Assembly: GCF_002938435.1 (NCBI RefSeq)
Contig: NZ_POQT01000006.1
Location: 109,821 to 173,820 of the forward strand
Source of the DNA: Blastococcus saxobsidens
Lineage (GTDB): Bacteria; Actinomycetota; Actinomycetes; Mycobacteriales; Geodermatophilaceae
Direction of reading: 5' to 3'
Length of the DNA stretch: 64,000 nt
This document shows positions 1-64,000 of this stretch, piece after piece (position 1 is the first letter of the stretch; each line of letters begins with the position of its first letter). The position numbers were made by a program, and so were the translations under genes. The notes beneath the pieces are model-generated. The model did no database searches. It was given only the letters and a program-made list of their open reading frames with translations, and was not told the DNA's origin.

Positions 1-1184
1 CCGTACGCGTCCGCGACGAGGCCGGCCAGCAGCGCCCCGACGGCGAACCCGCCGTCACGCCACAGCCGGTACACCCCGACAGAGCGAGCGCGCCATGCCG
101 GGTGGGCCACGTCACCGATGACGGCCAGCAGTGTCGGGTAGACCATCGCGGTTCCCCAGCCGAGCAGCACGGCGGCCAGGGCCCAGGTGCCGAAGGTCGT
201 GCCGAGCGCGACCAGGCCGAGGGCTGCGGCCTGCACCCACATGCCGGTGACGATGAGCCACTTGCGGCCGATCCGGTCCGACAGCGCGCCGGTGATCAGC
301 TGCCCCACCCCCCACACTGCGGGGTACAGCGCGGCCAGGATCCCTACCTGGCCCATCGACAGACCGTGCCTGACGAACAGCAGAGGAAAGAGACCCCAGG
401 CCAGGCCGTCGTTGAGGTTGCTCACCATGCCGGCCTGACTGGCCGCCGACAGCGCCCTCTCCCGGAAGGAGGTCCACACGGCAACCTCGCGGGTGGTCAG
501 TCGGCTGTGCAGGTCTCCGTTGATGAGGACGTGTTGGGCGGCCTCGAGGCGCGCGTGGTCGCGGGTCTCGTCCACGGCCAGCGCGGACAACCCCAGGCCG
601 AGCGCGATCACAGCCGCACCGAACAGAAAAGGTGCCGGGCGCAGCCCGTAGGCGGCGGCCAGCCATCCGGTGACCAGCGCGGCCACGGCCACCGCGCCGT
701 ACCCGCCTGCCTCGTTGAGGCCGAGCGCCAGGCCTCGGCGGGTCGGGCCGACGAGGTCGATCTTCATGATCACTGTCGTGGACCAGGTCAGGCCCTGGTT
801 CACACCGAGGACGGCGTTGGCGGCGATGATCCACCACCAGTTCGGACCCCAGATCAGCATGGCCGGCACTGGAAGGGCGACCATCCAGCCGGCGACCAGC
901 ACCGGCTTGCGGCCGAACCGGTCGGACAGGGTGCCCGCGAAGAAGTTGGTGACGGCCTTCACCGCCCCGAACGCGACGATGAACAGCAGCCCGGAGCTGA
1001 AGTTCGACACGCCGAACGTCCGCTCGGCGAGCAGCGGTACGACGGTGCGCTCCTGTCCGAGAGTCGCACCGACGAGTGCGTTGATGGCGACGAGCAAGCT
1101 GAACTGGGCGAGGTTGGCGCGCAGCCCGAGCCGCAGCGCGGGCGAACCGCCCGCGGTCGTGGGCCCGACGTCGGTGTCGTCCAC
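1..1184 (-). CDS. MFS transporter (3' part runs off the left edge)
   Basis: Continuous reading frame from a GTG at 1184 down to base 1, with no stop inside the window. The protein is strongly hydrophobic and shows the major facilitator loop signature twice: LSDRFGRKPVL after the second helix and LSDRIGRKWLI in the second half. About ten membrane segments are visible. It starts 8 bases after the stop of the MBL-rhodanese gene, so it is the last visible member of the detoxification operon. That context suggests export of a methylated or sulfur-containing product, but the substrate cannot be read from sequence. The GTG start has no strong ribosome-binding site and coupling to the upstream gene is likely. 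Confidence 0.85.
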   Translation of the reverse strand, partial: MDDTDVGPTTAGGSPALRLGLRANLAQFSLLVAINALVGATLGQERTVVPLLAERTFGVSNFSSGLLFIVAFGAVKAVTNFFAGTLSDRFGRKPVLVAGWMVALPVPAMLIWGPNWWWIIAANAVLGVNQGLTWSTTVIMKIDLVGPTRRGLALGLNEAGGYGAVAVAALVTGWLAAAYGLRPAPFLFGAAVIALGLGLSALAVDETRDHARLEAAQHVLINGDLHSRLTTREVAVWTSFRERALSAASQAGMVSNLNDGLAWGLFPLLFVRHGLSMGQVGILAALYPAVWGVGQLITGALSDRIGRKWLIVTGMWVQAAALGLVALGTTFGTWALAAVLLGWGTAMVYPTLLAVIGDVAHPAWRARSVGVYRLWRDGGFAVGALLAGLVADAY

Positions 1185-1192
1185 CGGTGCGC

Positions 1193-2539
1193 TCAGCTGG
1201 TCACGGCCAGCGAGTGGCCCGTGACCTTCGCCCATTCCTCTGCGCCGGCAGTGAGCACCGCGACGTCACGGTGGCCGCGCCGTTCCAGGAGGCTGGCCGC
1301 GGTGGTGGCGCGCTCGCCGTGCCCGCACATGGTCACCACCGGCCCTGGCGGGAGCTGCGCGCCGGGCAGGGCACCGAGTTCGATGCTGCGCGCGGCCGGC
1401 AGGTGCCCGGTCGCGAACTCGCTCCGTTGCCGGACATCAACGACCCGGGCCGGATCCGCGTCGGCCGCATCCAGAAGCGGCACGGTGGCGACCGGCTGCC
1501 CGGTGGCGGCCCAGGCGGCGACTCCGCCGGCGAGCTCGCCGACGAGGTGGTCGTAGCCGATCTTGCGGGCCTGCCAGATGATCTCCTCGGGGTCCTGGTC
1601 GTCGTTGCGGACGAACATCAGTGGCGTGGCGGAGTCCGGCACCAGCCATCCCAGCCAGGTCGCGAACGCCGGCCGCAGGGTGTTGGCGAGCGAGCGCGGG
1701 ACGTGCCCGGCGGCGTAGTCGGCAGGCGGACGCACGTCGACGAGTTCGGCGCCGGCTGCGCACCGCACCTGCCCGGCGGTCAGCGGCGCGAGCGTGGCGC
1801 CGTCCGGCGGCAGGGCGGGGCCGCGCCGGTTGACCTCGGCCAGCCGCAGGAAGTACGGCGGAAAGGTGCCGAGGCTCCCGAGCAGCGTCGTCACGAACGC
1901 GTCCTCGTCGGGCGCGCGCAGCAGCGGGTTGGTCGCCTTCTCCCGGCCGACAGTCGTGGTCCGGTCCGCTCCCGGCGGCGCCGAGCAGAACGAGCCGGCG
2001 CCGTGCGTCGGCCACACCGGGGTGTCGTCGGGGAGGCTGGCCAGCCGCTGCAGGGAGGCGTACTGGGCACGGGCCAGCGGTTCGGTCTGCTCCCGGGAGA
2101 CGAGGTCGGTGCGGGCCGCGGCGCCGACGATGAGTGATCCTCCGGTGAACGCCCCCAGCGTCCGGTCGCCGTCGAGGAGCAGGTAGGCGACGTGCTCGCC
2201 GGTGTGCCCCGGGGTCGCCCAGGCGCGCAGCGTCAGTCCACCCAGGTCGACCTCGTCACCGTCGCCCAGCCCGGTGTGCGGGAACGCCCGGCCGCCGACC
2301 GCCGACCCGTACACGGTGGCGCCGTCGCGTGCGGCGAGCCGCGTGGCGCCGGAGAGGAAGTCGGCGTGCAGGTGGGTGTCGGCGGCGGCGATCACTCGCA
2401 GCCCGCACCGCTCCGCGGCGGCGTCCACCGCACGCAGGTCCCGGCTGGCGTCGACCACCAGCGCGCGGCCGTCGCCGAGGTCGACGAGGTAGCTGCTGTT
2501 GCCCAGACCGCGGTCGGTGAGCGGACGCACCTGGACCAC
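1193..2539 (-). CDS. MBL-fold hydrolase fused to two rhodanese domains (persulfide dioxygenase-like)
   Basis: A 448-residue protein. Residues 1-240 are a metallo-beta-lactamase fold with the HLHAD metal-binding motif and the later TPGHT and WPTHGAGS histidines, as in ETHE1-type persulfide dioxygenases. Two rhodanese domains follow. The first (about 260-360) has FVRND where the catalytic loop would be and no cysteine, so it looks structural. The second keeps the active loop MCGHGER. The family oxidises glutathione persulfide and moves sulfane sulfur. The start is placed at the GTG at 2539, which has GAGGAGG five bases upstream; there is no ATG nearby. It lies 46 bases after the DsrE gene in the same operon, which supports a role in sulfane-sulfur detoxification. 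Confidence 0.88.
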   Translation of the reverse strand: MVQVRPLTDRGLGNSSYLVDLGDGRALVVDASRDLRAVDAAAERCGLRVIAAADTHLHADFLSGATRLAARDGATVYGSAVGGRAFPHTGLGDGDEVDLGGLTLRAWATPGHTGEHVAYLLLDGDRTLGAFTGGSLIVGAAARTDLVSREQTEPLARAQYASLQRLASLPDDTPVWPTHGAGSFCSAPPGADRTTTVGREKATNPLLRAPDEDAFVTTLLGSLGTFPPYFLRLAEVNRRGPALPPDGATLAPLTAGQVRCAAGAELVDVRPPADYAAGHVPRSLANTLRPAFATWLGWLVPDSATPLMFVRNDDQDPEEIIWQARKIGYDHLVGELAGGVAAWAATGQPVATVPLLDAADADPARVVDVRQRSEFATGHLPAARSIELGALPGAQLPPGPVVTMCGHGERATTAASLLERRGHRDVAVLTAGAEEWAKVTGHSLAVTS

Positions 2540-2585
2540 GACGACCTCCTCGAGATACGGGACAGCCGCGAGCTGGTGCCGCGGG

Positions 2586-2951
2586 TCAGTAGCTGAAGGT
2601 GGTGGCTCCCTCGTCGCCGATCCACTGCCACATCGGGACGGTCCCGGCGAGTTCGGCATTGGAGACGAGGTTGCCCTTGTCCAACTTCTTGGCGTCGAAG
2701 CAGATCGGGCAGACGTAGAAGCGGCCGCCCGCCTCGGCGTAGCGCCGGAGCAGGTCAGGGAGGGGCGGGCATCCCTCGCACGCGACTCCCACCGCGAATC
2801 TGTCAAGGGACAGCCGTACCGCCTCTTTGGTCAGGAACATCAGTGTCGGGCGACCGGATTCGGCCGCGCCGACGGCGACGAGGAACGCGACGGTCACCTT
2901 CTCGGCGTCTTCCAGGCCGGTGGTCAGGCTGATGACGGCCTTGTTGGACAT
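2586..2951 (-). CDS. DsrE/DsrF-family sulfur relay protein
   Basis: A 121-residue protein beginning MSNKAVISLTTGLEDAEKV, with AAGGAG just upstream of the ATG. The Rossmann-like DsrE fold is recognisable, and conserved cysteines appear as ACEGCPP and YVCPICFDAKK. Members of this family carry sulfur on cysteine or act as small peroxiredoxin-like proteins. It sits 28 bases after the second (full-length) stop of the methyltransferase gene and 46 bases before the MBL-rhodanese gene, so the three are almost certainly co-transcribed. Partnership with the rhodanese domains next door is inferred from this spacing. Confidence 0.88.
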   Translation of the reverse strand: MSNKAVISLTTGLEDAEKVTVAFLVAVGAAESGRPTLMFLTKEAVRLSLDRFAVGVACEGCPPLPDLLRRYAEAGGRFYVCPICFDAKKLDKGNLVSNAELAGTVPMWQWIGDEGATTFSY

Positions 2952-2979
2952 GGCGGGACTCCTTCTCGGGGTGGTGGAC

Positions 2980-3771
2980 CTACTGGAATTCGACAGGCTT
3001 GCGGGCCAGGAACGAGTAGCCGTACACCTCGTAGGCCCGGGCGTTGATCTCTCCGCCGGCGTCGCCGAAGGTGTCGACGGGCTCACCGATGGCGATGTCG
3101 GTGAAGCCGATCTCGGTGAGCATCTTCTGCCAGCCCGCACGGGGCAGCCCGCCGGCTATCTAGCCGGTCCAGAGGTCGATGTCCCGGAGCGCGCCTTCGG
3201 GCACGGGCAGGCCGTTGGCGATGTCGGCGAACTGCAGCCACCCGCCCGGCTTGAGGACCCGGCGGATCTCGGAGAGGACGGTGCGCTTGTCGGCGCAGAG
3301 GTTGATGACGCCGTTGGAGATGACGACGTCGGCCCAGGAGTCCTCCACCGGCAGCGACTCCGCGAGGCCGGCGCGGAACTCGACCTGCTCCAGTCCGAGC
3401 TCGGCGGCGGTGGCCGTCGACTTCTCCAGCATTTCCGGGGTCATGTCCACGCCAACGATGCTGCCGGTGGGCCCGACCTGCTGGGCGGCGAGGAAGGTGT
3501 CGAATCCGGCGCCGGAGCCGATGTCGACGACGCGGTCGCCAGGAGCGAGCAGGCGCGGCGCGAAGGGATTCGCAACACCGGCGAAGGATTCGACGGCCCG
3601 GTCCGGTAGGGCGGCGACGGCGTCCTTGTCGTAGCCGAGTCGGCGCGCCAGCCCCCGTCCGGTGTGGAAGTGGAAGGTCCGCGTCGGATGGGTGGCGACG
3701 TCCCGGTATTTGCTCTTCACCTGCTCGCGGAGTGCGACGGGATCCACAAGCACATCGGGTGTGGTCGACAT
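2980..3771 (-). CDS. ArsM-like SAM methyltransferase with in-frame UAG (candidate selenoprotein)
   Basis: The frame starts at the ATG at 3771. It is interrupted only by a TAG at 3162-3160 (codon 204) and then continues in the same frame for 59 sense codons to a TAG at 2980, giving 263 residues. The N-terminal part is a class I SAM methyltransferase (VVDIGSGAGFDT at about 90, VGVDMTPEMLEKS, RRVLKPGGWL). The residues around the internal TAG read LWTG-stop-IAGGL. The family has CIAGAL-type sequence here, matching the As(III)-binding cysteine of ArsM (ECLGGAL). The tail after the TAG (FGDAGGEINARAYEVYGYSF) is the family's conserved C-terminus and keeps normal codon use. A GCCC-CGUGC-GGGC hairpin (3145-3133) follows the TAG. 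I infer selenocysteine at 204. A nonsense mutation is the alternative. Confidence 0.8.
3133..3162 (-). promoter_or_regulatory. Candidate SECIS-like hairpin after the UAG codon of the methyltransferase
   Basis: In the mRNA, the UAG (3162-3160) is followed by 14 bases. A 4-bp GC stem GCCC/GGGC (3145-3142 with 3136-3133) then closes a five-base loop CGUGC. The loop starts 18 nt after the UAG. In E. coli fdhF the apical loop starts about 17 nt after the UGA and also contains GU. The stem is short, so this is weak on its own. It gains weight because the second UAG gene has the same geometry. Confidence 0.4.
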
Positions 3772-3780
3772 GGACCCTCC

Positions 3781-3838
3781 TCAAGTGATGGCTTGAATAG
3801 TTCACCCTGCCGGGTACGCTCGTCAAGCGATCATTTGA
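3781..3838. promoter_or_regulatory. Divergent promoter with two ArsR-type operators
   Basis: The 80-bp gap between the methyltransferase and the ArsR-rhodanese gene holds two matching 16-bp inverted repeats: TCAAGTGATGGCTTGA (3781-3796) and TCAAGCGATCATTTGA (3823-3838). Both fit TCAA-N8-TTGA, close to known ArsR/SmtB-family operators, and their centres are 42 bp apart, about four helical turns. One copy lies beside each start codon. The likely binder is the ArsR-rhodanese protein encoded to the right, repressing both directions. Confidence 0.7.
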
Positions 3839-3851
3839 AGAGGGAGGCGGT

Positions 3852-4526
3852 GTGGGGAACCGGGTGGCGAAAGACGCCCTCTTTTCGGGGCTGTCGGGGC
3901 CGGCCAAGGCGCTGGCCAACGGCCGCCGCGCCGAGATCGTCGACGTCCTCGCCCAAGGGGAACGGCCGGTCGAGGAGATCGCCGAGCAGATCGAGCAGAG
4001 TGTCGCCAACACCAGCCACCACCTGCAGCAGCTGCTGCGCGCCGGGCTGGTGGACACCCGGCGGGCCGGCACCCGGATCTACTACCGGCTGGCGAGCGAC
4101 ACCGTGGTGGCTCTGTGGGCGGCGCTGCGGGACGTGGCCGCTTCCCATCAGGGCGACATCGACCGGCTCGCCGCTGCATACCTCGGCGACCGCGCGGAGC
4201 TAGAGACCATGACGCGAGGCCAGCTGCAGGAACGGCTGCGCCGACGGGATGTCGTCGTGCTCGACGTTCGCCCGGCGCTGGAGTTCGCCGCCGGCCACAT
4301 CCCCGGGGCCTTGTCGGTCCCCATCGCCGATCTGCAGCAGCGGCTGCGGGAGATCCCCACCGACACTCAGGTGGTCGCCTACTGCCGGGGCCCGTACTGC
4401 GCCTACGCCGACGACGCGGTCCGAGTGCTGCGTCGCCGTGGCCGGGACGCGCTGCGCCTCGAGGACGGGTTTCCCGAATGGGCGCGGGCCGGCCTACCTG
4501 TCGAGGCGCAGGAAACAGCGCGGTAG
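3852..4526 (+). CDS. ArsR-family regulator fused to a rhodanese domain
   Basis: A 224-residue protein with a GTG start at 3852 and GGGAGG upstream. Residues about 15-95 form an ArsR winged helix, with recognition segment SVANTSHHLQQLLRAGLV. Residues about 118-220 form a rhodanese domain with the active loop YCRGPYC (Cys178). The DNA-binding half has no cysteine, so it lacks the ELCVCDL metal site of classical ArsR; sensing probably goes through the rhodanese cysteines, for example by persulfide or metalloid. It is divergent from the methyltransferase-DsrE-MBL-MFS operon and very likely controls it through the two palindromes in the gap. This ArsR-rhodanese architecture is known in other bacteria. 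Confidence 0.9.
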   Translation: MGNRVAKDALFSGLSGPAKALANGRRAEIVDVLAQGERPVEEIAEQIEQSVANTSHHLQQLLRAGLVDTRRAGTRIYYRLASDTVVALWAALRDVAASHQGDIDRLAAAYLGDRAELETMTRGQLQERLRRRDVVVLDVRPALEFAAGHIPGALSVPIADLQQRLREIPTDTQVVAYCRGPYCAYADDAVRVLRRRGRDALRLEDGFPEWARAGLPVEAQETAR

Positions 4527-4638
4527 TGCTTCACGTGCGGCGGCGACGGCGACGAGCTCATCCCGGCTCCGTCGCGACAGGTCGGTGCCCTTGGGGCGTT
4601 TGGCGTCCGGCCGGGTCAACTCCACACCGCAGCCTGGA

Positions 4639-4676
4639 GAGCCGTGTGCGTATGTAGCGTGTCCCCCTCGGACACA
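4639..4676. repeat. Dispersed repeat, copy 1
   Basis: The core GTGTGCGTATGTAGCGTGTC is followed by CCCCTC and GGACAC, so the GTGTCC/GGACAC arms can form a hairpin. Copies 2 and 3 (8536 and 9320) share nearly all positions; copies 4 and 5 (33120 and 37205) are divergent. All five are intergenic. Confidence 0.75.
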
Positions 4677-4681
4677 CAGAC

Positions 4682-4710
4682 AACCCCTGCGGTCATCGAC
4701 CGTGGGGGTT
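4682..4710 (+). terminator. Stem-loop after the ArsR-rhodanese gene
   Basis: AACCCC-TG-CGGTC-ATC-GACCG-TG-GGGGTT forms a long interrupted stem (4682-4710). No T-run follows, so it may be an actinobacterial-type terminator or simply part of the dispersed repeat unit. A comparable GC hairpin follows repeat copy 5. Confidence 0.45.
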
Positions 4711-4778
4711 CTGCAATCGGGACTGCTGCACGAGTAGGTGACATCTGATCTGTGGTGCCGAGAGGTGCCGCTGGAAGG

Positions 4779-5081
4779 ATGTTCACCGTGCCCAAGCCCT
4801 ACCCCAAGGAGTTCCGCGACGACGTCGTGAACGTCGCTCGCAACCGTGAGCCGGGCCAGCACCTGAAGCAGATCGCGGCGGACTTCGGGATCAGCGAGTC
4901 GTGCCTGACGAACTGGATGAAGGCCGCCGACGTCGAAGAGGGTGTCAAGCCCGGGACCACGGCGGCGGAGAACGCAGACCTGCGTGAGGCCCGCAAGCGG
5001 ATCCGGCTGCTGGAGCAGGAGAACGAAGTCCTGCGGCGGGCGGCGGCCTACCTGTCCCAGGCCAACCTGCCGGGAAAATGA
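4779..5081 (+). CDS. IS3-family transposase OrfA
   Basis: About 100 residues: a helix-turn-helix (KPYPKEFRDDVVNVARN to ISESCLTNWMKAAD) followed by a leucine-zipper-like tail (RIRLLEQENEVLRRAAAYL), the standard OrfA architecture. Its stop overlaps the OrfB start as AAAATGA, a typical IS3 junction where a programmed frameshift can make the OrfAB fusion. The true start could instead be the GTG at 4788, which is better spaced from GGAAGG. Confidence 0.88.
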   Translation: MFTVPKPYPKEFRDDVVNVARNREPGQHLKQIAADFGISESCLTNWMKAADVEEGVKPGTTAAENADLREARKRIRLLEQENEVLRRAAAYLSQANLPGK

Positions 5082-5677
5082 TCTACCCGCTCGTCCGTGA
5101 GCTCGCCGTCGACGGGATCCCCGTCGCGGTGACGTGCCGGGTTCTCAAGATCGCCCGCCAGCCCTACTACCGGTGGCTGGCCGCCCCAGTCACGACCAGC
5201 GACCTGGTCGCCGCCTACCGGGCGAACGCGCTGATCGACGCCCACCGCGATGACCCCGAGTTCGGCTACCGGTTTCTCGTCGACGAGGCCGCCGCGAGCG
5301 GGCAGCAGATGGCGACGCGCACCGCCTGGGCGATCTGCGCGGCCAACCGCTGGTGGAGTGCGTTCGGCAAGCCCCGCAGGGGCAAGACCGGCCGTCCCGG
5401 GCCGCCCGTGCACGACGACCGAGTCAACCGGGTGTTCACCGCCTCAGCGCCCAACGAGCTGTGGTTGACCGACATAACCGAGCACCGCACCGCCGAGGGC
5501 AAGCTCTGCCTCTGCGCGGTCAGGGACGTGCACTCCAACCGGATCGTCGGCTACTCCATCGCCGATCGGAAGAAGTCCCGCCCGGCGGTCACCGCGGTCG
5601 AGAATGCCGTCGCTCGGCGGGCCGCTGACGGCGCCGAGGTGGCCGGCTGCATCGTGCATTCGGACCGCGGATCGCAG
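5078..5677 (+). pseudogene. IS3-family transposase OrfB, 5' part, interrupted
   Basis: Residues 1-200 of OrfB. The first catalytic Asp (NELWLTDITEH) and the second (IVHSDRGSQ) are present, and the reading frame then runs into the IS30 left end at 5678. The rest of the protein, including the catalytic Glu, is found in frame from 7180. Joining base 5677 to 7180 restores a 295-residue OrfB with D, D and E all intact, so the interruption is recent. The element cannot make functional transposase as it stands. Confidence 0.9.
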
Positions 5678-7176
5678 GGCGGATTCCACTGGTGGTCGCA
5701 ACACCCTGATCTTGGAGGGGTGCGGCGTGGTGACGGCGGACTGGAGCAAGAAGACCAGCGATGTTCCCGAGGGCTGGCGGCGGCAGTGGCGTGCTGACCG
5801 TGCTCTTCGGCCGGCGATGCGCTCGCCTGGCCGGCCAGAGCCTTCGCGAGCGGTGCAGCGTGAGTTCTGGCGGCTGATCGCCACCGGGGTCACCACGGTC
5901 GAGGCGTCGCTGGCCGTCGGCGTGTCCTGGCCGGTGGGTACCCGCTGGTTTCGCCACGCTGGCGGTATGCCGCCGATCTCGCTGGCCGAGCCCACGGGCC
6001 GCTACCTCTCGTTCGAGGAACGCGAGGAGATCGCGATTCTGCGCGCCAAAGGCGCCGGGGTCCGCCAGATCGCCCGCGCTGTGCGGCGCGATCCGTCGAC
6101 GATCTCCCGCGAGCTGCGCCGCAACGCTGCCACCCGCGGCGGTCGGCCCGAGTACCGCGCGACGGTCGCCCAGTGGAAGGCCCAGCAGGCCGCCAAGCGC
6201 CCCAAGGTCGCCAAGCTCGTGACCAACCAGCGCCTGCGCGACTACGTCCAGGAACGCTTGGACGGCACCGTTCGGCGCGCTGATGGAACGATCGTCGCAG
6301 GCCCGGTCGCGGCCGGGTGGAAGGGGCGCAAGATGAAGCCCCAGCGAGCAGATCGGCGCTGGGTGACGGCCTGGAGCCCGCAGCAGATCAGCAGCCGCCT
6401 GGTGCTGGACTTCCCTGAGGATGCGTCGATGCGGATCAGCCACGAGGCGATCTACCAGGCGTTATTCGTCCAGGGCCGCGGTGCGCTCAAGCGTGAGCTC
6501 GTCGCGTGCCTGCGCACCGGACGGGCGTTGCGCGAACCACGAGCCCGCACGCGCAACAAGCCCCAGGGGCACGTCACCGCCGACGTGGTCTTCAGCCAGC
6601 GGCCCGCCGACGCCGCCGACCGGGCCGTGCCAGGTCACTGGGAAGGCGACCTGATCATCGGCATCGGCCGGTCGGCGATCGGCACGCTCGTGGAACGCTC
6701 GAGCCGCTCGACGCTGCTGGTGCACCTTCCCCGCTTGGAAGGCTGGGGCCAGCAGCCGGCAGTGAAGAACGGGCCCTCCCTCGGCGGCTACGGTGCGGTC
6801 GCGATGAACGCGGCGCTGACCGCGTCGATGACCCGACTACCCGATCAGCTGCGGCAGACGCTCACCTGGGATCGGGGCAAGGAGCTCTCCGGCCACGCCC
6901 AGTTCGCCCTCGACACCGGCACCAAGGTGTTCTTCGCCGACCCGCACTCGCCCTGGCAGCGACCGACGAACGAGAACACCAACGGGCTGCTGCGCCAGTA
7001 CTTCCCCAAGGGCACCGACCTGTCCCGCTGGTCCGCAGACGACCTCGAAGCCGTCGCGCGGACGATCAACGACAGGCCCCGCAAAGTCCTGGGCTGGAAG
7101 ACTCCCGCCGAGGTCTTCGCCGAGCAACTACAGTCCCTCCAACAGCCTGGTGTTGCATCGATCGGTTGAACCCGGC
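5678..7176 (+). mobile_element. IS30-family insertion sequence inside IS3 OrfB
   Basis: The element is 1,499 bp. The left end (GGCGGATTCCACTGGTGGTC then GCAACACC) and the reverse complement of the right end (GCCGGGTTCAACCGATCGAT then GCAACACC) match at about 20 of 28 positions, and a further TTGGAGGG is shared inward. The triplet CAG is present on both sides (5675-5677 and 7177-7179) and only once in the reconstructed IS3 gene, giving a 3-bp target duplication. This fits IS30, which makes short duplications. Confidence 0.9.
5727..7169 (+). CDS. IS30-family transposase
   Basis: About 480 residues; the GTG start at 5727 has GGAGGGG six bases upstream. An N-terminal helix-turn-helix (YLSFEEREEIAILRAKGAG to DPSTISRELRRN) is followed by the IS30 DDE domain: HWEGDLIIG, LTWDRGKE and RPTNENTNGLLRQYFPKG carry the three catalytic acids in order. 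Length is somewhat above the family average because of an extra roughly 110-residue N-terminal segment. It appears intact and possibly active. Its stop lies within the right inverted repeat. Confidence 0.92.
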   Translation: MVTADWSKKTSDVPEGWRRQWRADRALRPAMRSPGRPEPSRAVQREFWRLIATGVTTVEASLAVGVSWPVGTRWFRHAGGMPPISLAEPTGRYLSFEEREEIAILRAKGAGVRQIARAVRRDPSTISRELRRNAATRGGRPEYRATVAQWKAQQAAKRPKVAKLVTNQRLRDYVQERLDGTVRRADGTIVAGPVAAGWKGRKMKPQRADRRWVTAWSPQQISSRLVLDFPEDASMRISHEAIYQALFVQGRGALKRELVACLRTGRALREPRARTRNKPQGHVTADVVFSQRPADAADRAVPGHWEGDLIIGIGRSAIGTLVERSSRSTLLVHLPRLEGWGQQPAVKNGPSLGGYGAVAMNAALTASMTRLPDQLRQTLTWDRGKELSGHAQFALDTGTKVFFADPHSPWQRPTNENTNGLLRQYFPKGTDLSRWSADDLEAVARTINDRPRKVLGWKTPAEVFAEQLQSLQQPGVASIG

Positions 7177-7179
7177 CAG

Positions 7180-7467
7180 TTCCGCAGCCGGAAGTTCGTC
7201 CACGCCCTCAATCGGCATCAGCTGACCGGATCGATGGGCCGAGTCGGTGCCGCCGGGGACGACGCCGCCATGGAGTCCTTCTTCTCGCTCCTGCAGAAGA
7301 ACGTTCTCGACCGCCGGGCGTGGACCAGCCGACAGCAGCTCCGCATCGAGATCGTCACCTGGATCGAGCGCACCTACCACCGCCGACGCCGGCAAGCCGG
7401 CCTCGGTCGACTCACGCCCATCGAGTACGAGACCATCACCCATACAACGGCAGCTCAGGCCGCCTGA
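7180..7467 (+). pseudogene. IS3-family transposase OrfB, 3' part
   Basis: This is the C-terminal 95 residues of OrfB, starting FRSRKFVHALNRH and containing the catalytic Glu in DDAAMESFFSLLQKN. It also has the family ending RTYHRRRRQAGLGRLTPIEYE. It continues residue 200 of the 5' part exactly. It lacks its own start and is separated from its 5' half by the IS30 element. Confidence 0.9.
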
Positions 7468-7568
7468 CCCAACCTGTCACCGATCCGTGCAGCAGTCCCG
7501 CGATCGCTCACTCGTCGTTGCGGACGCGGCGGTCGGGTAGCCGGCTCGACTCCGGGTAGGAGGTTGAG

Positions 7569-8435
7569 ATGACAGCTCCGGACCCGTCCGAAACCGCACC
7601 GCCCGCGGACGGCGAAATGATCGCCGTGGAGCACGAAGGTTCGGTGGTGGCGGTGGCCATGCTGGCCGGCGAGTTGCACGCCTTCGATGACACCTGCCCG
7701 CACGCCGGCTGTTCCCTGACGGAGGGCGAGCTGGAAGGACACACCGTCGTCTGCCCCTGCCACATGGCCACTTTCGACGTGACGACCGGCGAGATCGTGG
7801 AGGGCCCGGCGCCGTCCGGGATCGCCACCTGGTCGGTCGCGGTCGCCGACGGGGCCCTCGTCCTCAGCGAGCCCCAGAGAGCCGAGCGGGACGGAAACGC
7901 CCAGGCAGGTCCCGCGGACGGTGCTCCCCCGGCGGCTGCGCAGCCGGACATGGACATCACCGCCCTCGTCGAGTTGGAACACGAAGCCATGCGCCGCCAA
8001 TTCGAAGCCATCGATGCGCTGACCAACGCAGAACAACTGACGGAGGCGTGGGCGAGGCTGGCTGAACTCCTCGAGGTCCACGCGAGCGGCGAGGAGTCGA
8101 TGCTGTATCCGAAGCTGGCACGAGCCGCCGATGAGGGCACCGAGGAAGCTCGGCACGCCGTCCGCGAACACAACGAGATACGCGGCAGCGTTCGTGCGGT
8201 GCAGCAGCACGCTGCGGGCAGCGAGGACTGGTGGCAAGCCCTGCGGGCTGCGCGGGAGGTCAACGAGGAGCACCTGCAAGAGGAGGAACGCGACGCTCTC
8301 CCGCTGTTCCGGGAGAACACCGACCGAGCACGCCGAGAGCAGCTCGGTCGGGAATGGGTCGCCTTCCAGGAGCAGCACCAGCACGGGCGAGGACTCAGCG
8401 GAGGGGATGTCGACCCCGACGACGTGGCCCCCTAG
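7569..8435 (+). CDS. Rieske [2Fe-2S] domain fused to a hemerythrin-like domain
   Basis: A 288-residue cytosolic protein. Residues about 10-100 are a Rieske ferredoxin domain with both ligand loops (CPHAGC at about 48-53 and CPCH at about 68-71). A proline/alanine-rich linker leads to residues about 135-270, a hemerythrin HHE domain. Its iron-ligand pattern is ELEHEAMRR, EVHASGEESMLYP, REHNEIR and NEEHLQEEERDALP. Such a protein could sense or scavenge O2, NO or peroxide and pass electrons between the two centres; this role is inferred. GTAGGAGG precedes the ATG. It stands alone just downstream of the IS3 element. Confidence 0.9.
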   Translation: MTAPDPSETAPPADGEMIAVEHEGSVVAVAMLAGELHAFDDTCPHAGCSLTEGELEGHTVVCPCHMATFDVTTGEIVEGPAPSGIATWSVAVADGALVLSEPQRAERDGNAQAGPADGAPPAAAQPDMDITALVELEHEAMRRQFEAIDALTNAEQLTEAWARLAELLEVHASGEESMLYPKLARAADEGTEEARHAVREHNEIRGSVRAVQQHAAGSEDWWQALRAAREVNEEHLQEEERDALPLFRENTDRARREQLGREWVAFQEQHQHGRGLSGGDVDPDDVAP

Positions 8436-8535
8436 CGGGGATCGGGAGTAGTCCATCGATTCGTCGAGGTATGCAGGCGGGCGAGGGACCGGGCGTCACC
8501 GATGGGCGCTCACTCCTTACGTGTCACCTGCGGCA

Positions 8536-8573
8536 GCTGTGTGCGTATGTAGCGTGTCGCCCCTCGGACACCA
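8536..8573. repeat. Dispersed repeat, copy 2
   Basis: The sequence GTGTGCGTATGTAGCGTGTC is identical over 20 bases to copy 1, then GCCCCTC and GGACAC. It lies between the Rieske-hemerythrin and vapC genes, so copies 1 and 2 bracket the IS block. Confidence 0.75.
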
Positions 8574-8600
8574 GCTGATGCACACCGATCGGATCTCGCG

Positions 8601-9023
8601 CTACACGGTTCCCCGCGGGAGGACCCACCGGTGGTCGAAGTCGAGTACCTCCGCAGCGGTCTCGAAGTCGCTGTCGTAGTGCAGGACCGTCAGCCCGTGC
8701 TCAGCCGCGAGCACGGCGGTCAGCAGATCCGCGATTCCCACCGCTCGGTGCCGCCCGGTGCGAGCCAAGACGCGCTGAGCGTCGAACGCACCCGTCCAGT
8801 GACCGTCGTCCGTGGGCAGGTACTCGTACGCATCGCGCCGGTCGGCGCGGACCTGCTCGTACTCCTCGGGGGTCCGAGCGCTGTAAAGGGCCTCCGCATC
8901 CAGCGGGGCGCATGTCGCCACGAGTCCGCCGGCGATGAGTGGCTCCAGCCGGTCGGCAACTGCGTCCAGCCGCATCCTGGCCGCCGCGCTGGTGTCGATC
9001 AGAAACCGGGCGATCACCGCCAC
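8601..9023 (-). CDS. vapC: PIN-domain ribonuclease toxin, VapC family
   Basis: A 140-residue PIN domain. The acidic residues that hold the catalytic metal are visible: D10 in FLIDTSA, E44 in DAEAL, D99 in GIADLL, and D117/D119 in LHYDSDF. The family cleaves RNA, often initiator tRNA or the 23S sarcin-ricin loop. It overlaps the upstream antitoxin gene by 10 bases, the normal vapBC arrangement. Confidence 0.92.
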   Translation of the reverse strand: MAVIARFLIDTSAAARMRLDAVADRLEPLIAGGLVATCAPLDAEALYSARTPEEYEQVRADRRDAYEYLPTDDGHWTGAFDAQRVLARTGRHRAVGIADLLTAVLAAEHGLTVLHYDSDFETAAEVLDFDHRWVLPRGTV

Positions 9024-9220
9024 ACGTCAGCTCGCTGATCAGGATCCGCCATCGTCTCGAGCCCACCTTCGCGAAGCCAGGTCACCTGCCGTGCGCGTGC
9101 GGCCGCGTTCGCAGCCTGCCGCAAGGCGGCGCGAACCGTGTCCGACACCCCAGTGGTGTTCAGCTCGCGTTGGGCGACGGCCAACAGCTCGTCATCGAGG
9201 TCGATCAAGCGCTTTGTCAT
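9014..9220 (-). CDS. vapB: Antitoxin, VapB family
   Basis: A 68-residue protein. The N-terminus MTKRLIDLDDELLAVAQREL followed by GVSDTVRAALRQA is a ribbon-helix-helix DNA-binding module of the type paired with VapC toxins. The C-terminal tail would wrap the toxin. It starts immediately downstream of an AT-rich palindrome that probably acts as its own operator. Confidence 0.9.
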   Translation of the reverse strand: MTKRLIDLDDELLAVAQRELNTTGVSDTVRAALRQAANAAARARQVTWLREGGLETMADPDQRADVWR

Positions 9221-9239
9221 CGGAACGAGCCCATCATCG

Positions 9240-9271
9240 GATATATCCAGCAGGCTCCTGGAGTATATATC
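9240..9271 (-). promoter_or_regulatory. AT-rich palindromic operator/promoter of vapBC
   Basis: GATATATCCAG (9240-9250) and CTGGAGTATATATC (9258-9271) form an imperfect inverted repeat, ending 20 bases before the vapB ATG. It is strikingly AT-rich for this genome and contains TATAT, fitting a -10 region under VapBC autoregulation. Confidence 0.55.
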
Positions 9272-9319
9272 GCGTGCAGGCGGCCGACAACGCTTCCGAG
9301 GCGCCGATCATCAGACACG

Positions 9320-9359
9320 GAGCCGTGTGCGTATGTAACGTGTCGCCCACTCGGACACC
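9320..9359. repeat. Dispersed repeat, copy 3
   Basis: GTGTGCGTATGTAACGTGTC differs from copies 1 and 2 by one base, then GCCCAC, TC and GGACAC. It is located just upstream of the vapBC operator. Confidence 0.75.
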
Positions 9360-9828
9360 CAGTCCCTGTCCCGGGGACCATGGGACGAATCCCCCGGGAA
9401 CGTCCCGCGCTTGGCGGCGGGGACGGCGCTGAGCAGCCGATACGCCGTCCCGGGCACGGGGGACGGCGCGTGCCCGTCCCGGGCCGGTTCTTACCCCCAC
9501 GGTGGCCGCGCGGCGGGCCGGCTTCACCGCCCGGCAACGCCCGCCGCGGGTGGTGACCTCGGTGGGCACCGCTCGGCCGCGCATGTCGACCAGCGTCCAC
9601 AGCGGCGGCTTCCCGCTCTACCTCGTCGGCGAGGACCACCGCGAGCTGCTCCCGGGGCCGCGGGAGCGGAACCGGCCCAGGCACGCCCGAGCCTGCGAAC
9701 CAGACAGACCAGCGCCGGCTGCTAGTGGTGTCGAGCACTTACCCAGACACAGCGCCTACTGCTTCCATCCCCGCACCAGAATTGGATCATCGCGGGGTGC
9801 GACCGCCCGGCCCCGGAGGGGAGCGGTC
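9360..9828. other. Non-coding stretch before the nickel/peptide ABC operon
   Basis: No convincing gene. There is a GC hairpin region around 9440-9490 (GCCGTCCC against GGGACGGC, and GGGCACG against CGTGCCC) that could be a terminator. GTGTC (9728-9732) and GACAC (9746-9750) form a spaced inverted repeat about 80 bases before the lipoprotein gene, a possible operator. CCCCGC/GCGGGG arms near 9772-9796 could form a leader hairpin. No known riboswitch was recognised. Confidence 0.4.
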
Positions 9829-11469
9829 ATGGCGGGTGATCGCATGGTCGCCGTACTCGCCGCAGCCACCATGGCACTGGCCGCCTGCTCGTCCCCCGAG
9901 GGCGACGAGGGCGAGCAGACGCCGGACGCCGACGCAGGTCCTCCCCGTGGCGGAACGCTGGTCGCCGCCATCGACAGCGACCCCGGCACGCTCAACCCCG
10001 CCATCACCACCAGCGGCGGGGCGCGCACCGCCTCGGAACTGCTCTTCAACGGCCTCGTCGGGCTCACCTCGGACCTCGAACCGGTCCCAGAGTTGGCGGA
10101 GTCGTGGGAGGTGCTCGAGGCCGGCGCGCTGTACCGCTTCGATCTCCGCGACGGCGTCACCTGGCACGACGGTGAACCGTTCACCTCCGCCGACGTCATC
10201 TTCACCTTCGAGGAGATGCTGCTGTCCCTGCACGCGCGCACCAAGGCCTCGGTGGGCGCGGCACTGGAGTCGATCGAGGCGCCCGACGAGGACACCGTCG
10301 AGTTCCGCTTCACCGAACCCTACGCGCCGTTGCTGCTCCAGCTGGACGTGACCGAGGCCCCGATCCTGCCCCGGCACGTGTACGAGGGCACCGACGTCAT
10401 GACCAACCCGGCCAACACCGACCCCGTCGGTACCGGGCCGTTCCGGCTGGAGTCCTACACGCCCGACGCCGAGTTGCGCTTCAGCGCCAACCCGGACTAC
10501 TTCGAGCCCGACCTGCCCTACCTCGACGAGGTGGTCATGCGGATCATCCCCGAGCGCGGCAACCAGGTGGTCGCGCTGGAGGCCGGTGAGGTCGACTGGC
10601 TGTTCGGCGTCCCGGGCCCCGACCTGGCCCGGCTGGAGGAATCGGGGGACTACGGCTTCCTCGAGACAGCCGTCAACCCCGGCGGGTCCAACTGCATCAT
10701 GACCGTGAGCTTCAACCTGGAACGACCCATGTTCGCCGATGTCGCGCTGCGCCGCGCCCTCGCCACGGCGCTGGACCGCGAGCAGTTCGTCGAGCGGGTG
10801 CTGTTCGGCCAGGGCCGGGTGGCGGAGGCGCCGATCTCCAGCGGGATCCCGTTCGCCCACGCGCCGGACCTCGAAGAGATGCCGCAGTTCGAGCGTGACG
10901 AAGCCGAGTCGCTCCTGGACGAGGCCGGCTGGCCGCGGGACGGGGACGGCGTCCGGACGGCTCGCGGTGTGGACGGCGTCCCCGACGGCACACCGCTGCA
11001 GTTCGGCTTCACCCACTTCCCGTCGTTCTCCGCCTACGCAGAGCTGCTCCGGGCGCAGCTACGCGAGGTGGGCGCCGAGGTGAAGCTCGTGCCGCTGGAG
11101 CCGCCGGTCTTCGCCGACACCGTGTTCAAGGCGCGGGACTTCGACACCAACATCATCAGCTACTGCAACGGCGCGGACCCGGAGATCGGCGTCAAGCGGA
11201 TGTACACGACGGCGAACATCGGGCCCGTCCCCTTCTCCAACGCCGCCGCCTACAGCAACCCCACCGTCGACGCGTACTTCGACGAGGCCCGCACCACGGT
11301 CGATCCCGAGGCGCGCTCGGACATCTACCGCCGGCTGCAGGAGCAGCTCGTCGAGGACCTGCCCTACTTCTGGATCGTCGAGACGGAGTCGGTGCGCGCG
11401 TACTACGCCCGCTGCGAGGGCTTCGGCCCGGCCGGCCACTTCGCGACGACGGCGCACTGCTCGTCCTGA
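9829..11469 (+). CDS. ABC transporter substrate-binding lipoprotein, family 5 (nickel/peptide type)
   Basis: A 546-residue protein. Residues 1-22 are a lipoprotein signal ending LAAC-SS, followed by a long acidic linker and the family 5 solute-binding fold (GGTLVAAIDSDPGTLNPAIT, FDLRDGVTWHDGEPFTSADV, TGPFRLESYTPDAEL). GGAGGGGA sits just before the ATG at 9829. It heads a four-gene operon with two permeases and a fused ATPase. Family 5 proteins bind oligopeptides or nickel. The position directly beside a [NiFe]-hydrogenase island argues for nickel (NikA-like), but the binding pocket cannot be judged from sequence. Confidence 0.9.
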   Translation: MAGDRMVAVLAAATMALAACSSPEGDEGEQTPDADAGPPRGGTLVAAIDSDPGTLNPAITTSGGARTASELLFNGLVGLTSDLEPVPELAESWEVLEAGALYRFDLRDGVTWHDGEPFTSADVIFTFEEMLLSLHARTKASVGAALESIEAPDEDTVEFRFTEPYAPLLLQLDVTEAPILPRHVYEGTDVMTNPANTDPVGTGPFRLESYTPDAELRFSANPDYFEPDLPYLDEVVMRIIPERGNQVVALEAGEVDWLFGVPGPDLARLEESGDYGFLETAVNPGGSNCIMTVSFNLERPMFADVALRRALATALDREQFVERVLFGQGRVAEAPISSGIPFAHAPDLEEMPQFERDEAESLLDEAGWPRDGDGVRTARGVDGVPDGTPLQFGFTHFPSFSAYAELLRAQLREVGAEVKLVPLEPPVFADTVFKARDFDTNIISYCNGADPEIGVKRMYTTANIGPVPFSNAAAYSNPTVDAYFDEARTTVDPEARSDIYRRLQEQLVEDLPYFWIVETESVRAYYARCEGFGPAGHFATTAHCSS

Positions 11470-11485
11470 CGACCCAGCCGCAGCC

Positions 11486-12451
11486 GTGAACCGCCGTTAC
11501 CTGGTCCGGCGGCTGGCCCAGCTGCCGCTCACCGTGGCGGCGATCCTGCTGGCCGGGTTCCTGCTGATCCACCTGGCGCCGGGCGATCCGGTCGTGGCCC
11601 TCGCCGGCCAGAGCGGGGACGCCGAGTACTACGCCTACCTCCGGGCGAAGTTCGGGCTCGACAAGCCGCTGCCGACCCAGCTTGTGATCTACGCCGGCAA
11701 CGTGCTGAGCGGCGACCTGGGCACGTCCTACGTCCTGGGGCGCCCGGTCGCGGAAGCGATCGCCGAACGGCTGCCGGCCACGGTCCTGCTCACCGGTTCC
11801 GCCCTGGTGCTGTCCACCGTCGTCGGCATCTCCCTGGGCATCTACGGCGCACGACGCCACGGCCGCTGGCCCGACACGGCGGTCAACCTGACCGCGCTCA
11901 CGGTCTACGCGGCGCCGGTGTTCCTCATCGGGCAACTGGTCATCCTCGGACTGGCACTGGGCGCCGGTTGGTTCCCCGTCGAGGGCATGACGGATGCCCG
12001 GAGCTCCGTCACGGGGCTGCCCCGCCTGCTCGACATCGCCCACCACCTGGCCCTGCCGGCGCTCGCCCTGACCAGTCAGGAGGTGGCCGCCGTCGCCCGC
12101 CTGTCCCGCGTCGGCCTGCTGGACGAACTGCGTCAGGACCACATCCGGACGGCCCGGGCGAAAGGTGTGGCCGAGGGCGTCGTCGTCCGCAAGCACGCCC
12201 TGCGCCGCGCGTTGCTGCCGGTGGTCACGGTCCTCGGTGGCCGGGTCGGGCACCTGGTGGCCGGCGCCGTCATCGTGGAGGCCGTGTTCGGCTGGCCCGG
12301 GCTCGGGCGGCTGCTGGTCACGGCCATGCAGAACCGCGACGGCCCGATCGTGCTGGGAGTGTTCCTCCTCGTCGCCGTCACGGTGGTCGTCGCCAACCTG
12401 CTCACCGACCTGCTCTACAGCTGGCTGGATCCCCGTGTCCGATACGGCTGA
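11486..12451 (+). CDS. ABC transporter permease, NikB/DppB type
   Basis: A 321-residue membrane protein with a GTG start. The N-terminus (RRLAQLPLTVAAILLAGFLL) matches DppB/NikB proteins, and six helices are visible. The cytoplasmic EAA loop (DHIRTARAKGVAEGVVVRKHALRRALLP) is the ATPase contact. It follows the binding-protein gene by 16 bases and overlaps the next permease by 17 bases. Confidence 0.92.
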   Translation: MNRRYLVRRLAQLPLTVAAILLAGFLLIHLAPGDPVVALAGQSGDAEYYAYLRAKFGLDKPLPTQLVIYAGNVLSGDLGTSYVLGRPVAEAIAERLPATVLLTGSALVLSTVVGISLGIYGARRHGRWPDTAVNLTALTVYAAPVFLIGQLVILGLALGAGWFPVEGMTDARSSVTGLPRLLDIAHHLALPALALTSQEVAAVARLSRVGLLDELRQDHIRTARAKGVAEGVVVRKHALRRALLPVVTVLGGRVGHLVAGAVIVEAVFGWPGLGRLLVTAMQNRDGPIVLGVFLLVAVTVVVANLLTDLLYSWLDPRVRYG

Positions 12452-13310
12452 GGCGGCCGCCGGACGGCTGGAGGCGGGCACACCGGCGCCGGCTCCGGGA
12501 TCGGTCCGCCGGGTGTTGCGCACGCCGGGCGGGGCGGTCGGGGCGTCGCTCGTGCTGCTCTGGGTGCTGGTCGCAACGCTCGCCCCGGTGCTCGCACCCA
12601 CCGATCCCTTCGCCGTGGACGGCCCACCCCTGGCCGGCCCGTCCGGCGACCACCTGCTCGGTACCGACTCGCTGGGCCGCGATCTGCTCAGCGGGATCAT
12701 CCACGGCGCGCGGACGTCCCTGGTCGTCGCCGGCAGCGTCGCGGCGCTCGTGGCCGTCATCGGCACCGCCGTGGGCCTGGTGTCCGGTCTCCTCGGCGGC
12801 TGGCTGGACGACGTCCTCATGCGGTTCACCGAGGCGCTGCAGGTGCTACCGCGCTTCTTCCTGGCGCTGGTGGTGATCGCCTTCTTCGGCCCCGGTCTGG
12901 ACCGGCTCATCCTCGTCCTGGGCGCCACCTCGTGGCCGTTGCTCGCCCGGGTCGTCCGCGCCGAGGTGCTCGCCCTGCGGCACCGGGAGTTCGTCGACGC
13001 CGCAGTGGTCGGCGGCGCGTCACGTCTCCGGATCGCCCTCCGCGAGATCCTGCCCAACGCCGTGCCGCCGGCACTGGCCCTGCTCGGCCTGGTCGTCGCC
13101 CAGGTCATCCTCATCGAGGCGAGCCTGGGGTTCCTCGGTCTGGGCGACCCCAACGTGACCAGCTGGGGCACGCTGGCCAGCGAGGCCCAGCGGTTCCTGC
13201 GTGTCGCCTGGTGGCTCACCGTCTTCCCCGGACTGGCCATCCTGCTCGTCGTCCTGGCCCTCAACCTGCTCGGCGACCTCCTGGTGGATGCTCTGGCGGG
13301 GCGACGATGA
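12435..13310 (+). CDS. ABC transporter permease, NikC/DppC type
   Basis: A 291-residue membrane protein. The GTG start at 12435 overlaps the preceding gene. It shows the DppC-type N-terminal segment (PTDPFAVDGPPLAGPSGDHLLGTDSLGRDLLS) and the EAA loop (FVDAAVVGGASRLRIALREILPNA). It forms the inner-membrane pore with the NikB-type protein. Its stop overlaps the ATPase start as ATGA, so all four genes are translationally linked. Confidence 0.92.
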   Translation: MSDTAEAAAGRLEAGTPAPAPGSVRRVLRTPGGAVGASLVLLWVLVATLAPVLAPTDPFAVDGPPLAGPSGDHLLGTDSLGRDLLSGIIHGARTSLVVAGSVAALVAVIGTAVGLVSGLLGGWLDDVLMRFTEALQVLPRFFLALVVIAFFGPGLDRLILVLGATSWPLLARVVRAEVLALRHREFVDAAVVGGASRLRIALREILPNAVPPALALLGLVVAQVILIEASLGFLGLGDPNVTSWGTLASEAQRFLRVAWWLTVFPGLAILLVVLALNLLGDLLVDALAGRR

Positions 13311-15115
13311 CCGCCGGTCCGGTGCTGTCCGTCCGCGACCTGGTGGTCCGGTTCCGGGTGCACGGCCGGCCGACGACGGTGGTGCACGGCGTCGACCTCG
13401 ACATCTCCCCCGGGGAGACCCTCGGCCTGGTCGGCGAGTCCGGATCGGGGAAGACGGTGACCGTGCTGGCCGCCACGGGCCTGCTCCCAGCGCCACCGGT
13501 CTGCACGGTCCGCGGCACGGTCCTGCTGGGAAGTCGCGACCTGCTCACCATGGACCGGCGGACGTTGCGATCGGTGCGCGGCCGGGAGATCGGCATGGTC
13601 TTCCAGGACCCGATGACCTCGCTGCACCCCTCCTTCCGGGTCGTCGACCAGGTGGCCGAGGCGCTGCTGGTCCACGACCGTGCGCTCGCCCGGGGAGTGG
13701 CGTGCCGACGGGCGATCGAGCTCCTGGAGCAGGTCGGCGTGCCGCACCCCGGGCGACGGGCCGGTGACTACCCGCACCAGTGGTCCGGCGGGATGCGCCA
13801 GCGCGCGATGATCGCCATGGCGATCGCGAACCGGCCGCGGCTGCTCGTGGCCGACGAACCCACGACGGCGCTGGACGTCACGATCCAGGCACAGATCCTG
13901 GAGGTGCTCCGGGCGGCGCGCGACGGGACCGGGGCCGCCACCGTGCTGATCACCCACGACCTCGGCGTCGTCGCGCAGCTGGCCGACCGGATCGCGGTCA
14001 TGAGCGCCGGCCGGATCGTCGAGACCGGGCCCGCCGTGGAGGTCTTCGCCGCGCCCGGCCACCCCTGCACCCGGATCCTGCTGTCGGCGGTGCCGCGACT
14101 CGACCGGCCGGCCGCGCCACGGCCGGAGCCGGTCCGGGGGCCGGCCGTGCTCGAGGTCCGGGACCTGGTCACGCACTACCGCACGCCCGGGGACCGTACG
14201 GTCCGTGCGGTCGACGGGGTGAGCCTCCGGCTGGCGGCGGGCGAGACGCTGGGGCTGGTCGGCGAGTCCGGCTGCGGCAAGACGTCCCTGGCCCGCACGG
14301 TGCTCCGCCTGGTGGACGCCACGTCGGGTTCGGTCCTCTTGCGCGGGACCGACATCACGCAGGCACGTGGTCGCCGGTTGCGCGTGATCCGTCGTTCCCT
14401 GTCGATGGTGTTCCAGGACCCGTACTCGTCGCTCAACCCGCGGATGACCGTCGGTGAGATCGTGGCGCAGCCGCTGCGGGTCGCCGGGCGGTTCCGTGCC
14501 GAGGGTGGTGCCCGCCGGGTGGCCGACCTGCTGGACCTGGTGGGGCTGGACCCGGGGCTGGCGGCGCGCTTGCCCGGGCAGTTCTCCGGCGGGCAGCGAC
14601 AGCGCATCGGCATCGCCCGTGCCCTGGCGCTGTCACCCGAGGTCCTCGTTCTCGACGAACCGGTGTCCAGCCTGGACGTCACCGTGCGGGCCCAGGTCGC
14701 GGACCTGCTCAGCCGCCTGCAGCGCGAGCTCGGCCTGGCGTACCTGCTGATCGCGCACGACCTGGCGCTCGTCCGCGACCTCAGCGACCGGGTGGCGGTG
14801 ATGTACCTCGGGCGGCTCGTGGAGACAGGCACCCGCGACCAGGTCTTCGGCCATCCGATGCATCCCTACACGCGGTCGCTGCTCGCCGCGGTGCCGGTGC
14901 CCGATCCCCGCTGCCGGTACTCAGTGCCGCTGATGCCCACCGGTGACCCGCCGGATCCGGCGGATCCACCCTCAGGGTGCCGGTTCCGCACCCGCTGCCG
15001 CATCGCCACCGCGGAGTGCCCCGAGGTGGTGCCAGAGCTCGTGCCACGCGCCGGCGGCGACCATTTCTGTGCCTGCATCCATCCGGCGGAGATCCCGCTG
15101 CGCCGCGGACCCTAG
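13307..15115 (+). CDS. Fused ABC transporter ATPase (NikD-NikE type, two nucleotide-binding domains)
   Basis: A 602-residue fusion of two ATPases normally made by separate genes. Domain 1 (about 5-265) has Walker A GESGSGKT, signature WSGGMRQR and Walker [13 protein letters not shown]. Domain 2 (about 285-540) has GESGCGKT, signature FSGGQRQR and [12 protein letters not shown]. Each ends in the oligopeptide-type C-terminal extension; the second carries the CRFRTRC...C...C cysteine pattern that binds an Fe-S cluster in many DppD/NikD proteins. It powers the adjacent importer. It converges on the CooC-like gene, with a 4-base overlap of the two ends. Confidence 0.93.
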
Positions 15116-15909
15116 CCCCTCCGCGCCGCTCCGCGGTCCGATGCGACGCTGCCTGCCGGGATCCCGAGCCTGCTTGCCAACCGCTCGACCGCGGCGACCA
15201 CCGGCGCGGTTCCCGGCCAGTCGACCACCGGGACGCCGGCTCCGTCGGCGGCGGTCACCGCGTCGCACCACGGCACGGTGCCGCAGAGGGCCAACCCGTG
15301 CCGGGTGCAGAACTCGGTGACCGCCTCCTCGTCCGCCGCCGACCGGATCTTGTTGGCGATCACGACGGTCCGGGGCACGGGCAGCTCGGCCACCAGTGCG
15401 CCCATCCGACGCACCGTCTCAAGCGAACGGTAGTACGGCTCGGCCACGAGGCAGACGACGTCCACGTGCCGCACGGTGCCGCGGCTGAGGTGCTCCGGCG
15501 ACGCCTCCATGTCGACGACGACCGTGCGGCCGGGACCGTCCCTGAGGTCCTCCAGCAGGCTCGCGACCACGGCGTGCGCCGAGCAGAGGCATCCCTCCTC
15601 CGCGTGCGCGGGCGCGCCCATGCCCATCAGACGGACGCCGTCCGGGGCGAGGACGGCGTGCCGGTCGAGGACCGACTCGACCGGCTCGGTGAGCCCCGTG
15701 CCGCCGCGGCGCCGGGAGACGAGCGCGGGGGGAACCGCCCGAAGGCCGGCGGCGACCTGGGCGGACACGCCCAGCGCCGGTGCCAGGTTGGGATTGGCAT
15801 CGGCGTCCACGGCCACGACGAGGCCGCCGCGCCGAGCGGTCAGCCGGGCCAGCGTGGCGCTGATCGTCGTCTTGCCGGCCCCGCCCTTGCCGGCAACGGC
15901 AATCCTCAC
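15112..15909 (-). CDS. CooC-like P-loop ATPase (MinD/ParA superfamily), paralog 1
   Basis: A 265-residue protein. The GTG start overlaps the PadR stop as GTGA. The deviant Walker A motif GKGGAGKTT, DADANPNLAPALG and VVVDMEASPEHLSRG place it with CooC, the ATPase that loads nickel into CO dehydrogenase. It has the CooC-type CxC motif (EEGCLCSAH, about residue 105), which binds Ni at the dimer interface in CooC1. Last gene of a coupled leftward operon that runs from beside the hydrogenase genes. Probable role: nickel delivery or ATP-dependent maturation of the hydrogenase (inferred). Confidence 0.85.
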   Translation of the reverse strand: MRIAVAGKGGAGKTTISATLARLTARRGGLVVAVDADANPNLAPALGVSAQVAAGLRAVPPALVSRRRGGTGLTEPVESVLDRHAVLAPDGVRLMGMGAPAHAEEGCLCSAHAVVASLLEDLRDGPGRTVVVDMEASPEHLSRGTVRHVDVVCLVAEPYYRSLETVRRMGALVAELPVPRTVVIANKIRSAADEEAVTEFCTRHGLALCGTVPWCDAVTAADGAGVPVVDWPGTAPVVAAVERLASRLGIPAGSVASDRGAARRG

Positions 15910-16280
15910 CGGGACCGGTCGAGGTCGCCGACGATCGCCTCGTACCGGCCCCGGTAGGTCTCCAATGCCCGGGCGACGTCGCGCAGGGACCCGGCGAGCA
16001 CGTGCAGCCACTCCCGGCCCTCGTCGGTGAGCGTGTACGTGCGCCGGGCCGGGCCGGAGGCCGACGGTTCCCAGGACGAGCGGACCAGGCCGTCCTCGTC
16101 CATGGCCCGCAGGCTCCGGTAGAGCCCGCCGGGGTCGACCCGTTCGATCCCGAGGCCGCCCATCTGGGCCAGGAGCTCGTAGCCGTGGGCGGTCCCCTCG
16201 GCCAGCAGGAGCAGCAGGCAGGGGCGCAGGTAGTTGCGGGGCAGCCCGATCGGGACCTCCTCCCCCGTCTCCCCGGTCAT
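15906..16280 (-). CDS. PadR-family transcriptional regulator
   Basis: A 124-residue winged-helix protein: LPRNYLRPCLLLLLAEGTAHGYELLAQM, the wing around PGGLYRSLRAMDEDGLV and RRTYTLTDEGREWL are standard PadR features. A C-terminal helix (LRDVARALETYRGRYEAIVGD) would dimerise it. It is embedded in the operon of hydrogenase accessory genes with overlapping starts and stops, so it is a candidate local regulator of the island. The ligand is unknown. Confidence 0.88.
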   Translation of the reverse strand: MTGETGEEVPIGLPRNYLRPCLLLLLAEGTAHGYELLAQMGGLGIERVDPGGLYRSLRAMDEDGLVRSSWEPSASGPARRTYTLTDEGREWLHVLAGSLRDVARALETYRGRYEAIVGDLDRSR

Positions 16281-16663
16281 GCCGGGCCGTGCCCCTCGCG
16301 CTCGGCCGCGCAAGCCAGTGCCTCCTCGACGGAGTTGTGGCACCAGCAGTCGGCGCTGCACTCGCCGTGGGCCGGGCGGGTGAGGTCGGCGAAGCTCAGC
16401 GCGAACTCCGTCCGCCCCTCGGCCAGCCCCGACTCCGAGAGCACGAACCCGCCGTCGACGGCGTCCAGGTACCCCTCGGTGACCAGCCGGCCCAGGTAAC
16501 CGACGCCGACGTCGGCGCCGACGCCGAGGAAGCGCTGCAGCAGGGCGGCGTCCACCACCTCACCGAGGCCCTCGCCGCGCAGCCAGTACATGAGCTGCAG
16601 GATCTCGCTGCGCCAGTACAGGGCGCGGAGGGCCTCGGACTTGGGCGGGTGCAGCTCGTCCAC
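16277..16663 (-). CDS. Uncharacterised Cys-rich protein of the hydrogenase operon
   Basis: A 128-residue protein with a GTG start. The N-terminal half looks like a small winged-helix or helical bundle (ALRALYWRSEILQLMYWLRGEGL, VGVGYLGRLVTEGYLDAV). The C-terminus carries a cysteine cluster GECSADCWCHNSVEEALAC (C-x3-C-x-C...C) that could hold a metal or Fe-S cluster. The upstream gene stops 1 base before this start and its own stop overlaps the PadR start. I recognise no named family with confidence. It might be a metal-responsive partner of the PadR protein or a maturation factor. Confidence 0.72.
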   Translation of the reverse strand: MDELHPPKSEALRALYWRSEILQLMYWLRGEGLGEVVDAALLQRFLGVGADVGVGYLGRLVTEGYLDAVDGGFVLSESGLAEGRTEFALSFADLTRPAHGECSADCWCHNSVEEALACAAEREGHGPA

Positions 16664-16664
16664 C

Positions 16665-16946
16665 TCAGCCCTCCCCCGCCGGTACCCGTCCGGTCGCCCG
16701 GGCGTCGGCCAGCTCGGTGAGGTCGCGGAGCGCTGCCGCGACACCGGAGAGCTGGTCGTTGATCTGCAGGGCCGACGGGCCGATGGCGCCGCACTGCGTC
16801 TCGATGGCGCGCACACCGAAGGCCACCTTGGCCAGGAGTGCGGAGCTGCGCCGGAGCGAGGCGGCGATGCGGATCAAGTAGTACGCGAGGACTGCGACCA
16901 CGAGCACGATCTCTACGACGGTGAGCGTCACCAGCAGCGCGGTCAT
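16665..16946 (-). CDS. One-helix membrane protein of the hydrogenase island (c)
   Basis: A 93-residue protein: one N-terminal transmembrane helix (LLVTLTVVEIVLVVAVLAYYLI), then an amphipathic coiled stretch. It is paralogous to the protein at 24977-25243: both share LRR, KV-FGV-AI, IN and VA-AL-DL at matching positions. This duplication within one island suggests a structural membrane-anchor role for the hydrogenase or its electron-transfer chain (inferred). Confidence 0.78.
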   Translation of the reverse strand: MTALLVTLTVVEIVLVVAVLAYYLIRIAASLRRSSALLAKVAFGVRAIETQCGAIGPSALQINDQLSGVAAALRDLTELADARATGRVPAGEG

Positions 16947-17236
16947 CGGGCTCCTCCTGCGCCGTCGGAGGAGTGCCGGCCGGCCGGTGCGGGGCCGAGG
17001 AGGTCGACGTGGCGGCCGGCCTCCTCGGTCAGCCGGTCCAGCCGCTGCGACGTCTCGCCCAGCAGCCACGTCGCCGCCGTGTTCGCCGCGACCTGCTTGC
17101 CGGCCGCCCAGACCTCGCCCGCGCCGCGCTCGATGCGGTGCACCTGGCGCAGGAAGGTCTCGAGGAGCACCACCGCGACCACCGCGGCGACCAGCCCCAG
17201 CGCGAGGGCGAGGAGCCAGTACCCCTGGTCGCTCAC
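16943..17236 (-). CDS. One-helix membrane protein of the hydrogenase island (b)
   Basis: A 97-residue protein with a GTG start. An N-terminal transmembrane helix (LLALALGLVAAVVAVVLLETFL) is followed by a long hydrophilic helix (RQVHRIERGAGEVWAAGKQVAANTAATWLL) likely to form a coiled coil. Its start and stop overlap the neighbouring genes by 4 bases, so it is translationally coupled. No named family is recognised. Confidence 0.75.
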   Translation of the reverse strand: MSDQGYWLLALALGLVAAVVAVVLLETFLRQVHRIERGAGEVWAAGKQVAANTAATWLLGETSQRLDRLTEEAGRHVDLLGPAPAGRHSSDGAGGAR

Positions 17237-17484
17237 GACCGGTCCCCGGGCGTCAGGGCGGCGCGCGCGTCGGCCGCGGCGTCGACGATGCGCTCGGCGG
17301 TCTTCATGCTCGTGCCGAGCTCGCGCAGCCCGGCGGTGCCGTCCCGTGCGGCGCGCAGGCCCGCGACGATGGCGTCGACCTTCTCCGCCGTCCGCCGCGC
17401 TTCGACGATCATCAGGAGCAGGAGGACGACGACCGCCGCCACGACGACGACGCCGGCGATGTACCCGATGATCCAGCCGTCCAC
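17233..17484 (-). CDS. One-helix membrane protein of the hydrogenase island (a)
   Basis: An 83-residue protein. I place the start at the GTG at 17484 because GGGAGG lies five bases upstream; an in-frame ATG at 17568 would fall inside the divergent promoter. One transmembrane helix (IIGYIAGVVVVAAVVVLLLLMIV) is followed by a coiled segment (EARRTAEKVDAIVAGLRAARDG). First gene of the leftward accessory operon, divergent from the hydrogenase small subunit. Confidence 0.75.
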   Translation of the reverse strand: MDGWIIGYIAGVVVVAAVVVLLLLMIVEARRTAEKVDAIVAGLRAARDGTAGLRELGTSMKTAERIVDAAADARAALTPGDRS

Positions 17485-17556
17485 CGGCCCTCCCGCCGCC
17501 TCGACGCTCCCCGAGCGGCGCGCCACCTCGGCTGGGGTCCGTGCGAAGAGCCAGTA

Positions 17557-17597
17557 GGTGCACGCCACACTGAGGGGCTAGTGTGACATAGCCCACA
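17557..17597. promoter_or_regulatory. Divergent hydrogenase promoter: shared island motif and CRP/GlxR-type site
   Basis: TGTGACATAGCCCACA (17582-17597) matches the actinobacterial CRP/GlxR consensus TGTGA-N2-TA-N2-TCACA at all but one position; its centre is about 29 bp before the small-subunit ATG. CACACT (17566-17571) and AGTGTG (17580-17585) form a second inverted repeat overlapping it. GGTGCACGCCACAC (17557-17570) is the local version of an element found at two other divergent promoters of the island. The closeness to the ATG suggests repression of the hydrogenase genes or activation of the leftward operon. Confidence 0.55.
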
Positions 17598-17618
17598 GTG
17601 CGGTGACCAGGAGCAACG

Positions 17619-18971
17619 ATGGCTGACCGGCAGACCAGGACGCCCCGCCAGCAGGACCGCACGCCCGCCGAGGAGCTGCTCGAGGAGCTCGGCCCGGTCG
17701 ACCGATACCACGACTACGAGAGCCTCGGCGACTTCGGGATGCCGGCCCGGGCGATGACCGACGACCTGCTCAGCGGGATGACCCGGCCAGGGCGGTTCGG
17801 CCCGCTGGAGAAGGTGCACGCCTTCTGGTTCGCCGGGGCGAGCTGCGACGGCTGCAGCGTCGCCGTCACCGGAGGCACCACGCCCAGCCTGGAGAGCATG
17901 CTGCTCGGCGCCCATCCCGGGATCCCCCGCATCGCGTTGCACCACCCGGTGCTCAACGTCGAGTCGGGAGCGCACTACCTGCGGGCCGCGGAGCAGGCCG
18001 TCCTCGGCGAGCTCGACGCCCCCTACGTCGTCATCCTCGAGGGCTCGATCATGGATGAGGTCGCGGCCTGGCGGGCGGGTGGCTACTGGTCGGCCCAGGG
18101 CGAGGAGCCGTGGGGCCCCGACGGTGAGCTGCGGCCGGTGAGCGCCACCGAGTGGATCGCCCGGCTCGCCCCGAAGGCCGCCGCCATGATCGCCATCGGC
18201 ACGTGCGCGACCTGGGGCGGAGTCCCGGCCGCGGAGGGCAACCCGACCGGCGCGATGAGCCTGATGGACTTCCTCGGCAAGGACTACCGCTCCGTGCTCG
18301 GCGTGCCCGTGGTGAATGTGCCCGGTTGCCCGCCGATCGGCGACAACTTCAACGAGACGGTGGCCGCCGTCCTGTACTTCCTGCAGGGCTTCGGGCCGCT
18401 GCCGGAGTTCGACGAGCTGGGCCGCCCGGCCTGGCTGTTCGGGGAGACGGTGCACCGGCGCTGCGTCCGCGGCGCGTACTACGAGGAGGGCGTGTTCGCC
18501 GAGGAGTTCGGCGACCCGGAGTGCCTCGTCGAGATCGGCTGCTGGGGGCCGGTCGTGAACTGCAACATCACCTCCCGCGGCATGATCAACCACGTCGGCG
18601 GCTGCATGAACGCCGGAGGCGCGTGCATCGGCTGCACCATGCCCGGCTTCCCCGACAAATTCACGCCGTTCTACAAGCGCCCACCCGGGTCGCTGGCCTC
18701 GACGACGGCCTCGCGGATGGTCGGCAGCCTCATCCGGCCGCTACGCAAGTTCAGCAACAACAACCTCAACCGCGAGGTCCGCTGGGACCGGCAGGGCGCC
18801 TCGCCGAGCGCCTTCTCGCGGGAGAAGTCCGAACCGAGCGCGCTGGCCGACGTGGGCCACCGGTTCTACGACAAGGTGCGCCGCGCGAACGACACCGGCC
18901 GCAACGACGCCGACGTCTGGGGCAAGCGCGACGAGGCCCCCGCCGGCGGCAGCCCGAACCCCCGCGTCTGA
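17619..18971 (+). CDS. [NiFe]-hydrogenase small subunit (group 1h-like clade)
   Basis: A 450-residue protein; AGGAG precedes the ATG. No Tat signal and no C-terminal membrane helix, so it is cytosolic, as in group 1h enzymes. Cluster ligands are evident: proximal C76-D-G-C79 (FAGASCDGCSVAVTGG), IGTCATWGG, VPGCPPIGDN, the distal region HRRCVRGAYYEEG and EIGCWGPVVNCN, and CMNAGGACIGCTMPGFPDKF. Group 1h enzymes have CxxD at the proximal cluster (3Cys-1Asp); here it is CxxC. It is longer than usual because of about 60 extra N-terminal and 60 extra C-terminal residues. It passes electrons from the NiFe site to an unknown acceptor. Confidence 0.95.
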   Translation: MADRQTRTPRQQDRTPAEELLEELGPVDRYHDYESLGDFGMPARAMTDDLLSGMTRPGRFGPLEKVHAFWFAGASCDGCSVAVTGGTTPSLESMLLGAHPGIPRIALHHPVLNVESGAHYLRAAEQAVLGELDAPYVVILEGSIMDEVAAWRAGGYWSAQGEEPWGPDGELRPVSATEWIARLAPKAAAMIAIGTCATWGGVPAAEGNPTGAMSLMDFLGKDYRSVLGVPVVNVPGCPPIGDNFNETVAAVLYFLQGFGPLPEFDELGRPAWLFGETVHRRCVRGAYYEEGVFAEEFGDPECLVEIGCWGPVVNCNITSRGMINHVGGCMNAGGACIGCTMPGFPDKFTPFYKRPPGSLASTTASRMVGSLIRPLRKFSNNNLNREVRWDRQGASPSAFSREKSEPSALADVGHRFYDKVRRANDTGRNDADVWGKRDEAPAGGSPNPRV

Positions 18972-18991
18972 CCTGACAGGAGCGCCCGCAG

Positions 18992-20893
18992 ATGTGCTTC
19001 AAGACCCTGCCGGTCGAGTTCGACGAGCGCGGCAACGCGACGCTGCGCGGGGGGATCCCCAACCCGTACGACGTCACCGTGGCCAAGCCCGACGTCGCGC
19101 TGACCGAGGACCAGCGGCGGGAACGGATCGAACGCCTGGTCGCCGCCAACGGGCACATCAAGGACCTCAACATGGACCCGGTCACCCGCATCGCGGGGGC
19201 CCTGGCCGTGCACGTGACCGCCGACACGGACAAGCAGGCCTACCTCGACGCGCACGCGCAGGCCACCCTCTTCCGCGGGTACGAGGTCATCCTGATGGGC
19301 CGCGACCCACGGGACGCCATCTTCGTGTCCTCCCGGGCGTGCGGGGTCTGCGGCGGGGTGCACGCACATGCCGCGGCCTACGCGATCGAGTCGGCGATGG
19401 GCATCTGCCCGCCGCCGATGGGGACCGTCGTCCGCAACATGACCGAGGCGGCGGAGATGGGCTATGACAACCCGCTGCACCTCTACCTGCTGGCCGGACC
19501 CGATTACTCCGAGGTGATCCTCAAGGCCTCGAACCCGGAGCTCTGGCCGAAGGCGGAGTCCTGGCGCTGCCCCAACGCCGACGTGCACGGGTACACCACG
19601 ATGGCCGACCTGGCCGCCGCCCTGAACCCGCTCACCGGCCAGCTCTACCGGGAGGGGCTGGAGTTCACCCGGTTGTCGCGCGAGATGGTCGTACTGCTCA
19701 CGGGCAAGTACCCGCACCCCGAGAACGTGGTGCCCGGCGGGGTGTCGACGACGCTGACGCTGCAGACGCTCAACGAGTTCCACTCCCGGCTCGGCAAGAT
19801 CTTCGACTACGCGCAGCGGATGCTGGCCGTCTGGGACGACATCCCGGCGTTCTTCTACGAAGCGGACGAGCGCTACCAGTTCGTCGGCTACCGGCCGACC
19901 AACCACATCGACCCGGGGTACTGGGACGACCCCTACGCCTACGACGCCACCTACGAGAACTGCAACGCGTGGGGCGAGAAGCGCTGGTCGACCCCGGGTG
20001 TGGTCATCGGCGGCGAGCTGTTGACCACCCGGCTGACCGATATCAACATCGGCTGGGAGGAGTTCGTCGAGCACTCGTACTACGAGGAATCCGCCACCAC
20101 GCGCTACGAGACGGACATGCTGGGCAACCCCATCTCGCCCTACCACCCGTGGAACAAGCGCACGCTGCCCAAACCGGGCGCCCGCGACTGGAAGGACAAG
20201 TACACCTGGGCCTGCACGCCGCGCTGGGACCGTCAGGTCGTGGAGGCCGGGTGCTACAGCCGGCTGCTAGTGACCGCGATGGCCCAGAAGATGCCGGAGA
20301 GCCAGTTCATGTCGGCCACGGGTTCGAGCATGCGGTTCGTGATCCCCAAGGGCGAGAGCGGCGAGCGCGAGGTGGAATGGCACGCGCCGGTGCGGTGGAA
20401 CGCCTTCGAGCGCAACCGCGGCCGGGCCTACCACTACCTGTTCAGCCAGCTGGTCGCGCTGGAGAGCCTGCTCGAGGCCTACAAGCTGATGAAGCAGGGC
20501 GAGACGCGGGTTGCCGCCCTGAACCCCAAGGAGCTGGAGAGGGCCATCCCGATGGACGAGCGCCGCAGCGTCGGCTGGTGGGGCGCCGGACGCGGCTGGC
20601 TCACGCACCACCTGGTGATGGATAAGGGCAAGATCACCAACTACCAGATCTGCACCCCCTCGACGATCAACGCCTCGCCGCGCGACCCGTGGGGTCAGCC
20701 CGGGCCGTACGAGGAGGCGGTCATGAACACGCCGATCATCGAGGACGTCTCCGACCCGGCCCGCTTCACCAGCATCGACATGCTGCGCACCATCCGCAGC
20801 TTCGACCCGTGCATGCCGTGCACGACGCACGCCTATACCGGCGACGGCGAGGTCGTGCGGGACGTGAACACCTGCTCGTGCGGCGCCGACTGA
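18992..20893 (+). CDS. [NiFe]-hydrogenase large subunit (group 1h-like clade)
   Basis: A 633-residue catalytic subunit that oxidises H2 at a NiFe(CN)2CO site. L1 motif: SRACGVCGGVHAHA (C117, C120, H124). L2 motif: SFDPCMPCTTH (C607, C610, H613). Twenty residues follow His613 (AYTG... to CSCGAD) and are the expected peptide removed by an endopeptidase such as those encoded downstream. Full-length similarity to group 1h enzymes is visible (FRGYEV-GRDPRDA, PGGV, YHPWN, PGPYEEAVMNTPI), but L1 is RACGVCGGVHAHA rather than RICGICGDNHATC. The usual RIEGH is RIAGA. The start lies 20 bases after the small subunit. Confidence 0.95.
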   Translation: MCFKTLPVEFDERGNATLRGGIPNPYDVTVAKPDVALTEDQRRERIERLVAANGHIKDLNMDPVTRIAGALAVHVTADTDKQAYLDAHAQATLFRGYEVILMGRDPRDAIFVSSRACGVCGGVHAHAAAYAIESAMGICPPPMGTVVRNMTEAAEMGYDNPLHLYLLAGPDYSEVILKASNPELWPKAESWRCPNADVHGYTTMADLAAALNPLTGQLYREGLEFTRLSREMVVLLTGKYPHPENVVPGGVSTTLTLQTLNEFHSRLGKIFDYAQRMLAVWDDIPAFFYEADERYQFVGYRPTNHIDPGYWDDPYAYDATYENCNAWGEKRWSTPGVVIGGELLTTRLTDINIGWEEFVEHSYYEESATTRYETDMLGNPISPYHPWNKRTLPKPGARDWKDKYTWACTPRWDRQVVEAGCYSRLLVTAMAQKMPESQFMSATGSSMRFVIPKGESGEREVEWHAPVRWNAFERNRGRAYHYLFSQLVALESLLEAYKLMKQGETRVAALNPKELERAIPMDERRSVGWWGAGRGWLTHHLVMDKGKITNYQICTPSTINASPRDPWGQPGPYEEAVMNTPIIEDVSDPARFTSIDMLRTIRSFDPCMPCTTHAYTGDGEVVRDVNTCSCGAD

Positions 20894-20909
20894 GCCGGCG
20901 CCCGCCCCC

Positions 20910-21674
20910 GTGACCGTCCTCGTCGGCGGGGTCGGCGAGCTCTTCCAGGGCGACCTGGACCTGGGCCGGCTCGCCGTCGAGCGGCTGGTCGCCGAGCCGC
21001 TGGGGCCCGGGGTACTGGTGGAGGAACTGCACTACGGCGCGGTGGCCGTTGCCCAGCGGCTGCAGGAACTGGCCCCGGAGGCGCTGGTGCTGGTCGCCGC
21101 CGTGCGGCGCGACCGGGCGCCCGGCGCGGTCACCCGCCGCCGGGTCGAGCCGCCGCAGCTGGATCCGGCGGAGTTGCAGGCTGCGATCGGCGACGCGGTG
21201 GTCGGATACATCCACGTCGACCTCGTCGTCGAGGTCGCCGCGGCGCTGGGCGCCCTTCCGGGCCGGACGGTTGCCGTCGAGGTCGAACCGGCGCGGACCG
21301 CGCCGGGGAAGCCGCTCAGCCCGGCCGCCGAGGCGGGTCTCGAGGTGGCCCTCGACGTCGTCCGCACCGAGCTGCGCCGCCAGCCCCTGCTGCAGCTGGC
21401 CGACGAGCTGCGCCCCCTCGTCACCGGGTGCCGGCTGGCTCCCTCCCCGGCTCTCACTGCGGTCCACCGGCTGCTCGACGAGCTCCACCACGTCGACCGG
21501 ACCGGCGGCTGGGGCGCCACGTTCGCCCTGCGGGACCGGTTGCGGCTGACCATCGCCACGGAGCCGGCCAGCGAGGGCATGGACCACCGGGACTGGGGCC
21601 TGTGGTGGGCGCTGGTCGAGGAGCTGGACCGCGTGCAGGCGCTGGAGGCGGTGACCGCGCGGGCGGTCCCCTAG
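20910..21674 (+). CDS. Divergent HycI/HybD-fold protein, probably not a working protease
   Basis: A 254-residue protein with a GTG start 16 bases after the large subunit. The first 80 residues follow the hydrogenase endopeptidase fold (VLVGGVGELFQGDLDLGRLAVERL, then ELHYGAVAVAQRLQELAPEALVLVAAV). The residues that bind the nickel used for recognition are replaced: the acid in GN-L-DDG-G becomes L, and VVDTVD becomes VAAVRR. The C-terminal 100 residues are unlike proteases. I infer a structural or chaperone role on the large subunit. The active enzyme is more likely the one at 23695. Confidence 0.75.
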   Translation: MTVLVGGVGELFQGDLDLGRLAVERLVAEPLGPGVLVEELHYGAVAVAQRLQELAPEALVLVAAVRRDRAPGAVTRRRVEPPQLDPAELQAAIGDAVVGYIHVDLVVEVAAALGALPGRTVAVEVEPARTAPGKPLSPAAEAGLEVALDVVRTELRRQPLLQLADELRPLVTGCRLAPSPALTAVHRLLDELHHVDRTGGWGATFALRDRLRLTIATEPASEGMDHRDWGLWWALVEELDRVQALEAVTARAVP

Positions 21675-22450
21675 CCGACCGGCCGGCCGAGCACGTCGGG
21701 CGGTACCTGCGCCGGGGCGGCGGGCGCCTCCAGCAGGCCGAGGTTCTGCGGTGGGACGGCGACCCGCCTCCCGTTCCGTGTCGCGATCACCAGCGCGCCG
21801 TCGGCCAGCACGTCCACCGCCTTCCCGACGACCTCGGGACCGTCGGGGCCCAGCGGGAGGAGCCGCGCGCGAACGGCCCGCCCCAGAGTGGCGCATGCGG
21901 ATCGGTACTCCCCGAGAACCTCGTCGGCCGGCCGCCCGAGGCGGTGGTCGAGCGCGGCCACCAACGCGGCCAGAAGTGGCGCCCGGGGCGGCGCGGCGTC
22001 CTCCAGCAGCACGTTCACGGTGGCCCAGTCGACGCTCCCGTCCCCCACCTCGCCGTGCACTCCCAGTTGCGCCAGGACCCGGCCCGATCCCTGCTCGAGC
22101 ACGGCGTCCGGCCACTCCAGCACGGCGTCCGGCCGCGCCAGGGCGTCCGCCAGCGCAAGGCTTCCCGGGAGGTAGGGCCAGCCCTCCCGCTCGGCCGGCA
22201 GCTCCGGCCGCAGGAGAACGCTGACCCCGAGGCCGCGGCCCGGCCGGACCTGCCACGGCCACCCGGCGCGCCCCCGCGGGGCCGCCTGGTAGTCCGCGAC
22301 GACGACGGCGCCCGCCGGGCCGCCCGACCGGGCCCACGCCATGGCCTCGGCCTCGGTGGACAGCAGGGCGGGATAGCAGCGCACCGGCCGGTCGCGCAGC
22401 GCGGCGGCGACCACCTCCTGCGCCAGATCGGTGGAGGAGGGGGTGCTCAC
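21671..22450 (-). CDS. Biotin/lipoate ligase-fold protein in the hydrogenase island
   Basis: A 259-residue protein with a GTG start overlapping the upstream TPR gene's stop. The core resembles the catalytic domain of biotin-protein ligase: TEAEAMAWARSG, ADYQAAPRGRAGWPW, GLGVSVLLRPELP and a C-terminal barrel-like end (DGALVIATRNGRRVAVPP). The usual BirA GRGRRG motif is altered to PRGRAGWPW. A ligase-fold protein inside a hydrogenase cluster is unusual; it may attach or bind a cofactor or act as a scaffold. Converges with the protease-like gene, the two stops sharing a CTAG. Confidence 0.72.
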   Translation of the reverse strand: MSTPSSTDLAQEVVAAALRDRPVRCYPALLSTEAEAMAWARSGGPAGAVVVADYQAAPRGRAGWPWQVRPGRGLGVSVLLRPELPAEREGWPYLPGSLALADALARPDAVLEWPDAVLEQGSGRVLAQLGVHGEVGDGSVDWATVNVLLEDAAPPRAPLLAALVAALDHRLGRPADEVLGEYRSACATLGRAVRARLLPLGPDGPEVVGKAVDVLADGALVIATRNGRRVAVPPQNLGLLEAPAAPAQVPPDVLGRPVG

Positions 22451-23676
22451 CGCCAGCCTCCCGGCTCCCCGCAGGCCGCCGCGGCCGCGTTCAGCGAGGC
22501 CGCCAGCCGCTGCCACTGCGGCATCGCGAACCGGGCCATGGCCGAGGCGAGCACCGCGCGCAACCGCTCCTCGTCCGGCTCCCGTCGGCCGGCGCAGCCG
22601 TGCACCACCGCGTTCACCAGGCCCTCGTAGCCGCGCGGTGGCAGCTCCAGCACCACCGAGAGCAGGCTCTCGGCCAGGGCGTAGGCATCGGCGGGACGGT
22701 CGATCAGCCCGTCGAGGAAGGTCCGTACGGTGGCGTCCCGCTCGCCCGGCGACGCATCAACCAGGCGCAGGACCTCCTCGCGGAGCACCGGCGTCCAGCG
22801 GTCCCGGGACTCGCTGTCGAGGACGGCGATGACGTCGTCGTCCGCCGGTGGCAGGGCGGCGAGCACCTCCGCCGCCTGATCCCGGACCGGCGGTGCCGCG
22901 GCCGGGACCGCCAGCGCCTGCCGGGCCGCGAGCCGGGCGCGCACGGCGTCGCCACCGCGGGCGGCGGCCAGGGCCAGGTTCGCCTTGACCATCGCGTACT
23001 CGGCCGGGCGCACCGATCGCGGGGAGGCGGCGAGCGCCCGGCGGAAGGCGGCCGTCGCTGCGGGCACGTCCCCCAGCGCGAGATGGGCGAGACCGAGGAC
23101 GTTCGCCGCGGCACCGAGCCCGACGACGTCGTCGGCCCGCTCGGCCGCACCGACCGCCTCGTCGAGCAGCGTCACGGCCGCGGCCGGCTCGCCGGCGGTC
23201 AGCAGGGCGGCGCCGTGCTCCCGCGCCGCTGCCGCGGCCTGCGCGAGCTGCCCGCTCTCGAGGAAGAGCCGTTGCGCCCGCTCCCAGCAGGCGCAGGCAC
23301 CGGCACGGTCCCCGACATCGGCTAGGACCAGCCCGAGGTTGTGCCGCGCCGCCCCCTCCTCCGCGGGCCGACCCAGCGCCGAGAACCCGTCGGCCGCCGC
23401 GGTCAGGATCGCCGCGGCCTCGTCGTGGCGGCCGGCACCGCGCAGCGCGATGCCGAGCATGGTGCCGGCCTTCGCCTCCTCCAGCCGCATCCCGGTCTCC
23501 CCGAAGACCGCGCGGGCCACGGTCAGGGCGTCGAGGGCTCCGGTCGTGTCGCCGGCCGCGAGCCGGCCGGCGCCGAGGTGGAACTGGGTGGTCGCGTGCT
23601 GCACGGGATAGCGCGACACCGGGAACCGTGCCAGCCTCGCCCGCAGGTCCCCGGCCCGGTCCGGTACGGCCGTCAT
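22447..23676 (-). CDS. TPR-repeat protein
   Basis: A 409-residue alpha-helical protein. At least five tetratricopeptide-type repeats are visible in residues about 30-270 (FHLGAGRLAAGDTTGALDAL, GTMLGIALRGAGRHDEAAAIL, HNLGLVLADVGDRAGACACW, NVLGLAHLALGDVPAATAAF). TPR domains mediate protein-protein contacts, so a scaffold in hydrogenase assembly is plausible. Co-transcribed with the ligase-fold gene. Its ATG is only 18 bases from the divergent protease gene. Confidence 0.78.
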   Translation of the reverse strand: MTAVPDRAGDLRARLARFPVSRYPVQHATTQFHLGAGRLAAGDTTGALDALTVARAVFGETGMRLEEAKAGTMLGIALRGAGRHDEAAAILTAAADGFSALGRPAEEGAARHNLGLVLADVGDRAGACACWERAQRLFLESGQLAQAAAAAREHGAALLTAGEPAAAVTLLDEAVGAAERADDVVGLGAAANVLGLAHLALGDVPAATAAFRRALAASPRSVRPAEYAMVKANLALAAARGGDAVRARLAARQALAVPAAAPPVRDQAAEVLAALPPADDDVIAVLDSESRDRWTPVLREEVLRLVDASPGERDATVRTFLDGLIDRPADAYALAESLLSVVLELPPRGYEGLVNAVVHGCAGRREPDEERLRAVLASAMARFAMPQWQRLAASLNAAAAACGEPGGWR

Positions 23677-23682
23677 GCGCCT

Positions 23683-23696
23683 ATCCTGCGCAGGAT
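23683..23696. promoter_or_regulatory. Perfect palindrome in an 18-bp divergent gap
   Basis: ATCCTGCGCAGGAT lies between the TPR gene (start 23676) and the protease gene (start 23695), running into the latter's ATG. It supplies AGGA to both messages as a shared ribosome-binding region, and could also bind a regulator. No room exists for conventional promoters here. Confidence 0.35.
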
Positions 23697-24210
23697 GCGC
23701 GCGATCGTGGCCTGCTTCGGCAACGTGCTGCGCGGGGACGACGGCGTGGGGGCGGCCGTGGCCGCGGCGCTGCGGGCGGAGCCGCTGCCCGCCGGCGCGC
23801 GGGTGCTGGACGTCGGGATCGGCGGCATCCACCTGGTGCAGGAGCTGCTGACCGGCGTCGACGTGCTGCTGGTCGTCGACACCGTGGACCTGGGCCGGCC
23901 GGCCGGCACGGTCGTCGTGCAGCGCCCGACCGTGCGGGACGTCACCACCCTGTCCGTGCACGAGCGACGCGACGAGCTGGCCGACATGCACCTGGCCTCC
24001 CCGGAGCGCGCGCTGATGGTGGCCCGCGGGCTGGGCGTGCTGCCACCGGTCACCTGGATCGTCGGCGTCCAGAGCACCGACACCGCCGAGCCGCGACACG
24101 GGCTGAGCGAGCCGGCGCGGCGGGCCGTGCCCGTGGCGGCCCGGGAGGTGCGGCGGCTGCTCACCACGGAGGCGGCGGGCTGGGTACCGGCCCGCCCGGA
24201 CGAGGCGTGA
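23695..24210 (+). CDS. Hydrogenase maturation endopeptidase (HybD/HycI family)
   Basis: A 171-residue protein with the full family pattern: VACFGNVLRGDDGVGAAVA at the N-terminus, LLVVDTVDLG (Asp that binds nickel) and LSVHERR (His). The family removes the C-terminal peptide of the large subunit after NiFe insertion, and the large subunit here has a 20-residue tail after His613. The gene overlaps the convergent NifU-like gene by 50 bases at its 3' end, so the two ends are read in both directions. Confidence 0.92.
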   Translation: MRAIVACFGNVLRGDDGVGAAVAAALRAEPLPAGARVLDVGIGGIHLVQELLTGVDVLLVVDTVDLGRPAGTVVVQRPTVRDVTTLSVHERRDELADMHLASPERALMVARGLGVLPPVTWIVGVQSTDTAEPRHGLSEPARRAVPVAAREVRRLLTTEAAGWVPARPDEA

Positions 24211-24772
24211 TCTGCAGGAGCACCTGAGGAGGCGGCGGGGAGCCGGGCGGCGGATGCGCCGGCGCGCCGTCGTCCGGGGCCACGTCCAGCGCGACGAAGC
24301 CGGGGAGGTTCTCCCGCAGCGCCACCTCCACGCCCTGCCGCAACGTCTCCCCCGCGGACGTGCACCCCGAGCAGGTCCCCGACATCCGGACCCGGACGAC
24401 GCCGTCATCCATCCCCAGCACCTCGACCGCGCCCCCGTGCCCGGCGATGTACGGGCGGACCTGTTCGAGCGCCGCCTCCGCTGCGGCGACGTCGTCGACG
24501 CCGACACCGTAGGCCTCGAACAGCCAGTCGACGGCCGCGTCCGCCCGACGCTGCTCGGCCAGGCCGGGGCCCAGGCCGGCGGCCAGGCGCGTCACGGCCA
24601 GCCGGTGTACCGCGTCGACACCGTCGAGCAGCTCGAACACCCGGCCGCGGACGTCGTCGTCGAGCGCCTCGATGTCGCCGAGCAGTTCCTCGAGTCGGTC
24701 CAGCAGCGGGCCCAGCCGGGCCAGCGACTCCTCGACGGCCGGCACCGTCTCCCGGACCGGCGGATCACTCAC
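24161..24772 (-). CDS. NifU-like Fe-S scaffold protein
   Basis: A 203-residue protein with a GTG start overlapping the DUF1059 stop. Residues about 1-95 are helical. Residues about 96-170 are the NifU C-terminal domain (VRPYIAGHGGAVEVLGMDDG, then GTCSGCTSAGETLRQGVE with the CxxC cluster site). The proline-rich tail is poorly conserved. It probably supplies Fe-S clusters to the small subunit, which needs three. Confidence 0.88.
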   Translation of the reverse strand: MSDPPVRETVPAVEESLARLGPLLDRLEELLGDIEALDDDVRGRVFELLDGVDAVHRLAVTRLAAGLGPGLAEQRRADAAVDWLFEAYGVGVDDVAAAEAALEQVRPYIAGHGGAVEVLGMDDGVVRVRMSGTCSGCTSAGETLRQGVEVALRENLPGFVALDVAPDDGAPAHPPPGSPPPPQVLLQITPRPGGPVPSPPPPW

Positions 24773-24944
24773 GAGCCGGGCGCACCTTGGTGACGGCGTA
24801 GTCCACCAGGGTGTCGTTCAGCGTGACCCCGTGCCGGGCCTTCGCGTGCTCGGCGACGGCGGCGACCAGCGCCTCGGGGGTCTCGGCCCGCGTCACGTGC
24901 CGGCAGGCGACCCCCACGTCGCTGCACCGGAACTGCACCGCCAT
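24765..24944 (-). CDS. DUF1059 small protein
   Basis: A 59-residue protein (MAVQFRCSDVGVACRHVTRA...). It has the DUF1059 pattern: an N-terminal C-x(5-6)-C pair and a helical ETPEALVAAVAEHAKARHG segment. Function unknown. A second member is at 34370. It is co-transcribed with the one-helix membrane proteins and the NifU-like gene. Confidence 0.82.
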   Translation of the reverse strand: MAVQFRCSDVGVACRHVTRAETPEALVAAVAEHAKARHGVTLNDTLVDYAVTKVRPARE

Positions 24945-24976
24945 GAGCTCTCCCCTCGATTCCCATCCCGCGCCCA

Positions 24977-25243
24977 TCAGGACGCCCGGGCCGCGGGGAC
25001 ACCTTGCAGCTCGACCGCCAGGTCCTCGAGTGCGTCCGCGACGGCGGCCAGGTCCCCGTTGATCTCGCCGACCAACCCGTTGACCGGCTGCACCCGGTGC
25101 GCGATGGCATCGACCCCGAACACCACCTTGCCGAGGGTGTCGGTCAGCCGGCGGAGCAGCAGCACCACCCACAGCAGGTAGCCGGCCAGGGCGAGGACGA
25201 GCACCCCGGTGACGATCAGTGCGGCGATGGCGGCGACGGACAC
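24977..25243 (-). CDS. One-helix membrane protein of the hydrogenase island (e)
   Basis: An 88-residue protein with a GTG start. A transmembrane helix (AALIVTGVLVLALAGYLLWVVLL) is followed by LRRLTDTLGKVVFGVDAIAH and a helical tail (VGEINGDLAAVADALEDLAVEL). It is clearly paralogous to the protein at 16665-16946, so both accessory operons carry the same type of membrane protein. Confidence 0.78.
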   Translation of the reverse strand: MSVAAIAALIVTGVLVLALAGYLLWVVLLLRRLTDTLGKVVFGVDAIAHRVQPVNGLVGEINGDLAAVADALEDLAVELQGVPAARAS

Positions 25244-25252
25244 GGCGCCTCC

Positions 25253-25510
25253 TCAGGCCCGGGCGGCGAGCCGCCGGAGTGCGGTGACGTAGCCGACGGC
25301 GGCGCCGGTGACGTCTCCCACCCGTTCCCGGGTGGTGACCAGCACCGGCACGGGCTCGAGCGCGACGGTGATGCCGACGCCGTGCTCGAGGATGTCGTCG
25401 GCGTAGCGCACCGCCTCGCGGGCCGGGCGGATCACGTAACTCGCCAGAGCGACGACCACCGGAGCCACGACGAGCAGCCCGATGGCGCTCATGACCCACA
25501 GGACCACCAT
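25253..25510 (-). CDS. One-helix membrane protein of the hydrogenase island (d)
   Basis: An 85-residue protein with ATG at 25510. A transmembrane helix (VMSAIGLLVVAPVVVALASYVI) is followed by a hydrophilic segment (RPAREAVRYADDILEHGVGI) and a C-terminal helix. It is the first gene of the second leftward accessory operon, as protein (a) is of the first. The two are similar in layout but only weakly in sequence. Confidence 0.75.
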   Translation of the reverse strand: MVVLWVMSAIGLLVVAPVVVALASYVIRPAREAVRYADDILEHGVGITVALEPVPVLVTTRERVGDVTGAAVGYVTALRRLAARA

Positions 25511-25560
25511 GCGTTCTCCCTGGTCGACACGGAGTGCGGTCTGCTGGCAGTGTGCTCCTG

Positions 25561-25583
25561 GTAGGTGATCCACGCCACTACCC
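25561..25583. promoter_or_regulatory. Shared hydrogenase-island promoter element, site B
   Basis: On the minus strand this reads GGGTAGTGGCGTGGATCACC then TAC. It is identical at 19 of 23 positions to site C (27937-27959) and shares GTGGCGTG and CACCTAC with site A (17557). It sits in the 98-bp gap between a membrane-protein gene and a CooC-like gene. Confidence 0.55.
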
Positions 25584-25608
25584 GTCGCGGACAACCCGGG
25601 AGACCGCC

Positions 25609-26403
25609 ATGGCCACCGTCACGAGCCCGCGTTCCCTGGTCCTGGGCGTGGTCGGCAAGGGCGGTGTCGGCAAGACCACGGTCGCCGCGCTGCTCGCCCG
25701 CGCGTACGCCGACCGGGGACGGCGGGTCGTGGCCATAGACACCGACTCGAACCCGAACCTCGGCCTCTCGCTCGGACTGTCGCCGGAGGAGACCGACGCC
25801 GTGCCGGTGCTGCCGCGCAGCGCCGTGATGGGCAACGGCGCCGGGGCCTCCGCCGGCGAGCTGCTGGCCGAGTACGGCCGGTCCACGCCCGCCGGACCGA
25901 CGCTGCTCTCCGCGATCAGGGTCGCCGCGGCCGGCGCCGGCTGCACCTGCGGCGGGCACGCCACCGTCCGCAGCCTGCTCGCCGACGCCCTCGAGGACGT
26001 CGATCTGACCCTGGTGGACATGGAGGCCGGGCTCGAGCACCTGAGCCGGGCCGGGGGGACCCTGGCGCACGCCGACCTGCTGCTCGTGGTCTGCGAGCCG
26101 ACCCGCAAGTCGGTGCTCACCGCCGTCCGGACCGCCGCGCTGGCCGGTGAGCTCGGGATCCCGCAGGTCCTCGCGGTCGGCAACAAGGCACGCACGGCCG
26201 AGGACGCGGAGTTCCTCCGCGGCGCGCTCGCCGCCGACGGCGTCCCGCTGATCGCCGTCCTCCCCTACGACGCCGAGGTGGCCGAGCAGGACCGCGCCGG
26301 GATCACGAGCACTCCGACTGTCTCGCCCGCCGCCGCGCGGGAACTCGACACCGTCGTCGCCGCGCTGGACGACGCCGCCGCCCGGCTCCTCCCCCGCCCG
26401 TGA
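25609..26403 (+). CDS. CooC-like P-loop ATPase, paralog 2
   Basis: A 264-residue protein. Deviant Walker A GKGGVGKTT, DTDSNPNLGLSLG and LVDMEAGLEHLSRAGG are CooC-type. The Ni-site motif is GCTCGGH (CxC, about residue 110). The rightward gene of the divergent pair at 25.5 kb; it converges with paralog 3, 9 bases apart. Likely nickel-handling or maturation ATPase for the hydrogenase (inferred from family and context). Confidence 0.86.
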   Translation: MATVTSPRSLVLGVVGKGGVGKTTVAALLARAYADRGRRVVAIDTDSNPNLGLSLGLSPEETDAVPVLPRSAVMGNGAGASAGELLAEYGRSTPAGPTLLSAIRVAAAGAGCTCGGHATVRSLLADALEDVDLTLVDMEAGLEHLSRAGGTLAHADLLLVVCEPTRKSVLTAVRTAALAGELGIPQVLAVGNKARTAEDAEFLRGALAADGVPLIAVLPYDAEVAEQDRAGITSTPTVSPAAARELDTVVAALDDAAARLLPRP

Positions 26404-26412
26404 GACCTGCGC

Positions 26413-27153
26413 TCAGGCCGCCTGCGCTCGCAGCAGACGGGTGGCCAGGCCGGCCAGTGCGCCGACGGCGGGGGCGTCCGGTGCCGCGTCCAGCGGCGCC
26501 ACCCCCTGCCGCTCGGCGGTGACCACCGCCTCGTCCTCCGGGACGACGGCCACCTCGCAGGAGGGGAAGGCGGCCCGCACCCGCTGCTCGTCCGCGTCGT
26601 CCCGCACGCGGTTGGCGACCACGACCACCCGGCCCAGCCCGGCCAGCGTCACGGACTCCGCGGCACGGCGACCCACCTCCAGCGACGCGGCCGTGGGTTC
26701 GACCACCACGACGACGACGTCCACCGGAGTGTCGCCGAGTCGGAGGACGGTGCCCAGCCCCGCCTCGAAGTCGGCGACGATGATCCCGCCGGGCTGTTCC
26801 AGCTGCCCGAGCAACTGCTCAGGTGAGACCCCGCACTACGGGCAGCCCGGCTCCGGGTTCTGGATCGCCGACACCACGGCCAGCCGCACGCCGTCCGGGG
26901 CATCCACGCCGAACCGGTCGACGAGGTCGTCGACGCTGACGGCGTGCTCGGTCTCGCCCGCGTCGACCGCCTCCCGCACGGTGACCAGCCGCTCGGTCTC
27001 CGCCTCGCCCAGCCCGAGGGAGATGCCCAGGTTGGGGTTGCTGTCGCAGTCCAGGGCCAGGGTGCTGCGCCCGGAGCGGGCGAACGTGCGCGCCAGGACC
27101 GCCGACGTCGTGGTCTTGCCGGAACCACCCTTGCCGACCACCGCGACCTTCAT
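26413..27153 (-). CDS. CooC-like P-loop ATPase, paralog 3, with in-frame UAG in its CxC motif (candidate selenoprotein)
   Basis: From the ATG at 27153 the frame reads MKVAVVGKGGSGKTTTSAVL, then LDCDSNPNLGISLG, to NPEPGCP. A TAG at 26838-26836 (codon 106) is followed in the same frame by CGVSPEQLLGQLEQ, IIVADFEAGLGTV and a normal C-terminus ending at 26413. The total is 246 residues. Paralogs 1 and 2 have GCLCSAH and GCTCGGH here, so the UAG occupies the second Cys of the nickel-binding CxC motif, giving C-P-U. Neither half is a complete ATPase alone. A 7-bp hairpin follows the UAG. The start overlaps the stop of paralog 4 as ATGA. Selenocysteine is the preferred reading; a nonsense mutation is the alternative. 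Confidence 0.8.
26806..26838 (-). promoter_or_regulatory. Candidate SECIS-like hairpin after the UAG codon of CooC paralog 3
   Basis: After the UAG (26838-26836) come 12 bases, then CCUGAGC (26823-26817), loop AGUU, then GCUCGGG (26812-26806). This is a 7-bp stem with one U-G pair. The loop starts 19 nt after the UAG, against 18 nt in the methyltransferase gene and about 17 in E. coli fdhF. Both loops here contain GU. Confidence 0.5.
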
Positions 27154-27905
27154 GCCGCCTCCCTCGACCGGAGCGCCTCGACAAGGCACCGTACTGCCGC
27201 AGCGGCCGGCCCGTCAGGGGCCTGGTCCAGCAGCGGGACGCCGGCTCGGGCAGCGGCCGCCACGCCGGGGTCGAACGGAACCGCCCCGACGACCGGGAGC
27301 CCCGTCCCCTCGGCGACCCGCCGCGCGTCGTCGCTGCCGTGCACCTTGTTCGCCACGGCCAGCACCCGCGGGCTCCCCGCCATGGCCGCGAGCCGGGTCA
27401 GCCGCCGGCCGGTGAGCAGTGAGGCGGGTCCGGGCTCCACCACGACCAGGAAGGTCGAGGCGTAGCGGCCCCAGGTCATGAACGGCTGGCGGGTGCCACC
27501 GGGAAGGTCGCCCACGATGCTCCACCCCTCCCCCGGGAGGTCGTCGAGCACGCGCTGGAAGCCGAAGTGCGCGGGCGTGTTGTCCCACCGCGGGCCGCGG
27601 GCCTTGCCCAACTGCAGGAACCGGACGCCGTCGGGGCCCTGGACGGCGTAGCGCTCGATTACGCCCGAGCCGGTCAGGCCCGCCCGCAGCCGGTAGCGCC
27701 GGCGGCCGTCCTCCTCGTACTCCTCGACCACGTCGTCGGGCAGGCCGGCGTCCGACCCCGGCGTCCCCAGCGCGAAGGCCAGCCCCGGCATCGGATCGGA
27801 GTCCAGCGCCAGCACCCGCTCGCCCGTCCTCGCCAGCAGGCGGGCGAAGGCGCCGGCCAGCGAGGACTTGCCCGCACCACCCTTGCCTACGAACGCCACC
27901 CGCAC
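27150..27905 (-). CDS. CooC-like P-loop ATPase, paralog 4 (no CxC motif)
   Basis: A 251-residue protein with a GTG start. Walker A is GKGGAGKSS and LDSDPMPGLAFALG replaces the usual DxDxNPNL. The region that carries CxC in the other three is GKARGPRWDNTPAHFG, without cysteine. IVGDLPGGTRQPFMTWG is an unusual switch region. It probably acts with paralog 3, to which it is translationally coupled, perhaps as a partner that does not bind nickel. Confidence 0.83.
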   Translation of the reverse strand: MRVAFVGKGGAGKSSLAGAFARLLARTGERVLALDSDPMPGLAFALGTPGSDAGLPDDVVEEYEEDGRRRYRLRAGLTGSGVIERYAVQGPDGVRFLQLGKARGPRWDNTPAHFGFQRVLDDLPGEGWSIVGDLPGGTRQPFMTWGRYASTFLVVVEPGPASLLTGRRLTRLAAMAGSPRVLAVANKVHGSDDARRVAEGTGLPVVGAVPFDPGVAAAARAGVPLLDQAPDGPAAAAVRCLVEALRSREAA

Positions 27906-27936
27906 GGGCCGGACGATAGAGACCCACTGGTCAGCC

Positions 27937-27959
27937 GGATAGTGGCGTGGAACACATAG
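27937..27959. promoter_or_regulatory. Shared hydrogenase-island promoter element, site C
   Basis: GGATAGTGGCGTGGAACACA then TAG lies between CooC paralog 4 and hypC. It matches site B at 19 of 23 positions. Downstream, TAGAGT (27966-27971) could be the -10 for hypC, with CACACT at a similar spacing after site B. Confidence 0.55.
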
Positions 27960-27998
27960 CGGTGCCTAGAGTGAGCGCACCATCGCGAGGAGCCGCCC

Positions 27999-28322
27999 AT
28001 GTGCCTCGGCCTCCCGGGCCGGATCGTGGAGATCAGCGACGTGGCGCAGCAGCGCGTCACGGTCGACGTCGACGGGGTCCGGCGCGACGTCTCCGCCGCC
28101 CTCGTCGGGCTCGAGGGCCCCGGCTCGGCCCAGGTCGGTGGATGGGTGCTGGTGCACGCCGGGTTCGTGGTCGAGGCGATCGACGAGCGCGCGGCGCAGG
28201 AGATCCTGGCCGACCTGCAGACGCTCGGCGACATGTACGAGAACGAGCTCGGCGACCCCTCCCCCGTCGCCGACGGCACGGAGGGCGCCCCTCCCCTGAC
28301 CGTCCCCGGCGGCCGGGGATGA
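27999..28322 (+). CDS. hypC: Hydrogenase maturation chaperone HypC
   Basis: A 107-residue protein beginning MCLGLPGRIVEI, the invariant HypC start whose Cys2 carries the Fe(CN)2CO group and binds the large-subunit precursor. VDVDGVRRDVSAALV and GGWVLVHAGFVVEAIDE complete the beta-barrel. About 25 extra proline/glycine-rich residues extend the C-terminus. GAGGAG precedes the ATG. It is the only Hyp protein in the window and leads the ABC-importer operon (stop/start overlap ATGA). Confidence 0.94.
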   Translation: MCLGLPGRIVEISDVAQQRVTVDVDGVRRDVSAALVGLEGPGSAQVGGWVLVHAGFVVEAIDERAAQEILADLQTLGDMYENELGDPSPVADGTEGAPPLTVPGGRG

Positions 28323-29353
28323 CGGTGCCGTCGGAGTCGGTCGCGGAGCCGGACGGGAAGTGGCGCCGGCGCCCCGCGCCGGCCGTCCCGGCCGCCGTCG
28401 CGCTCCTGCTGCTCGCCGCCTGCGGTGCCGACAGCGGCGCGACGGACGTCGGTACGGGACGGGCCGAGCCCATCACGCTCTACACCTGTCTGAGCGACCA
28501 GTCGATCCAGCCGGTGATCGAGGCGTTCGAGGCCCGTCCCGATGGCGGGCAGGTCGACCTGTTCCGCGCACCGACCGGGGAACTCAACGCGCGGGTGGCG
28601 GCCGACGCGCGTTCGGGCGGGTTGCGCGCCGACGTGGTCTGGGGCTGCGATCCGCTGACCGTGCAGGCCTTCGTCGACCAGGGCCTCGTCGGCGGGTGGA
28701 CGCCGCCGGGTGCCGACACGGTCCCCGTCGAGTTCCGCACCCGCGACTACGTGGGTGGCCACGTGCTCTACATGGTGGCCGTGCACCGCACGGACACCGC
28801 GGCGCCCCGGACGTGGTCCGACCTGGCCGAGGACGGGTACACCTCGCTCGCGGTGCCCGATCCCGCCGTGGCCGCCTCGGCGCTCGGCGCGCTCGGCTGG
28901 TTCGCCGCCGAACCCGCCTACGGTGTCGACTTCTTCGAACGGCTGCGGGCCCGGGGGGCCGTCCAGGTGAGCACGCCGGACGCGGTCACGACCGGCGTGG
29001 CCCAGGGAATCTACGACGCGGGGATCACCATCGCCAACTCTGCGTACGCCGCGAAGGAGGACGGTTCGCCGGTCGACGTCGTCTGGCCCGAGCCCGGAGC
29101 GGTGGCCGTCTACGGCCCGCTCGCGCTCGCCACGGGCAGCGCCGACTCCGACGTCGCGAAGAGCTTCATCTCCTTCGTGGTGAGCGAGGAGGGGCAGACG
29201 GTGCTCGGGGCGTCCGGCGCCTACCCCACCGTGCCCGGCGTCGAGGGCCCGACCGTGCCCCCCGGCGCGCCCGTCGTCTCCCCCGACTGGGCCGCGATCG
29301 CGGCGGACAAGGACGCGGTGCTCGCGGAGTACCAGCAGGTCTTCGGCGGCTGA
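28319..29353 (+). CDS. ABC transporter substrate-binding lipoprotein (iron/Fbp type)
   Basis: A 344-residue protein. The lipoprotein signal ends LLLLAACGADSG. The mature part starts PITLYTCLSDQSIQPVIEAFEA and has LRADVVWGCDPLTVQAF and ANSAYAAKEDGSPVDVVWPEPGAVAVYGP, typical of ferric-ion binding proteins of the AfuA/FbpA kind. The gene overlaps hypC by 4 bases. Iron supply for the hydrogenase cofactors is a reasonable inference, but other anions or metals are possible. Confidence 0.85.
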   Translation: MTVPSESVAEPDGKWRRRPAPAVPAAVALLLLAACGADSGATDVGTGRAEPITLYTCLSDQSIQPVIEAFEARPDGGQVDLFRAPTGELNARVAADARSGGLRADVVWGCDPLTVQAFVDQGLVGGWTPPGADTVPVEFRTRDYVGGHVLYMVAVHRTDTAAPRTWSDLAEDGYTSLAVPDPAVAASALGALGWFAAEPAYGVDFFERLRARGAVQVSTPDAVTTGVAQGIYDAGITIANSAYAAKEDGSPVDVVWPEPGAVAVYGPLALATGSADSDVAKSFISFVVSEEGQTVLGASGAYPTVPGVEGPTVPPGAPVVSPDWAAIAADKDAVLAEYQQVFGG

Positions 29354-29355
29354 CG

Positions 29356-31032
29356 ATGCCCAGCGGCGGTCCGCCGGCCGTGGCCCGCAACGTCGCCCTG
29401 GGCGGGGTGCTCGCCGTCGTCGCCGTGCTCGTGGTGCTGCCGGTGCTCCGCCTGGCGGCGGTGCTGTGGTGGGAGGGCGGCGATCTGCACCGGATCCTCG
29501 CCTCCGCCGCGGTGGGCGAGGCCGCCCGGAACACCGTGCTGCTCGCCGTCGGGGTCACCGGTGCCGCGGTCCCGATCGGCGTGGTCATGGCGCTGACCCT
29601 CCGGCGTCCGGACCTCCCCGGCCGGACGTTCTGGCGGGTCGCCGTCCTCGCCCCGCTCGTCGTCCCGGACTTCGTCCTCGGCTACAGCTGGACGCAGGCG
29701 TACGCGCGCGCCGGCTTCACCGACACCGCGCTGGGGTGGCACTGGGCCGGCCTCCTGGGTCCGAGGGGCGTGTGGCTGGTCCTGGTGGTGAACGCCGCGC
29801 CGTTGGTCTACCTGGTCGTGGCCGTCGGGCTCGCGGCCCGCGCCGAACCCGACGGGGAGCTCGCGGCGCGGGTCTCGGGAGCAGGACGGGTGACGGCGCT
29901 GCGCACCGTCACCCTCCCCCTGCTGGGACCCGCCGTGGCTGCGGCCTCGGTGCTGGTCTTCGTCCTCACGCTGGGGACCTTCGCCATCCCCCAGGTCCTG
30001 GGGACGCCGGCCGGGTTCAGCACGCTGACGACGCGGATCTACGCCGGCCTCTCCATCGGTGGCGACCCGGCGTCGTTCCTGGAGGCGGTGCTGCTCGCCC
30101 TCGTGCTGGTCCTCGTCGCGGCTGCCTGCGTGGCGCCGGCCGACGCGCTCCTCGGTCCGCGGTTGCGGACCACGCGACCGGCCGACGTGCAGGCGGCGCA
30201 GGTCGTCCCGGGGCCGGCGGCGATGCGCCGCGCCCAGGCCACCGGGCTCGCCGGCTACCTCTTCCTCACGACCGCGCTGCCCCTGGCCGCGTTGTCGCTG
30301 GCCTCGGTCACCCGTGCGCTCGGGGTGGCGCCCACGCCGGCGAACTGGAGCCTGGAGCACTTCCGGCAGGTGCTCACCCCGCGCACCCTGGAGGCGCTGG
30401 GCCGCAGCCTCACCCTGTCGGTCGTCGCAGCGTCGCTGCTGGTCCTGCTCGGTGCACTGGTGGCGGTGGGTGAACGCCGTCGCTCGGGCCGGGCGATGGG
30501 GACGCTGGTCGTGCTGACGCTCGTCCTGCCTGGGTCCACGCTGGCGGTGGCCCTGCTGATCACCTACGGCCGCTGGCTCTCGGGCTCCCTGGTGCTGATC
30601 CTGCTCGCCTATCTGGCCAAGCTGTGGGCCGTCGCGCACCGGCCCATCGCCGGCGCCCTGGACCGGCTGCCCGCCGACGAGCTGTTCGCCGCCCGGGCCA
30701 GCGGCGCCGGCCCGCTCACCGCCGTCCGCACCGTCGCGCTGCGGCCGATGGCGCCGGCCCTGCTGGGCGCGTGGCTGATCTGCTTCCTGACGGCACTGCA
30801 CGAGGTGACCATGTCGAGCCTGCTCTACGGGTCGGGCGGCGAGACGCTGGCCGTCGTCGTCCTCAACGCCCAGGAGCTGGGCCGGGTCGGACCGAGCGCG
30901 GCCCTCTCCGTGGTGCTGGCGCTGCTGGTCGCCGTGCCGGCGCTCGCGCTGTGGTGGGCAGCGCGCTGGGCCCGGGCCCGCGGCGTCGCCCGGACCGCGA
31001 TGTCGCCACGCGAGGTCCCCGGTGTCCGTTGA
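29356..31032 (+). CDS. ABC transporter permease, fused double-domain (AfuB/FbpB type)
   Basis: A 558-residue membrane protein with about twelve helices in two homologous halves, each with an EAA loop (ELAARVSGAGRVTALRTVTLPLL and ELFAARASGAGPLTAVRTVALRPM). This double-length arrangement is typical of Fe3+ importers. It starts 2 bases after the binding-protein stop, and its end overlaps the ATPase start by 11 bases. Confidence 0.9.
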   Translation: MPSGGPPAVARNVALGGVLAVVAVLVVLPVLRLAAVLWWEGGDLHRILASAAVGEAARNTVLLAVGVTGAAVPIGVVMALTLRRPDLPGRTFWRVAVLAPLVVPDFVLGYSWTQAYARAGFTDTALGWHWAGLLGPRGVWLVLVVNAAPLVYLVVAVGLAARAEPDGELAARVSGAGRVTALRTVTLPLLGPAVAAASVLVFVLTLGTFAIPQVLGTPAGFSTLTTRIYAGLSIGGDPASFLEAVLLALVLVLVAAACVAPADALLGPRLRTTRPADVQAAQVVPGPAAMRRAQATGLAGYLFLTTALPLAALSLASVTRALGVAPTPANWSLEHFRQVLTPRTLEALGRSLTLSVVAASLLVLLGALVAVGERRRSGRAMGTLVVLTLVLPGSTLAVALLITYGRWLSGSLVLILLAYLAKLWAVAHRPIAGALDRLPADELFAARASGAGPLTAVRTVALRPMAPALLGAWLICFLTALHEVTMSSLLYGSGGETLAVVVLNAQELGRVGPSAALSVVLALLVAVPALALWWAARWARARGVARTAMSPREVPGVR

Positions 31033-31990
31033 GCCGGTCCTCGAGGTCGTGGACCTCGTCGTGGTCTACGACGGCACGACGGCCCTGCACGGCGTCAGCC
31101 TCAGCGTCGCGCCGGGCGAGGTGCTGGCGCTGCTCGGTCCCTCGGGCTCCGGGAAGTCGACGCTGCTGCACGCGGTGGCGGGATTCCTCGTGCCGAGCGG
31201 TGGGACGGCCCGGCTGGGCGGGACCCCGGTCGCGGGGAACGGCCGCCCGGTGCCCCCGGAGAAGCGGGACCTCGCGGTCGTGTTCCAGAACTACGCCTTG
31301 TGGCCGCACCTCTCCGCGCTCGACACCGTCGCCTACCCCGCCCGGCGCCGCGGCGTCTCCCGCGAGCAGTCCCGCCGCGAGGCCCTGGAACTGCTGGACC
31401 TCCTGCGGATCGCCCACCTGGCGGACCGGCGACCGGCCGAGCTGTCCGGCGGGGAGCAGCAGCGCGTCGGGCTGGCCCGGGCGCTGGCGCGGCGCCCGTC
31501 GCTGTACCTGTTCGACGAGCCGACCGCCCACCTCGACGCCCACGTCCGCGACGTCTTCCTCCAGGAACTCGTCGCCCGCCGGCGCGGCACCGGAGCCGCC
31601 GGGATCTACGCCACCCACGACGCCGAGGAGGCGCTCGGTCTGGCGGACCGCGTGGCGCTGCTGAGGGACGGCCGGCTCGTGCAGGTGGGCACGCCGCAGC
31701 AGGTGTACGAGGAACCCGTGGACCTGTTCGCCGCCCGGCTCACCGGCCCGGCCTCCGTGATCGACGCACCGGACGGCGCCGGCCGGCTGCTCGTCCGCCC
31801 CGGCTGGGCGCGGCTGGGTGGCCCCCTCGAGGGACGGCTGCGTGCGGTGTGGTTCCGGGGGCCGCACTCCGACCACCTGCTGGACACCGCGGCGGGCGAG
31901 GTCCTCGTCCGGCAACCCGGGCCGCCTCGCCACCCCGTCGGCGCCTGTGTGGGCTGGACCCTCGTCCGCAGCTGGCCGCTCGCCGGCTGA
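31022..31990 (+). CDS. ABC transporter ATPase (iron/FbpC type)
   Basis: A 322-residue protein with a GTG start. It has Walker A GPSGSGKST, Q-loop VFQNYALWPHLSALD, signature LSGGEQQRVGLARAL, Walker B LYLFDEPTAHLD and switch THDAEEAL. Residues about 245-320 form a TOBE-like regulatory domain. Completes the hypC-led importer operon and converges on the DUF6390-like gene. Confidence 0.92.
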   Translation: MSVEPVLEVVDLVVVYDGTTALHGVSLSVAPGEVLALLGPSGSGKSTLLHAVAGFLVPSGGTARLGGTPVAGNGRPVPPEKRDLAVVFQNYALWPHLSALDTVAYPARRRGVSREQSRREALELLDLLRIAHLADRRPAELSGGEQQRVGLARALARRPSLYLFDEPTAHLDAHVRDVFLQELVARRRGTGAAGIYATHDAEEALGLADRVALLRDGRLVQVGTPQQVYEEPVDLFAARLTGPASVIDAPDGAGRLLVRPGWARLGGPLEGRLRAVWFRGPHSDHLLDTAAGEVLVRQPGPPRHPVGACVGWTLVRSWPLAG

Positions 31991-31995
31991 CCCCG

Positions 31996-32784
31996 TCAGC
32001 CGAGCAGCTGCGGTACCGGGGAGCGGGTCTGCCGGTCGTTCACGATCGCGAGGTGCCGCTCGGTGAACCGGCGCAGCCGCCCGACCTGCGCCTCGGTAAG
32101 CCGGTCGCAGACCCACTCCCAGTGCAGCGACACCCAGTCGCCGGGTGACACGCCGCCGACCATGCCGATCCCGTCGACCGACTGGACCACCGTCTCGGTC
32201 CTCTTCTCCCCCAGCCGCAGCAGGTGGCCGTCCCAGGTCAGGGACGAGCCCTCGACGACGACCTGGTCACCCTGCACGGCCAGCACCCGTCCCCAGCGGA
32301 TCCGGCAGCGGTCGAGCACGGTGAGCGCGTGCGCGGCCTTCTTCCGGTCGGTGAGCAGGCCGGTGTAGGGGTAGATGCAGAAGACGGCGAAGCTGTGGTG
32401 CGGCACGCCACCGGCGAGCACCCCCTCGGTGAGGCTGGTGAACCGGGCACCCGCCATGTGCCGGAACCGGTCCTCCATGGAGTCGCCCACCGCGCGGGTG
32501 GCCACCCGGTCGAGCCGCGGGCTGCCCACCCAGTAGGCCTCCACCACCCGCCGGTCGAGCGGGTCGTCGAGTCCGGTGGCACCGGCGATGAGCTGCAGGT
32601 ACGGCCACGCCCCCGCGAACTGCCGGGCCATCGCCCGCAGACCGCCGTCGTCGACCCCCGCGACCGCGTACTCGAAGAGCCCACCGTGGTCGGCGGGACC
32701 GCAGAAGCCGTGGGAGTTGGGTGGAAAGGCGTACCTGGCGAAGAGCACAGGGCCGGGGACCATCCGCGCCGGCGTATCAGTCAC
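31996..32784 (-). CDS. Uncharacterised protein (DUF6390-like) at the edge of the hydrogenase island
   Basis: A 262-residue protein from the GTG at 32784 (an ATG at 32763 is an alternative; neither has a clear ribosome-binding site). Distinctive segments are LFARYAFPPNSHGFCGPADHGG, FAGAWPYLQLIAGATG, RRVVEAYWVGSPRLD and HHSFAVFCIYPYTGLL. I associate this pattern with DUF6390, a family often found beside [NiFe]-hydrogenase genes, but that assignment is from memory. No membrane segment is seen. Converges 5 bases from the ATPase gene. Confidence 0.75.
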   Translation of the reverse strand: MTDTPARMVPGPVLFARYAFPPNSHGFCGPADHGGLFEYAVAGVDDGGLRAMARQFAGAWPYLQLIAGATGLDDPLDRRVVEAYWVGSPRLDRVATRAVGDSMEDRFRHMAGARFTSLTEGVLAGGVPHHSFAVFCIYPYTGLLTDRKKAAHALTVLDRCRIRWGRVLAVQGDQVVVEGSSLTWDGHLLRLGEKRTETVVQSVDGIGMVGGVSPGDWVSLHWEWVCDRLTEAQVGRLRRFTERHLAIVNDRQTRSPVPQLLG

Positions 32785-33420
32785 GGGGCGCCGCCCGGTC
32801 CACCAGTGGAAGCCTCCGGGCGGCAGGCGGCGCCCTGCGCCTCCGAGGCGACACCGTTGTGCCCGCAGCCGCCGCTCACACGCCACCACCTCCAGGACCG
32901 ACCGGGCAGGCCGGGTCGGCCTGTCACGCGGCGGGGCGACCGGGCGGTCGGATCCCGCCGTGAGAGCAGATCGGGTACCGCCGCCACCGTGGCACAGCAC
33001 GACCGGGCGCGAAAGCGGGAGGCTCACGCCAAGGGGGGTCCGGGGGGACCGCCATGACCGGCATGACCGGCATCGTCTGCGCTGAGGGGTTGTCCGGTCT
33101 GACGTCAACCGGGAGAAATGCGTGGCGGAAGTACGGTGTCCCCCCTCGGACACCACGTTGAGCCTCCACGGCCGTGAGGCCGGTGGGGATCCACCTGTCT
33201 CTGCGTCGGCACATGCGCGGGATCTCTGCCCCACCGGGCACACCGTCGTGGGCTCCGCGGCGCTCGCTGGAGAGCGGAGTCCGGGTGCTCCTCCACGGCG
33301 CCCACACCGCGTCGCTGGACGTGCATGCCGGATGCCTAAGGACCACCGGTGCGCTATGAAGTCCTCCGCGCGGACTGCACCGGTCCGCTCGTCCGGCGAC
33401 CGACCACCACGGGAGTGCAC
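32785..33420. other. Non-coding boundary of the hydrogenase island
   Basis: About 640 bases without a supportable gene. It contains three tandem partial copies of CATGACCGG (near 33053-33070) and dispersed repeat copy 4. Short open frames exist on both strands but none shows a recognisable domain. Confidence 0.5.
33120..33157. repeat. Dispersed repeat, copy 4 (divergent)
   Basis: GCGTGGCGGAAGTACGGTGT followed by CCCCCCTC and GGACACC. The GGTGTC/GGACACC hairpin is kept, while the left part is closer to copy 5 (GTGTGCGGAACC) than to copies 1-3. Confidence 0.55.
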
Positions 33421-34182
33421 GTGCAGCCGACCGACATGCGCGGCAGCGTCGCGCCCGGCACGGTCGTCCTGGTGACCGGTGGCGCGCGCGGCATCGGCGC
33501 CGAGCTGAGCCGGTACCTGGCCGCCCAGGGAGCGGCCGTGGTCGCCGCCGACCTCGTCGAGGCCGTCGGCGACGCGGGCGACCCGGACGTCACCCACGTG
33601 CAGGCCGACGTGAGCGACGAGACGTCGTGGCGGCAGCTGGTGACGACGGTCCTCGATCGGCACGGCCGCATCGACGCGCTGGTCAACAACGCGGCCATCT
33701 ACCAGGGCCTCGGCGCCAAGCGGCCGTTCACCGACATCACGGTCGACGAATGGGACCGGGTCATGGCGGTGAACACCCGTGGCGTGTGGCTGGGCATGCG
33801 CGCCGTCCACCCGGTCATGAAGGCCCAGGGAGGAGGCCGCGTGGTGAACATCGCCTCGTCCACCGTGCACAGCGGCGTGCCCTACTTCGCCCACTACACC
33901 GCCTCCAAGGGTGCGGTGATCGCGCTGACCCGCAGCGTCGCGCGTGAGGTCGGTCGGGACGGCATCACGGTGAACGCCGTCGCGCCCGGGCTGGTCGAGA
34001 CCGACGCCACCCGAGCCCTCAACGACGACGACTACCTGGCGTCGGCCGCCGGGCACCGCGCCGTCCCCCGCCCGATGGAGCCCGGGGACCTGGCGCCGGT
34101 GGTGTCGTTCCTCTGCTCCTCCGGCAGCGGGTTCATCACCGGGCAGACGGTCATCGTGGACGGCGGCGTCACCTTCAGCTGA
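33421..34182 (+). CDS. Short-chain dehydrogenase/reductase
   Basis: A 253-residue classical SDR. The NAD(P) motif is TGGARGIG, followed by NNAAIY, catalytic Ser in NIASSTVHSG and YTASK (Tyr-x3-Lys). GLVETDATRAL and SGFITGQTVIVDGG complete the fold. The GTG at 33421 has GGGAG five bases upstream; an ATG at 33436 is possible. No operon partner indicates the substrate. Confidence 0.9.
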   Translation: MQPTDMRGSVAPGTVVLVTGGARGIGAELSRYLAAQGAAVVAADLVEAVGDAGDPDVTHVQADVSDETSWRQLVTTVLDRHGRIDALVNNAAIYQGLGAKRPFTDITVDEWDRVMAVNTRGVWLGMRAVHPVMKAQGGGRVVNIASSTVHSGVPYFAHYTASKGAVIALTRSVAREVGRDGITVNAVAPGLVETDATRALNDDDYLASAAGHRAVPRPMEPGDLAPVVSFLCSSGSGFITGQTVIVDGGVTFS

Positions 34183-34369
34183 CGCCGCTGACGTCCGCTA
34201 CCCGCTCACCGCTGGTACCGGAATGCAGCGGCCCGACAGACCCGTCCCTCACGTCCCCTCGCAGAACACCGGCAGTGACCGCGTGGGCCGCGACCAGATC
34301 TCTGGACGCGTCGAGGACGGGCGGGCACGCTGCGCACATGGCAGCGGCCGTTCACGAAGGAGCGCGGTC

Positions 34370-34540
34370 ATGAAGGAACTGAAGTGCCGGGACGCAGGAT
34401 TCGACTGCGACGCCGTCGTCCACGGCGAGACGACCGATGAGGTCATGGCCCAGGCCGCGCCGCACGCCGAACAGGTGCACGGCGTGGACGTCACGCCCGA
34501 GCTGGCGGACCAGATCAAAGGACTGATCAGGGAGCGGTGA
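34370..34540 (+). CDS. DUF1059 small protein
   Basis: A 56-residue protein (MKELKCRDAGFDCDAVVHGE...) with GAAGGAG upstream. The two N-terminal cysteines and the HAEQVHGVDVTPEL segment match DUF1059, as in the hydrogenase-island copy at 24765. Function unknown. Confidence 0.85.
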   Translation: MKELKCRDAGFDCDAVVHGETTDEVMAQAAPHAEQVHGVDVTPELADQIKGLIRER

Positions 34541-34780
34541 CCCCGGTCTGTCGCCGTCCTCGGAAGCACCCCCACGGCACGACGGGATGACGCTGCATGC
34601 CCTGCGGCGGCCGACGAAGGCGAAGGGCGTCGCCCCGTGACCGCCTCGAGGCGAACCTCCGTCGGTGCGGTGTTCGGCACAGCCGCGGCCCCGCGCAGCG
34701 GACCGTTGTGAAACGCCCGGAGACAGGAGCACCATCTCGGTGCGGGGGTCCGACCAACCACATCCCACGCGGAGACAGCC

Positions 34781-35401
34781 ATGGAGCCGACCTCGAGCAC
34801 CACACCTGCCGAGACCACGGTCGTGCGCACCCGGGCGGAGACGGTCGGGGCACTGGCGATGGTGGCCGGAGCCCTGTTCGCTCTGGGCGCACTGGTCAGC
34901 AGCGCCGTCGACTGGGCCTGGTTCGCCATCCTCATCGGATTCGGCCTGCTCGTCTACGTCATCCCGCAACTGCACCGTGTGCAGGCGCCGGCCGACGGCT
35001 GGGCCGGCAGGGCGGGCAGCGTGCTGGTGGCCGCGGGCGCCGGGCTGGTCGTCGCCCTCGGCGTCGTCTTCCTCGTCCTGGAAGCGGTCGGCGATCCCGG
35101 GGAGCCCGCGTGGGCCGAAGTACTCTGGATGATCGGCTTCCTCGCGTTCCTCGTCGGCATCGTGCTCTTCGCCGTCGGCAGCGCCATCGGGAAGAGGTTC
35201 CCTCCGGGCGCCCCGCTGCTCATGCTGTTCGGCCTCGTCGCCGCGGTGGCGATCGACATGGCCACCGGCGCCTTCTTCGAGGACGACTCGAGCACCACCG
35301 AATGGGGCTTCTTCATCGGCGTCCCGTTGTTCGGGCTGGGCCTGGCCTGGATGGGCTACGCCCTCAGGAGCGCCTCTCCGAGGCCCCAGGTGAGCAACTG
35401 A
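34781..35401 (+). CDS. Multi-pass membrane protein, unknown function
   Basis: A 206-residue protein with about six hydrophobic helices (for example VGALAMVAGALFALGALVSS, FAILIGFGLLVYVIPQ, VLVAAGAGLVVALGVVFLVL). The N-terminal 25 residues are polar. No transport signature is recognised. Stands alone between the DUF1059 gene and the convergent regulator. Confidence 0.82.
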   Translation: MEPTSSTTPAETTVVRTRAETVGALAMVAGALFALGALVSSAVDWAWFAILIGFGLLVYVIPQLHRVQAPADGWAGRAGSVLVAAGAGLVVALGVVFLVLEAVGDPGEPAWAEVLWMIGFLAFLVGIVLFAVGSAIGKRFPPGAPLLMLFGLVAAVAIDMATGAFFEDDSSTTEWGFFIGVPLFGLGLAWMGYALRSASPRPQVSN

Positions 35402-35457
35402 CCGACAGCCGGCCGGGTCGGTGAGCTGCAGCCGTACGGGCAGCGAGCACGTCGCGC

Positions 35458-36453
35458 TCACGCACCGTCGGTGACGCGGAACCGCTGCCGGTAGGACGTG
35501 GGCGTGGTGGCGTAGGCCGCGGTGAAGTTCTGGCGGAAGGTCACCGCACTCCGGAAGCCGCAGGCACGCGCCGTCCGTTCGATCGACCAGGTGGTGGTCT
35601 CCAGCAGCCGCCGGGCCTCCTCCAGCCGCTGGCTCAGGACCCAGCGGGCAGGTGAGGTGCCGACCGCCTCGGTGAACCGGCGGGTGAAGTTGCGCCCGCT
35701 CATCCGGGCGTGGCCGGCCAGCTCGTCGACGGTCAGGTCCCGGTCCAGGTTGGCCAGGGCCCACTCCATGGTCGCGCCGATCCGGCCCGCCCCGCCCGGA
35801 TCGGGGACGGGCCGCCGGACGAACTGCGCCTGGTCCCCGTCGCGGTGCGGCGCCACCACCAGGTGCCGGGCCAGCGTGCCGGCCGCGGCGCTGCCGAGGT
35901 GGGTGCGGACCACGTGCAGGCAGGCGTCCAGGCCGGAGGCGGTGCCGGCGGACGTGAGGACGTCGCCGTGGTCGAGGTACAAGGCGGAGGCGTTGACCTG
36001 GACCGCGGCCCGGCGCTGCTGCAGCAGCGGTGCCGCCGCCCAGTGCGTCACGGCGCCCCGGCCGTCGAGGAGGGCGCTGTCGGTGACGGGGAACGCGCCG
36101 AGGCACAGACCGACGACGGTCGAGCCACCTGCGTGCGCGCGGCTGACCACGTCGACCAGGTCCTCGCCGGCCGGCGGCAGATCGGTGGGCCAGGACGGCA
36201 GCACCACGATGTCGGCGCCCGGCACCACCTCGGGTCCGGCGACGTCCTCGACGAGCAGGCCCTCGGCCGTGCGGATGCCGCGCCCGTCCTGCGTCCACAC
36301 GCGGGTGCGCCAGCCGGGCGCCAGGCCGAGCCGCGACACCTCGCCGAACACCAGCAGAGGGGTGGCCAGGTGGAACATCGTCATGCCGTCGAAGGCGTGC
36401 ACCGCGATGTCCACGCTTGTCCTGATCTCATCGTCCATCGGCTGACCTGCCAC
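35458..36453 (-). CDS. GlxA-type AraC-family regulator with DJ-1/PfpI domain
   Basis: A 331-residue protein. Residues about 10-180 are a DJ-1/PfpI domain (VDIAVHAFDGMTMFHLATPL, and the nucleophile-elbow region VVGLCLGAFPVTDSALL). Residues about 215-325 hold two AraC helix-turn-helix units (LTVDELAGHARMSGRNFTRRF and WSIERTARACGFRSAVTFRQNF). It is divergent from the isochorismatase gene, its likely target. A start at the ATG at 36438 is also possible. Confidence 0.9.
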   Translation of the reverse strand: MAGQPMDDEIRTSVDIAVHAFDGMTMFHLATPLLVFGEVSRLGLAPGWRTRVWTQDGRGIRTAEGLLVEDVAGPEVVPGADIVVLPSWPTDLPPAGEDLVDVVSRAHAGGSTVVGLCLGAFPVTDSALLDGRGAVTHWAAAPLLQQRRAAVQVNASALYLDHGDVLTSAGTASGLDACLHVVRTHLGSAAAGTLARHLVVAPHRDGDQAQFVRRPVPDPGGAGRIGATMEWALANLDRDLTVDELAGHARMSGRNFTRRFTEAVGTSPARWVLSQRLEEARRLLETTTWSIERTARACGFRSAVTFRQNFTAAYATTPTSYRQRFRVTDGA

Positions 36454-36519
36454 TCACGGTACGCCCGGGGCAGGCGGCAACCTGGGGTGTCACCGCCGTC
36501 CACCCAGGGAGAACCCGAC

Positions 36520-37161
36520 ATGTCCGCCCCCCGCCGCGCCCTCGTCGTGATCGACGTGCAGAACGACTACTTCGACGGACCGCTGGAGATCCGGTACCCG
36601 CCGCGCGAGGACTCCCTGGCCCGCATCGGTTCCGCCATGGACGTCGCGGCCGAGCACGGGCTCCCGGTCGTCGTCGTCCGGCACGAGCTGCCCGAGGGCG
36701 CGCCGGTCTTCGCGGCCGGCTCCGCCGGGCAGGCGCTGCACCCGGACGTCGAGAAGCGCACGACGGACGCGCACAAGCGGGTGACCAAGAGCCGGGCGAG
36801 CGTCTTCGCCGGCACCGACGTCGCCTCGTGGCTCGCCGACAAGCAGGTCGACTGCATCACGCTGGTCGGCTACATGACCAACAACTGCGTCATCGGGACC
36901 GCGGCCGCCGCCGAGGACCTGGGCATCGCCGTGGAGGTCCTCTCCGACGCCACCGGCGCCATCGACATCGTGAACGACGCCGGCAGCGCCTCCGCCCGCC
37001 AGGTCCACGAGACCCTCATGGCGCTGCTGAACTCGAACTTCGCCGCCGTCGCCACCACCGCGGCGTGGACGGGAGCCGTCGAGCAGGGTCAGGTCCTCGC
37101 GGGCAGCGACCTCGGGACGTCCGCCGTCCAGGGCCGGGCCACCTACGACGCCACGGCGTAA
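36520..37161 (+). CDS. Isochorismatase-family cysteine hydrolase
   Basis: A 213-residue protein with the family triad: Asp in LVVIDVQNDYF, Lys in THKRVTKSRASVF (HKRVTK) and nucleophile Cys in GYMTNNCVIGTA. These enzymes hydrolyse amides such as nicotinamide or N-carbamoyl compounds. Divergent from the GlxA-type regulator, suggesting an inducible catabolic hydrolase. A strong hairpin follows downstream. Confidence 0.9.
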   Translation: MSAPRRALVVIDVQNDYFDGPLEIRYPPREDSLARIGSAMDVAAEHGLPVVVVRHELPEGAPVFAAGSAGQALHPDVEKRTTDAHKRVTKSRASVFAGTDVASWLADKQVDCITLVGYMTNNCVIGTAAAAEDLGIAVEVLSDATGAIDIVNDAGSASARQVHETLMALLNSNFAAVATTAAWTGAVEQGQVLAGSDLGTSAVQGRATYDATA

Positions 37162-37204
37162 GCGCCTCCACTCACGCCCCGGCGGTCCGTGCTCGACGTC
37201 GCGG

Positions 37205-37240
37205 GCGTGTGCGGAACCAGCGTGTCGCAGCACGGACACG
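37205..37240. repeat. Dispersed repeat, copy 5 (divergent)
   Basis: GCGTGTGCGGAACCAGCGTG then TCGCAGCA and CGGACACG. The GTGTGCG start and the GTGTC/GGACAC arms are kept. It directly abuts the long hairpin at 37240, as copy 1 abuts the hairpin at 4682. Confidence 0.55.
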
Positions 37241-37282
37241 ACCGACGGAGCCCCACGGTGCACCCGTGGGGCTCCGTCGGTC
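37240..37282 (+). terminator. Long GC-rich hairpin
   Basis: A 19-bp perfect stem, beginning GACCGACGGAGCCCCACGG (37240-37258), closes a five-base loop TGCAC; the other arm is 37264-37282. It lies 80 bases after the isochorismatase stop and 190 before the acyl-CoA dehydrogenase. No U-run follows, as is common for terminators in high-GC actinobacteria. Confidence 0.75.
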
Positions 37283-37472
37283 CGGGGAGGGCGTCGCTCC
37301 CGTCGTCATGACGGCGGAGCCGGCTGGTCCGAGTGCCGGTCCCGGTTCGAGGGCCGTCCGCGTGCTGTGCCACGCTCGGCTCCCGGTCGAACTGGACCAT
37401 GTCGTTGCCGCGCTCCCCGCCGCGCACCCCGCGGGGACGGCGTTGCACCGACCCAGCTGAGAGGGACATCTG

Positions 37473-38768
37473 ATGCAGACCGCTGAACCGACGGAGCTCT
37501 TCGACCTGCGCATGAGCGAGGCGGCCCGGCCGCTCCTCGACCGCGTGGTCCGGTTCCTCGAGGACGTGGTCGCGCCGATGCAGGAGGAGTACTTCAGGCT
37601 GGGCGAGGCACGCGTCGACCGGTGGACGTACGCGCCGGGTCAGCTCGAGGCGCTCGACGCGGCCAAGGCCAGGGCCAAGGAGGCCGGCCTGTGGAACTTT
37701 TTCCTGCCCGACTCCGAGGTCGGCGGCCTGACCAACCTCGACTACGCCTACATCGCCGTCGAGCTCGGCAAGTACCCGCTCGGCTCCGAGACGCTCAACT
37801 GCTCCGCCCCCGACACCGGCAACATGGAGGTCCTCGAACGCGTCGGGACCCCGGAGCAGAAGGCCCAGTGGCTCGAGCCGCTGCTCAACGGCGAGATCCG
37901 GTCCGCCTACGCCATGACCGAGCCCGACGTCGCCAGCTCCGACGCCAGGAACATCCGGCTCCAGGCGGTGCGCGACGGCGACGAGTACGTCCTCAACGGC
38001 GAGAAGTACTACATCTCCGGCGCCGGCGACCCGCGCTGCACGATCATGATCGTCATGTGCCAGACGGACGCGAACGCGCCGGCGCACATGCAGCAGTCCC
38101 AGATCCTGGTACCGATGGATACCCCCGGCGTCGACGTGCTGGGCCCCATGACCGTGTTCGGCCGTGACGATGCCCCCCACGGCCACATGCACATCCGGTT
38201 CACCGACGTGCGCGTCCCCGCCTCCAACATGCTCCTCGGCGAGGGCCGTGGCTTCGAGATCAGCCAGGTGCGGCTGGGCCCCGGGCGCATCCACCACTGC
38301 ATGCGCGCCATCGGCCAGGGCGAGAAGGCCCTCGAGCTGATGATCCGCCGCGCCAAGTTCCGGGAGGCGTTCGGCAAGCCCGTGCTGGACCTCGGCAAGA
38401 ACATGGAGACGGTGTCGCGGGCACGCATCGAGCTCGACGCCTGCCGGCTCATGGTGCTGAAGGCCGCCAAAGCGATGGACGTCCTCGGCAACTCCCAGGC
38501 CCGCGTCTACGTCTCGGCGGTGAAGGCGATGGTGCCGGAGAAGGTCTGCCAGATCATCGACCAGGCCATCCAGATCCACGGCGCCACCGGGGTGTCGCAG
38601 TGGACGCCGCTGGCCGACATGTACACCGCCCAGCGCACCCTCCGCCTGGCCGACGGGCCCGACGAGGTGCACCACTTCGTCGTCGCCCGCCACGAGGCCG
38701 GTCGCTACGCCGAACCCGCCCCCGGCCGCGCCGAAGCCCACGGCGACGGCGTCTTCGCCGGCCCCTGA
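37473..38768 (+). CDS. Acyl-CoA dehydrogenase family protein
   Basis: A 431-residue flavoprotein. It shows AYAMTEPDVASSDARNI (FAD-binding signature), YISGAGDPRCTIMIVM, RVPASNMLLGEGRGFEI, RAKFREAFGKPVLDL and QIIDQAIQIHGATGVSQ. These are typical of the broad-specificity FadE-like branch with about 400-430 residues. GAGAGGGA precedes the ATG. The acyl substrate is not readable. It stands alone after the hairpin. Confidence 0.93.
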   Translation: MQTAEPTELFDLRMSEAARPLLDRVVRFLEDVVAPMQEEYFRLGEARVDRWTYAPGQLEALDAAKARAKEAGLWNFFLPDSEVGGLTNLDYAYIAVELGKYPLGSETLNCSAPDTGNMEVLERVGTPEQKAQWLEPLLNGEIRSAYAMTEPDVASSDARNIRLQAVRDGDEYVLNGEKYYISGAGDPRCTIMIVMCQTDANAPAHMQQSQILVPMDTPGVDVLGPMTVFGRDDAPHGHMHIRFTDVRVPASNMLLGEGRGFEISQVRLGPGRIHHCMRAIGQGEKALELMIRRAKFREAFGKPVLDLGKNMETVSRARIELDACRLMVLKAAKAMDVLGNSQARVYVSAVKAMVPEKVCQIIDQAIQIHGATGVSQWTPLADMYTAQRTLRLADGPDEVHHFVVARHEAGRYAEPAPGRAEAHGDGVFAGP

Positions 38769-38971
38769 GTACGCGGCGGTTCCGCGCAGCCGCACCAGGC
38801 CGCTGTGCGCGACCCGCGGCCACGGGTCGTGAGCCTGAAAGCGTGCGACGACCAACCGTCCGACGAGAGCGCGTGGGGACCGACGGCCACAGTCGTACAT
38901 ACGGCCCGACAGGTCCGGGCCAGGACCCATGCCGTGTCGAGCCGCTCCCCCGTGGTCGGCCACGCCTCCCC

Positions 38972-40558
38972 TCAGCTCTGGACGCTGCCCATCTGCGGCG
39001 CTTCCTCCGATTCGATCGCCCGGGCGGCGCTGTGCCCCTTCAGCAGCAGGACGGCCACCGCGAGGGCGGCGACCGCAGCCAGGAGCCCGAGGCCGGTGCT
39101 CTCCGTGAATCCGGAGACCAGGTAGCCCACCGCGGACGCCGACGCAGCCACCAGGGCGTAGGGCAACTGGGTGGTCACGTGGTCGATGAGGTGCACCCCG
39201 GACCCGATCGAGGACAGGATCGTGGTATCCGACAGCGGCGACGTGTGGTCGCCGAAGATCGCGCCGGCGAGCACCGCGCCGAAGACCGGGATGAGCAACG
39301 CGCTGTCGAGGGAGAGCGCGATCTCGGCCGCGATCGGCAGCAGCAGACCGAAGGTCCCGAACGTGCTGCCGATGGAGAAGGCGATGAACGAGGCGAGCAC
39401 GAAGAGGATCACCGGCAGCAGGGCCAGGGGCAGTGCCTCGTCGATCACGCCGGCCAAGTACTCGCCGATGCCCAGTTCCCCGATGACCTCGGCGGTGATC
39501 CAGGCGAGGAAGAGCACCGCGGCCGCGAAGAACATCGACCGCACCCCCGATACGGCGGCCTTGCCGATCACCCGGCCCGGTGTCCGTCGGGCCAGCAGCA
39601 TGGCGGCGGCCACGAGACAGGCCGCGATGGTGCCGTAGAAGAGCGCCAGGATGACGTCGGTGGCGGCCAGGATGTCCATGGGTGCCAGCGAGCCCTCGGC
39701 CCCGGCGATGCCGATCCACAGTGCGCCGACGACGGTGACGGCGATCAGGGTGAGGACGGGCAGGGACAGGTCGCGGACGCGGCCGTCCTCGCGCACCGGC
39801 AGGTCCCGGTCGGTCTCGCCGGGCGGGAGGCCGTGTGCGGCGTCGTAGAGCACGTTCTGCTCGATCGCGGTCCGCTCGTGCCGGCGCATGGGGCCGATGT
39901 CGATGCTGAACCACGCCACCGCGACGACCAGCAGCAGGGCGGTGATCGGGTAGAGCATCGCCGGGATGGACTGCAGGTACGCCTCGTAGCCGTTGAGCCC
40001 GCCCACCTCGTTCTCGTCCAGGATGCCGGTCATCGTCGCTGCGATGAATGCTGCCCAGCCCGAGATCGGTACCAGGATGATCACCGGGGCGGCGGTCGAG
40101 TCCACCAGGTAGGACAGCTTGGCGCGGGACACGCGGTGCTGGTCGGTGATCGAGCGACTGACCGTGCCGCCGACCAGGCTGCTGAACGCGTCGTCGAAGA
40201 AGATCACGATGCCGGTGACGACCGGCACGAACTGCGCCTGGCTGCGGGTGCGCACCCGGCGGACGGCCCACGCGGCGAAGGCCAGCAGCCCACCGGACAC
40301 GTAGATCAGAGAAGTCAGGACCCCGATGAGGACGACGGCGACGAGGATGTAGACCTCCTCGGCGATCTCGCCGTCGGCGACGATGAGCCCCGAGGCCGCC
40401 TCCCCGACGAACTCGAGAGCGCCCAGGACGTCCCACTCGGCGTACATGAGGGCACCGAGCACGATGCCGACGCCGAGCGAGATCAGGATCCGCCGGGTGG
40501 CGATCGCCAGGACGATCGTCACGAGCGGCGGCAGCAGCGACAGGATCGACGGTTCCAC
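38972..40558 (-). CDS. NhaC-family Na+/H+ antiporter-like membrane protein
   Basis: A 528-residue protein with a GTG start and about 12-14 membrane helices. Conserved NhaC features are GIVIFFDDAFSSLVGG, SRAKLSYLVDSTAAPV, IAFSIGSTFGTFGLLLPIA and AGAIFGDHTSPLSDTTILSS. Related proteins exchange Na+ for H+ or carry organic acids with Na+. Precedes the fumarylacetoacetate hydrolase gene on the same strand (77-base gap), so it may import that enzyme's substrate (inferred). Confidence 0.9.
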   Translation of the reverse strand: MEPSILSLLPPLVTIVLAIATRRILISLGVGIVLGALMYAEWDVLGALEFVGEAASGLIVADGEIAEEVYILVAVVLIGVLTSLIYVSGGLLAFAAWAVRRVRTRSQAQFVPVVTGIVIFFDDAFSSLVGGTVSRSITDQHRVSRAKLSYLVDSTAAPVIILVPISGWAAFIAATMTGILDENEVGGLNGYEAYLQSIPAMLYPITALLLVVAVAWFSIDIGPMRRHERTAIEQNVLYDAAHGLPPGETDRDLPVREDGRVRDLSLPVLTLIAVTVVGALWIGIAGAEGSLAPMDILAATDVILALFYGTIAACLVAAAMLLARRTPGRVIGKAAVSGVRSMFFAAAVLFLAWITAEVIGELGIGEYLAGVIDEALPLALLPVILFVLASFIAFSIGSTFGTFGLLLPIAAEIALSLDSALLIPVFGAVLAGAIFGDHTSPLSDTTILSSIGSGVHLIDHVTTQLPYALVAASASAVGYLVSGFTESTGLGLLAAVAALAVAVLLLKGHSAARAIESEEAPQMGSVQS

Positions 40559-40636
40559 GAGCCCTCCTCGATGGTGCGGGTGTGGTGTTCCCCTGGTCCA
40601 CGGCGGCGCTGCAGCGGCCGTGGACCAGGACAGCGC

Positions 40637-41500
40637 TCAGCCGGGATCGGCCACCAGCGGGGTGACCAGGCGCCCCATGCCTTCGATCTCGCACACGACC
40701 TCGTCGCCCGGCTGCAGCCAGACCTGCTCGGCCATCCCGAGGATCACGCCCTCCGGGGTGCCGGTGTAGATGACGTCGCCCGGGTCGAGGGTCATGATCT
40801 GCGACAGGTCGCTCACCAGTTCGGCCACGGAGAAGACCATGTCCCTGGTGTTGGAGCTCTGGCGCAGGTCGCCGTTGACCCAGCACTGCAGGTCCAGGCC
40901 CTGCGGGTCGGGGATCTCGTCAGCGGTCACCACGTAGGGCCCCAGCGGCGCGAAGCCGTCGATCGCCTTTCCGTACATCCACTGCGAGCTGCGCATCTGC
41001 AGCTCACGCGCGGACAGGTCGTTGCCGGTCGCGTACCCGAACACGTGGTCCAGCGCGCGGTCCTCACTCACGTTCCTCGCGCTCCGGCCGATCACGGCCA
41101 CCAGCTCGACCTCGTAGTCGGCCTTCTCGGTGACCGCGGGGATGGCCACCGCTTCCCCGGAGGCAGCCAAGCTGTTCGCGTACTTGGCGAAGTAGATCGG
41201 GCGCTCCGGTACCGGCATGCCGCCCTCGGCGGCGTGCTTCCGATAGTTCAGGCCGACGCAGATGATCTTGCCGGCGTCGGGCACCGCAGGCGCGAGCCGG
41301 AGCTGCTCGACGGGGACGACGTCGGAGGCGGACTCGGCCGCCTGTCGCACCCGCTGCAGCGCCTCCGGACCTGCCGCGGCGAGCGACCGGACCGTCGACC
41401 GGCCGCCGTCGCCTGCGGCCTCGCTGACGTCGGCGACGCCCGCATCCGTCTCGACACCGAGGCGGATGCCGCCCTCGCCGTGGAAGGCCAGGAGCTTCAC
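40637..41500 (-). CDS. Fumarylacetoacetate hydrolase family protein
   Basis: A 287-residue protein; GTG start at 41500. The catalytic C-terminal domain is complete: CVGLNYRKHAAEGG, EVELVAVIGRSARNVSED, YATGNDLSARELQ, QWMYGKAIDGFAPLGPYVV, DLSQIMTLDPGDVIYTGTPEGV and EIEGMGRLVTPLV. The metal-binding acids are within this set. The family includes acylpyruvases, 2-oxo-hept-3-ene-dioate hydratases and related C-C hydrolases of aromatic degradation; the exact substrate is open. Confidence 0.92.
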   Translation of the reverse strand: MKLLAFHGEGGIRLGVETDAGVADVSEAAGDGGRSTVRSLAAAGPEALQRVRQAAESASDVVPVEQLRLAPAVPDAGKIICVGLNYRKHAAEGGMPVPERPIYFAKYANSLAASGEAVAIPAVTEKADYEVELVAVIGRSARNVSEDRALDHVFGYATGNDLSARELQMRSSQWMYGKAIDGFAPLGPYVVTADEIPDPQGLDLQCWVNGDLRQSSNTRDMVFSVAELVSDLSQIMTLDPGDVIYTGTPEGVILGMAEQVWLQPGDEVVCEIEGMGRLVTPLVADPG

Positions 41501-41666
41501 CTCGCCGCTCCCGACGTCGGGATGGGGTGCCGCCTGGCGCTCACTGGAGTGATCTTCGTCACGTGCGGCATCATGGGCGCCGGGTCGGTGCGGGTCAAGG
41601 GTCGACGGGCGGGCAGGTCCTGCGGGCGGGCCCGGTGGACGTCGTCGAGAGGACGGAGGTGAGGCG

Positions 41667-42326
41667 ATGGGAGCCGGCTGGCCGACGGACGTCGATCCCC
41701 ACCTCGCCCCGGAGCCCGAGCGGTCCGCGCTGCTGGTCATCGACACGCAGGTCGACTTCCTCGACGGGGGCAGCAGCCCCATCGCGGGCACCAGCGCCGT
41801 CGTCCCCACCATCGCGCGCCTCGTGCGTGGCTTTCGGGCCGCCGGCCGCCCGGTGGTTCACGTGATCCGGCTCTACGACGGCGACGACGTCGACCTCCCA
41901 CGCCGCTCGCTCATCGCCTCCGGGGCTCCCGTGGTGCGCCCGGGTTCCGCGGGGTCGCAACTCGCGCCCGACCTGCGGCCCGCGCCCGACGTCCGGTTGT
42001 CGCCTCGCGACCTGCTGGCCGGGGAGCTACAGCCGCTGGGCCCCCGGGAGTGGGCGATGTGGAAGCCGCGCTGGGGCGCCTTCCACCGCACGCCGCTGGA
42101 TGCCCACCTGCGTGCGCTCGGCGTCGGCACCGTCGTGGTCGCGGGGTGCAACTACGCCAACTGTCCCCGGGCGACCCTGTACGGAGCCAGCGAGCACGAC
42201 TACCGCACGGTGATCGCCGCGGACGCGATCTCCGGTCTGGACGCTCGGCACCTCGAGGAGGCGGCCCGGATCGGCGTCCTGCACGCGACGACCACAGACA
42301 TCTTGGCGCGGCTGTCGCGGGGCTGA
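41667..42326 (+). CDS. Isochorismatase-family cysteine hydrolase (second)
   Basis: A 219-residue protein. Asp in ALLVIDTQVDFLDGG, Lys in MWKPRWGAFHRTPLD and Cys in VVVAGCNYANCPRATLYGASEHDY form the triad. It differs clearly from the copy at 36520. GGAGGTGAGGCG precedes the ATG. Divergent from the fumarylacetoacetate hydrolase gene, so the two may share a pathway. Confidence 0.9.
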   Translation: MGAGWPTDVDPHLAPEPERSALLVIDTQVDFLDGGSSPIAGTSAVVPTIARLVRGFRAAGRPVVHVIRLYDGDDVDLPRRSLIASGAPVVRPGSAGSQLAPDLRPAPDVRLSPRDLLAGELQPLGPREWAMWKPRWGAFHRTPLDAHLRALGVGTVVVAGCNYANCPRATLYGASEHDYRTVIAADAISGLDARHLEEAARIGVLHATTTDILARLSRG

Positions 42327-42445
42327 CCGCGACGCTCGTCCCCGTCCACCCCGGGTCCAGCCGGGGTTCCTCCGCCTCCGGCCGGGACCGCCGGCCTTTC
42401 AGCCGACGTGCCAGTACCGGCGGACCAGCTCCTCGCGGGCGTCGT

Positions 42446-42592
42446 CGTCCTTCGTGGAGTCCCCCTGGACGACGTCCGCCGGCAGCAGCTCGCCGTGCTG
42501 GCCGTCTGCCCCTTCGTCAGCGGCTACGTGCAGCGCACCCCGAGTGCGGCGACCTGCTCTACCGGTCCCGGACGGGCAAAATCCGGGACTGA
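42446..42592 (+). pseudogene. Remnant of a GNAT/YjdJ-type N-acetyltransferase C-terminus, frameshifted
   Basis: In one frame the + strand reads VVVLRGVPLDDVRRQQLAVL then AVCPFVSGYVQR. After about 42532 the matching sequence continues in another frame as HPECGDLLYRS. The joined motif CPFV-YV-RHPE is the hallmark end of small GNAT proteins of the YjdJ type. The N-terminal acetyl-CoA-binding part is absent. One lost base explains the shift. The surrounding 42327-42670 has no other gene. Confidence 0.6.
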
Positions 42593-42670
42593 CCCCGGAC
42601 GTCGCACCGCGGCGCCGGTCCGGGCCACACCTGCCGGGCGGCGGCGGGACCTGCTGCCTACGGTGGCGGG

Positions 42671-42874
42671 ATGTTCTTCCTCTTCGGCTTCGGCACCAAG
42701 GAGCAGGACCTGGGGCCCGGGGAGGTCCGCACCTGCCCGAACTGCGGGAACACCACGCAGTGGGCGCGGGTGCGCCTGGTCAAGCAGGTCACCGTCTTCT
42801 TCGTCCCGGTCGCCCGGTGGGGACGACGGCGGCTCGAGGTCTGCGGCATCTGCGGCACGGCCGTCGAGATCTGA
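42671..42874 (+). CDS. Small zinc-ribbon protein
   Basis: A 67-residue protein beginning MFFLFGFGTKEQDLGPGE. Two CxxC knuckles (TCPNCGN and VCGICGT) would bind one zinc, and a hydrophobic VTVFFVPVARWG lies between them. This is the common actinobacterial zinc-ribbon family with an unknown role. Confidence 0.88.
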   Translation: MFFLFGFGTKEQDLGPGEVRTCPNCGNTTQWARVRLVKQVTVFFVPVARWGRRRLEVCGICGTAVEI

Positions 42875-42999
42875 GCGCGCTCGCCGACCGACGGCGAGCG
42901 GCCGCACGACGCGTGGATGCCCGTGGCGGGGTACACCGGTACACGCGCGGCCGTTCCGACGGCCCGCGATCTGCTCGACGAGAGCCGAGAGGAGCACGG

Positions 43000-43368
43000 A
43001 TGTCGACCAACCGGCCCGATCCGGGCGAGTTCTTCGATCGGGCGCAGCAGGTGCTGCGCGACCTGTTCGCGGGTCCGGGCGGAGACGACGAGCCCTGGAG
43101 CGCCGCCACCCGTGCCTCGCGCGACCGCCCGGCGGCCGCGCGGGGGTACCGGGAACCCAGCGCCGAGGAGCAGCGCGAGAACCTCACGTTCGCCCTCGCG
43201 ACGCGCGCGGTGGAGGCGCTGGAGGACCTGGCGCTCAACGTGGCGGCGATCCGCCAGCGCCTGGAACGCGGGGACGCCCCGACCGCGCGGTCCCGGCCCC
43301 GGCGGAACGACCGCGGACCGGGTGGCGGCGAGGGCTCCGGCGGGAGCGGCGACCCCGCCGCGATCTGA
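43000..43368 (+). CDS. Hypothetical protein
   Basis: A 122-residue hydrophilic protein; GAGAGGAG precedes the ATG. Residues about 55-90 form a likely helix (AEEQRENLTFALATRAVEAL EDLALNVAAIRQRL). The tail is a charged, glycine-rich low-complexity region. No family is recognised. Codon use is normal, so I treat it as a real gene. Confidence 0.7.
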   Translation: MSTNRPDPGEFFDRAQQVLRDLFAGPGGDDEPWSAATRASRDRPAAARGYREPSAEEQRENLTFALATRAVEALEDLALNVAAIRQRLERGDAPTARSRPRRNDRGPGGGEGSGGSGDPAAI

Positions 43369-43411
43369 CGTCCGCCGCGGTGCGCCGCCGCAGGTGATCC
43401 GGTGCCGGCCC

Positions 43412-44176
43412 TCACGCCGGCGTCGGCAACCGTTCCTCGGCGAGCTGGGAGGCGAACAGCGGCGGCAGGTAGCGCAGCATCAGGGCCGACCACACCACGT
43501 GCGTCAGCATCGGGGCCTGGATGCCGCCGGTGATCCTGCGCTGCTGGGCGAAGAGCAGCCCCATCGGGACGCTCGCCAGCACGAGCGCAGGGTTGCGGGT
43601 GGCGGTGGTCGCCAGCCCGTAGACGGCGGTGGTCACCAGCACCGGGCGGTCCGCGCCGGCCGCCGCGTAGAGCGCGCCGCGGAAGAACACCTCCTCCGCC
43701 ACGCCGTTGGCCAGCGTGGTGGTGAGCACCAGCGGCGCCGAACCCTGGTCGGCGTAGCGGAGCACCGAGCCGATCGCCCGTGCGAGGACCGGGATCCGCC
43801 GGGCGACCAGCGCCGCGGCGTAGAACGCCCCGAAGGCGCCGGCCCCCGAGGCGACCGGTGTGAGCACCGGCCGGCGCAGGCTGTCGCCTGGCCCGAACAT
43901 CCGCCCCAGGTGCAGCGGGCCGGACGCCAGTCCCCCGGCCACCCAGGTCCCGGCGACCCCGAGGGTCAGCCCGTAGAAGCGCGGCGAGCCCGGTGGCGTC
44001 GACAGCGACACCCCGAGCAGGGCGGCGCCGGTGACCGCGACGGCGCCGGTGACCCGCCGGCGCCGCCGGAAGGCCGCGTCGGTCTCCCAGTGGTCCCTCG
44101 GGACGCTGCGCAGCAGCGGCCCGGCCGCCCGCTCGATCGCGCCCGGCAGCCCGCGGAGCGCTCGTCGCCGGGTCAC
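43412..44176 (-). CDS. CPBP-family intramembrane metalloprotease
   Basis: A 254-residue membrane protein. The CPBP/Abi motif is intact: LANGVAEEVFFRGALY (EExxxR) and the later THVVWSALML histidine. About six helices. Such proteases cut prenylated or membrane substrates, or serve in self-immunity. The gene overlaps the next one by 4 bases and is probably co-transcribed with it. Confidence 0.9.
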   Translation of the reverse strand: MTRRRALRGLPGAIERAAGPLLRSVPRDHWETDAAFRRRRRVTGAVAVTGAALLGVSLSTPPGSPRFYGLTLGVAGTWVAGGLASGPLHLGRMFGPGDSLRRPVLTPVASGAGAFGAFYAAALVARRIPVLARAIGSVLRYADQGSAPLVLTTTLANGVAEEVFFRGALYAAAGADRPVLVTTAVYGLATTATRNPALVLASVPMGLLFAQQRRITGGIQAPMLTHVVWSALMLRYLPPLFASQLAEERLPTPA

Positions 44177-45114
44177 CGCCGTGCTCCGCGGCTCAGCCAG
44201 CCGCCCCGCCGCTCTCCCACCTGCCGCCGCCGTTCCCGCGCCCGCTCGACCAGGGCGGTCATCACCATCTCGTCGTAGTCCATGGGCTCGAACGGGACGA
44301 CCGAGCGGATCGCGTCGTCGGTGACGACCACCTCGATGCTCATGGAGTCGATGAGCGAGCGCCCGGTGGGCACGTCGACGTCGGTGACCAGGGCCAACCA
44401 GCGCGAGGACAGCTGCGGGCTGAGCAGTGGCACCGGGACGACGAACAGGTGCCGGTTCTGGATGTCGGCCACCCGGGTGAGCATCTGCAGGTAGCTGAGC
44501 ACCTCAGGGCCGCCGACCTCGAAGACCCGCCCCTCGGCCTCCGGTGCGTCGAGGACGCCGACCAGGTAGCGGACGACGTCGCTCACCGCGATCGGCTGCG
44601 TGCGCGTGCTGACCCACCGCGGGGTGACCATCGCCGGCAGGTGGGCCACGAGCTGGCGGGTCATCTCCCACGACACCCCGCCATGGCCGACCACGATGCC
44701 GGCGCGCAGCACGGTCACCGGCACCCCGGTGCCGCCCAGGAGCCGCTCCACCTCGCGGCGGCTGCGCAGGTGCCGCGACAACCGGTCACCGTCCCGCCCC
44801 AGGCCGCCGAGGTAGACGATCCGGCCGACCCGGGCATCGGCGGCCGCCCGGGCGAAGGCCCGCGCCGCCTCGGCGTCCTTGCGCTCGAAGTCCCGGTCGC
44901 CCAGCGAGTGCACGAGGTAGTAGGCGGCGGCGCAGCCCTCCAGCGCCGTCCGCAGGGAGGCCTCGTTCCCGACGTCGCCGGCGACGGGGGTGCCGGCTCC
45001 CCGGTAGCCCTCCGGCCGCCGGGTCATGGCCCGGACGTCGTGCCCAGCCCCCTCGAGGGCGGTGGCCAGCCGGCTGCCCACGAACCCCGACGCGCCGGTG
45101 ACCAGAACCCTCAC
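44173..45114 (-). CDS. NAD(P)-binding protein of the atypical/extended SDR group
   Basis: A 313-residue protein with a GTG start at 45114. The N-terminal Rossmann motif is VLVTGASGFVGSRLA, followed by YYLVHSLGDRDFERKDAEAA, VYLGGLG, VLRAGIVVGHGGVSWEM and the C-terminal FEVGGPEVLSYLQML. These features match the NmrA/DUF2867-related family that acts on quinones or as redox sensors. Overlaps the CPBP gene. Confidence 0.88.
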   Translation of the reverse strand: MRVLVTGASGFVGSRLATALEGAGHDVRAMTRRPEGYRGAGTPVAGDVGNEASLRTALEGCAAAYYLVHSLGDRDFERKDAEAARAFARAAADARVGRIVYLGGLGRDGDRLSRHLRSRREVERLLGGTGVPVTVLRAGIVVGHGGVSWEMTRQLVAHLPAMVTPRWVSTRTQPIAVSDVVRYLVGVLDAPEAEGRVFEVGGPEVLSYLQMLTRVADIQNRHLFVVPVPLLSPQLSSRWLALVTDVDVPTGRSLIDSMSIEVVVTDDAIRSVVPFEPMDYDEMVMTALVERARERRRQVGERRGGWLSRGARR

Positions 45115-45259
45115 CGGCCCAGCCTGACCCGCACGGGCGGTGAGCGCGACTCGTCCCGGCGCCGGCGGCGGCCGTCGACCGGCCAACCCACCGGTGAGGT
45201 GGCGTGGTCGTCCTGGACGCCCCCGCCTGACGGTCCGGGCGCCATCCCTGCCACCGACC

Positions 45260-46816
45260 TCAGCGGTAGACGACGTCGACCCTGCGGAAGGCACCGAGCG
45301 CGTGGTCGGCGACGAAGTGGTCGTGGTCGCAGCGCACCCGGGCGACGGCCTCCTCGGCGAAGCGGACCAGGTCGTCGACGAACAGGTCGTGTCCGCCGAT
45401 CGCGTCCATGATCGCGGGCTCGACGTCGTAGTCGATGAGGCCGTTCTCGTCGGACATCGCGTGGGTGTGGGCGAGCACGCGGCCGCAGATGGCGGCGTAC
45501 TCCTTCCACCCGCCCGGCGACAGCGACCCGAGGCTGATGTCGTCGCGGTAGGGGGCGCGCTCCCGGACCATGAAGCTGTGGCCGTCGAGGTCGACGCTGC
45601 CGTAGAACACGTCCCCGTTCACCAGGTGCACCCGCTGAGCGTGCCGGATCCGGTCGCCCTGCCCGTCGACCTCGAACTCCGAGGGGGGCACCAGACCGAC
45701 CAACGCCGACCGGCGTGCACGCTTCAACTCCAGGACCAGGTCGTCGGTGCCGTCGGCCAGCGGGCCTTCGATGAGCACGAAGTACCGGGTCAGCCCGAGG
45801 GACGCCGTCCCGGCGCCCTTCCGCTCGGCGACGTCCTTCACCCGCATGGCGCCCGCGCGGGCGGGCACGGAGACCTCGTTCTCGCGCACGTAGCGGTCGA
45901 CCAGGGCCTGGAACTCGGCCCGCCTGCTGCTGACCGGGACCAGCTCGTCGTCGGCGCGGAAGCCGGTGCCGTACTCGTCCAGCAACGTGGCCGCCAGCCA
46001 CTCGGAGCGGCTGTGCCGCAGAGCCCGCCCGATCAGGTCGGCGATCATCGGCGGGGCGTTGTCGAGCCGCAGCTGCTCGTCCTGCTCGGTGGAGTCGGTG
46101 GCGTAGGCGGCGATGCCCTCGATGTAGCCGCGGACGAACCGCTCGGCGATGGTCCGTTGCTTCTTGCGCCCGAGACCGGACTTCTCGGCCGCCGCGAGCA
46201 TGAACCCCACGACTCCGCGCTTCAGGTCCCACGTGAACGGTGCGTAGAAGGCGTCGTCGAAGTCGTTGACCCCGAACACGGGCACGTCGTCCGAGCTGGG
46301 CATGACGCCGAAGTTGCCCGGGTGGACGTCGCCGAGGCCCAGCACGGTCGGCATGCGGGCGTCCTCTCCGAGGACGTCCCGGTAGAACAGCAGGTTGGTG
46401 CCGCGGAAGAAGTGGAAGACCGACCGGGCGAGCTTGTCGAACTTCTCCACCGCCTCCACGTCGCCGCTGGCGATCCGGGTCTCGTGGTCCTCGCGCACCG
46501 TCTCGCGGACGTGGGTCCGGCGGTCGTTCCCGCCGAGCATCCGCGGCAGCAGCACCATCTCGCCGCGCGCGCGGGCCTCCGCCAGCCGGCGGAAGGCCTC
46601 CACCCGGGCGCCCACCCGCCGCCTGCCGTCCCCCTCGACCTCGCCGCCCCTCTGGTCGCGGGTCTCCCTCTCCTCGTCCCAGGCGCTCCGGTCGCGCTCG
46701 CGCAGGCTCGCGATGAGCTGCGGCTTGCTCATGGACGAGCGTCCGGTGATGTCGGCGGCACGGGCGCGGTGGAGCAGGTCGGTCCGGCTGGCGCTCTCGA
46801 GACTGTCTGACGGCAT
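45260..46816 (-). CDS. DUF2252 family protein
   Basis: A 518-residue protein. The kinase-like fold of DUF2252 is recognisable: FFRGTNLLFYRDV, GLGDVHPGNFGV, VNDFDDAFYAPFTWDLKR, ERKGAGTASLGLTRYFVLIEGP and a C-terminal LAHTHAMSDENG. The HPGNFG and NDFDD segments resemble the catalytic and metal-binding loops of small-molecule kinases. Function is unknown. The N-terminal 60 residues include a Rho/SAP-like segment (TGRSSMSKPQLIASLRERD). Confidence 0.88.
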   Translation of the reverse strand: MPSDSLESASRTDLLHRARAADITGRSSMSKPQLIASLRERDRSAWDEERETRDQRGGEVEGDGRRRVGARVEAFRRLAEARARGEMVLLPRMLGGNDRRTHVRETVREDHETRIASGDVEAVEKFDKLARSVFHFFRGTNLLFYRDVLGEDARMPTVLGLGDVHPGNFGVMPSSDDVPVFGVNDFDDAFYAPFTWDLKRGVVGFMLAAAEKSGLGRKKQRTIAERFVRGYIEGIAAYATDSTEQDEQLRLDNAPPMIADLIGRALRHSRSEWLAATLLDEYGTGFRADDELVPVSSRRAEFQALVDRYVRENEVSVPARAGAMRVKDVAERKGAGTASLGLTRYFVLIEGPLADGTDDLVLELKRARRSALVGLVPPSEFEVDGQGDRIRHAQRVHLVNGDVFYGSVDLDGHSFMVRERAPYRDDISLGSLSPGGWKEYAAICGRVLAHTHAMSDENGLIDYDVEPAIMDAIGGHDLFVDDLVRFAEEAVARVRCDHDHFVADHALGAFRRVDVVYR

Positions 46817-47112
46817 CGGCCATGGGTACCCGTCCGGGCGGGGCCCACGGGCGCCGGGCCGTTACGACCTCGTGACAGTGCACCAATGGCTGCCGGGCCC
46901 CGCCTCGTCCCCACGGGGCGGCGCCGGCGGGGCTCACGGCCTGGTGGCGACGAGCGTCGACCAGCACCCGGGGAGCCGGGTCTCCCTGCGCGAGGACGCC
47001 CGGTCCTGCGGCCGCGGCCATCGCCGGTGCCGTGGGCCGGTCGCCCTCGGCAGGGGCAGAGGGATCGCGCACCACGCGGTTGTGGCCTCTGGAGGCGGGG
47101 AACAACCGCGCC

Positions 47113-47958
47113 ATGACAAGCCTGCGGGAGCGCGTCGTCCTCGTCACCGGCGGGAGCGCGGGAATCGGGCGGGCGGTGGTGCACCGCCTGGCCGCGTCCG
47201 ACGCCCGGGTGGTCGCCTGCGCCCGCGATCGCTCCCGCCTGTCCGAGGCCCTGGCGGGGGTCGACGGCGCGACGGCCGTCCCGGCCGACGTGTCCTCCGC
47301 GACGGACCGGGTCGCGCTGGTCGAGCGGGTGGTCTCGGAGCACGGGCGGCTGGACGCCGTGGTCCTCAACGCGGCACTCGGCTACGCCGCCCTGGTCGAG
47401 GAGACGCCGCAGGAGGCGGTCGAGGCGATGATCGCGACGAACCTCACCGGCGTCGTCGACGTCGCGCGGCTGGCGCTGCCGCACCTCCTGCAGGCCGCGG
47501 CCGAGCGCGGCCGCGCGGACGTCCTGGTCACCGCCTCCTCCGCCGCGCTGGCACAGGTCCCACCGCTGACGATCTACTCGGCGACCAAGGCGGGCGTGCA
47601 CGGCTTCGTGAAGGGCCTGCGCCGGGAGGTCACCGCCCGGGGCGTCCGGGTCCACTCGATCACCCCCGGTCCGGTGTCGACGGAGTGGCTGGTCCGCGGC
47701 CGGGGCGCTGCCCCGGTCTCCGACGAGGACGCCGAGGGGCGGCTGTCGCCGGGGATCGCACCGGAGCGGGTGGCCGAGCAGGTGGTGCGCAGCCTCACGT
47801 CCCCCTGGTCCCGCTCGGTCTCCGTACCGCGCTGGATGGGACTGGCGCGGCTGGGCGAGGTCCCGCCGATCGACCGGCTCCTCGACCTGGCGCTCTCGCG
47901 GCAGGCCGGCCGCATCCAGCGGGTCACCGACCGCATGGTGGCCGATCGTCGGGGCTGA
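47113..47958 (+). CDS. Short-chain dehydrogenase/reductase
   Basis: A 281-residue SDR: TGGSAGIG cofactor loop, LNAALG, Ser in VTASSAAL, YSATK catalytic pair, ITPGPVSTEW. The C-terminal extension (RSVSVPRWMGLARLGEVPPI DRLLDLA) is typical of the DltE-like/SDR7C group. Preceded by 296 bases without a gene, divergent from DUF2252. Confidence 0.9.
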   Translation: MTSLRERVVLVTGGSAGIGRAVVHRLAASDARVVACARDRSRLSEALAGVDGATAVPADVSSATDRVALVERVVSEHGRLDAVVLNAALGYAALVEETPQEAVEAMIATNLTGVVDVARLALPHLLQAAAERGRADVLVTASSAALAQVPPLTIYSATKAGVHGFVKGLRREVTARGVRVHSITPGPVSTEWLVRGRGAAPVSDEDAEGRLSPGIAPERVAEQVVRSLTSPWSRSVSVPRWMGLARLGEVPPIDRLLDLALSRQAGRIQRVTDRMVADRRG

Positions 47959-47978
47959 GCCCTGCCGGCGGCGCCGGG

Positions 47979-49607
47979 CTACGGCGCCGTCGTGCCGCGG
48001 TCCCGCTCCTGCTCCACCACGGCCTCGAGGTCGGCGAGCCGGTCGAGGCCCTGCAGCGGCCGGCGCATGCGGTGGTTGCCCGCGAGCCGGTCCTGCGTGC
48101 GGTCGAGGAAGGCCCAGTAGCCCGCGGTGTAGGGGCAGGCGTCCTCGCCCAGCCGCTTCCTCGGGTCGTACCGGCAGCCGCCGCAGTAGTCGCTCATCCG
48201 GTCGATGTAGGCGCCGCCCGCGGCGTAGGGCTTGGTGGCCAGCACGCCGCCGTCGGCGTGCTGGCTCATGCCCACGACGTTGGCGACCATCACCCACTCG
48301 TAGCCGTCGCCGAAGCTCTCGTGGAACCAGTCGGTCATCGCCGACGGGTCGATGCCCCGCTGCAGCGCGTAGTTGCCCAGCACCATGAGCCGCGGGATGT
48401 GGTGCACCCAGCCGTCGCGGCGCAGGTCGCCGAGCACGTCGGAGAGGCAGGCGGCGTCGACCGCGGCGTCGTCGAGACCGGCCAGCCAGTCCGGGACCGC
48501 GGCGCGGGCCGCCAGGAAGTTGCGGTTCCGGAAGTCGCGGCCCAGGTGCCAGTACATGTGCCAGATGTAGTCGCGCCAGCCCATGACCTGCCGCACGAAG
48601 CCCTCGACGCTGTTCAGCGGCAGGAGGTCGCCCGCGGCCGCGCGGTCGCGGGCGCTGCGCTCCGTCGCCACCACCACCTCCAGCGGGTCGAGCAGGCCCA
48701 GGTTGAGCGCCGGGGACAGCAGCGAGTGCGCGAGCCAGCGGTCCCCGGCCAGCATCGCGTCCTCGTGCGGGCCGAAGGCGCCGAGCCGGTGCTCCAGGAA
48801 GTCCTCCAGCCGGTGCAGCGCCTCGGCGCGGGTCACCGGGAAGAGCCTCGGCCCGTCGTCCCCGACGAAGGAAGCCAGGCCCTCGGCCTCCCAGCGGTCG
48901 AGGTCGGCGCGCACCTCGGCGTCGATCTCGTCCTCCTCCGGCCACCACGGCTCGGGCACCCCGATCCGGCCGTCGGCCGGCGGGGGTTCGCGGTTCTCCG
49001 TGTCGAGGTTCCACCGGCCGCCCACGGGCTCCGCGCCGTTCATCAGGACGCCGTGGCGGCGCCGGGAGTCCCGGTAGAAGTCCTCCATGAGCAGCCGGCG
49101 ACGCCCGCGGCCCGCGGCCCAGCCGGCGAACTCGCCCTGGGTCGTGACGAAGCCCCGGGCGGCGAGCACCTGCACACCCGGACGGCGGAGGACGAGGTCG
49201 CGGCTGCCCCACGACGTCGGCGCGCACACGCTCAGCGGCTCACCGACCCGGTCCAGCGCCTCGCCGTAGGTGCCGACCTGGTGGAGCTCCGCCTGGTCGC
49301 CGAGCTCCGCCGCGCGGTGCCGCAGGGCCGAGAGGACGAGGTGCGCCTTCTGGCGGTGGAAGCGGCGCCGGGCGAACACGGCCCGGGACTCGACGAGCAG
49401 GACCGGCTGGTCCGGCCCGTCGAGGAAGTGCGGGCCGAGCTGGTCGGCGAAGCACCAGCGCCGGGTGCCGGGAGCCCGGTCCGGGAAGTCGGCCAGGGCG
49501 GGGTCGGCGCGGCGCCCGTCCGCACCTCCCCCGCCACCGACCGCGTCCACCGCCACCGTCCGCACCTCCTGCGGGCATCCCCCGCCGCCGGCGACGAGGT
49601 CACGCAC
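47979..49607 (-). CDS. Cryptochrome/photolyase-related protein, Fe-S bacterial (PhrB-like) class
   Basis: A 542-residue protein. The N-terminal domain is alpha/beta (CFADQLGPHFLDG). The C-terminal FAD domain has GFVRQVMGWRDYIWHMYW, FFDD-like replaced segments, DGWVHHIPRLMVLGNYAL, NVVGMSQHADGGV and the cysteine cluster DYCGGCRYD...CPYT. These place it with the FeS-BCP photolyases that repair 6-4 photoproducts. The start is a GTG overlapping the upstream gene by 8 bases, and the first 30 residues are glycine-rich, so the true start may be further in. Fits a sun-exposed organism. Confidence 0.9.
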   Translation of the reverse strand: MRDLVAGGGGCPQEVRTVAVDAVGGGGGADGRRADPALADFPDRAPGTRRWCFADQLGPHFLDGPDQPVLLVESRAVFARRRFHRQKAHLVLSALRHRAAELGDQAELHQVGTYGEALDRVGEPLSVCAPTSWGSRDLVLRRPGVQVLAARGFVTTQGEFAGWAAGRGRRRLLMEDFYRDSRRRHGVLMNGAEPVGGRWNLDTENREPPPADGRIGVPEPWWPEEDEIDAEVRADLDRWEAEGLASFVGDDGPRLFPVTRAEALHRLEDFLEHRLGAFGPHEDAMLAGDRWLAHSLLSPALNLGLLDPLEVVVATERSARDRAAAGDLLPLNSVEGFVRQVMGWRDYIWHMYWHLGRDFRNRNFLAARAAVPDWLAGLDDAAVDAACLSDVLGDLRRDGWVHHIPRLMVLGNYALQRGIDPSAMTDWFHESFGDGYEWVMVANVVGMSQHADGGVLATKPYAAGGAYIDRMSDYCGGCRYDPRKRLGEDACPYTAGYWAFLDRTQDRLAGNHRMRRPLQGLDRLADLEAVVEQERDRGTTAP

Positions 49608-50508
49608 CGGTGGTCAGGCCCCGCCGCAGCTCGTCCAGGGCCTGCGCCAGGCCCACCCGCGGGGCCCAGCCCCACCCCCGCGCGCGGTGGGTGAGCAGCT
49701 GCCCGGTCCAGACCGGCTCGTCGGTCCACTCGGGCTCGATGCCCAGCGCGTCGGTCACCGTGCCGAGGTAGTCCCGCCAGGTCGCCCGCTCGCCCGCGAC
49801 CAGGACCGGCGTCGTGCTCCCGGCCACGGGACCGCGCTCCGGGTCGTCGGTGGTGGCGACGGCGCCCATGGCGACGTCCGCGATCAGGGCCGCCAGGTCC
49901 TCGACGTGCACCCACGCCCAGGTCTGCGCGGGGTTGGCCCGGCGGTCCCCGTCGCGGATCTCCCGCGGTCGCAGGGTGTTCCAGACCGACGTGTCGCCGG
50001 CACCGATGATCGCCGGCGGGCGGACCAGCACGGTCGTGAGCCCGCCGACCTGCGCGAGCGCGGCGTCGGTGGCGTTCTTGGTGTCCGGGTAGGCGCCGCT
50101 CCCCTGGGGCAGCAGGGCGCCGTCCTCGGCGATGTCCCCCACCCCTGCCGAGCGGTCGTGGACGCCGGCCGTGGAGACGTGCACGAACCGGGCGACACCG
50201 GCGTCCCGGGCGGCCCGGGCGAGAACCGGCGTGCCCTCCACGCCCACGCGGTGCTGCACCTCCCGGGGCGAGCCCATCGGGTGGACGGTGCTGACCACCG
50301 CGTCGGCGCCGCGGGTCACCGCGGAGGCCACGGACCCGTCGGCGAAGTCGCCGACGTGCTCGGTGACGCCGGCCAGGACGGGAGCGCTGCCGGCACGGCG
50401 GACGACGGCGCGCACCTGCGCCGACCGCTCGACGAGCGCCCGGCAGACCGCGCTGCCGACCAGTCCGTTGGCACCGGTCACCACGACGACGGGAGAGGTG
50501 TGGGGCAT
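49600..50508 (-). CDS. NAD-dependent epimerase/dehydratase family protein
   Basis: A 302-residue protein. The Rossmann motif is TGANGLVGSAVC, followed by GDFADGSVASAV, FVHVSTAGVHDRSAGVG, YPDTKNATD in place of the usual YxxxK, and VRPPAIIGAGDTSVWNTL. I place the start at the ATG at 50508 (MPHTSPVVVVTG), since the frame upstream has no domain content. Overlaps the photolyase start, so probably one operon. Confidence 0.87.
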   Translation of the reverse strand: MPHTSPVVVVTGANGLVGSAVCRALVERSAQVRAVVRRAGSAPVLAGVTEHVGDFADGSVASAVTRGADAVVSTVHPMGSPREVQHRVGVEGTPVLARAARDAGVARFVHVSTAGVHDRSAGVGDIAEDGALLPQGSGAYPDTKNATDAALAQVGGLTTVLVRPPAIIGAGDTSVWNTLRPREIRDGDRRANPAQTWAWVHVEDLAALIADVAMGAVATTDDPERGPVAGSTTPVLVAGERATWRDYLGTVTDALGIEPEWTDEPVWTGQLLTHRARGWGWAPRVGLAQALDELRRGLTTGA

Positions 50509-50584
50509 GCGACCCACCCTGCCAGCGACCGCGGGAGGGCGCCCGTGCACGGCGGTTGCCGGCCGGGGACGGTCGCGGGTGGAA

Positions 50585-50902
50585 TCAGCCGAGCAGGCGG
50601 CGCGCCGTCGAGAGTGGTTGCCGCACGCACCACCGCGCCAGCCGCAGCCCGATGTGCCACAGGTCCGCCCACTCGGCGGGCCGCGGGCCGCCGGTCGGCG
50701 GGGCCGGGGGCGCCGCGTCGACCACGGGTTCCTGCGGGCCGAGCAGCAGGTCGACCGGGGACCGCCGGCGGGTGTCCCGCAGCGAGGCGAACGACGGGAT
50801 GGACGGCGCGGCCGCCGATTCCGCCTCCGCGTCCTCCGGGGCGGGGACGGGCAGGCCGCGGGTACGCGACCCGGATCCGGTCCTCGGCACGTCGTGGTCC
50901 AT
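50585..50902 (-). CDS. Hypothetical protein
   Basis: A 105-residue polar protein (MDHDVPRTGSGSRTRG...). A proline/alanine-rich middle is followed by a conserved-looking helical end (WADLWHIGLRLARWCVRQPL). No known domain. Moderate support from codon use and position between two same-strand genes. Confidence 0.6.
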   Translation of the reverse strand: MDHDVPRTGSGSRTRGLPVPAPEDAEAESAAAPSIPSFASLRDTRRRSPVDLLLGPQEPVVDAAPPAPPTGGPRPAEWADLWHIGLRLARWCVRQPLSTARRLLG

Positions 50903-51029
50903 GGCGCCCGACGCTAGTCGCCGGACGGCGCTCCGGCCCCACGTGCCCCCCGGGCCGTGCCGGGCGCTGTCCCGCCCGGCCCCGTCGCCCCGGGATTCCA
51001 CGGCACCGGGAGGCCGCCGGCCGGGAAGG

Positions 51030-52601
51030 TCAGGCGCGCACGCGGTCGCGCGGCCGCCGGCGGCGGGCGAAGAAGCGCTCGACCCGGCGCCACCGGTTCG
51101 GGGTCTTCTCCGGATCCATCACCTCCGACTCCGCGAGCGCCCGGTCGGCCGGCCCCAGCTCCGGCGGCTCGAAGGGCACCAGCGAGCGGCTCGTGGGCCG
51201 GCGCAGCCGCTCGATCCCCTGCACCAGCGACCCGGTGTCGGCGATCGCGGCCACGACCTCCTCGGGCGTGGCCCCGAGGTGCTCGGCCAGCAACCGGTCG
51301 CGGAAGCCGACGATGGTCGAGGCCAGGGCTTCGGCCCCCGGCCGCCCGTCCACCACCTCGATCGCCAGGTCGCACTCGGTGTCCAGGCCCATCGAGCGGT
51401 TGTTGACGTTGCCGGAGCCGATCCGCAGCAGACGGTCGTCGACGACCGTCACCTTGGCATGCACGTAGATGTGCTCGCGCTGCTCGGTCACGGGGGTGTA
51501 GAGGCGGAAGCGGTCGTGCACGTCGGCGTCCCGGACCATCTGCAGCAACCGGGCCCGAGCGGTGCCCATCGCCTTCTCCGAGAGCCAGCCGTCCGCGGTC
51601 TCCGGGTTGACCACGACCACGTCCGGTCCGTCGGGCTCGCGCAGCCGCTCGATGATCGCCTCGGCGATCCGGCGGCTGGCGAAGTACTGGCTCTCCACGT
51701 AGAGGGAACGGCGGGCCGCGGCGATGGAGGCCAGCCACAGCAGCTCGATCTCGTGCACCAGGGGCTCGCCGCCGTACTCGGGACGGGTCCGGGAGATCGC
51801 CACGTCGACGTCGGTGAACAGGGGCTCGACCTCGTCGGGCCAGCACTCCCGGGACTCCGGGAGCGGCTCCAGCCGCTCCCCCGTGCCGCTCTCCCACCTC
51901 TCCCGGGCGAGCTGGGCGACCGCCCGGGCGGCGGGTCCGGTCATGATGCTGGTCGCGTCGTGCCACGGCCCGGTCGCCCTGCCCGGACGCCGTCCGGACG
52001 CCGGACGGCGGCGGTGCGGGTTGCCATCGGCGTGGTCGGAGGTGTCCCAGCGGTCGGCGGTGATGTCGATGCCGCCGGCGAAGGCCAGGCAGTCGTCGAT
52101 GACCACGATCTTCTGGTGGTGCGCACCGCCCACCGGGTGATGGGCGTCCACGGCGAAGGTGAGCCGGTCGGGGGTGCGCCGGTCGAGGAGCACGATCGGC
52201 TTCAGCCCGCGGCCGAGCGCCCTGAGCATGCCGAGGTCCCACTGCAGGAGCCCGATCTCCAGCCCGGGGTTCTCCCGCACCGCCCGCCCGAGCACGGCGC
52301 CGAGCCGGTCGTCCCGCGGGCGGCCGCCGGCGAGGGGGTCCAGCCGGATCCGGGGATCGAAGTCCCAGCCGATGAAGAGCACCCGCCGCTGCGCCTGCAG
52401 CACGGCACGCTTGAGGGTGGCGAAGTAGCCGGCCGCGTCCACGAAGATCGCGAAGCGGTCGGCCCGCTCCAGCCGCCAGCAGGTCTCCCCCGGGATGAGC
52501 AGCGGGGCGCCCGGCTCCGGGCGCACCGCGCCGGTGGCGGCGCGCGCTCCGGTGCCCGGACCACTCTCGGGCTGGGGCGGGGCCCCGGCGGTGTCCGTCA
52601 C
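51030..52601 (-). CDS. Phospholipase D-family protein (cardiolipin synthase-like)
   Basis: A 523-residue protein with a GTG start at 52601. Two HKD motifs are present: GGAHHQKIVVIDD (about 170) and YVHAKVTVVDDRLLRIGSGN (about 385). The N-terminal RRVLFIGWDFDPRIRLDPL and the WERES-like RERWE segment are typical of PLD-family transphosphatidylases. No membrane helix is seen, so it is likely cytosolic or membrane-associated. It acts on phospholipid head groups (family knowledge). Confidence 0.9.
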   Translation of the reverse strand: MTDTAGAPPQPESGPGTGARAATGAVRPEPGAPLLIPGETCWRLERADRFAIFVDAAGYFATLKRAVLQAQRRVLFIGWDFDPRIRLDPLAGGRPRDDRLGAVLGRAVRENPGLEIGLLQWDLGMLRALGRGLKPIVLLDRRTPDRLTFAVDAHHPVGGAHHQKIVVIDDCLAFAGGIDITADRWDTSDHADGNPHRRRPASGRRPGRATGPWHDATSIMTGPAARAVAQLARERWESGTGERLEPLPESRECWPDEVEPLFTDVDVAISRTRPEYGGEPLVHEIELLWLASIAAARRSLYVESQYFASRRIAEAIIERLREPDGPDVVVVNPETADGWLSEKAMGTARARLLQMVRDADVHDRFRLYTPVTEQREHIYVHAKVTVVDDRLLRIGSGNVNNRSMGLDTECDLAIEVVDGRPGAEALASTIVGFRDRLLAEHLGATPEEVVAAIADTGSLVQGIERLRRPTSRSLVPFEPPELGPADRALAESEVMDPEKTPNRWRRVERFFARRRRPRDRVRA

Positions 52602-52683
52602 ACCGGTCAGTGTGCTCGGTGGGGTCGGAGGAGCCGGACGCCGACTCCCCCGCTCCACCCGATCGGGTCCGCGGCCGGGTGCC

Positions 52684-52787
52684 GGCGTGCGGGGCCCCGC
52701 TGTCGGGCGAAGCCCCCCCACCCGGCGTCCCGCGGCGTGCGGGGCCCCGCTGTCGGGCGAAGCCCCCCCACCCGGCGTCCCGCGGCG
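52684..52787. repeat. 50-bp tandem duplication
   Basis: Two adjacent copies of a 50-bp unit (copy starts 52684 and 52734) are identical, including CCGCTGTCGGGCGAAGCCCC; 2.1 copies in total. It lies in the gap between the phospholipase D and diacylglycerol-kinase-family genes. Each unit has a GGGGCCCC core and a GGGCGAAGCCC hairpin. Confidence 0.85.
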
Positions 52788-52811
52788 CGCGTGCACCGAC
52801 GGGCGGGTGGG

Positions 52812-53723
52812 TCAGCCGGGCACGAGCACCGACCAGGCGTGGCGCTCCGTCCGCCACGTCCGGCCGCGCACGTCCTCCTCGAGGTCGCCGTCCGCCACGA
52901 GGTCGACGGGACCGCCGCCGACGGTCACCTCGCGGCCGCGCACGACGAGGACGTCGTCGCGGTCGACGTGCCGCCCGGTGCTGAGGGCCGTCGCGAAGGC
53001 CGCCCGCGCGAGCGGACCCGTCGCGGTGGACACGACGACGTCGAGCAGCCCGTCGTCCACGAGCGCGTCCGGCGCCAGCGGGGTGGCCCCGCCGATGGTG
53101 GGCCCGTTGCACACCGCGGCCATCAGCACGTCCCGCGTCCCGTCCGGGGACCAGCCCGCCGTCGCGTGGCCGACCACCCGGCCGTCGACCTCCACGCGCA
53201 GCTTCCAGCCGGCGGTCGTCACACCGGCGATGGCGGCGCCCAGCGGGTAGGCCGCCGCCCCCAGCCGGCCCTTGAAGCGGACCGCCTCGGCCGACGCCCG
53301 GGCACCGGCGCCGAGGTGCACGGCGTTGACCACCAGGCCACCGGCCTCGTCCCGCAGGAGGTCCAGCGGTCGCCGCGCCCCGGTGAGGACGACGGCGGCG
53401 CTCTCGGACGGGTCCAGCGGCAGGCCGAGCGCCTGGGCCAGGTCGTTGCCCGTCCCGAGCGGGACGATCCCGAGGGGCTCGTCGGGGTCCAGGCCGCCCA
53501 CCGCGTCCAGCGCCGTGACGGCCGCGTGGACGGAACCGTCGCCACCGAGCACGACCAGCCGGCGGTCCCCCCGGCCCTCCACCGCCCGCAGCAGCTCGCC
53601 GGGATCGGCGGTCGCCGCGACCCGCACGTCGGCGCCCGAGCGGAGTGCGGTCAACGCCGTCGTCACCGACTCCTCGTCGGTGGTCCCCGCGGCCCGGTTC
53701 ACCACGACGAGCAGCTGGTCCAT
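52812..53723 (-). CDS. Diacylglycerol kinase-family lipid kinase
   Basis: A 303-residue protein: LLVVVNRAAGT at the start, LVVLGGDGSVHAAVTAL (GGDG nucleotide loop), GIVPLGTGNDLAQALGL and the C-terminal DALVDDGLLDVVV. These are diagnostic of the DagK/LCB5/YegS family, which phosphorylates diacylglycerol or related lipids. I place the start at ATG 53723. Next to the phospholipase D gene on the same strand, suggesting linked lipid turnover. Confidence 0.92.
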   Translation of the reverse strand: MDQLLVVVNRAAGTTDEESVTTALTALRSGADVRVAATADPGELLRAVEGRGDRRLVVLGGDGSVHAAVTALDAVGGLDPDEPLGIVPLGTGNDLAQALGLPLDPSESAAVVLTGARRPLDLLRDEAGGLVVNAVHLGAGARASAEAVRFKGRLGAAAYPLGAAIAGVTTAGWKLRVEVDGRVVGHATAGWSPDGTRDVLMAAVCNGPTIGGATPLAPDALVDDGLLDVVVSTATGPLARAAFATALSTGRHVDRDDVLVVRGREVTVGGGPVDLVADGDLEEDVRGRTWRTERHAWSVLVPG

Positions 53724-54181
53724 GGCAGAGGGCTCCGTTTCCCGCAGCCGGCGGCCACGCGTCGCGCAGTCTGCACGAGAGACCTCGCACCGGCCAGCAC
53801 GGCTCACTCTCCCGGCGGACGGGCCGCAGGCGGGGCGGCCGTCCTGGGTCGCCCCCCGGTCGCGCGTCCCGAGCGCGGCCCGCGCGCGCCGGAGCCACTA
53901 GGGTCCCGCCATGCCGTGCGCGCCCGGTCGCCCCGTCGCCTCCGCGGAGGCGGACCCGCTCGAGGGGCTGTCCCACGCCGGCCTCGCTCGGTCCCGTGCG
54001 GGCCGCCGGCCGACGACGGGCCCGGCCCGGGTGCCCGTCGACCGGCACATACGCGCCCGCCGGCCGGGGGAGATCGTCCTCCCCCCGTCCCCGGAGGCCG
54101 CCGCGCACGTCCCGGGGCATGCTGCTGCGACAGCACCGTCCCCGGTCCGAGTTCGATGGTTCCGAACGAGAAGGTGAGTTT
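53724..54181. other. Non-coding region upstream of PEP carboxykinase
   Basis: About 460 bases without a convincing gene; an 88-codon frame at 53911-54177 has no recognisable features. GTTCG (54151-54155) and CGAAC (54163-54167) form a small inverted repeat just before the carboxykinase start and could be regulatory. Confidence 0.4.
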
Positions 54182-56026
54182 GTGATCGACGTCGATTCCG
54201 CGCTCCGGGCAGCGGGGCTGGAGAACAGCCATGTCCGGGACTACGTGCGCCACTGGGCCGAGCTGACCGGCGCGGAGCGGGTCGAGGTGGTGAACGCCTC
54301 CGACGACGACCGCCTGATCCGTGAGGCGCTCGAGGCCGGCGAACTCCTCCCCGCCGGCGAGGGCCGCTACTACTCGCGCAGCCATCCGAGGGACACGGCG
54401 CGCTCGGAGGAGCGCACGGTCGTGGCGACGAACGACCCCGAGGACAAGGGCGAGTACAACAACTGGCGCCCGGCGTCGGAGATGCGGCCGATGCTCGAGG
54501 AGCGGATGGCCGGCAAGTCCGCGGGCAAGACGATGTACGTCGTCCCCTACCTGATGGCCCCGCCCGGCTCCCCGCTCCAGGCGTTCGCCACCGGCGTCGA
54601 GCTCACGGACACGCGCACGGTCGTGCTGCACATGATCCGGATGGCGCGGGTGGGCGTGCAGTACGTCAACGAGCTCGCCGACCAGGACTACTTCGTCCGC
54701 GGGGTGCACGTCACCGGCGACCTGGACGACCTGGGCCAGGGCACCGCCGAGGACCAGCGCTGGTTCGTCACGCTCGCCGACGAGCGCACGATCCTGCACT
54801 ACGGCTCGTCCTACGGCGGCAACGCGCTGCTGGGCAAGATCGCCCACGGCCTGCGCCAGGCGACCTACGACGGCTGGGCCTCGGGCACGTTCCTCGCCGA
54901 GCAGTTCCTGCTGCTCGGCATCACCGACAACGAGACCGGCCGGACCTACCACATCTGCGGTGGCATGCCGAGCGCGTCGGGCAAGACGAACCTGGCCATG
55001 ATCCTGGCGCCCGACGCCCTCGGTGACCGGTACCAGGTGCACTTCTACGGCGACGACATCGCCTGGCTGCGGGTCGACGAGGAGGACGGCCGCGTCTACG
55101 CGATCAACCCCGAGTACGGGGCCTTCGGCGTCGCCAAGGACACCAACGAGGTCACCAACCCGACGGCCGTCGAGGCGGTCGCCGAAGGCACCGGGACGAT
55201 CTTCACCAACGTCGCCTACAACGAGCACACGCAGGACCTCTGGTGGGAGGGCAGGACCAAGAACCCGCCCGCCGATGCCTCGGGCTGGCGCGACTGGAAG
55301 GGCGCGCTGATCTCGGAGCGGTCGGAGGCCGAGAGGGACGAGCCCTGGGCGCATCCGAACAGCCGCTTCACCACGACGCTGGCCAACATCCCGAACATCG
55401 CGCCGGACTACGAGAACCCGAAGGGCGTGCCGGTCGACGCGATCATCTTCGGGGGGCGCACCCGTGACCGGGAGCCGCTCGTCCGCGCGATCACCGATCT
55501 GGCCGAGGGCGTCTACGACGGCCTCACCCTGGGCGCGGAGGCGACCTTCGCCGCCGAGGGCACCGAGGGCGTGCTGCGGTACGACCCGATGTCGATGCGG
55601 CCGTTCATGGCCTACTCCGAGGGCGCCTACGCCGCGCACTGGCTGAAGATCATCGGTTCCGCGGAGGACCAGCCGATCTTCGCCCACGTGAACTGGTTCC
55701 AGCGGGGCGACGACGGCCGCTTCCTCTGGCCGGGATACCGGGACAACCTGCGCCCGCTGCTGTGGCTGATGCAGCTGCGCAACGGCGAGGTCACCGGCCG
55801 GCAGACCCCCGTCGGCGTCGTCCCGACCAAGGAGGAGCTCCAGCTCGAGGGCATGGACGACCTGCGCCCGGACGACCTCGACACGATCCTGTCCATCGAC
55901 ATCCGTCGCTGGCAGCAGGAGATGGCGCACCGCGAGCAGCACCTCTCGCAGTTCCGCGACATGCCGGAGGCGATCTGGGCGGCGCACCGCCGCGTCTCCG
56001 CGGCTCTCGACGCGCAGGGGTCCTGA
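54182..56026 (+). CDS. pckG: Phosphoenolpyruvate carboxykinase (GTP)
   Basis: A 614-residue protein, the normal length. The GTG at 54182 has AGAAGG upstream. It shows YNNWRP, GSSYGGNALLGKI, the P-loop GGMPSASGKTNLAM, HFYGDDIAWLRVD, INPEYGAFGVA and FGGRTRDREPLV. It converts oxaloacetate to PEP with GTP in gluconeogenesis. The family signature is FPSACGKTN with a reactive Cys; here that Cys is Ser (PSASGKTN). Confidence 0.95.
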   Translation: MIDVDSALRAAGLENSHVRDYVRHWAELTGAERVEVVNASDDDRLIREALEAGELLPAGEGRYYSRSHPRDTARSEERTVVATNDPEDKGEYNNWRPASEMRPMLEERMAGKSAGKTMYVVPYLMAPPGSPLQAFATGVELTDTRTVVLHMIRMARVGVQYVNELADQDYFVRGVHVTGDLDDLGQGTAEDQRWFVTLADERTILHYGSSYGGNALLGKIAHGLRQATYDGWASGTFLAEQFLLLGITDNETGRTYHICGGMPSASGKTNLAMILAPDALGDRYQVHFYGDDIAWLRVDEEDGRVYAINPEYGAFGVAKDTNEVTNPTAVEAVAEGTGTIFTNVAYNEHTQDLWWEGRTKNPPADASGWRDWKGALISERSEAERDEPWAHPNSRFTTTLANIPNIAPDYENPKGVPVDAIIFGGRTRDREPLVRAITDLAEGVYDGLTLGAEATFAAEGTEGVLRYDPMSMRPFMAYSEGAYAAHWLKIIGSAEDQPIFAHVNWFQRGDDGRFLWPGYRDNLRPLLWLMQLRNGEVTGRQTPVGVVPTKEELQLEGMDDLRPDDLDTILSIDIRRWQQEMAHREQHLSQFRDMPEAIWAAHRRVSAALDAQGS

Positions 56027-56111
56027 CCCCGCTCGCCCAACGGGCCTCCGTGCGGGGCAGCACCCCGCACGGAGGCTCGCCGTCGCGACCAGAAGGAAGG
56101 CGGACCCCGCC

Positions 56112-57629
56112 ATGAGCACTCCTCCTCCCCCGGGGCTGCTGGACGCGTTCGGCGCCTACGAGTCCGCGTTGCTGGCCGACGACGTCAGCACGCTGGACCT
56201 GCTCTCCGCGCCCGGGGACGGGACGGTCCGCGCCGACGCCGAGGGCGTCCTGGTCGGGCACGAGGCGATCGCGGCGGTCCGTGCCGCGCGCGGCGGCGCC
56301 CCGCTGCGCACCGTCGTGCGCAGGCACGTCCAGGTGATCGACGCCGAGCACGCCCTGGTGGTGGCGGAGACCGAGCCGGCCGGCGGTGGGCGCGGCGTGC
56401 AGACCCAGCTCTGGCAACGCTTCCCCGGGGAATCCGAGCACGGCGGCTGGAAGGTCACCGCTGAACACGTCTCCGAGCCGCCGCCGGCCATCGACGCCCG
56501 GATCTGGCGGATCGTCGGCGAGCCGCTCGTCCCGCCGACCGCGGACGGTCCGCTGACCGGGCAGACCGTGGCGGTCAAGGACCTGTACGCCGTCGCCGGC
56601 CACCCGATCGGCGCAGGGAACCCCGCGTGGCTGGTGGGCGCCCGGCCCGAGCCGGCGCACGCCGCCGTCGTGGCCCGGCTGCTGGCCGCCGGGGCCTCCC
56701 TGCGCGGGATCGCGCGCACGGACGAGCTGGCCTACTCGCTGGGCGGCACCAACCCCCACTACGGCACGCCCCCGAACCCCGGGGCCCCGCACCGCATCCC
56801 GGGTGGCTCCTCCAGCGGCAGCGCCAGCGCGGTCGCCCTCGGCCAGGCCACCATCGGCCTGGGCACCGACACGGCCGGATCGATCCGTGTGCCGGCCGCC
56901 TACCAGGGGCTGTACGGGATCCGCACCACGCACGACCTGGTCGACCGCACCGGGCTGGTCCCGCTCGCCCCGGACTTCGACGCGGTCGGCTGGCTGGCCC
57001 GGTCGGCGGAGGTGCTGCAGGCCGTCGGTGGCGTGCTCCTGCCCCCCGGGTCGCCCGGCGGCAGCGACGAGCTGGTGTTCGTGCCCGAGCTGGTCGGCCT
57101 CGCTGATGCCGACGTGGAGGACGCCGTGCTGGCGTGGATGTCGGCGCGCGGGGCGACCAGCCTCCACGCGCCGATCGGCGATCTCGAGGAATGGCGCGAG
57201 GCGTTCCAGACCTGGCAGGCCTACCAGGCCTGGGAGTCGCACGGCGGCTGGCTCCGGGGCGACCTGGACGTGCTCGGGGTCGACGTGCGGTCCCGGTTCG
57301 CGCACGGGGCGACGATCAGCCCCGACGACGCCGAGCGCGCCCGGCAGGTGGTGCGGCGAGCCGGCGCTCGGTTGCGCGACCTGGTCGGCCACCGGGTGCT
57401 CGTGCTGCCGAGCGCACCGTCGGTGGCGGCGCCCGTCGCCACCGGCCTCAGCCTGGAGGGGCGCACAGCGACCGTCCGGCTCACCTGCCTGGCCGCGCTG
57501 GCCGGCCTGCCCGCGGTCGGCATCCCGGCCAGCACCGCTGAGGGGCTACCCGTGGGCGTCTGCCTCCTCGCCGCTCCCGGCCGCGACCGGGACCTGCTGG
57601 CCCTCGCCGCCGGGACCGTGCGCCCCTGA
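56112..57629 (+). CDS. AtzH-like domain fused to an amidase
   Basis: A 505-residue protein. Residues about 1-125 are an AtzH/SnoaL-like barrel (LLDAFGAYESALLADDVSTL DLL, VGHEAIAAVRAARGG). Residues about 135-500 are an amidase-signature enzyme: catalytic Lys in VAVKDLYAVAG, IPGGSSSGSASAVALG and GTDTAGSIRVPAAYQG, carrying the two Ser of the Ser-cisSer-Lys triad. AtzH and AtzE are separate subunits in the cyanuric-acid (atrazine) pathway; here they are in one chain. Likely substrate is a small amide or urea-type compound. Confidence 0.9.
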   Translation: MSTPPPPGLLDAFGAYESALLADDVSTLDLLSAPGDGTVRADAEGVLVGHEAIAAVRAARGGAPLRTVVRRHVQVIDAEHALVVAETEPAGGGRGVQTQLWQRFPGESEHGGWKVTAEHVSEPPPAIDARIWRIVGEPLVPPTADGPLTGQTVAVKDLYAVAGHPIGAGNPAWLVGARPEPAHAAVVARLLAAGASLRGIARTDELAYSLGGTNPHYGTPPNPGAPHRIPGGSSSGSASAVALGQATIGLGTDTAGSIRVPAAYQGLYGIRTTHDLVDRTGLVPLAPDFDAVGWLARSAEVLQAVGGVLLPPGSPGGSDELVFVPELVGLADADVEDAVLAWMSARGATSLHAPIGDLEEWREAFQTWQAYQAWESHGGWLRGDLDVLGVDVRSRFAHGATISPDDAERARQVVRRAGARLRDLVGHRVLVLPSAPSVAAPVATGLSLEGRTATVRLTCLAALAGLPAVGIPASTAEGLPVGVCLLAAPGRDRDLLALAAGTVRP

Positions 57630-57699
57630 CACGGGATCGACGCCCCGGGGCAGCCGGCTCCCGAGCTCGGATCCCCGCCCGGATCCGGGCGGGAGCACC

Positions 57700-59109
57700 T
57701 CAGCGACCGCGGGCCGCCCGTATCCGCGATTCGGCGTCCGCCCCCGGTCCGACCGACGGCAGGCGCAGCACGAAGACCAGACCGAGCGCCCACCAGACGG
57801 CCAGGATCACCCACTCGTACGGCCAGACCAGGGCGGCCGGCATGCCGGGCATGAACAGCACCCCGAGGGCCGTCGCGAGCACCGCCGCCAGGACGCCGGT
57901 CACCGTGCCGCCGGGTGCGCGGAACGGTCGGCTCATGTCGGGTTCCCGGCGCCGGAGCACCAGGAAGCTGACCGCCACCATCACGTAGGCCACGATGATG
58001 CTCAGCCCGCCGGCGTCGACCATCCACACCAGCGTCTGCCGGCCGAACAGCGGCGCGATCATCGACAGGCCCCCGATGAAGAGCAGGGCGTTGCCGGGCG
58101 TCCGGAACCTCGGGTGCAGCCGCCCGAACCAGGCAGGCAGCATCCCCGACTGGGCCAGCGCGTAGACCAGCCGGCTGGCGCCGATGAGGAAGCCGTTCCA
58201 CGAGGTCAGGATGCCGGCGATACCGCCGATGACCAGAACCTTGCCCATCAGGTCGCTGCCCCACAACGCCGCCATGCCGTCGGCGGCGGCCAGGTCGGAC
58301 GCGGCGAGCTCGCCGGCCGGCAGGGCCGATCCGACCGTCAGCATGATGAGGACGTACCAGCCGACGGCCATGGCGACCGACAGCAGGAGGAGCTGGCCGA
58401 TCTGCCGGTAGTTGAGGTCGATCTCCTCGGCCGACTGCGGGATGACGTCGAAGCCGACGAAGAGGAACGGCGTCGCGACCAGCACCGTGATGAGGCCGGC
58501 CACTCCCCCGTTGAACAGCGGCTGCATGTTCTGCGTGTCCCCGCCGACGAAGCTCCCCGTCACCAGGGCCAGGCCGACCGCCAGGAGGAACAGGACGGCC
58601 ACGGACTGGAAGACCGCGGCGGGGCGCACCCCGACGTAGTTGAGCGCGGTCATCACCGCGGCGGCGATGACCCCGACGGCGACCCAGCTGGCGTACACGT
58701 CGTAACCGGCCACCGTCCACAGCCGCCCGACGAGCATGTCCGGGAAGAGGTACAGCATCGTCTGGGGCAGCGCGACCGCCTCGAACGCGACGACGGAGAC
58801 GTACCCGAGGACCAGCGCCCACGAGGTCACGAACGCCGGCCGGCTGCCCATCGCGCGCAGCACGTAGTTGTGCTCCCCGCCCACGTGCGGCATCGCGGAC
58901 ACCAGTTCGGCGTAGGTCAGCCCGACCAGCGCCACGACCACGCCACCGATGACGAAGGCGAGGGCCGCGCCGAGCGTGCCGGCGCCCTCCAGGAAGCCGC
59001 CGGTCAGCACGATCCAGCCGAAGCCGATCATGGCGCCGAAGGCGACCGCCAGCACGTCCCACCGGCCCAGGGTGCGGATGAAGCCGTCGCGCTCCAGGTT
59101 CGTCGTCAT
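57700..59109 (-). CDS. APC-family amino acid/amine permease
   Basis: A 469-residue protein with about twelve helices; ATG at 59109 with GAGAGGG upstream. The start of helix 1 reads DVLAVAFGAMIGFGWIVLTGGFLEGAG, a substrate-binding GxG-type break, and later FVGFDVIPQSAEEIDLNYRQIG (the conserved FxGFE-like loop). Convergent with the amidase gene, 70 bases apart; it could supply the amidase substrate, but this is only positional. Confidence 0.9.
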   Translation of the reverse strand: MTTNLERDGFIRTLGRWDVLAVAFGAMIGFGWIVLTGGFLEGAGTLGAALAFVIGGVVVALVGLTYAELVSAMPHVGGEHNYVLRAMGSRPAFVTSWALVLGYVSVVAFEAVALPQTMLYLFPDMLVGRLWTVAGYDVYASWVAVGVIAAAVMTALNYVGVRPAAVFQSVAVLFLLAVGLALVTGSFVGGDTQNMQPLFNGGVAGLITVLVATPFLFVGFDVIPQSAEEIDLNYRQIGQLLLLSVAMAVGWYVLIMLTVGSALPAGELAASDLAAADGMAALWGSDLMGKVLVIGGIAGILTSWNGFLIGASRLVYALAQSGMLPAWFGRLHPRFRTPGNALLFIGGLSMIAPLFGRQTLVWMVDAGGLSIIVAYVMVAVSFLVLRRREPDMSRPFRAPGGTVTGVLAAVLATALGVLFMPGMPAALVWPYEWVILAVWWALGLVFVLRLPSVGPGADAESRIRAARGR

Positions 59110-59221
59110 CGCAACCCTCTCGTCGAGGCCCGACACCGGCGGGGAATCCGTCGGGCGGAGGGATCATCGCCTGCCGGAGCTCCGAGGGCACGGCGGATCC
59201 GCGCGCCTCCTCGACTTCCCG

Positions 59222-60589
59222 TCACGACTCCCGGACGGCAGCGACCGGCGGCCGGACCCGGCGCGGCCCCCGTGCACGCACCCGGGCCGAGGCGGGCCGG
59301 GCGATGAACCCGCCGAGGATCACCCCGGCGGCCAGGGCCAGGCCGATCGTGGTGGCCTGGCTCAGCAGCACCAGGCCCATCGCGGTGTTGCCGTCGGCGA
59401 GCAGCAGCATGCCGCGGTAGATGGTCAACCCCGGGAGCAGCGGGATGATGCCGGCGGCGACGTAGATCAGCGGTGACGCCTTCTGCCGGCGGGCGAACAG
59501 GTAGGCACCGGCGCCCACCAGGACCGCGGCCACGCCCGTCGCCAGCGCCGGGTCCAGCCCGAGCTCGTCCAGCCCCCGGAAGGCACCCCAGCCCACCCCA
59601 GCGGCGAGGCCCGCCGCCGGCAGGGTCCGCCGGGGGGCGTAGTTGGCCCCCGCCGCCGCCGCGGCCGCCAGGACCGCCGCGGCCAGCTGGACCGGCACGT
59701 CGCCCCACCCGGTCGACGGCGCCTGGCTGACGGCCAGGGGTACCGACAGCCGATCGGCGAGCGAGAGCACCGCCGCGACCCCGGTCACGATCCCCGCGGT
59801 CAGCACGAAGACCTCGAAGGCCCGTGCGGTCGCGGTCAGCAGGAAGCCGTTGATGGCGTCCTGCACCGCACCGACGAGCGTGATGCCCGGCAGCAGCAGC
59901 ACGATCCCGCTGGCCACGATGAGCGACGGCCGGAGGTCCAGGTCCGCGACCAGCACCAGCATCGCCACGGTCGTGGCGATCGCCGCTCCCACGGTGTTGG
60001 CGTAGAAGTCCGGCAGCAGCCGCGCCGTCAGCGCACCCGTCGTCCGGTCGACCACCACCGTGGTGAGGAACGCGATCACGGTCACGAGCACGCCGGCGCC
60101 CAGCAGCACGGCGACCGCGGCCGCCAGCACGGCGCGGAACCCCGTCACCACCCACCGCCGGTAGGGGTGCCGGCGCGTGCGGATGCCGTCCAGGCGCTCG
60201 ATGGCCTCCGCCGGGGTGACCCGCCGGGAGACGATGTCGTCCACCATGTTGTGGACCTCGGTCACTCGGGTGTAGTCCGGCGTCCGCTGCTCGACGAGCC
60301 GGACGCTGGTGACCGGGGCGACGTCGGGTGCCCGGACGTAGGACAGCGTGATCGACGTGAACGTCACCTCGCAGACCACGTACGGCAGTCCGCAGGCCCG
60401 GGTGATCGCGACCGTCATCGCCGTCACCTCCGAGGCCGCCTCACCCCCGGACAGGAGAACCTCGCCCGCACGCAGGGCGAAGTCCAGGATGCGGTAGGCC
60501 TGGCGCTCGTCCGGCTCGGGGAGGTGGACGGGCTCCGTGGACGCCGTCGGGACAGGACGGGGCGCAGCCCTGCGACGGCCAGCGATCAC
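59222..60589 (-). CDS. ThrE-type threonine/serine exporter family protein
   Basis: A 455-residue protein. The N-terminal soluble domain (ILDFALRAGEVLLSGGEAAS, YTRVTEVHNMVDDIVSRRV) and about ten C-terminal helices (ThrE plus ThrE_2 halves) are characteristic. GITLVGAVQDAINGFLLTATAR and IIPLLPGLTIYRGML are conserved. Exports small amino acids or peptides by proton motive force. Single gene. Confidence 0.92.
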   Translation of the reverse strand: MIAGRRRAAPRPVPTASTEPVHLPEPDERQAYRILDFALRAGEVLLSGGEAASEVTAMTVAITRACGLPYVVCEVTFTSITLSYVRAPDVAPVTSVRLVEQRTPDYTRVTEVHNMVDDIVSRRVTPAEAIERLDGIRTRRHPYRRWVVTGFRAVLAAAVAVLLGAGVLVTVIAFLTTVVVDRTTGALTARLLPDFYANTVGAAIATTVAMLVLVADLDLRPSLIVASGIVLLLPGITLVGAVQDAINGFLLTATARAFEVFVLTAGIVTGVAAVLSLADRLSVPLAVSQAPSTGWGDVPVQLAAAVLAAAAAAGANYAPRRTLPAAGLAAGVGWGAFRGLDELGLDPALATGVAAVLVGAGAYLFARRQKASPLIYVAAGIIPLLPGLTIYRGMLLLADGNTAMGLVLLSQATTIGLALAAGVILGGFIARPASARVRARGPRRVRPPVAAVRES

Positions 60590-60640
60590 CGGATCTCCTC
60601 GCGTGCTCGTTCCTCGACCGTCCCAGGGGCCCCGGGCCGG

Positions 60641-62758
60641 TTACGCCGACAGGGCGTCGGTCAGCAGGGCGACGAGCGCCTCGAGCTGGACGTCGGCGGA
60701 CGACGAGACCTCCTCGTCCGAACCGTCGAGCGCCCGGGCGGCGAGCCCCGCCTTGCTGTCGATCAGCTCGGCGATCCGGGAGTCGAGGGTCTGGGCGGCG
60801 ATGATCCGCCACGCCGTCACCGGTTCGGTCTGCCCGATGCGGTGGCTGCGGTCGATGGCCTGCGTCTGCTCGGCGTCGGTCCAGGACAGCTCCGCCAGCA
60901 CGATGTTCGACGCCACCTGCAGGTTGAGCCCCACCCCGGCCGCGGTGAGCGAGCAGACCGCGACGGCCACGGCGGGATCGTTGACGAAGGCGTCGATGTG
61001 CTTCTGCCGCGCCGACGGCGTCTGGTCGCCCCGGATCGAGGAGAAGCCGATGCCCTGCCGGGCGAACGACTCCTCCGCGGCGTCCATGACGTCGACGTGC
61101 TTGGCGAAGAAGACCACCTTGCCGGCGCTGCGGGCCAGTTGCGCGGCGTAGTCGGCGGCCGGGCCGGCCTTGGCCTGGCCGATCCGCCGCATCATGCTGA
61201 ACACGTTCTCGCCGGTGGCCGAGGCCGTCGCGTCCTTGAGCTCCCAGCGGGCCACCTTGCGCACCAGCTCGCGGTCGATCTCCTCCACCACGTCGGCCGA
61301 CCCCCGGGCGGCCAGCGCGCTCTCGTACCGCTTCACCAGCCGGCGGGCCAGCTCCTGCTCCGCCGCCCGGATGGAGCGGCCGGCCTTGTCGTCGAGCTCG
61401 ACGGGCAGGTCGGCGATGCGGCGGGCGGGGATGTCGGCGGCCACGTCGATCTTGCGCCGGCGGACGATGCCCTGCTCGATCACGCACCGCCGGGCGGCCG
61501 GGTAGAAGCCCGGGTCCGCCGGCGTCAGCCCGGTCTCCTCGAGGGCATTCATCAGGGTGCCGAGCGGCTTGCTCTCGTCGATCCAGCCGAGGAACTGCCA
61601 GATGGCCAGGAAGTCGTCGATGTCGTTGATCAGCGGGGTGCCGGTGAGGGCCATCAGGAGCGGGCGCGGGAACCGCGTCCGGATCCGGTCCGCCAGCTCC
61701 AGCACGTGCTGGGAGCGCTGCGAGCTCTTGTTCTTGATGAAGTGCGCCTCGTCGACGACCATGCCGCGGAACCCGAAGTCGCTGAACCAGCCCACGTGCC
61801 GGTCGAGCACCTCGTAGTTGACGACGACGATGTCGGCGAAGCCGTCGACGGTCTCCCCGTTGCCGTGCACGACGGTGGCCGCCCGGTGCGGCGTCCAGAT
61901 CCCTGCCTCGCGGGCCCAGTTGGTCTTGACCACGCTGGGGACCACCACGAGCAGCGGGTAGGCGTTCGCCGCCTCCGCGGCCAGCAGGGCCTGCGCCGTC
62001 TTGCCCAGGCCGGGCTCGTCGGCCAGCAGGAAGGTCCGGTGCCCGTCGGCGGCCGCGGCGACGAGCTGCGCCTGGTGCGGCATGAGCTCCCGGCCGCCGG
62101 CTGCCCGCAGCGAGGTGGGGGCAGGCAGCGGCATGCACGCCGCATCCCCGCCGCCGGCGCGCTCGAAGGAGTTCAGCAGCGGGTCGAGCAGCTCCCAGCC
62201 GGCCAGGCGACGGGGCCGGGCGGGCGGCGGGGGCGCGTTGGAGAAGTCGGGAGCCAGGAACGGGTTGGCCAGCTGACGGGAGATCACCGACTGCGGTACG
62301 ACGCGGCGCTCCGGGGCGGCCACGGCCGCCTGCGGCTGGGCCGGGGGCTCCTCGACCGGCTCCGGCTCGATGCCCAGGCCGGCCAGGATCTCGCGCTTGA
62401 GCGTGCGAGCGGCCTCGGAGACGACGGCCTCCTCGCCGAGCAGGGCCAGCAGCCCGGCGTCGCGCACGGCGGTCCGGGCGAGGATCTGGGCGATCCCGTC
62501 GAGGCGCTTGAGCTGCTCGGCGCGGTGTGCCGGGCTGCCGGACTCCTCCGCGCGCACCCGCTCGCGCTCGTCGCGCAGCAGCAGCGCCACCACCTGGAAC
62601 TTGGTGCGGACCGACGGCGTGACCCGCCCGCGCTCGGCGGCGGCCTCGACCTCGCGGACGGTGCGGGCCAGCACCGACATGACGTCCTCCGGGCCGCGGC
62701 GCCGGTCCCGCGGCTGGGTGCGGCGAGCGCTCGTCCGGCGCTGACCTTGTCGAGCCAC
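60641..62758 (-). CDS. SNF2/DEAD-family ATPase (helicase-like)
   Basis: A 705-residue protein. The GTG at 62758 has GAGGAGGAG upstream, so I prefer it to the ATG further in. Residues about 235-700 form the two-lobed SWI2/SNF2 motor: LMPHQAQLV, DEPGLGKTAQ (Walker A), VVNYEVLD, VVDEAHFIKN (DEAH), ALTGTPLINDIDD, then GVGLNLQVASNIVLAELSW and QAIDRSHRIGQT (motif VI). The N-terminal 200 residues are helical and not assigned. Likely chromatin-remodeler-type translocase in DNA repair or defence; exact role unknown. Confidence 0.92.
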   Translation of the reverse strand: MARQGQRRTSARRTQPRDRRRGPEDVMSVLARTVREVEAAAERGRVTPSVRTKFQVVALLLRDERERVRAEESGSPAHRAEQLKRLDGIAQILARTAVRDAGLLALLGEEAVVSEAARTLKREILAGLGIEPEPVEEPPAQPQAAVAAPERRVVPQSVISRQLANPFLAPDFSNAPPPPARPRRLAGWELLDPLLNSFERAGGGDAACMPLPAPTSLRAAGGRELMPHQAQLVAAAADGHRTFLLADEPGLGKTAQALLAAEAANAYPLLVVVPSVVKTNWAREAGIWTPHRAATVVHGNGETVDGFADIVVVNYEVLDRHVGWFSDFGFRGMVVDEAHFIKNKSSQRSQHVLELADRIRTRFPRPLLMALTGTPLINDIDDFLAIWQFLGWIDESKPLGTLMNALEETGLTPADPGFYPAARRCVIEQGIVRRRKIDVAADIPARRIADLPVELDDKAGRSIRAAEQELARRLVKRYESALAARGSADVVEEIDRELVRKVARWELKDATASATGENVFSMMRRIGQAKAGPAADYAAQLARSAGKVVFFAKHVDVMDAAEESFARQGIGFSSIRGDQTPSARQKHIDAFVNDPAVAVAVCSLTAAGVGLNLQVASNIVLAELSWTDAEQTQAIDRSHRIGQTEPVTAWRIIAAQTLDSRIAELIDSKAGLAARALDGSDEEVSSSADVQLEALVALLTDALSA

Positions 62759-63058
62759 GGACTCCTCCTCTGGTCTGCCCGGCACGGGAGCCGCGGCAGC
62801 GTCCTGCGCACCGCTCCCCGGCCGCCGGGACCGGCGCCGCGCGACACGACGGCCGCGGACCCGACCCGGCGGGACCGGGACCCGGCGGCTCGTCCCGGTT
62901 CGGACCGGGATCGCCGGTGGAAGACCGAGGCGACGAGTGCACATGGACGTCGTCGCCAGACAGGCGCCGTCTGCCCCGTGAACGGTGCGGCTCCGATGCT
63001 AGCGCGTGCCGGCCCGCGCCGGTGGCGGCACCGGGCCGATGCCGGCGGTCGCCCCGCC
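62759..63058. other. Intergenic region upstream of the SNF2-type gene
   Basis: About 300 bases with no gene that I can support. It is GC-rich and without a clear terminator or repeat. Confidence 0.4.
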
Positions 63059-63295
63059 TCAGCGGCCGGCCGGGTCCGCCCGGCGGTGGTCGGCTCCCGG
63101 CGGTGCCGCCGGGTACGGGTGCTCGCGCGCCGACCGGGAGGCCAGCCATGCCTGCCACTCCGCGCGTTCGGCCGCCCCGGGCCGGGTTCCACCGAGCACG
63201 AGGGCGACCACGGCCAGGACCGCCGCGACCACGACCACGGCGACGACGACCTCCCACTGGAACCACGGGGGGACGGTCATGCTGCCGGGCAGCAT
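63059..63295 (-). CDS. Small one-helix membrane protein, hypothetical
   Basis: About 78 residues from an ATG at 63295 (63280 is an alternative). A single transmembrane helix (WEVVVAVVVVAAVLAVVALVL) is followed by a charged tail (AERAEWQAWLASRSAREHPY). No family is recognised. It is divergent from the coiled-coil gene at the right edge. Confidence 0.55.
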   Translation of the reverse strand: MLPGSMTVPPWFQWEVVVAVVVVAAVLAVVALVLGGTRPGAAERAEWQAWLASRSAREHPYPAAPPGADHRRADPAGR

Positions 63296-63470
63296 TGAGG
63301 AGGTCTCGGGATCCACGGGAGCCAGCGTGCGGGACGGATCCGGCCCGTGCCGGGCGCCGGCGGGGTGCTGTCGCCCATCGGGGTGACGACGGTCCGCCGT
63401 CGCGCTGCACCGGCCCGGCCGTCGCCGTAGCGTTTGTGCTTCATCACGCTGAGTGAACGGAGCGGACCGG

Positions 63471-64000
63471 ATGACCGTGGACTTCTCCACCAGGGCCACG
63501 CCCGAGATCGGTTCCCCCGACACGGCCGTCCCCGCCCCGGACCGCGTCCTGGACGACGACCGCCGCCGGCCGAACGTCTCCGGCGATCTGCCCACCCTCT
63601 TCGAGGCCGGTCCGCAGTTCCGCCGGGCGGTGACCGGCTACGACCGGTTCCAGGTCGACACCTACGTCCGGTGGGCGGAGGACGAGCTCGTCGCCGCCGA
63701 CCGCGAGCGCCAGCACCTCGAGGTTCGGCTGCTCGGCGTCCACACCGAGCTGCAGGAGACGCGGCGGCTGCTCGGGCACTCCTCCGGCGGCGGCCAGTTC
63801 CTCGACGTCGCCGACCGGATCGGCTCGATGCTGGCCACCGCCGCCGACGAGGCCGAGGGCATGCGCGCCGAGGCGGCCGCCTGCCGCGCCGCCGCCACGG
63901 CGGAGGCCGAGCAGCTGCGCGCCTGTGCCGCGCGGACCACCGCCGAGGCGGAGGGCCGCTCCCGGGAGACCGTCGAGGCTGCGGCCGCCGAGGCTGCGCG
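63471..64000 (+). CDS. DivIVA-like coiled-coil protein (5' part, cut by the right edge)
   Basis: The frame is open from the ATG at 63471 to the end of the window (176 residues). A disordered N-terminus is followed by FRRAVTGYDRFQVDTYVRWAEDELVAADRERQHLE, the membrane-curvature-sensing pattern of DivIVA/Wag31-type proteins. A long alanine- and glutamate-rich coiled coil (GMRAEAAACRAAATAEAEQL) comes next. Probably a polar growth or cell-division scaffold; the C-terminus is not available. Confidence 0.78.
   Translation, partial: MTVDFSTRATPEIGSPDTAVPAPDRVLDDDRRRPNVSGDLPTLFEAGPQFRRAVTGYDRFQVDTYVRWAEDELVAADRERQHLEVRLLGVHTELQETRRLLGHSSGGGQFLDVADRIGSMLATAADEAEGMRAEAAACRAAATAEAEQLRACAARTTAEAEGRSRETVEAAAAEAA

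Follow-up and report, generated by a model that had tools for sequence, protein, structure and literature searches.

A predicted UAG-encoded selenocysteine at the putative metal site of a CooC-like ATPase encoded beside a [NiFe]-hydrogenase in Blastococcus saxobsidens

A candidate selenoprotein ATPase in Blastococcus saxobsidens

Analysis of a 64,000-nucleotide stretch of the Blastococcus saxobsidens genome (hereafter the window) revealed a gene (26413..27153, minus strand) that encodes a candidate selenoprotein, a CooC-like P-loop ATPase of 246 amino acid residues with U106, when its in-frame TAG is read through. Comparative sequence evidence leaves hardly any doubt that the UAG at codon 106 is translated as selenocysteine (Sec), and the full reading, in which UAG is Sec and the protein is an ATPase that supplies the adjacent [NiFe]-hydrogenase with nickel, is considered quite probable. 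The predicted Sec codon, number 106 of 246 (26836..26838, minus strand), was assigned from the reading of the frame together with the exchange of TAG, TGA and Cys codons in orthologues. It is found in the context CCG GGC TGC CCG TAG TGC GGG GTC (P G C P * C G V), as an earlier interpretation of this DNA (the sequence-only reading) had described it with PGCP-stop-CGV. The resulting motif, C104-P-U106-C107 (26833..26844, minus strand), has a cysteine directly after the Sec codon, and the encoded protein combines a deviant Walker A motif (GKGGSGKTT) with the SIMIBI/MinD fold. The sequence-only reading had also held that the frame is open on either side of the TAG and that neither half is a complete ATPase; the frame is indeed open on either side, and the P-loop is located in the upstream part only. 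The two CooC-like ATPase paralogues of the same island, to which it had ascribed GCLC and GCTC at this place, indeed carry these motifs (15112..16011, minus strand, and 25534..26403, plus strand, respectively).

When the window was scanned mechanically for stops flanked on either side by coding-like sequence, the codon-106 TAG was the only TAG returned. Three TGA rows passed as well (26401, 40639 and 25255), and those at 26401 and 40639 appear to be the ends of adjacent genes. The TGA at 25255 (minus strand) is flanked by two coding-like stretches of the DUF1059 region.

Codon state among orthologues

All 120 listed database homologues (of 1191 found), 63-80% identical to the 26413-27153 protein, possess Cys at codon 106 and read [GD]CPCCG; such a protein-database sample is biased toward Cys because predicted proteins end at stops. 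The DNA of 24 distinct orthologue loci contained TAG in five cases, TGA in twelve and a Cys codon (TGC or TGT) in seven, so the Cys/UAG swapping for which a comparison of orthologues had been proposed does occur, with UGA as a further state. In these counts, L027, L028, L029, L030 and L041, which are places in G043, G067, G104, G070 and G026, respectively, were counted once; ten of the 30 loci of the species scan described below (L043-L052), being distant or short matches, were left out; and L097 and L098 enter the codon count only. Within the family Geodermatophilaceae, an orthologue (E up to 1e-50) was present in seven of 112 genomes, all seven with a stop (five TAG and two TGA); among the 22 remaining genomes of the window's genus, none had an orthologue at E up to 1e-60. 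Cultured strains that possess the gene include Blastococcus mobilis DSM 44272, Geodermatophilus chilensis B12 and Modestobacter sp. DSM 44400. Fifteen further loci, from Nocardioidaceae, Sporichthyaceae, Pseudonocardiaceae, Mycobacteriales, Acidimicrobiales, Euzebyales and other taxa, came from a scan limited to one genome per species. A class-wide sample had an orthologue in four of 394 genomes, namely the window's own, L097 (G370), L098 (G140) and L099. The last of these is the same DNA as L039, and the sample thus adds two loci, both of them Cys-type and devoid of the GAGCAGTTGCTC hairpin core.

Stops scattered elsewhere in the gene had been named beforehand as evidence against Sec; the 17 Sec-type loci contain 21 internal stops, every one of them on Cys column 104 or 106 and none on other codons. 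Codon 104 is also TGA in L033, L036, L038 and L042 (double-TGA codons 104-106 at 1818-1826, 2635-2643, 6310-6318 and 6310-6318, respectively), which gives Sec-x-Sec-Cys (UAUC or UPUC) followed by a single downstream hairpin. In these four divergent orthologues, UAUC/UPUC is possibly a Sec-x-Sec metal motif. Two loci, L031 and L039, are truncated by contig ends. The Cys-type orthologue L040 was matched in two overlapping pieces in different frames (6001-6725), that is, frame-shifted in a MAG; it was retained in the codon and tRNASec counts and left out of the Leu-codon, codon-constraint, pN/pS, tree and internal-stop analyses.

Predicted SECIS hairpin

A predicted bacterial SECIS hairpin (26806..26823, minus strand) has a stem of 7 bp, an AGUU loop separated by 19 nt from the Sec codon and a folding energy of -10.6 kcal/mol, and fits the bSECIS model as outlined in the available sections of PMC13188914. 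The same architecture, with the 7 bp stem and AGUU loop in a hairpin that starts 12 nt past the Sec codon, was found in all 17 Sec loci. Paired cells amounted to 98.2% over 16 distinct Sec rows vs 71.4% over five Cys rows, and the GAGCAGTTGCTC core was lost in six of the seven Cys loci. Constraint extended to synonymous choice: among 65 columns with an invariant residue, a single codon was kept in six, four of which are the EQLL of the hairpin, and TTG was used for the hairpin Leu in 17 of 17 cases vs 38 of the 401 Leu codons in the remainder of these genes. Five of the seven stem pairs are invariant, and covariation consists of the outer pair (C-G in 11, G-C in three and unpaired in two of the 16 Sec rows) and one-sided changes at another pair. 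A two-sided change was seen in only one of the seven pairs, a count reached by 311 of 500 shuffles, and that pair fails in two of the 16 rows. When compared with shuffled sequences, the 18 nt hairpin, cut out by eye, gave a z of -3.65, and the whole 48 nt stretch folded no better than its shuffles (z 0.54). The hairpin alone is no proof of Sec, because the Cys gene of L023 (2635-2682) retains a full SECIS-like hairpin in a host without detected tRNASec or SelD; this locus looks like a recent Sec-to-Cys change.

Decoding machinery and the nature of the UAG codon

The search of the same genome for Sec machinery, which the sequence-only reading had suggested, retrieved tRNASec(CUA), SelA, SelB and SelD. 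The tRNASec with anticodon CUA (C15:13444-13535) scored 65.8 bits as tRNA-Sec (cut-off 47), the other match above this cut-off being a tRNA-Ser. It is followed by selA and selB, both above the NCBIfam cut-offs, with selD about 700 bases away on its other side. Two FdhA-like genes of this genome (C3:67663-68415 and C25:38499-39233; L085 and L086) contain one in-frame TAG each (QARI-TAG-HS), followed by a predicted hairpin.

Among the genomes with orthologues, the tRNASec anticodon was CUA in all five of the TAG type and UCA in ten of the twelve of the TGA type. The search found no tRNASec in the other two TGA genomes, G067 (82% complete) and G121, or in any of five Cys genomes examined, which are MAGs of unstated completeness; it covered five of the seven Cys genomes (G370 and G140 being left out). 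In the genus of G067, three genomes possess a UCA tRNASec. Calculated by hand and ignoring kinship, the chance of a perfect 5/10 codon-anticodon split is 1 in 3003, and that of the tRNASec presence/absence split (15/17 vs 0/5) is about 8 in 10,000. SelD was present in all seven family genomes holding the gene vs none of the five Cys genomes. Across the family, tRNASec was detected in 108 of 112 genomes, and the anticodon, read in 48 of these 108, was CUA alone in 40, UCA alone in seven (genera g5, g6 and g7) and both in one (G058). Across these genomes, the codon follows the anticodon of the host's tRNASec.

That the TAG is an ordinary stop, left by pseudogenization or by a sequencing error, is extremely unlikely. 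The window's genome is a draft of 86 contigs and many of the relatives are MAGs, but the stop stands in the same column in five TAG and twelve TGA genomes, and an error at 26836-26838, which had been raised as a possible objection, is very unlikely because the same TAG occurs in four other genomes. The part 3' of the stop is under purifying selection, with pN/pS values of 0.16-0.50 after the stop and 0.16-0.40 before it in seven pairs. In the four of these pairs to which the window belongs, values were 0.36-0.50 after the stop and 0.24-0.40 before it; this somewhat weaker selection would favour an ordinary stop, but the codon-level constraint on the hairpin speaks against one. A virtually negligible probability is likewise assigned to the reading of UAG as pyrrolysine, which would accord with the label tRNA-Pyl that ARAGORN gives to the CUA tRNA: the same tRNA exceeds the tRNA-Sec cut-off, its gene immediately precedes selA and selB, and other members of the family combine the UCA form with UGA codons. 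The ARAGORN label was seen for the CUA tRNASec of L007 (1501-1596), which automatic annotation could misname.

Metal site and relation to known ATPases

The best PDB sequence match of the 26413-27153 protein was CooC1 (3kje, E 7.7e-13), and phmmer aligned C104 and U106 with Cys112 and Cys114 of CooC1, which places two chalcogens in CxC spacing at the ligand position. According to the portion available of PMC6006190, the two CooC1 cysteines are zinc ligands at the dimer interface for which nickel competes, and the CooC of R. rubrum does not bind nickel tightly. An AlphaFold model with Cys at position 106 had a pLDDT of 91.3. In the fold comparison, MinD and NifH chains reached about the same Z as CooC1, and CooC thus cannot be distinguished by its fold alone. 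Invariant cysteines in 56 sequences were restricted to positions 36, 104, 106 and 107, and C107 was never replaced in the 17 Sec-type loci. C104/U106 is probably a metal site, as predicted from the alignment, and the pair 104/106 is likely to be the working site because Sec occurs at 104 and 106 and never at 107. The C-x-Sec nickel site proposed by the sequence-only reading thus gains support from the correspondence with CooC1, with nickel as the ion that we infer.

Two other identities were considered for the Sec ATPase and rejected. A NifH-type Fe protein would have two separate cluster cysteines per subunit, and the second cluster Cys of NifH is unconserved here; as regards HypB, the protein gave no TIGR00073 match at E up to 0.01. 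Among the NCBIfam profiles, no model scored above its cut-off.

The nearest known system is CooC1 of Carboxydothermus hydrogenoformans (3kje, 3kjg, 3kjh and 3kji), in which the second ligand is Cys, whereas the window's protein likely has Sec. The window's ATPase differs further from CooC1 in an extra Cys after the second ligand, in a tandem partner without CxC and in a neighbourhood that contains a hydrogenase instead of a CODH, no Ni-CODH being present among the 22 frames of the window that were scanned with Pfam. That an Mrp/MinD-family ATPase can be a HypB is shown by the ATPase-type HypB of Thermococcus kodakarensis, in which, according to the available part of PMC7055735, no nickel site was identified and which has no Sec. 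This HypB was absent among the sequence or fold matches listed for the window's ATPase. The CobW-related family NF041053 is presumably a metallochaperone-type P-loop family. Its selenoprotein, which Table 1 of PMC13188914 lists with a UxxC motif, likewise unites a P-loop with Sec, but it belongs to another family and has UxxC, not C-P-U-C.

Genomic neighbourhood and hydrogenase maturation genes

The Sec gene overlaps by 4 nt a tandem CooC-like ATPase gene with no Cys at the motif (27150..27905, minus strand). Close by, on the plus strand, lies the gene of HypC, a hydrogenase maturation chaperone (27999..28322; TIGR00074 74.3 bits, cut-off 48). The small and large subunits of a [NiFe]-hydrogenase are encoded at 17619..18971 (plus strand; PF14720 and PF01058; 5aa5_A HofK, E 5.5e-108) and 18992..20893 (plus strand; PF00374; 5aa5_C HofG, E 5.6e-132), respectively. 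Their best solved relatives are Ralstonia HofK/HofG (5aa5), which we take to be an actinobacterial-type, group 1h hydrogenase. Further genes encode a possible hydrogenase maturation protease-like protein (20910..21674, plus strand; TIGR00072 41.3 bits, under the cut-off of 47.45), a HycI-type hydrogenase maturation protease (23341..24210, plus strand; PF01750 33.3 bits, cut-off 23) and two recurring neighbours, a NifU-like domain protein (24161..24772, minus strand; PF01106) and a DUF1059 protein (24765..25499, minus strand; PF06348). The frame adjoining hypC (27947-29353) contains a solute-binding protein domain (PF13531). As the 5' part of this frame overlaps hypC, translation probably begins at a more downstream position.

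A match to the CxC-less partner was located directly upstream of the Sec gene in 18 of 20 other loci, the exceptions being L031, which starts inside the Sec gene, and L035, in which none was found. The retention of this tandem partner suggests a heterodimer. Recurring neighbours in the 20 loci were a third CooC-like ATPase (16), a NifU-like protein (13) and a HycI-type protease (12), and a hydrogenase subunit was encoded near the Sec gene in seven, many of the loci ending before that position is reached. The ATPase pair of L082 (Blastococcus mobilis) is accompanied by hypF, hypE, hypD, a sugar-isomerase-like frame and hypC, and tblastn and motif searches gave the same order in L083 (Geodermatophilus chilensis). 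Neither stretch gave a hypA or hypB match by tblastn. In that search the HypB query was an entire stop-to-stop frame that began with residues outside the gene, and the HypE query had been excised at approximate coordinates; both names are therefore taken from separate evidence.

The large subunit of this hydrogenase (E up to 1e-150) was encoded in five of the 112 family genomes, all of them among the seven with the Sec gene. HypB was above its cut-off in three of 11 genomes searched (G104, G070 and G119), and among the five family genomes with this hydrogenase only G104 exceeded it; there, HypB adjoins a second hydrogenase and HypA. Weak HypB matches were obtained in G026 and G043, and none at E up to 1e-10 in the window's genome (G000) and G023. 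The window's genome thus has a [NiFe]-hydrogenase and no HypB match at this threshold, although it is rated 100% complete. HypD, HypE and HypF were not found there in contig 6, contig 1 (260 kb), contig 2 (100 kb) and three shorter stretches, which were searched by tblastn and partly by motif; of the Hyp proteins sought, only HypC was recovered.

Proposed function and alternative explanations

According to the mechanism proposed here, the hairpin would be bound by SelB, which would then insert Sec at the UAG, and the ATPase would form an ATP-dependent dimer, either with itself or with the adjacent CxC-less ATPase. At the interface of this dimer, C104 and Sec106 would bind a metal ion, with nickel the most likely, in the manner of Cys112 and Cys114 in CooC1. 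Once the iron centre had been assembled by HypC and its partners, the large subunit of the hydrogenase would receive the metal ion, and in genomes without HypB the ATPase pair would take over the role of that protein. Since HypB was not found in most of these hosts, the simplest assumption is that the ATPase pair delivers nickel to the hydrogenase; from this genomic context, delivery to the adjacent hydrogenase is given somewhat better than even prospects. Finely balanced is the broader proposal of a maturation route in which a two-gene CooC-like ATPase with a selenolate nickel site replaces HypB, with Cys-x-Sec in most Sec lineages and Sec-x-Sec in the four divergent ones, and which was kept through a UGA/UAG change within one family.

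The same selenoprotein might instead employ Sec in redox chemistry, with a C104/U106 or U106/C107 selenenylsulfide switching the ATPase or its dimer by oxygen. The three close chalcogens of C-P-U-C would fit such a role, and most uncharacterised selenoproteins are expected to be redox proteins in the available part of PMC13188914. Nevertheless, Sec replaces Cys at the two positions that align with the metal ligands of CooC1, C107 is unchanged in the Sec loci and the genes are situated among hydrogenase maturation factors, which makes a redox switch rather unlikely. It is also doubtful that the ATPase pair serves another metallocentre, for example in an iron-sulfur or iron-donor step of hydrogenase assembly: the frequency of the NifU-like gene (13 of 20 other loci) and a fold common to NifH and ApbC would favour this, but the second cluster Cys of NifH is not conserved in the 56 sequences, and HypB is not above its cut-off in four of the five family genomes with this hydrogenase. 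Nickel delivery by a Sec-containing ATPase is retained as the preferred reading. If it is true, the protein would represent an unusual selenoprotein class, a metal-delivering ATPase and not a thioredoxin-like redox protein, in which Sec occupies a metal-ligand position of a chaperone linked to hydrogenase, and the Sec-x-Sec form would offer four selenolates per homodimer. The gain of selenolate over thiolate in nickel capture and release is chemistry that can be tested.

Novelty and evolution of the Sec codon

The primary report of UAG-Sec in Geodermatophilaceae is said to be that of Mukai et al. 2016. In the portion available of PMC5330540, the code published for this family involves the same tRNASec(CUA) and the same codon as the window's gene, and the proteins named, formate dehydrogenases (FDHs), a UGSC-motif protein and AhpC, do not include a CooC-like ATPase. 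The sequence-only reading had supposed that a selenolate ligand in a nickel chaperone beside a [NiFe]-hydrogenase is undescribed. As regards the protein, this stands: no CooC-like ATPase appears among the 119 selenoprotein families in Table 1 of the 2026 catalogue (PMC13188914), and a literature search of titles and abstract starts, outside subscription journals and bioRxiv, retrieved no Sec-containing CooC-like ATPase. It does not extend to the use of UAG for Sec in Geodermatophilaceae, which is already published. The window's protein is likely to represent a new selenoprotein family and a new variant of CooC-type ATPases. Genes of this kind are split in two by gene finders that halt at UAG or UGA.

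The protein tree of 21 orthologues requires six codon-state changes, and neither the TAG genes nor the Cys genes were monophyletic in any of the 200 bootstrap trees (0%). Support is good for only four of the 18 inner branches, which by themselves are compatible with a single origin of the TAG genes and a single origin of the Cys genes. The natural series of Cys, UGA, UAG and double UGA lends itself to the study of Sec codon switching. The genome G058 harbours two tRNASec genes, one with UCA and one with CUA (C17:1173-1263, L100, and C11:15836-15927, L129, respectively), which may reflect a dual Sec code, transfer or contamination.
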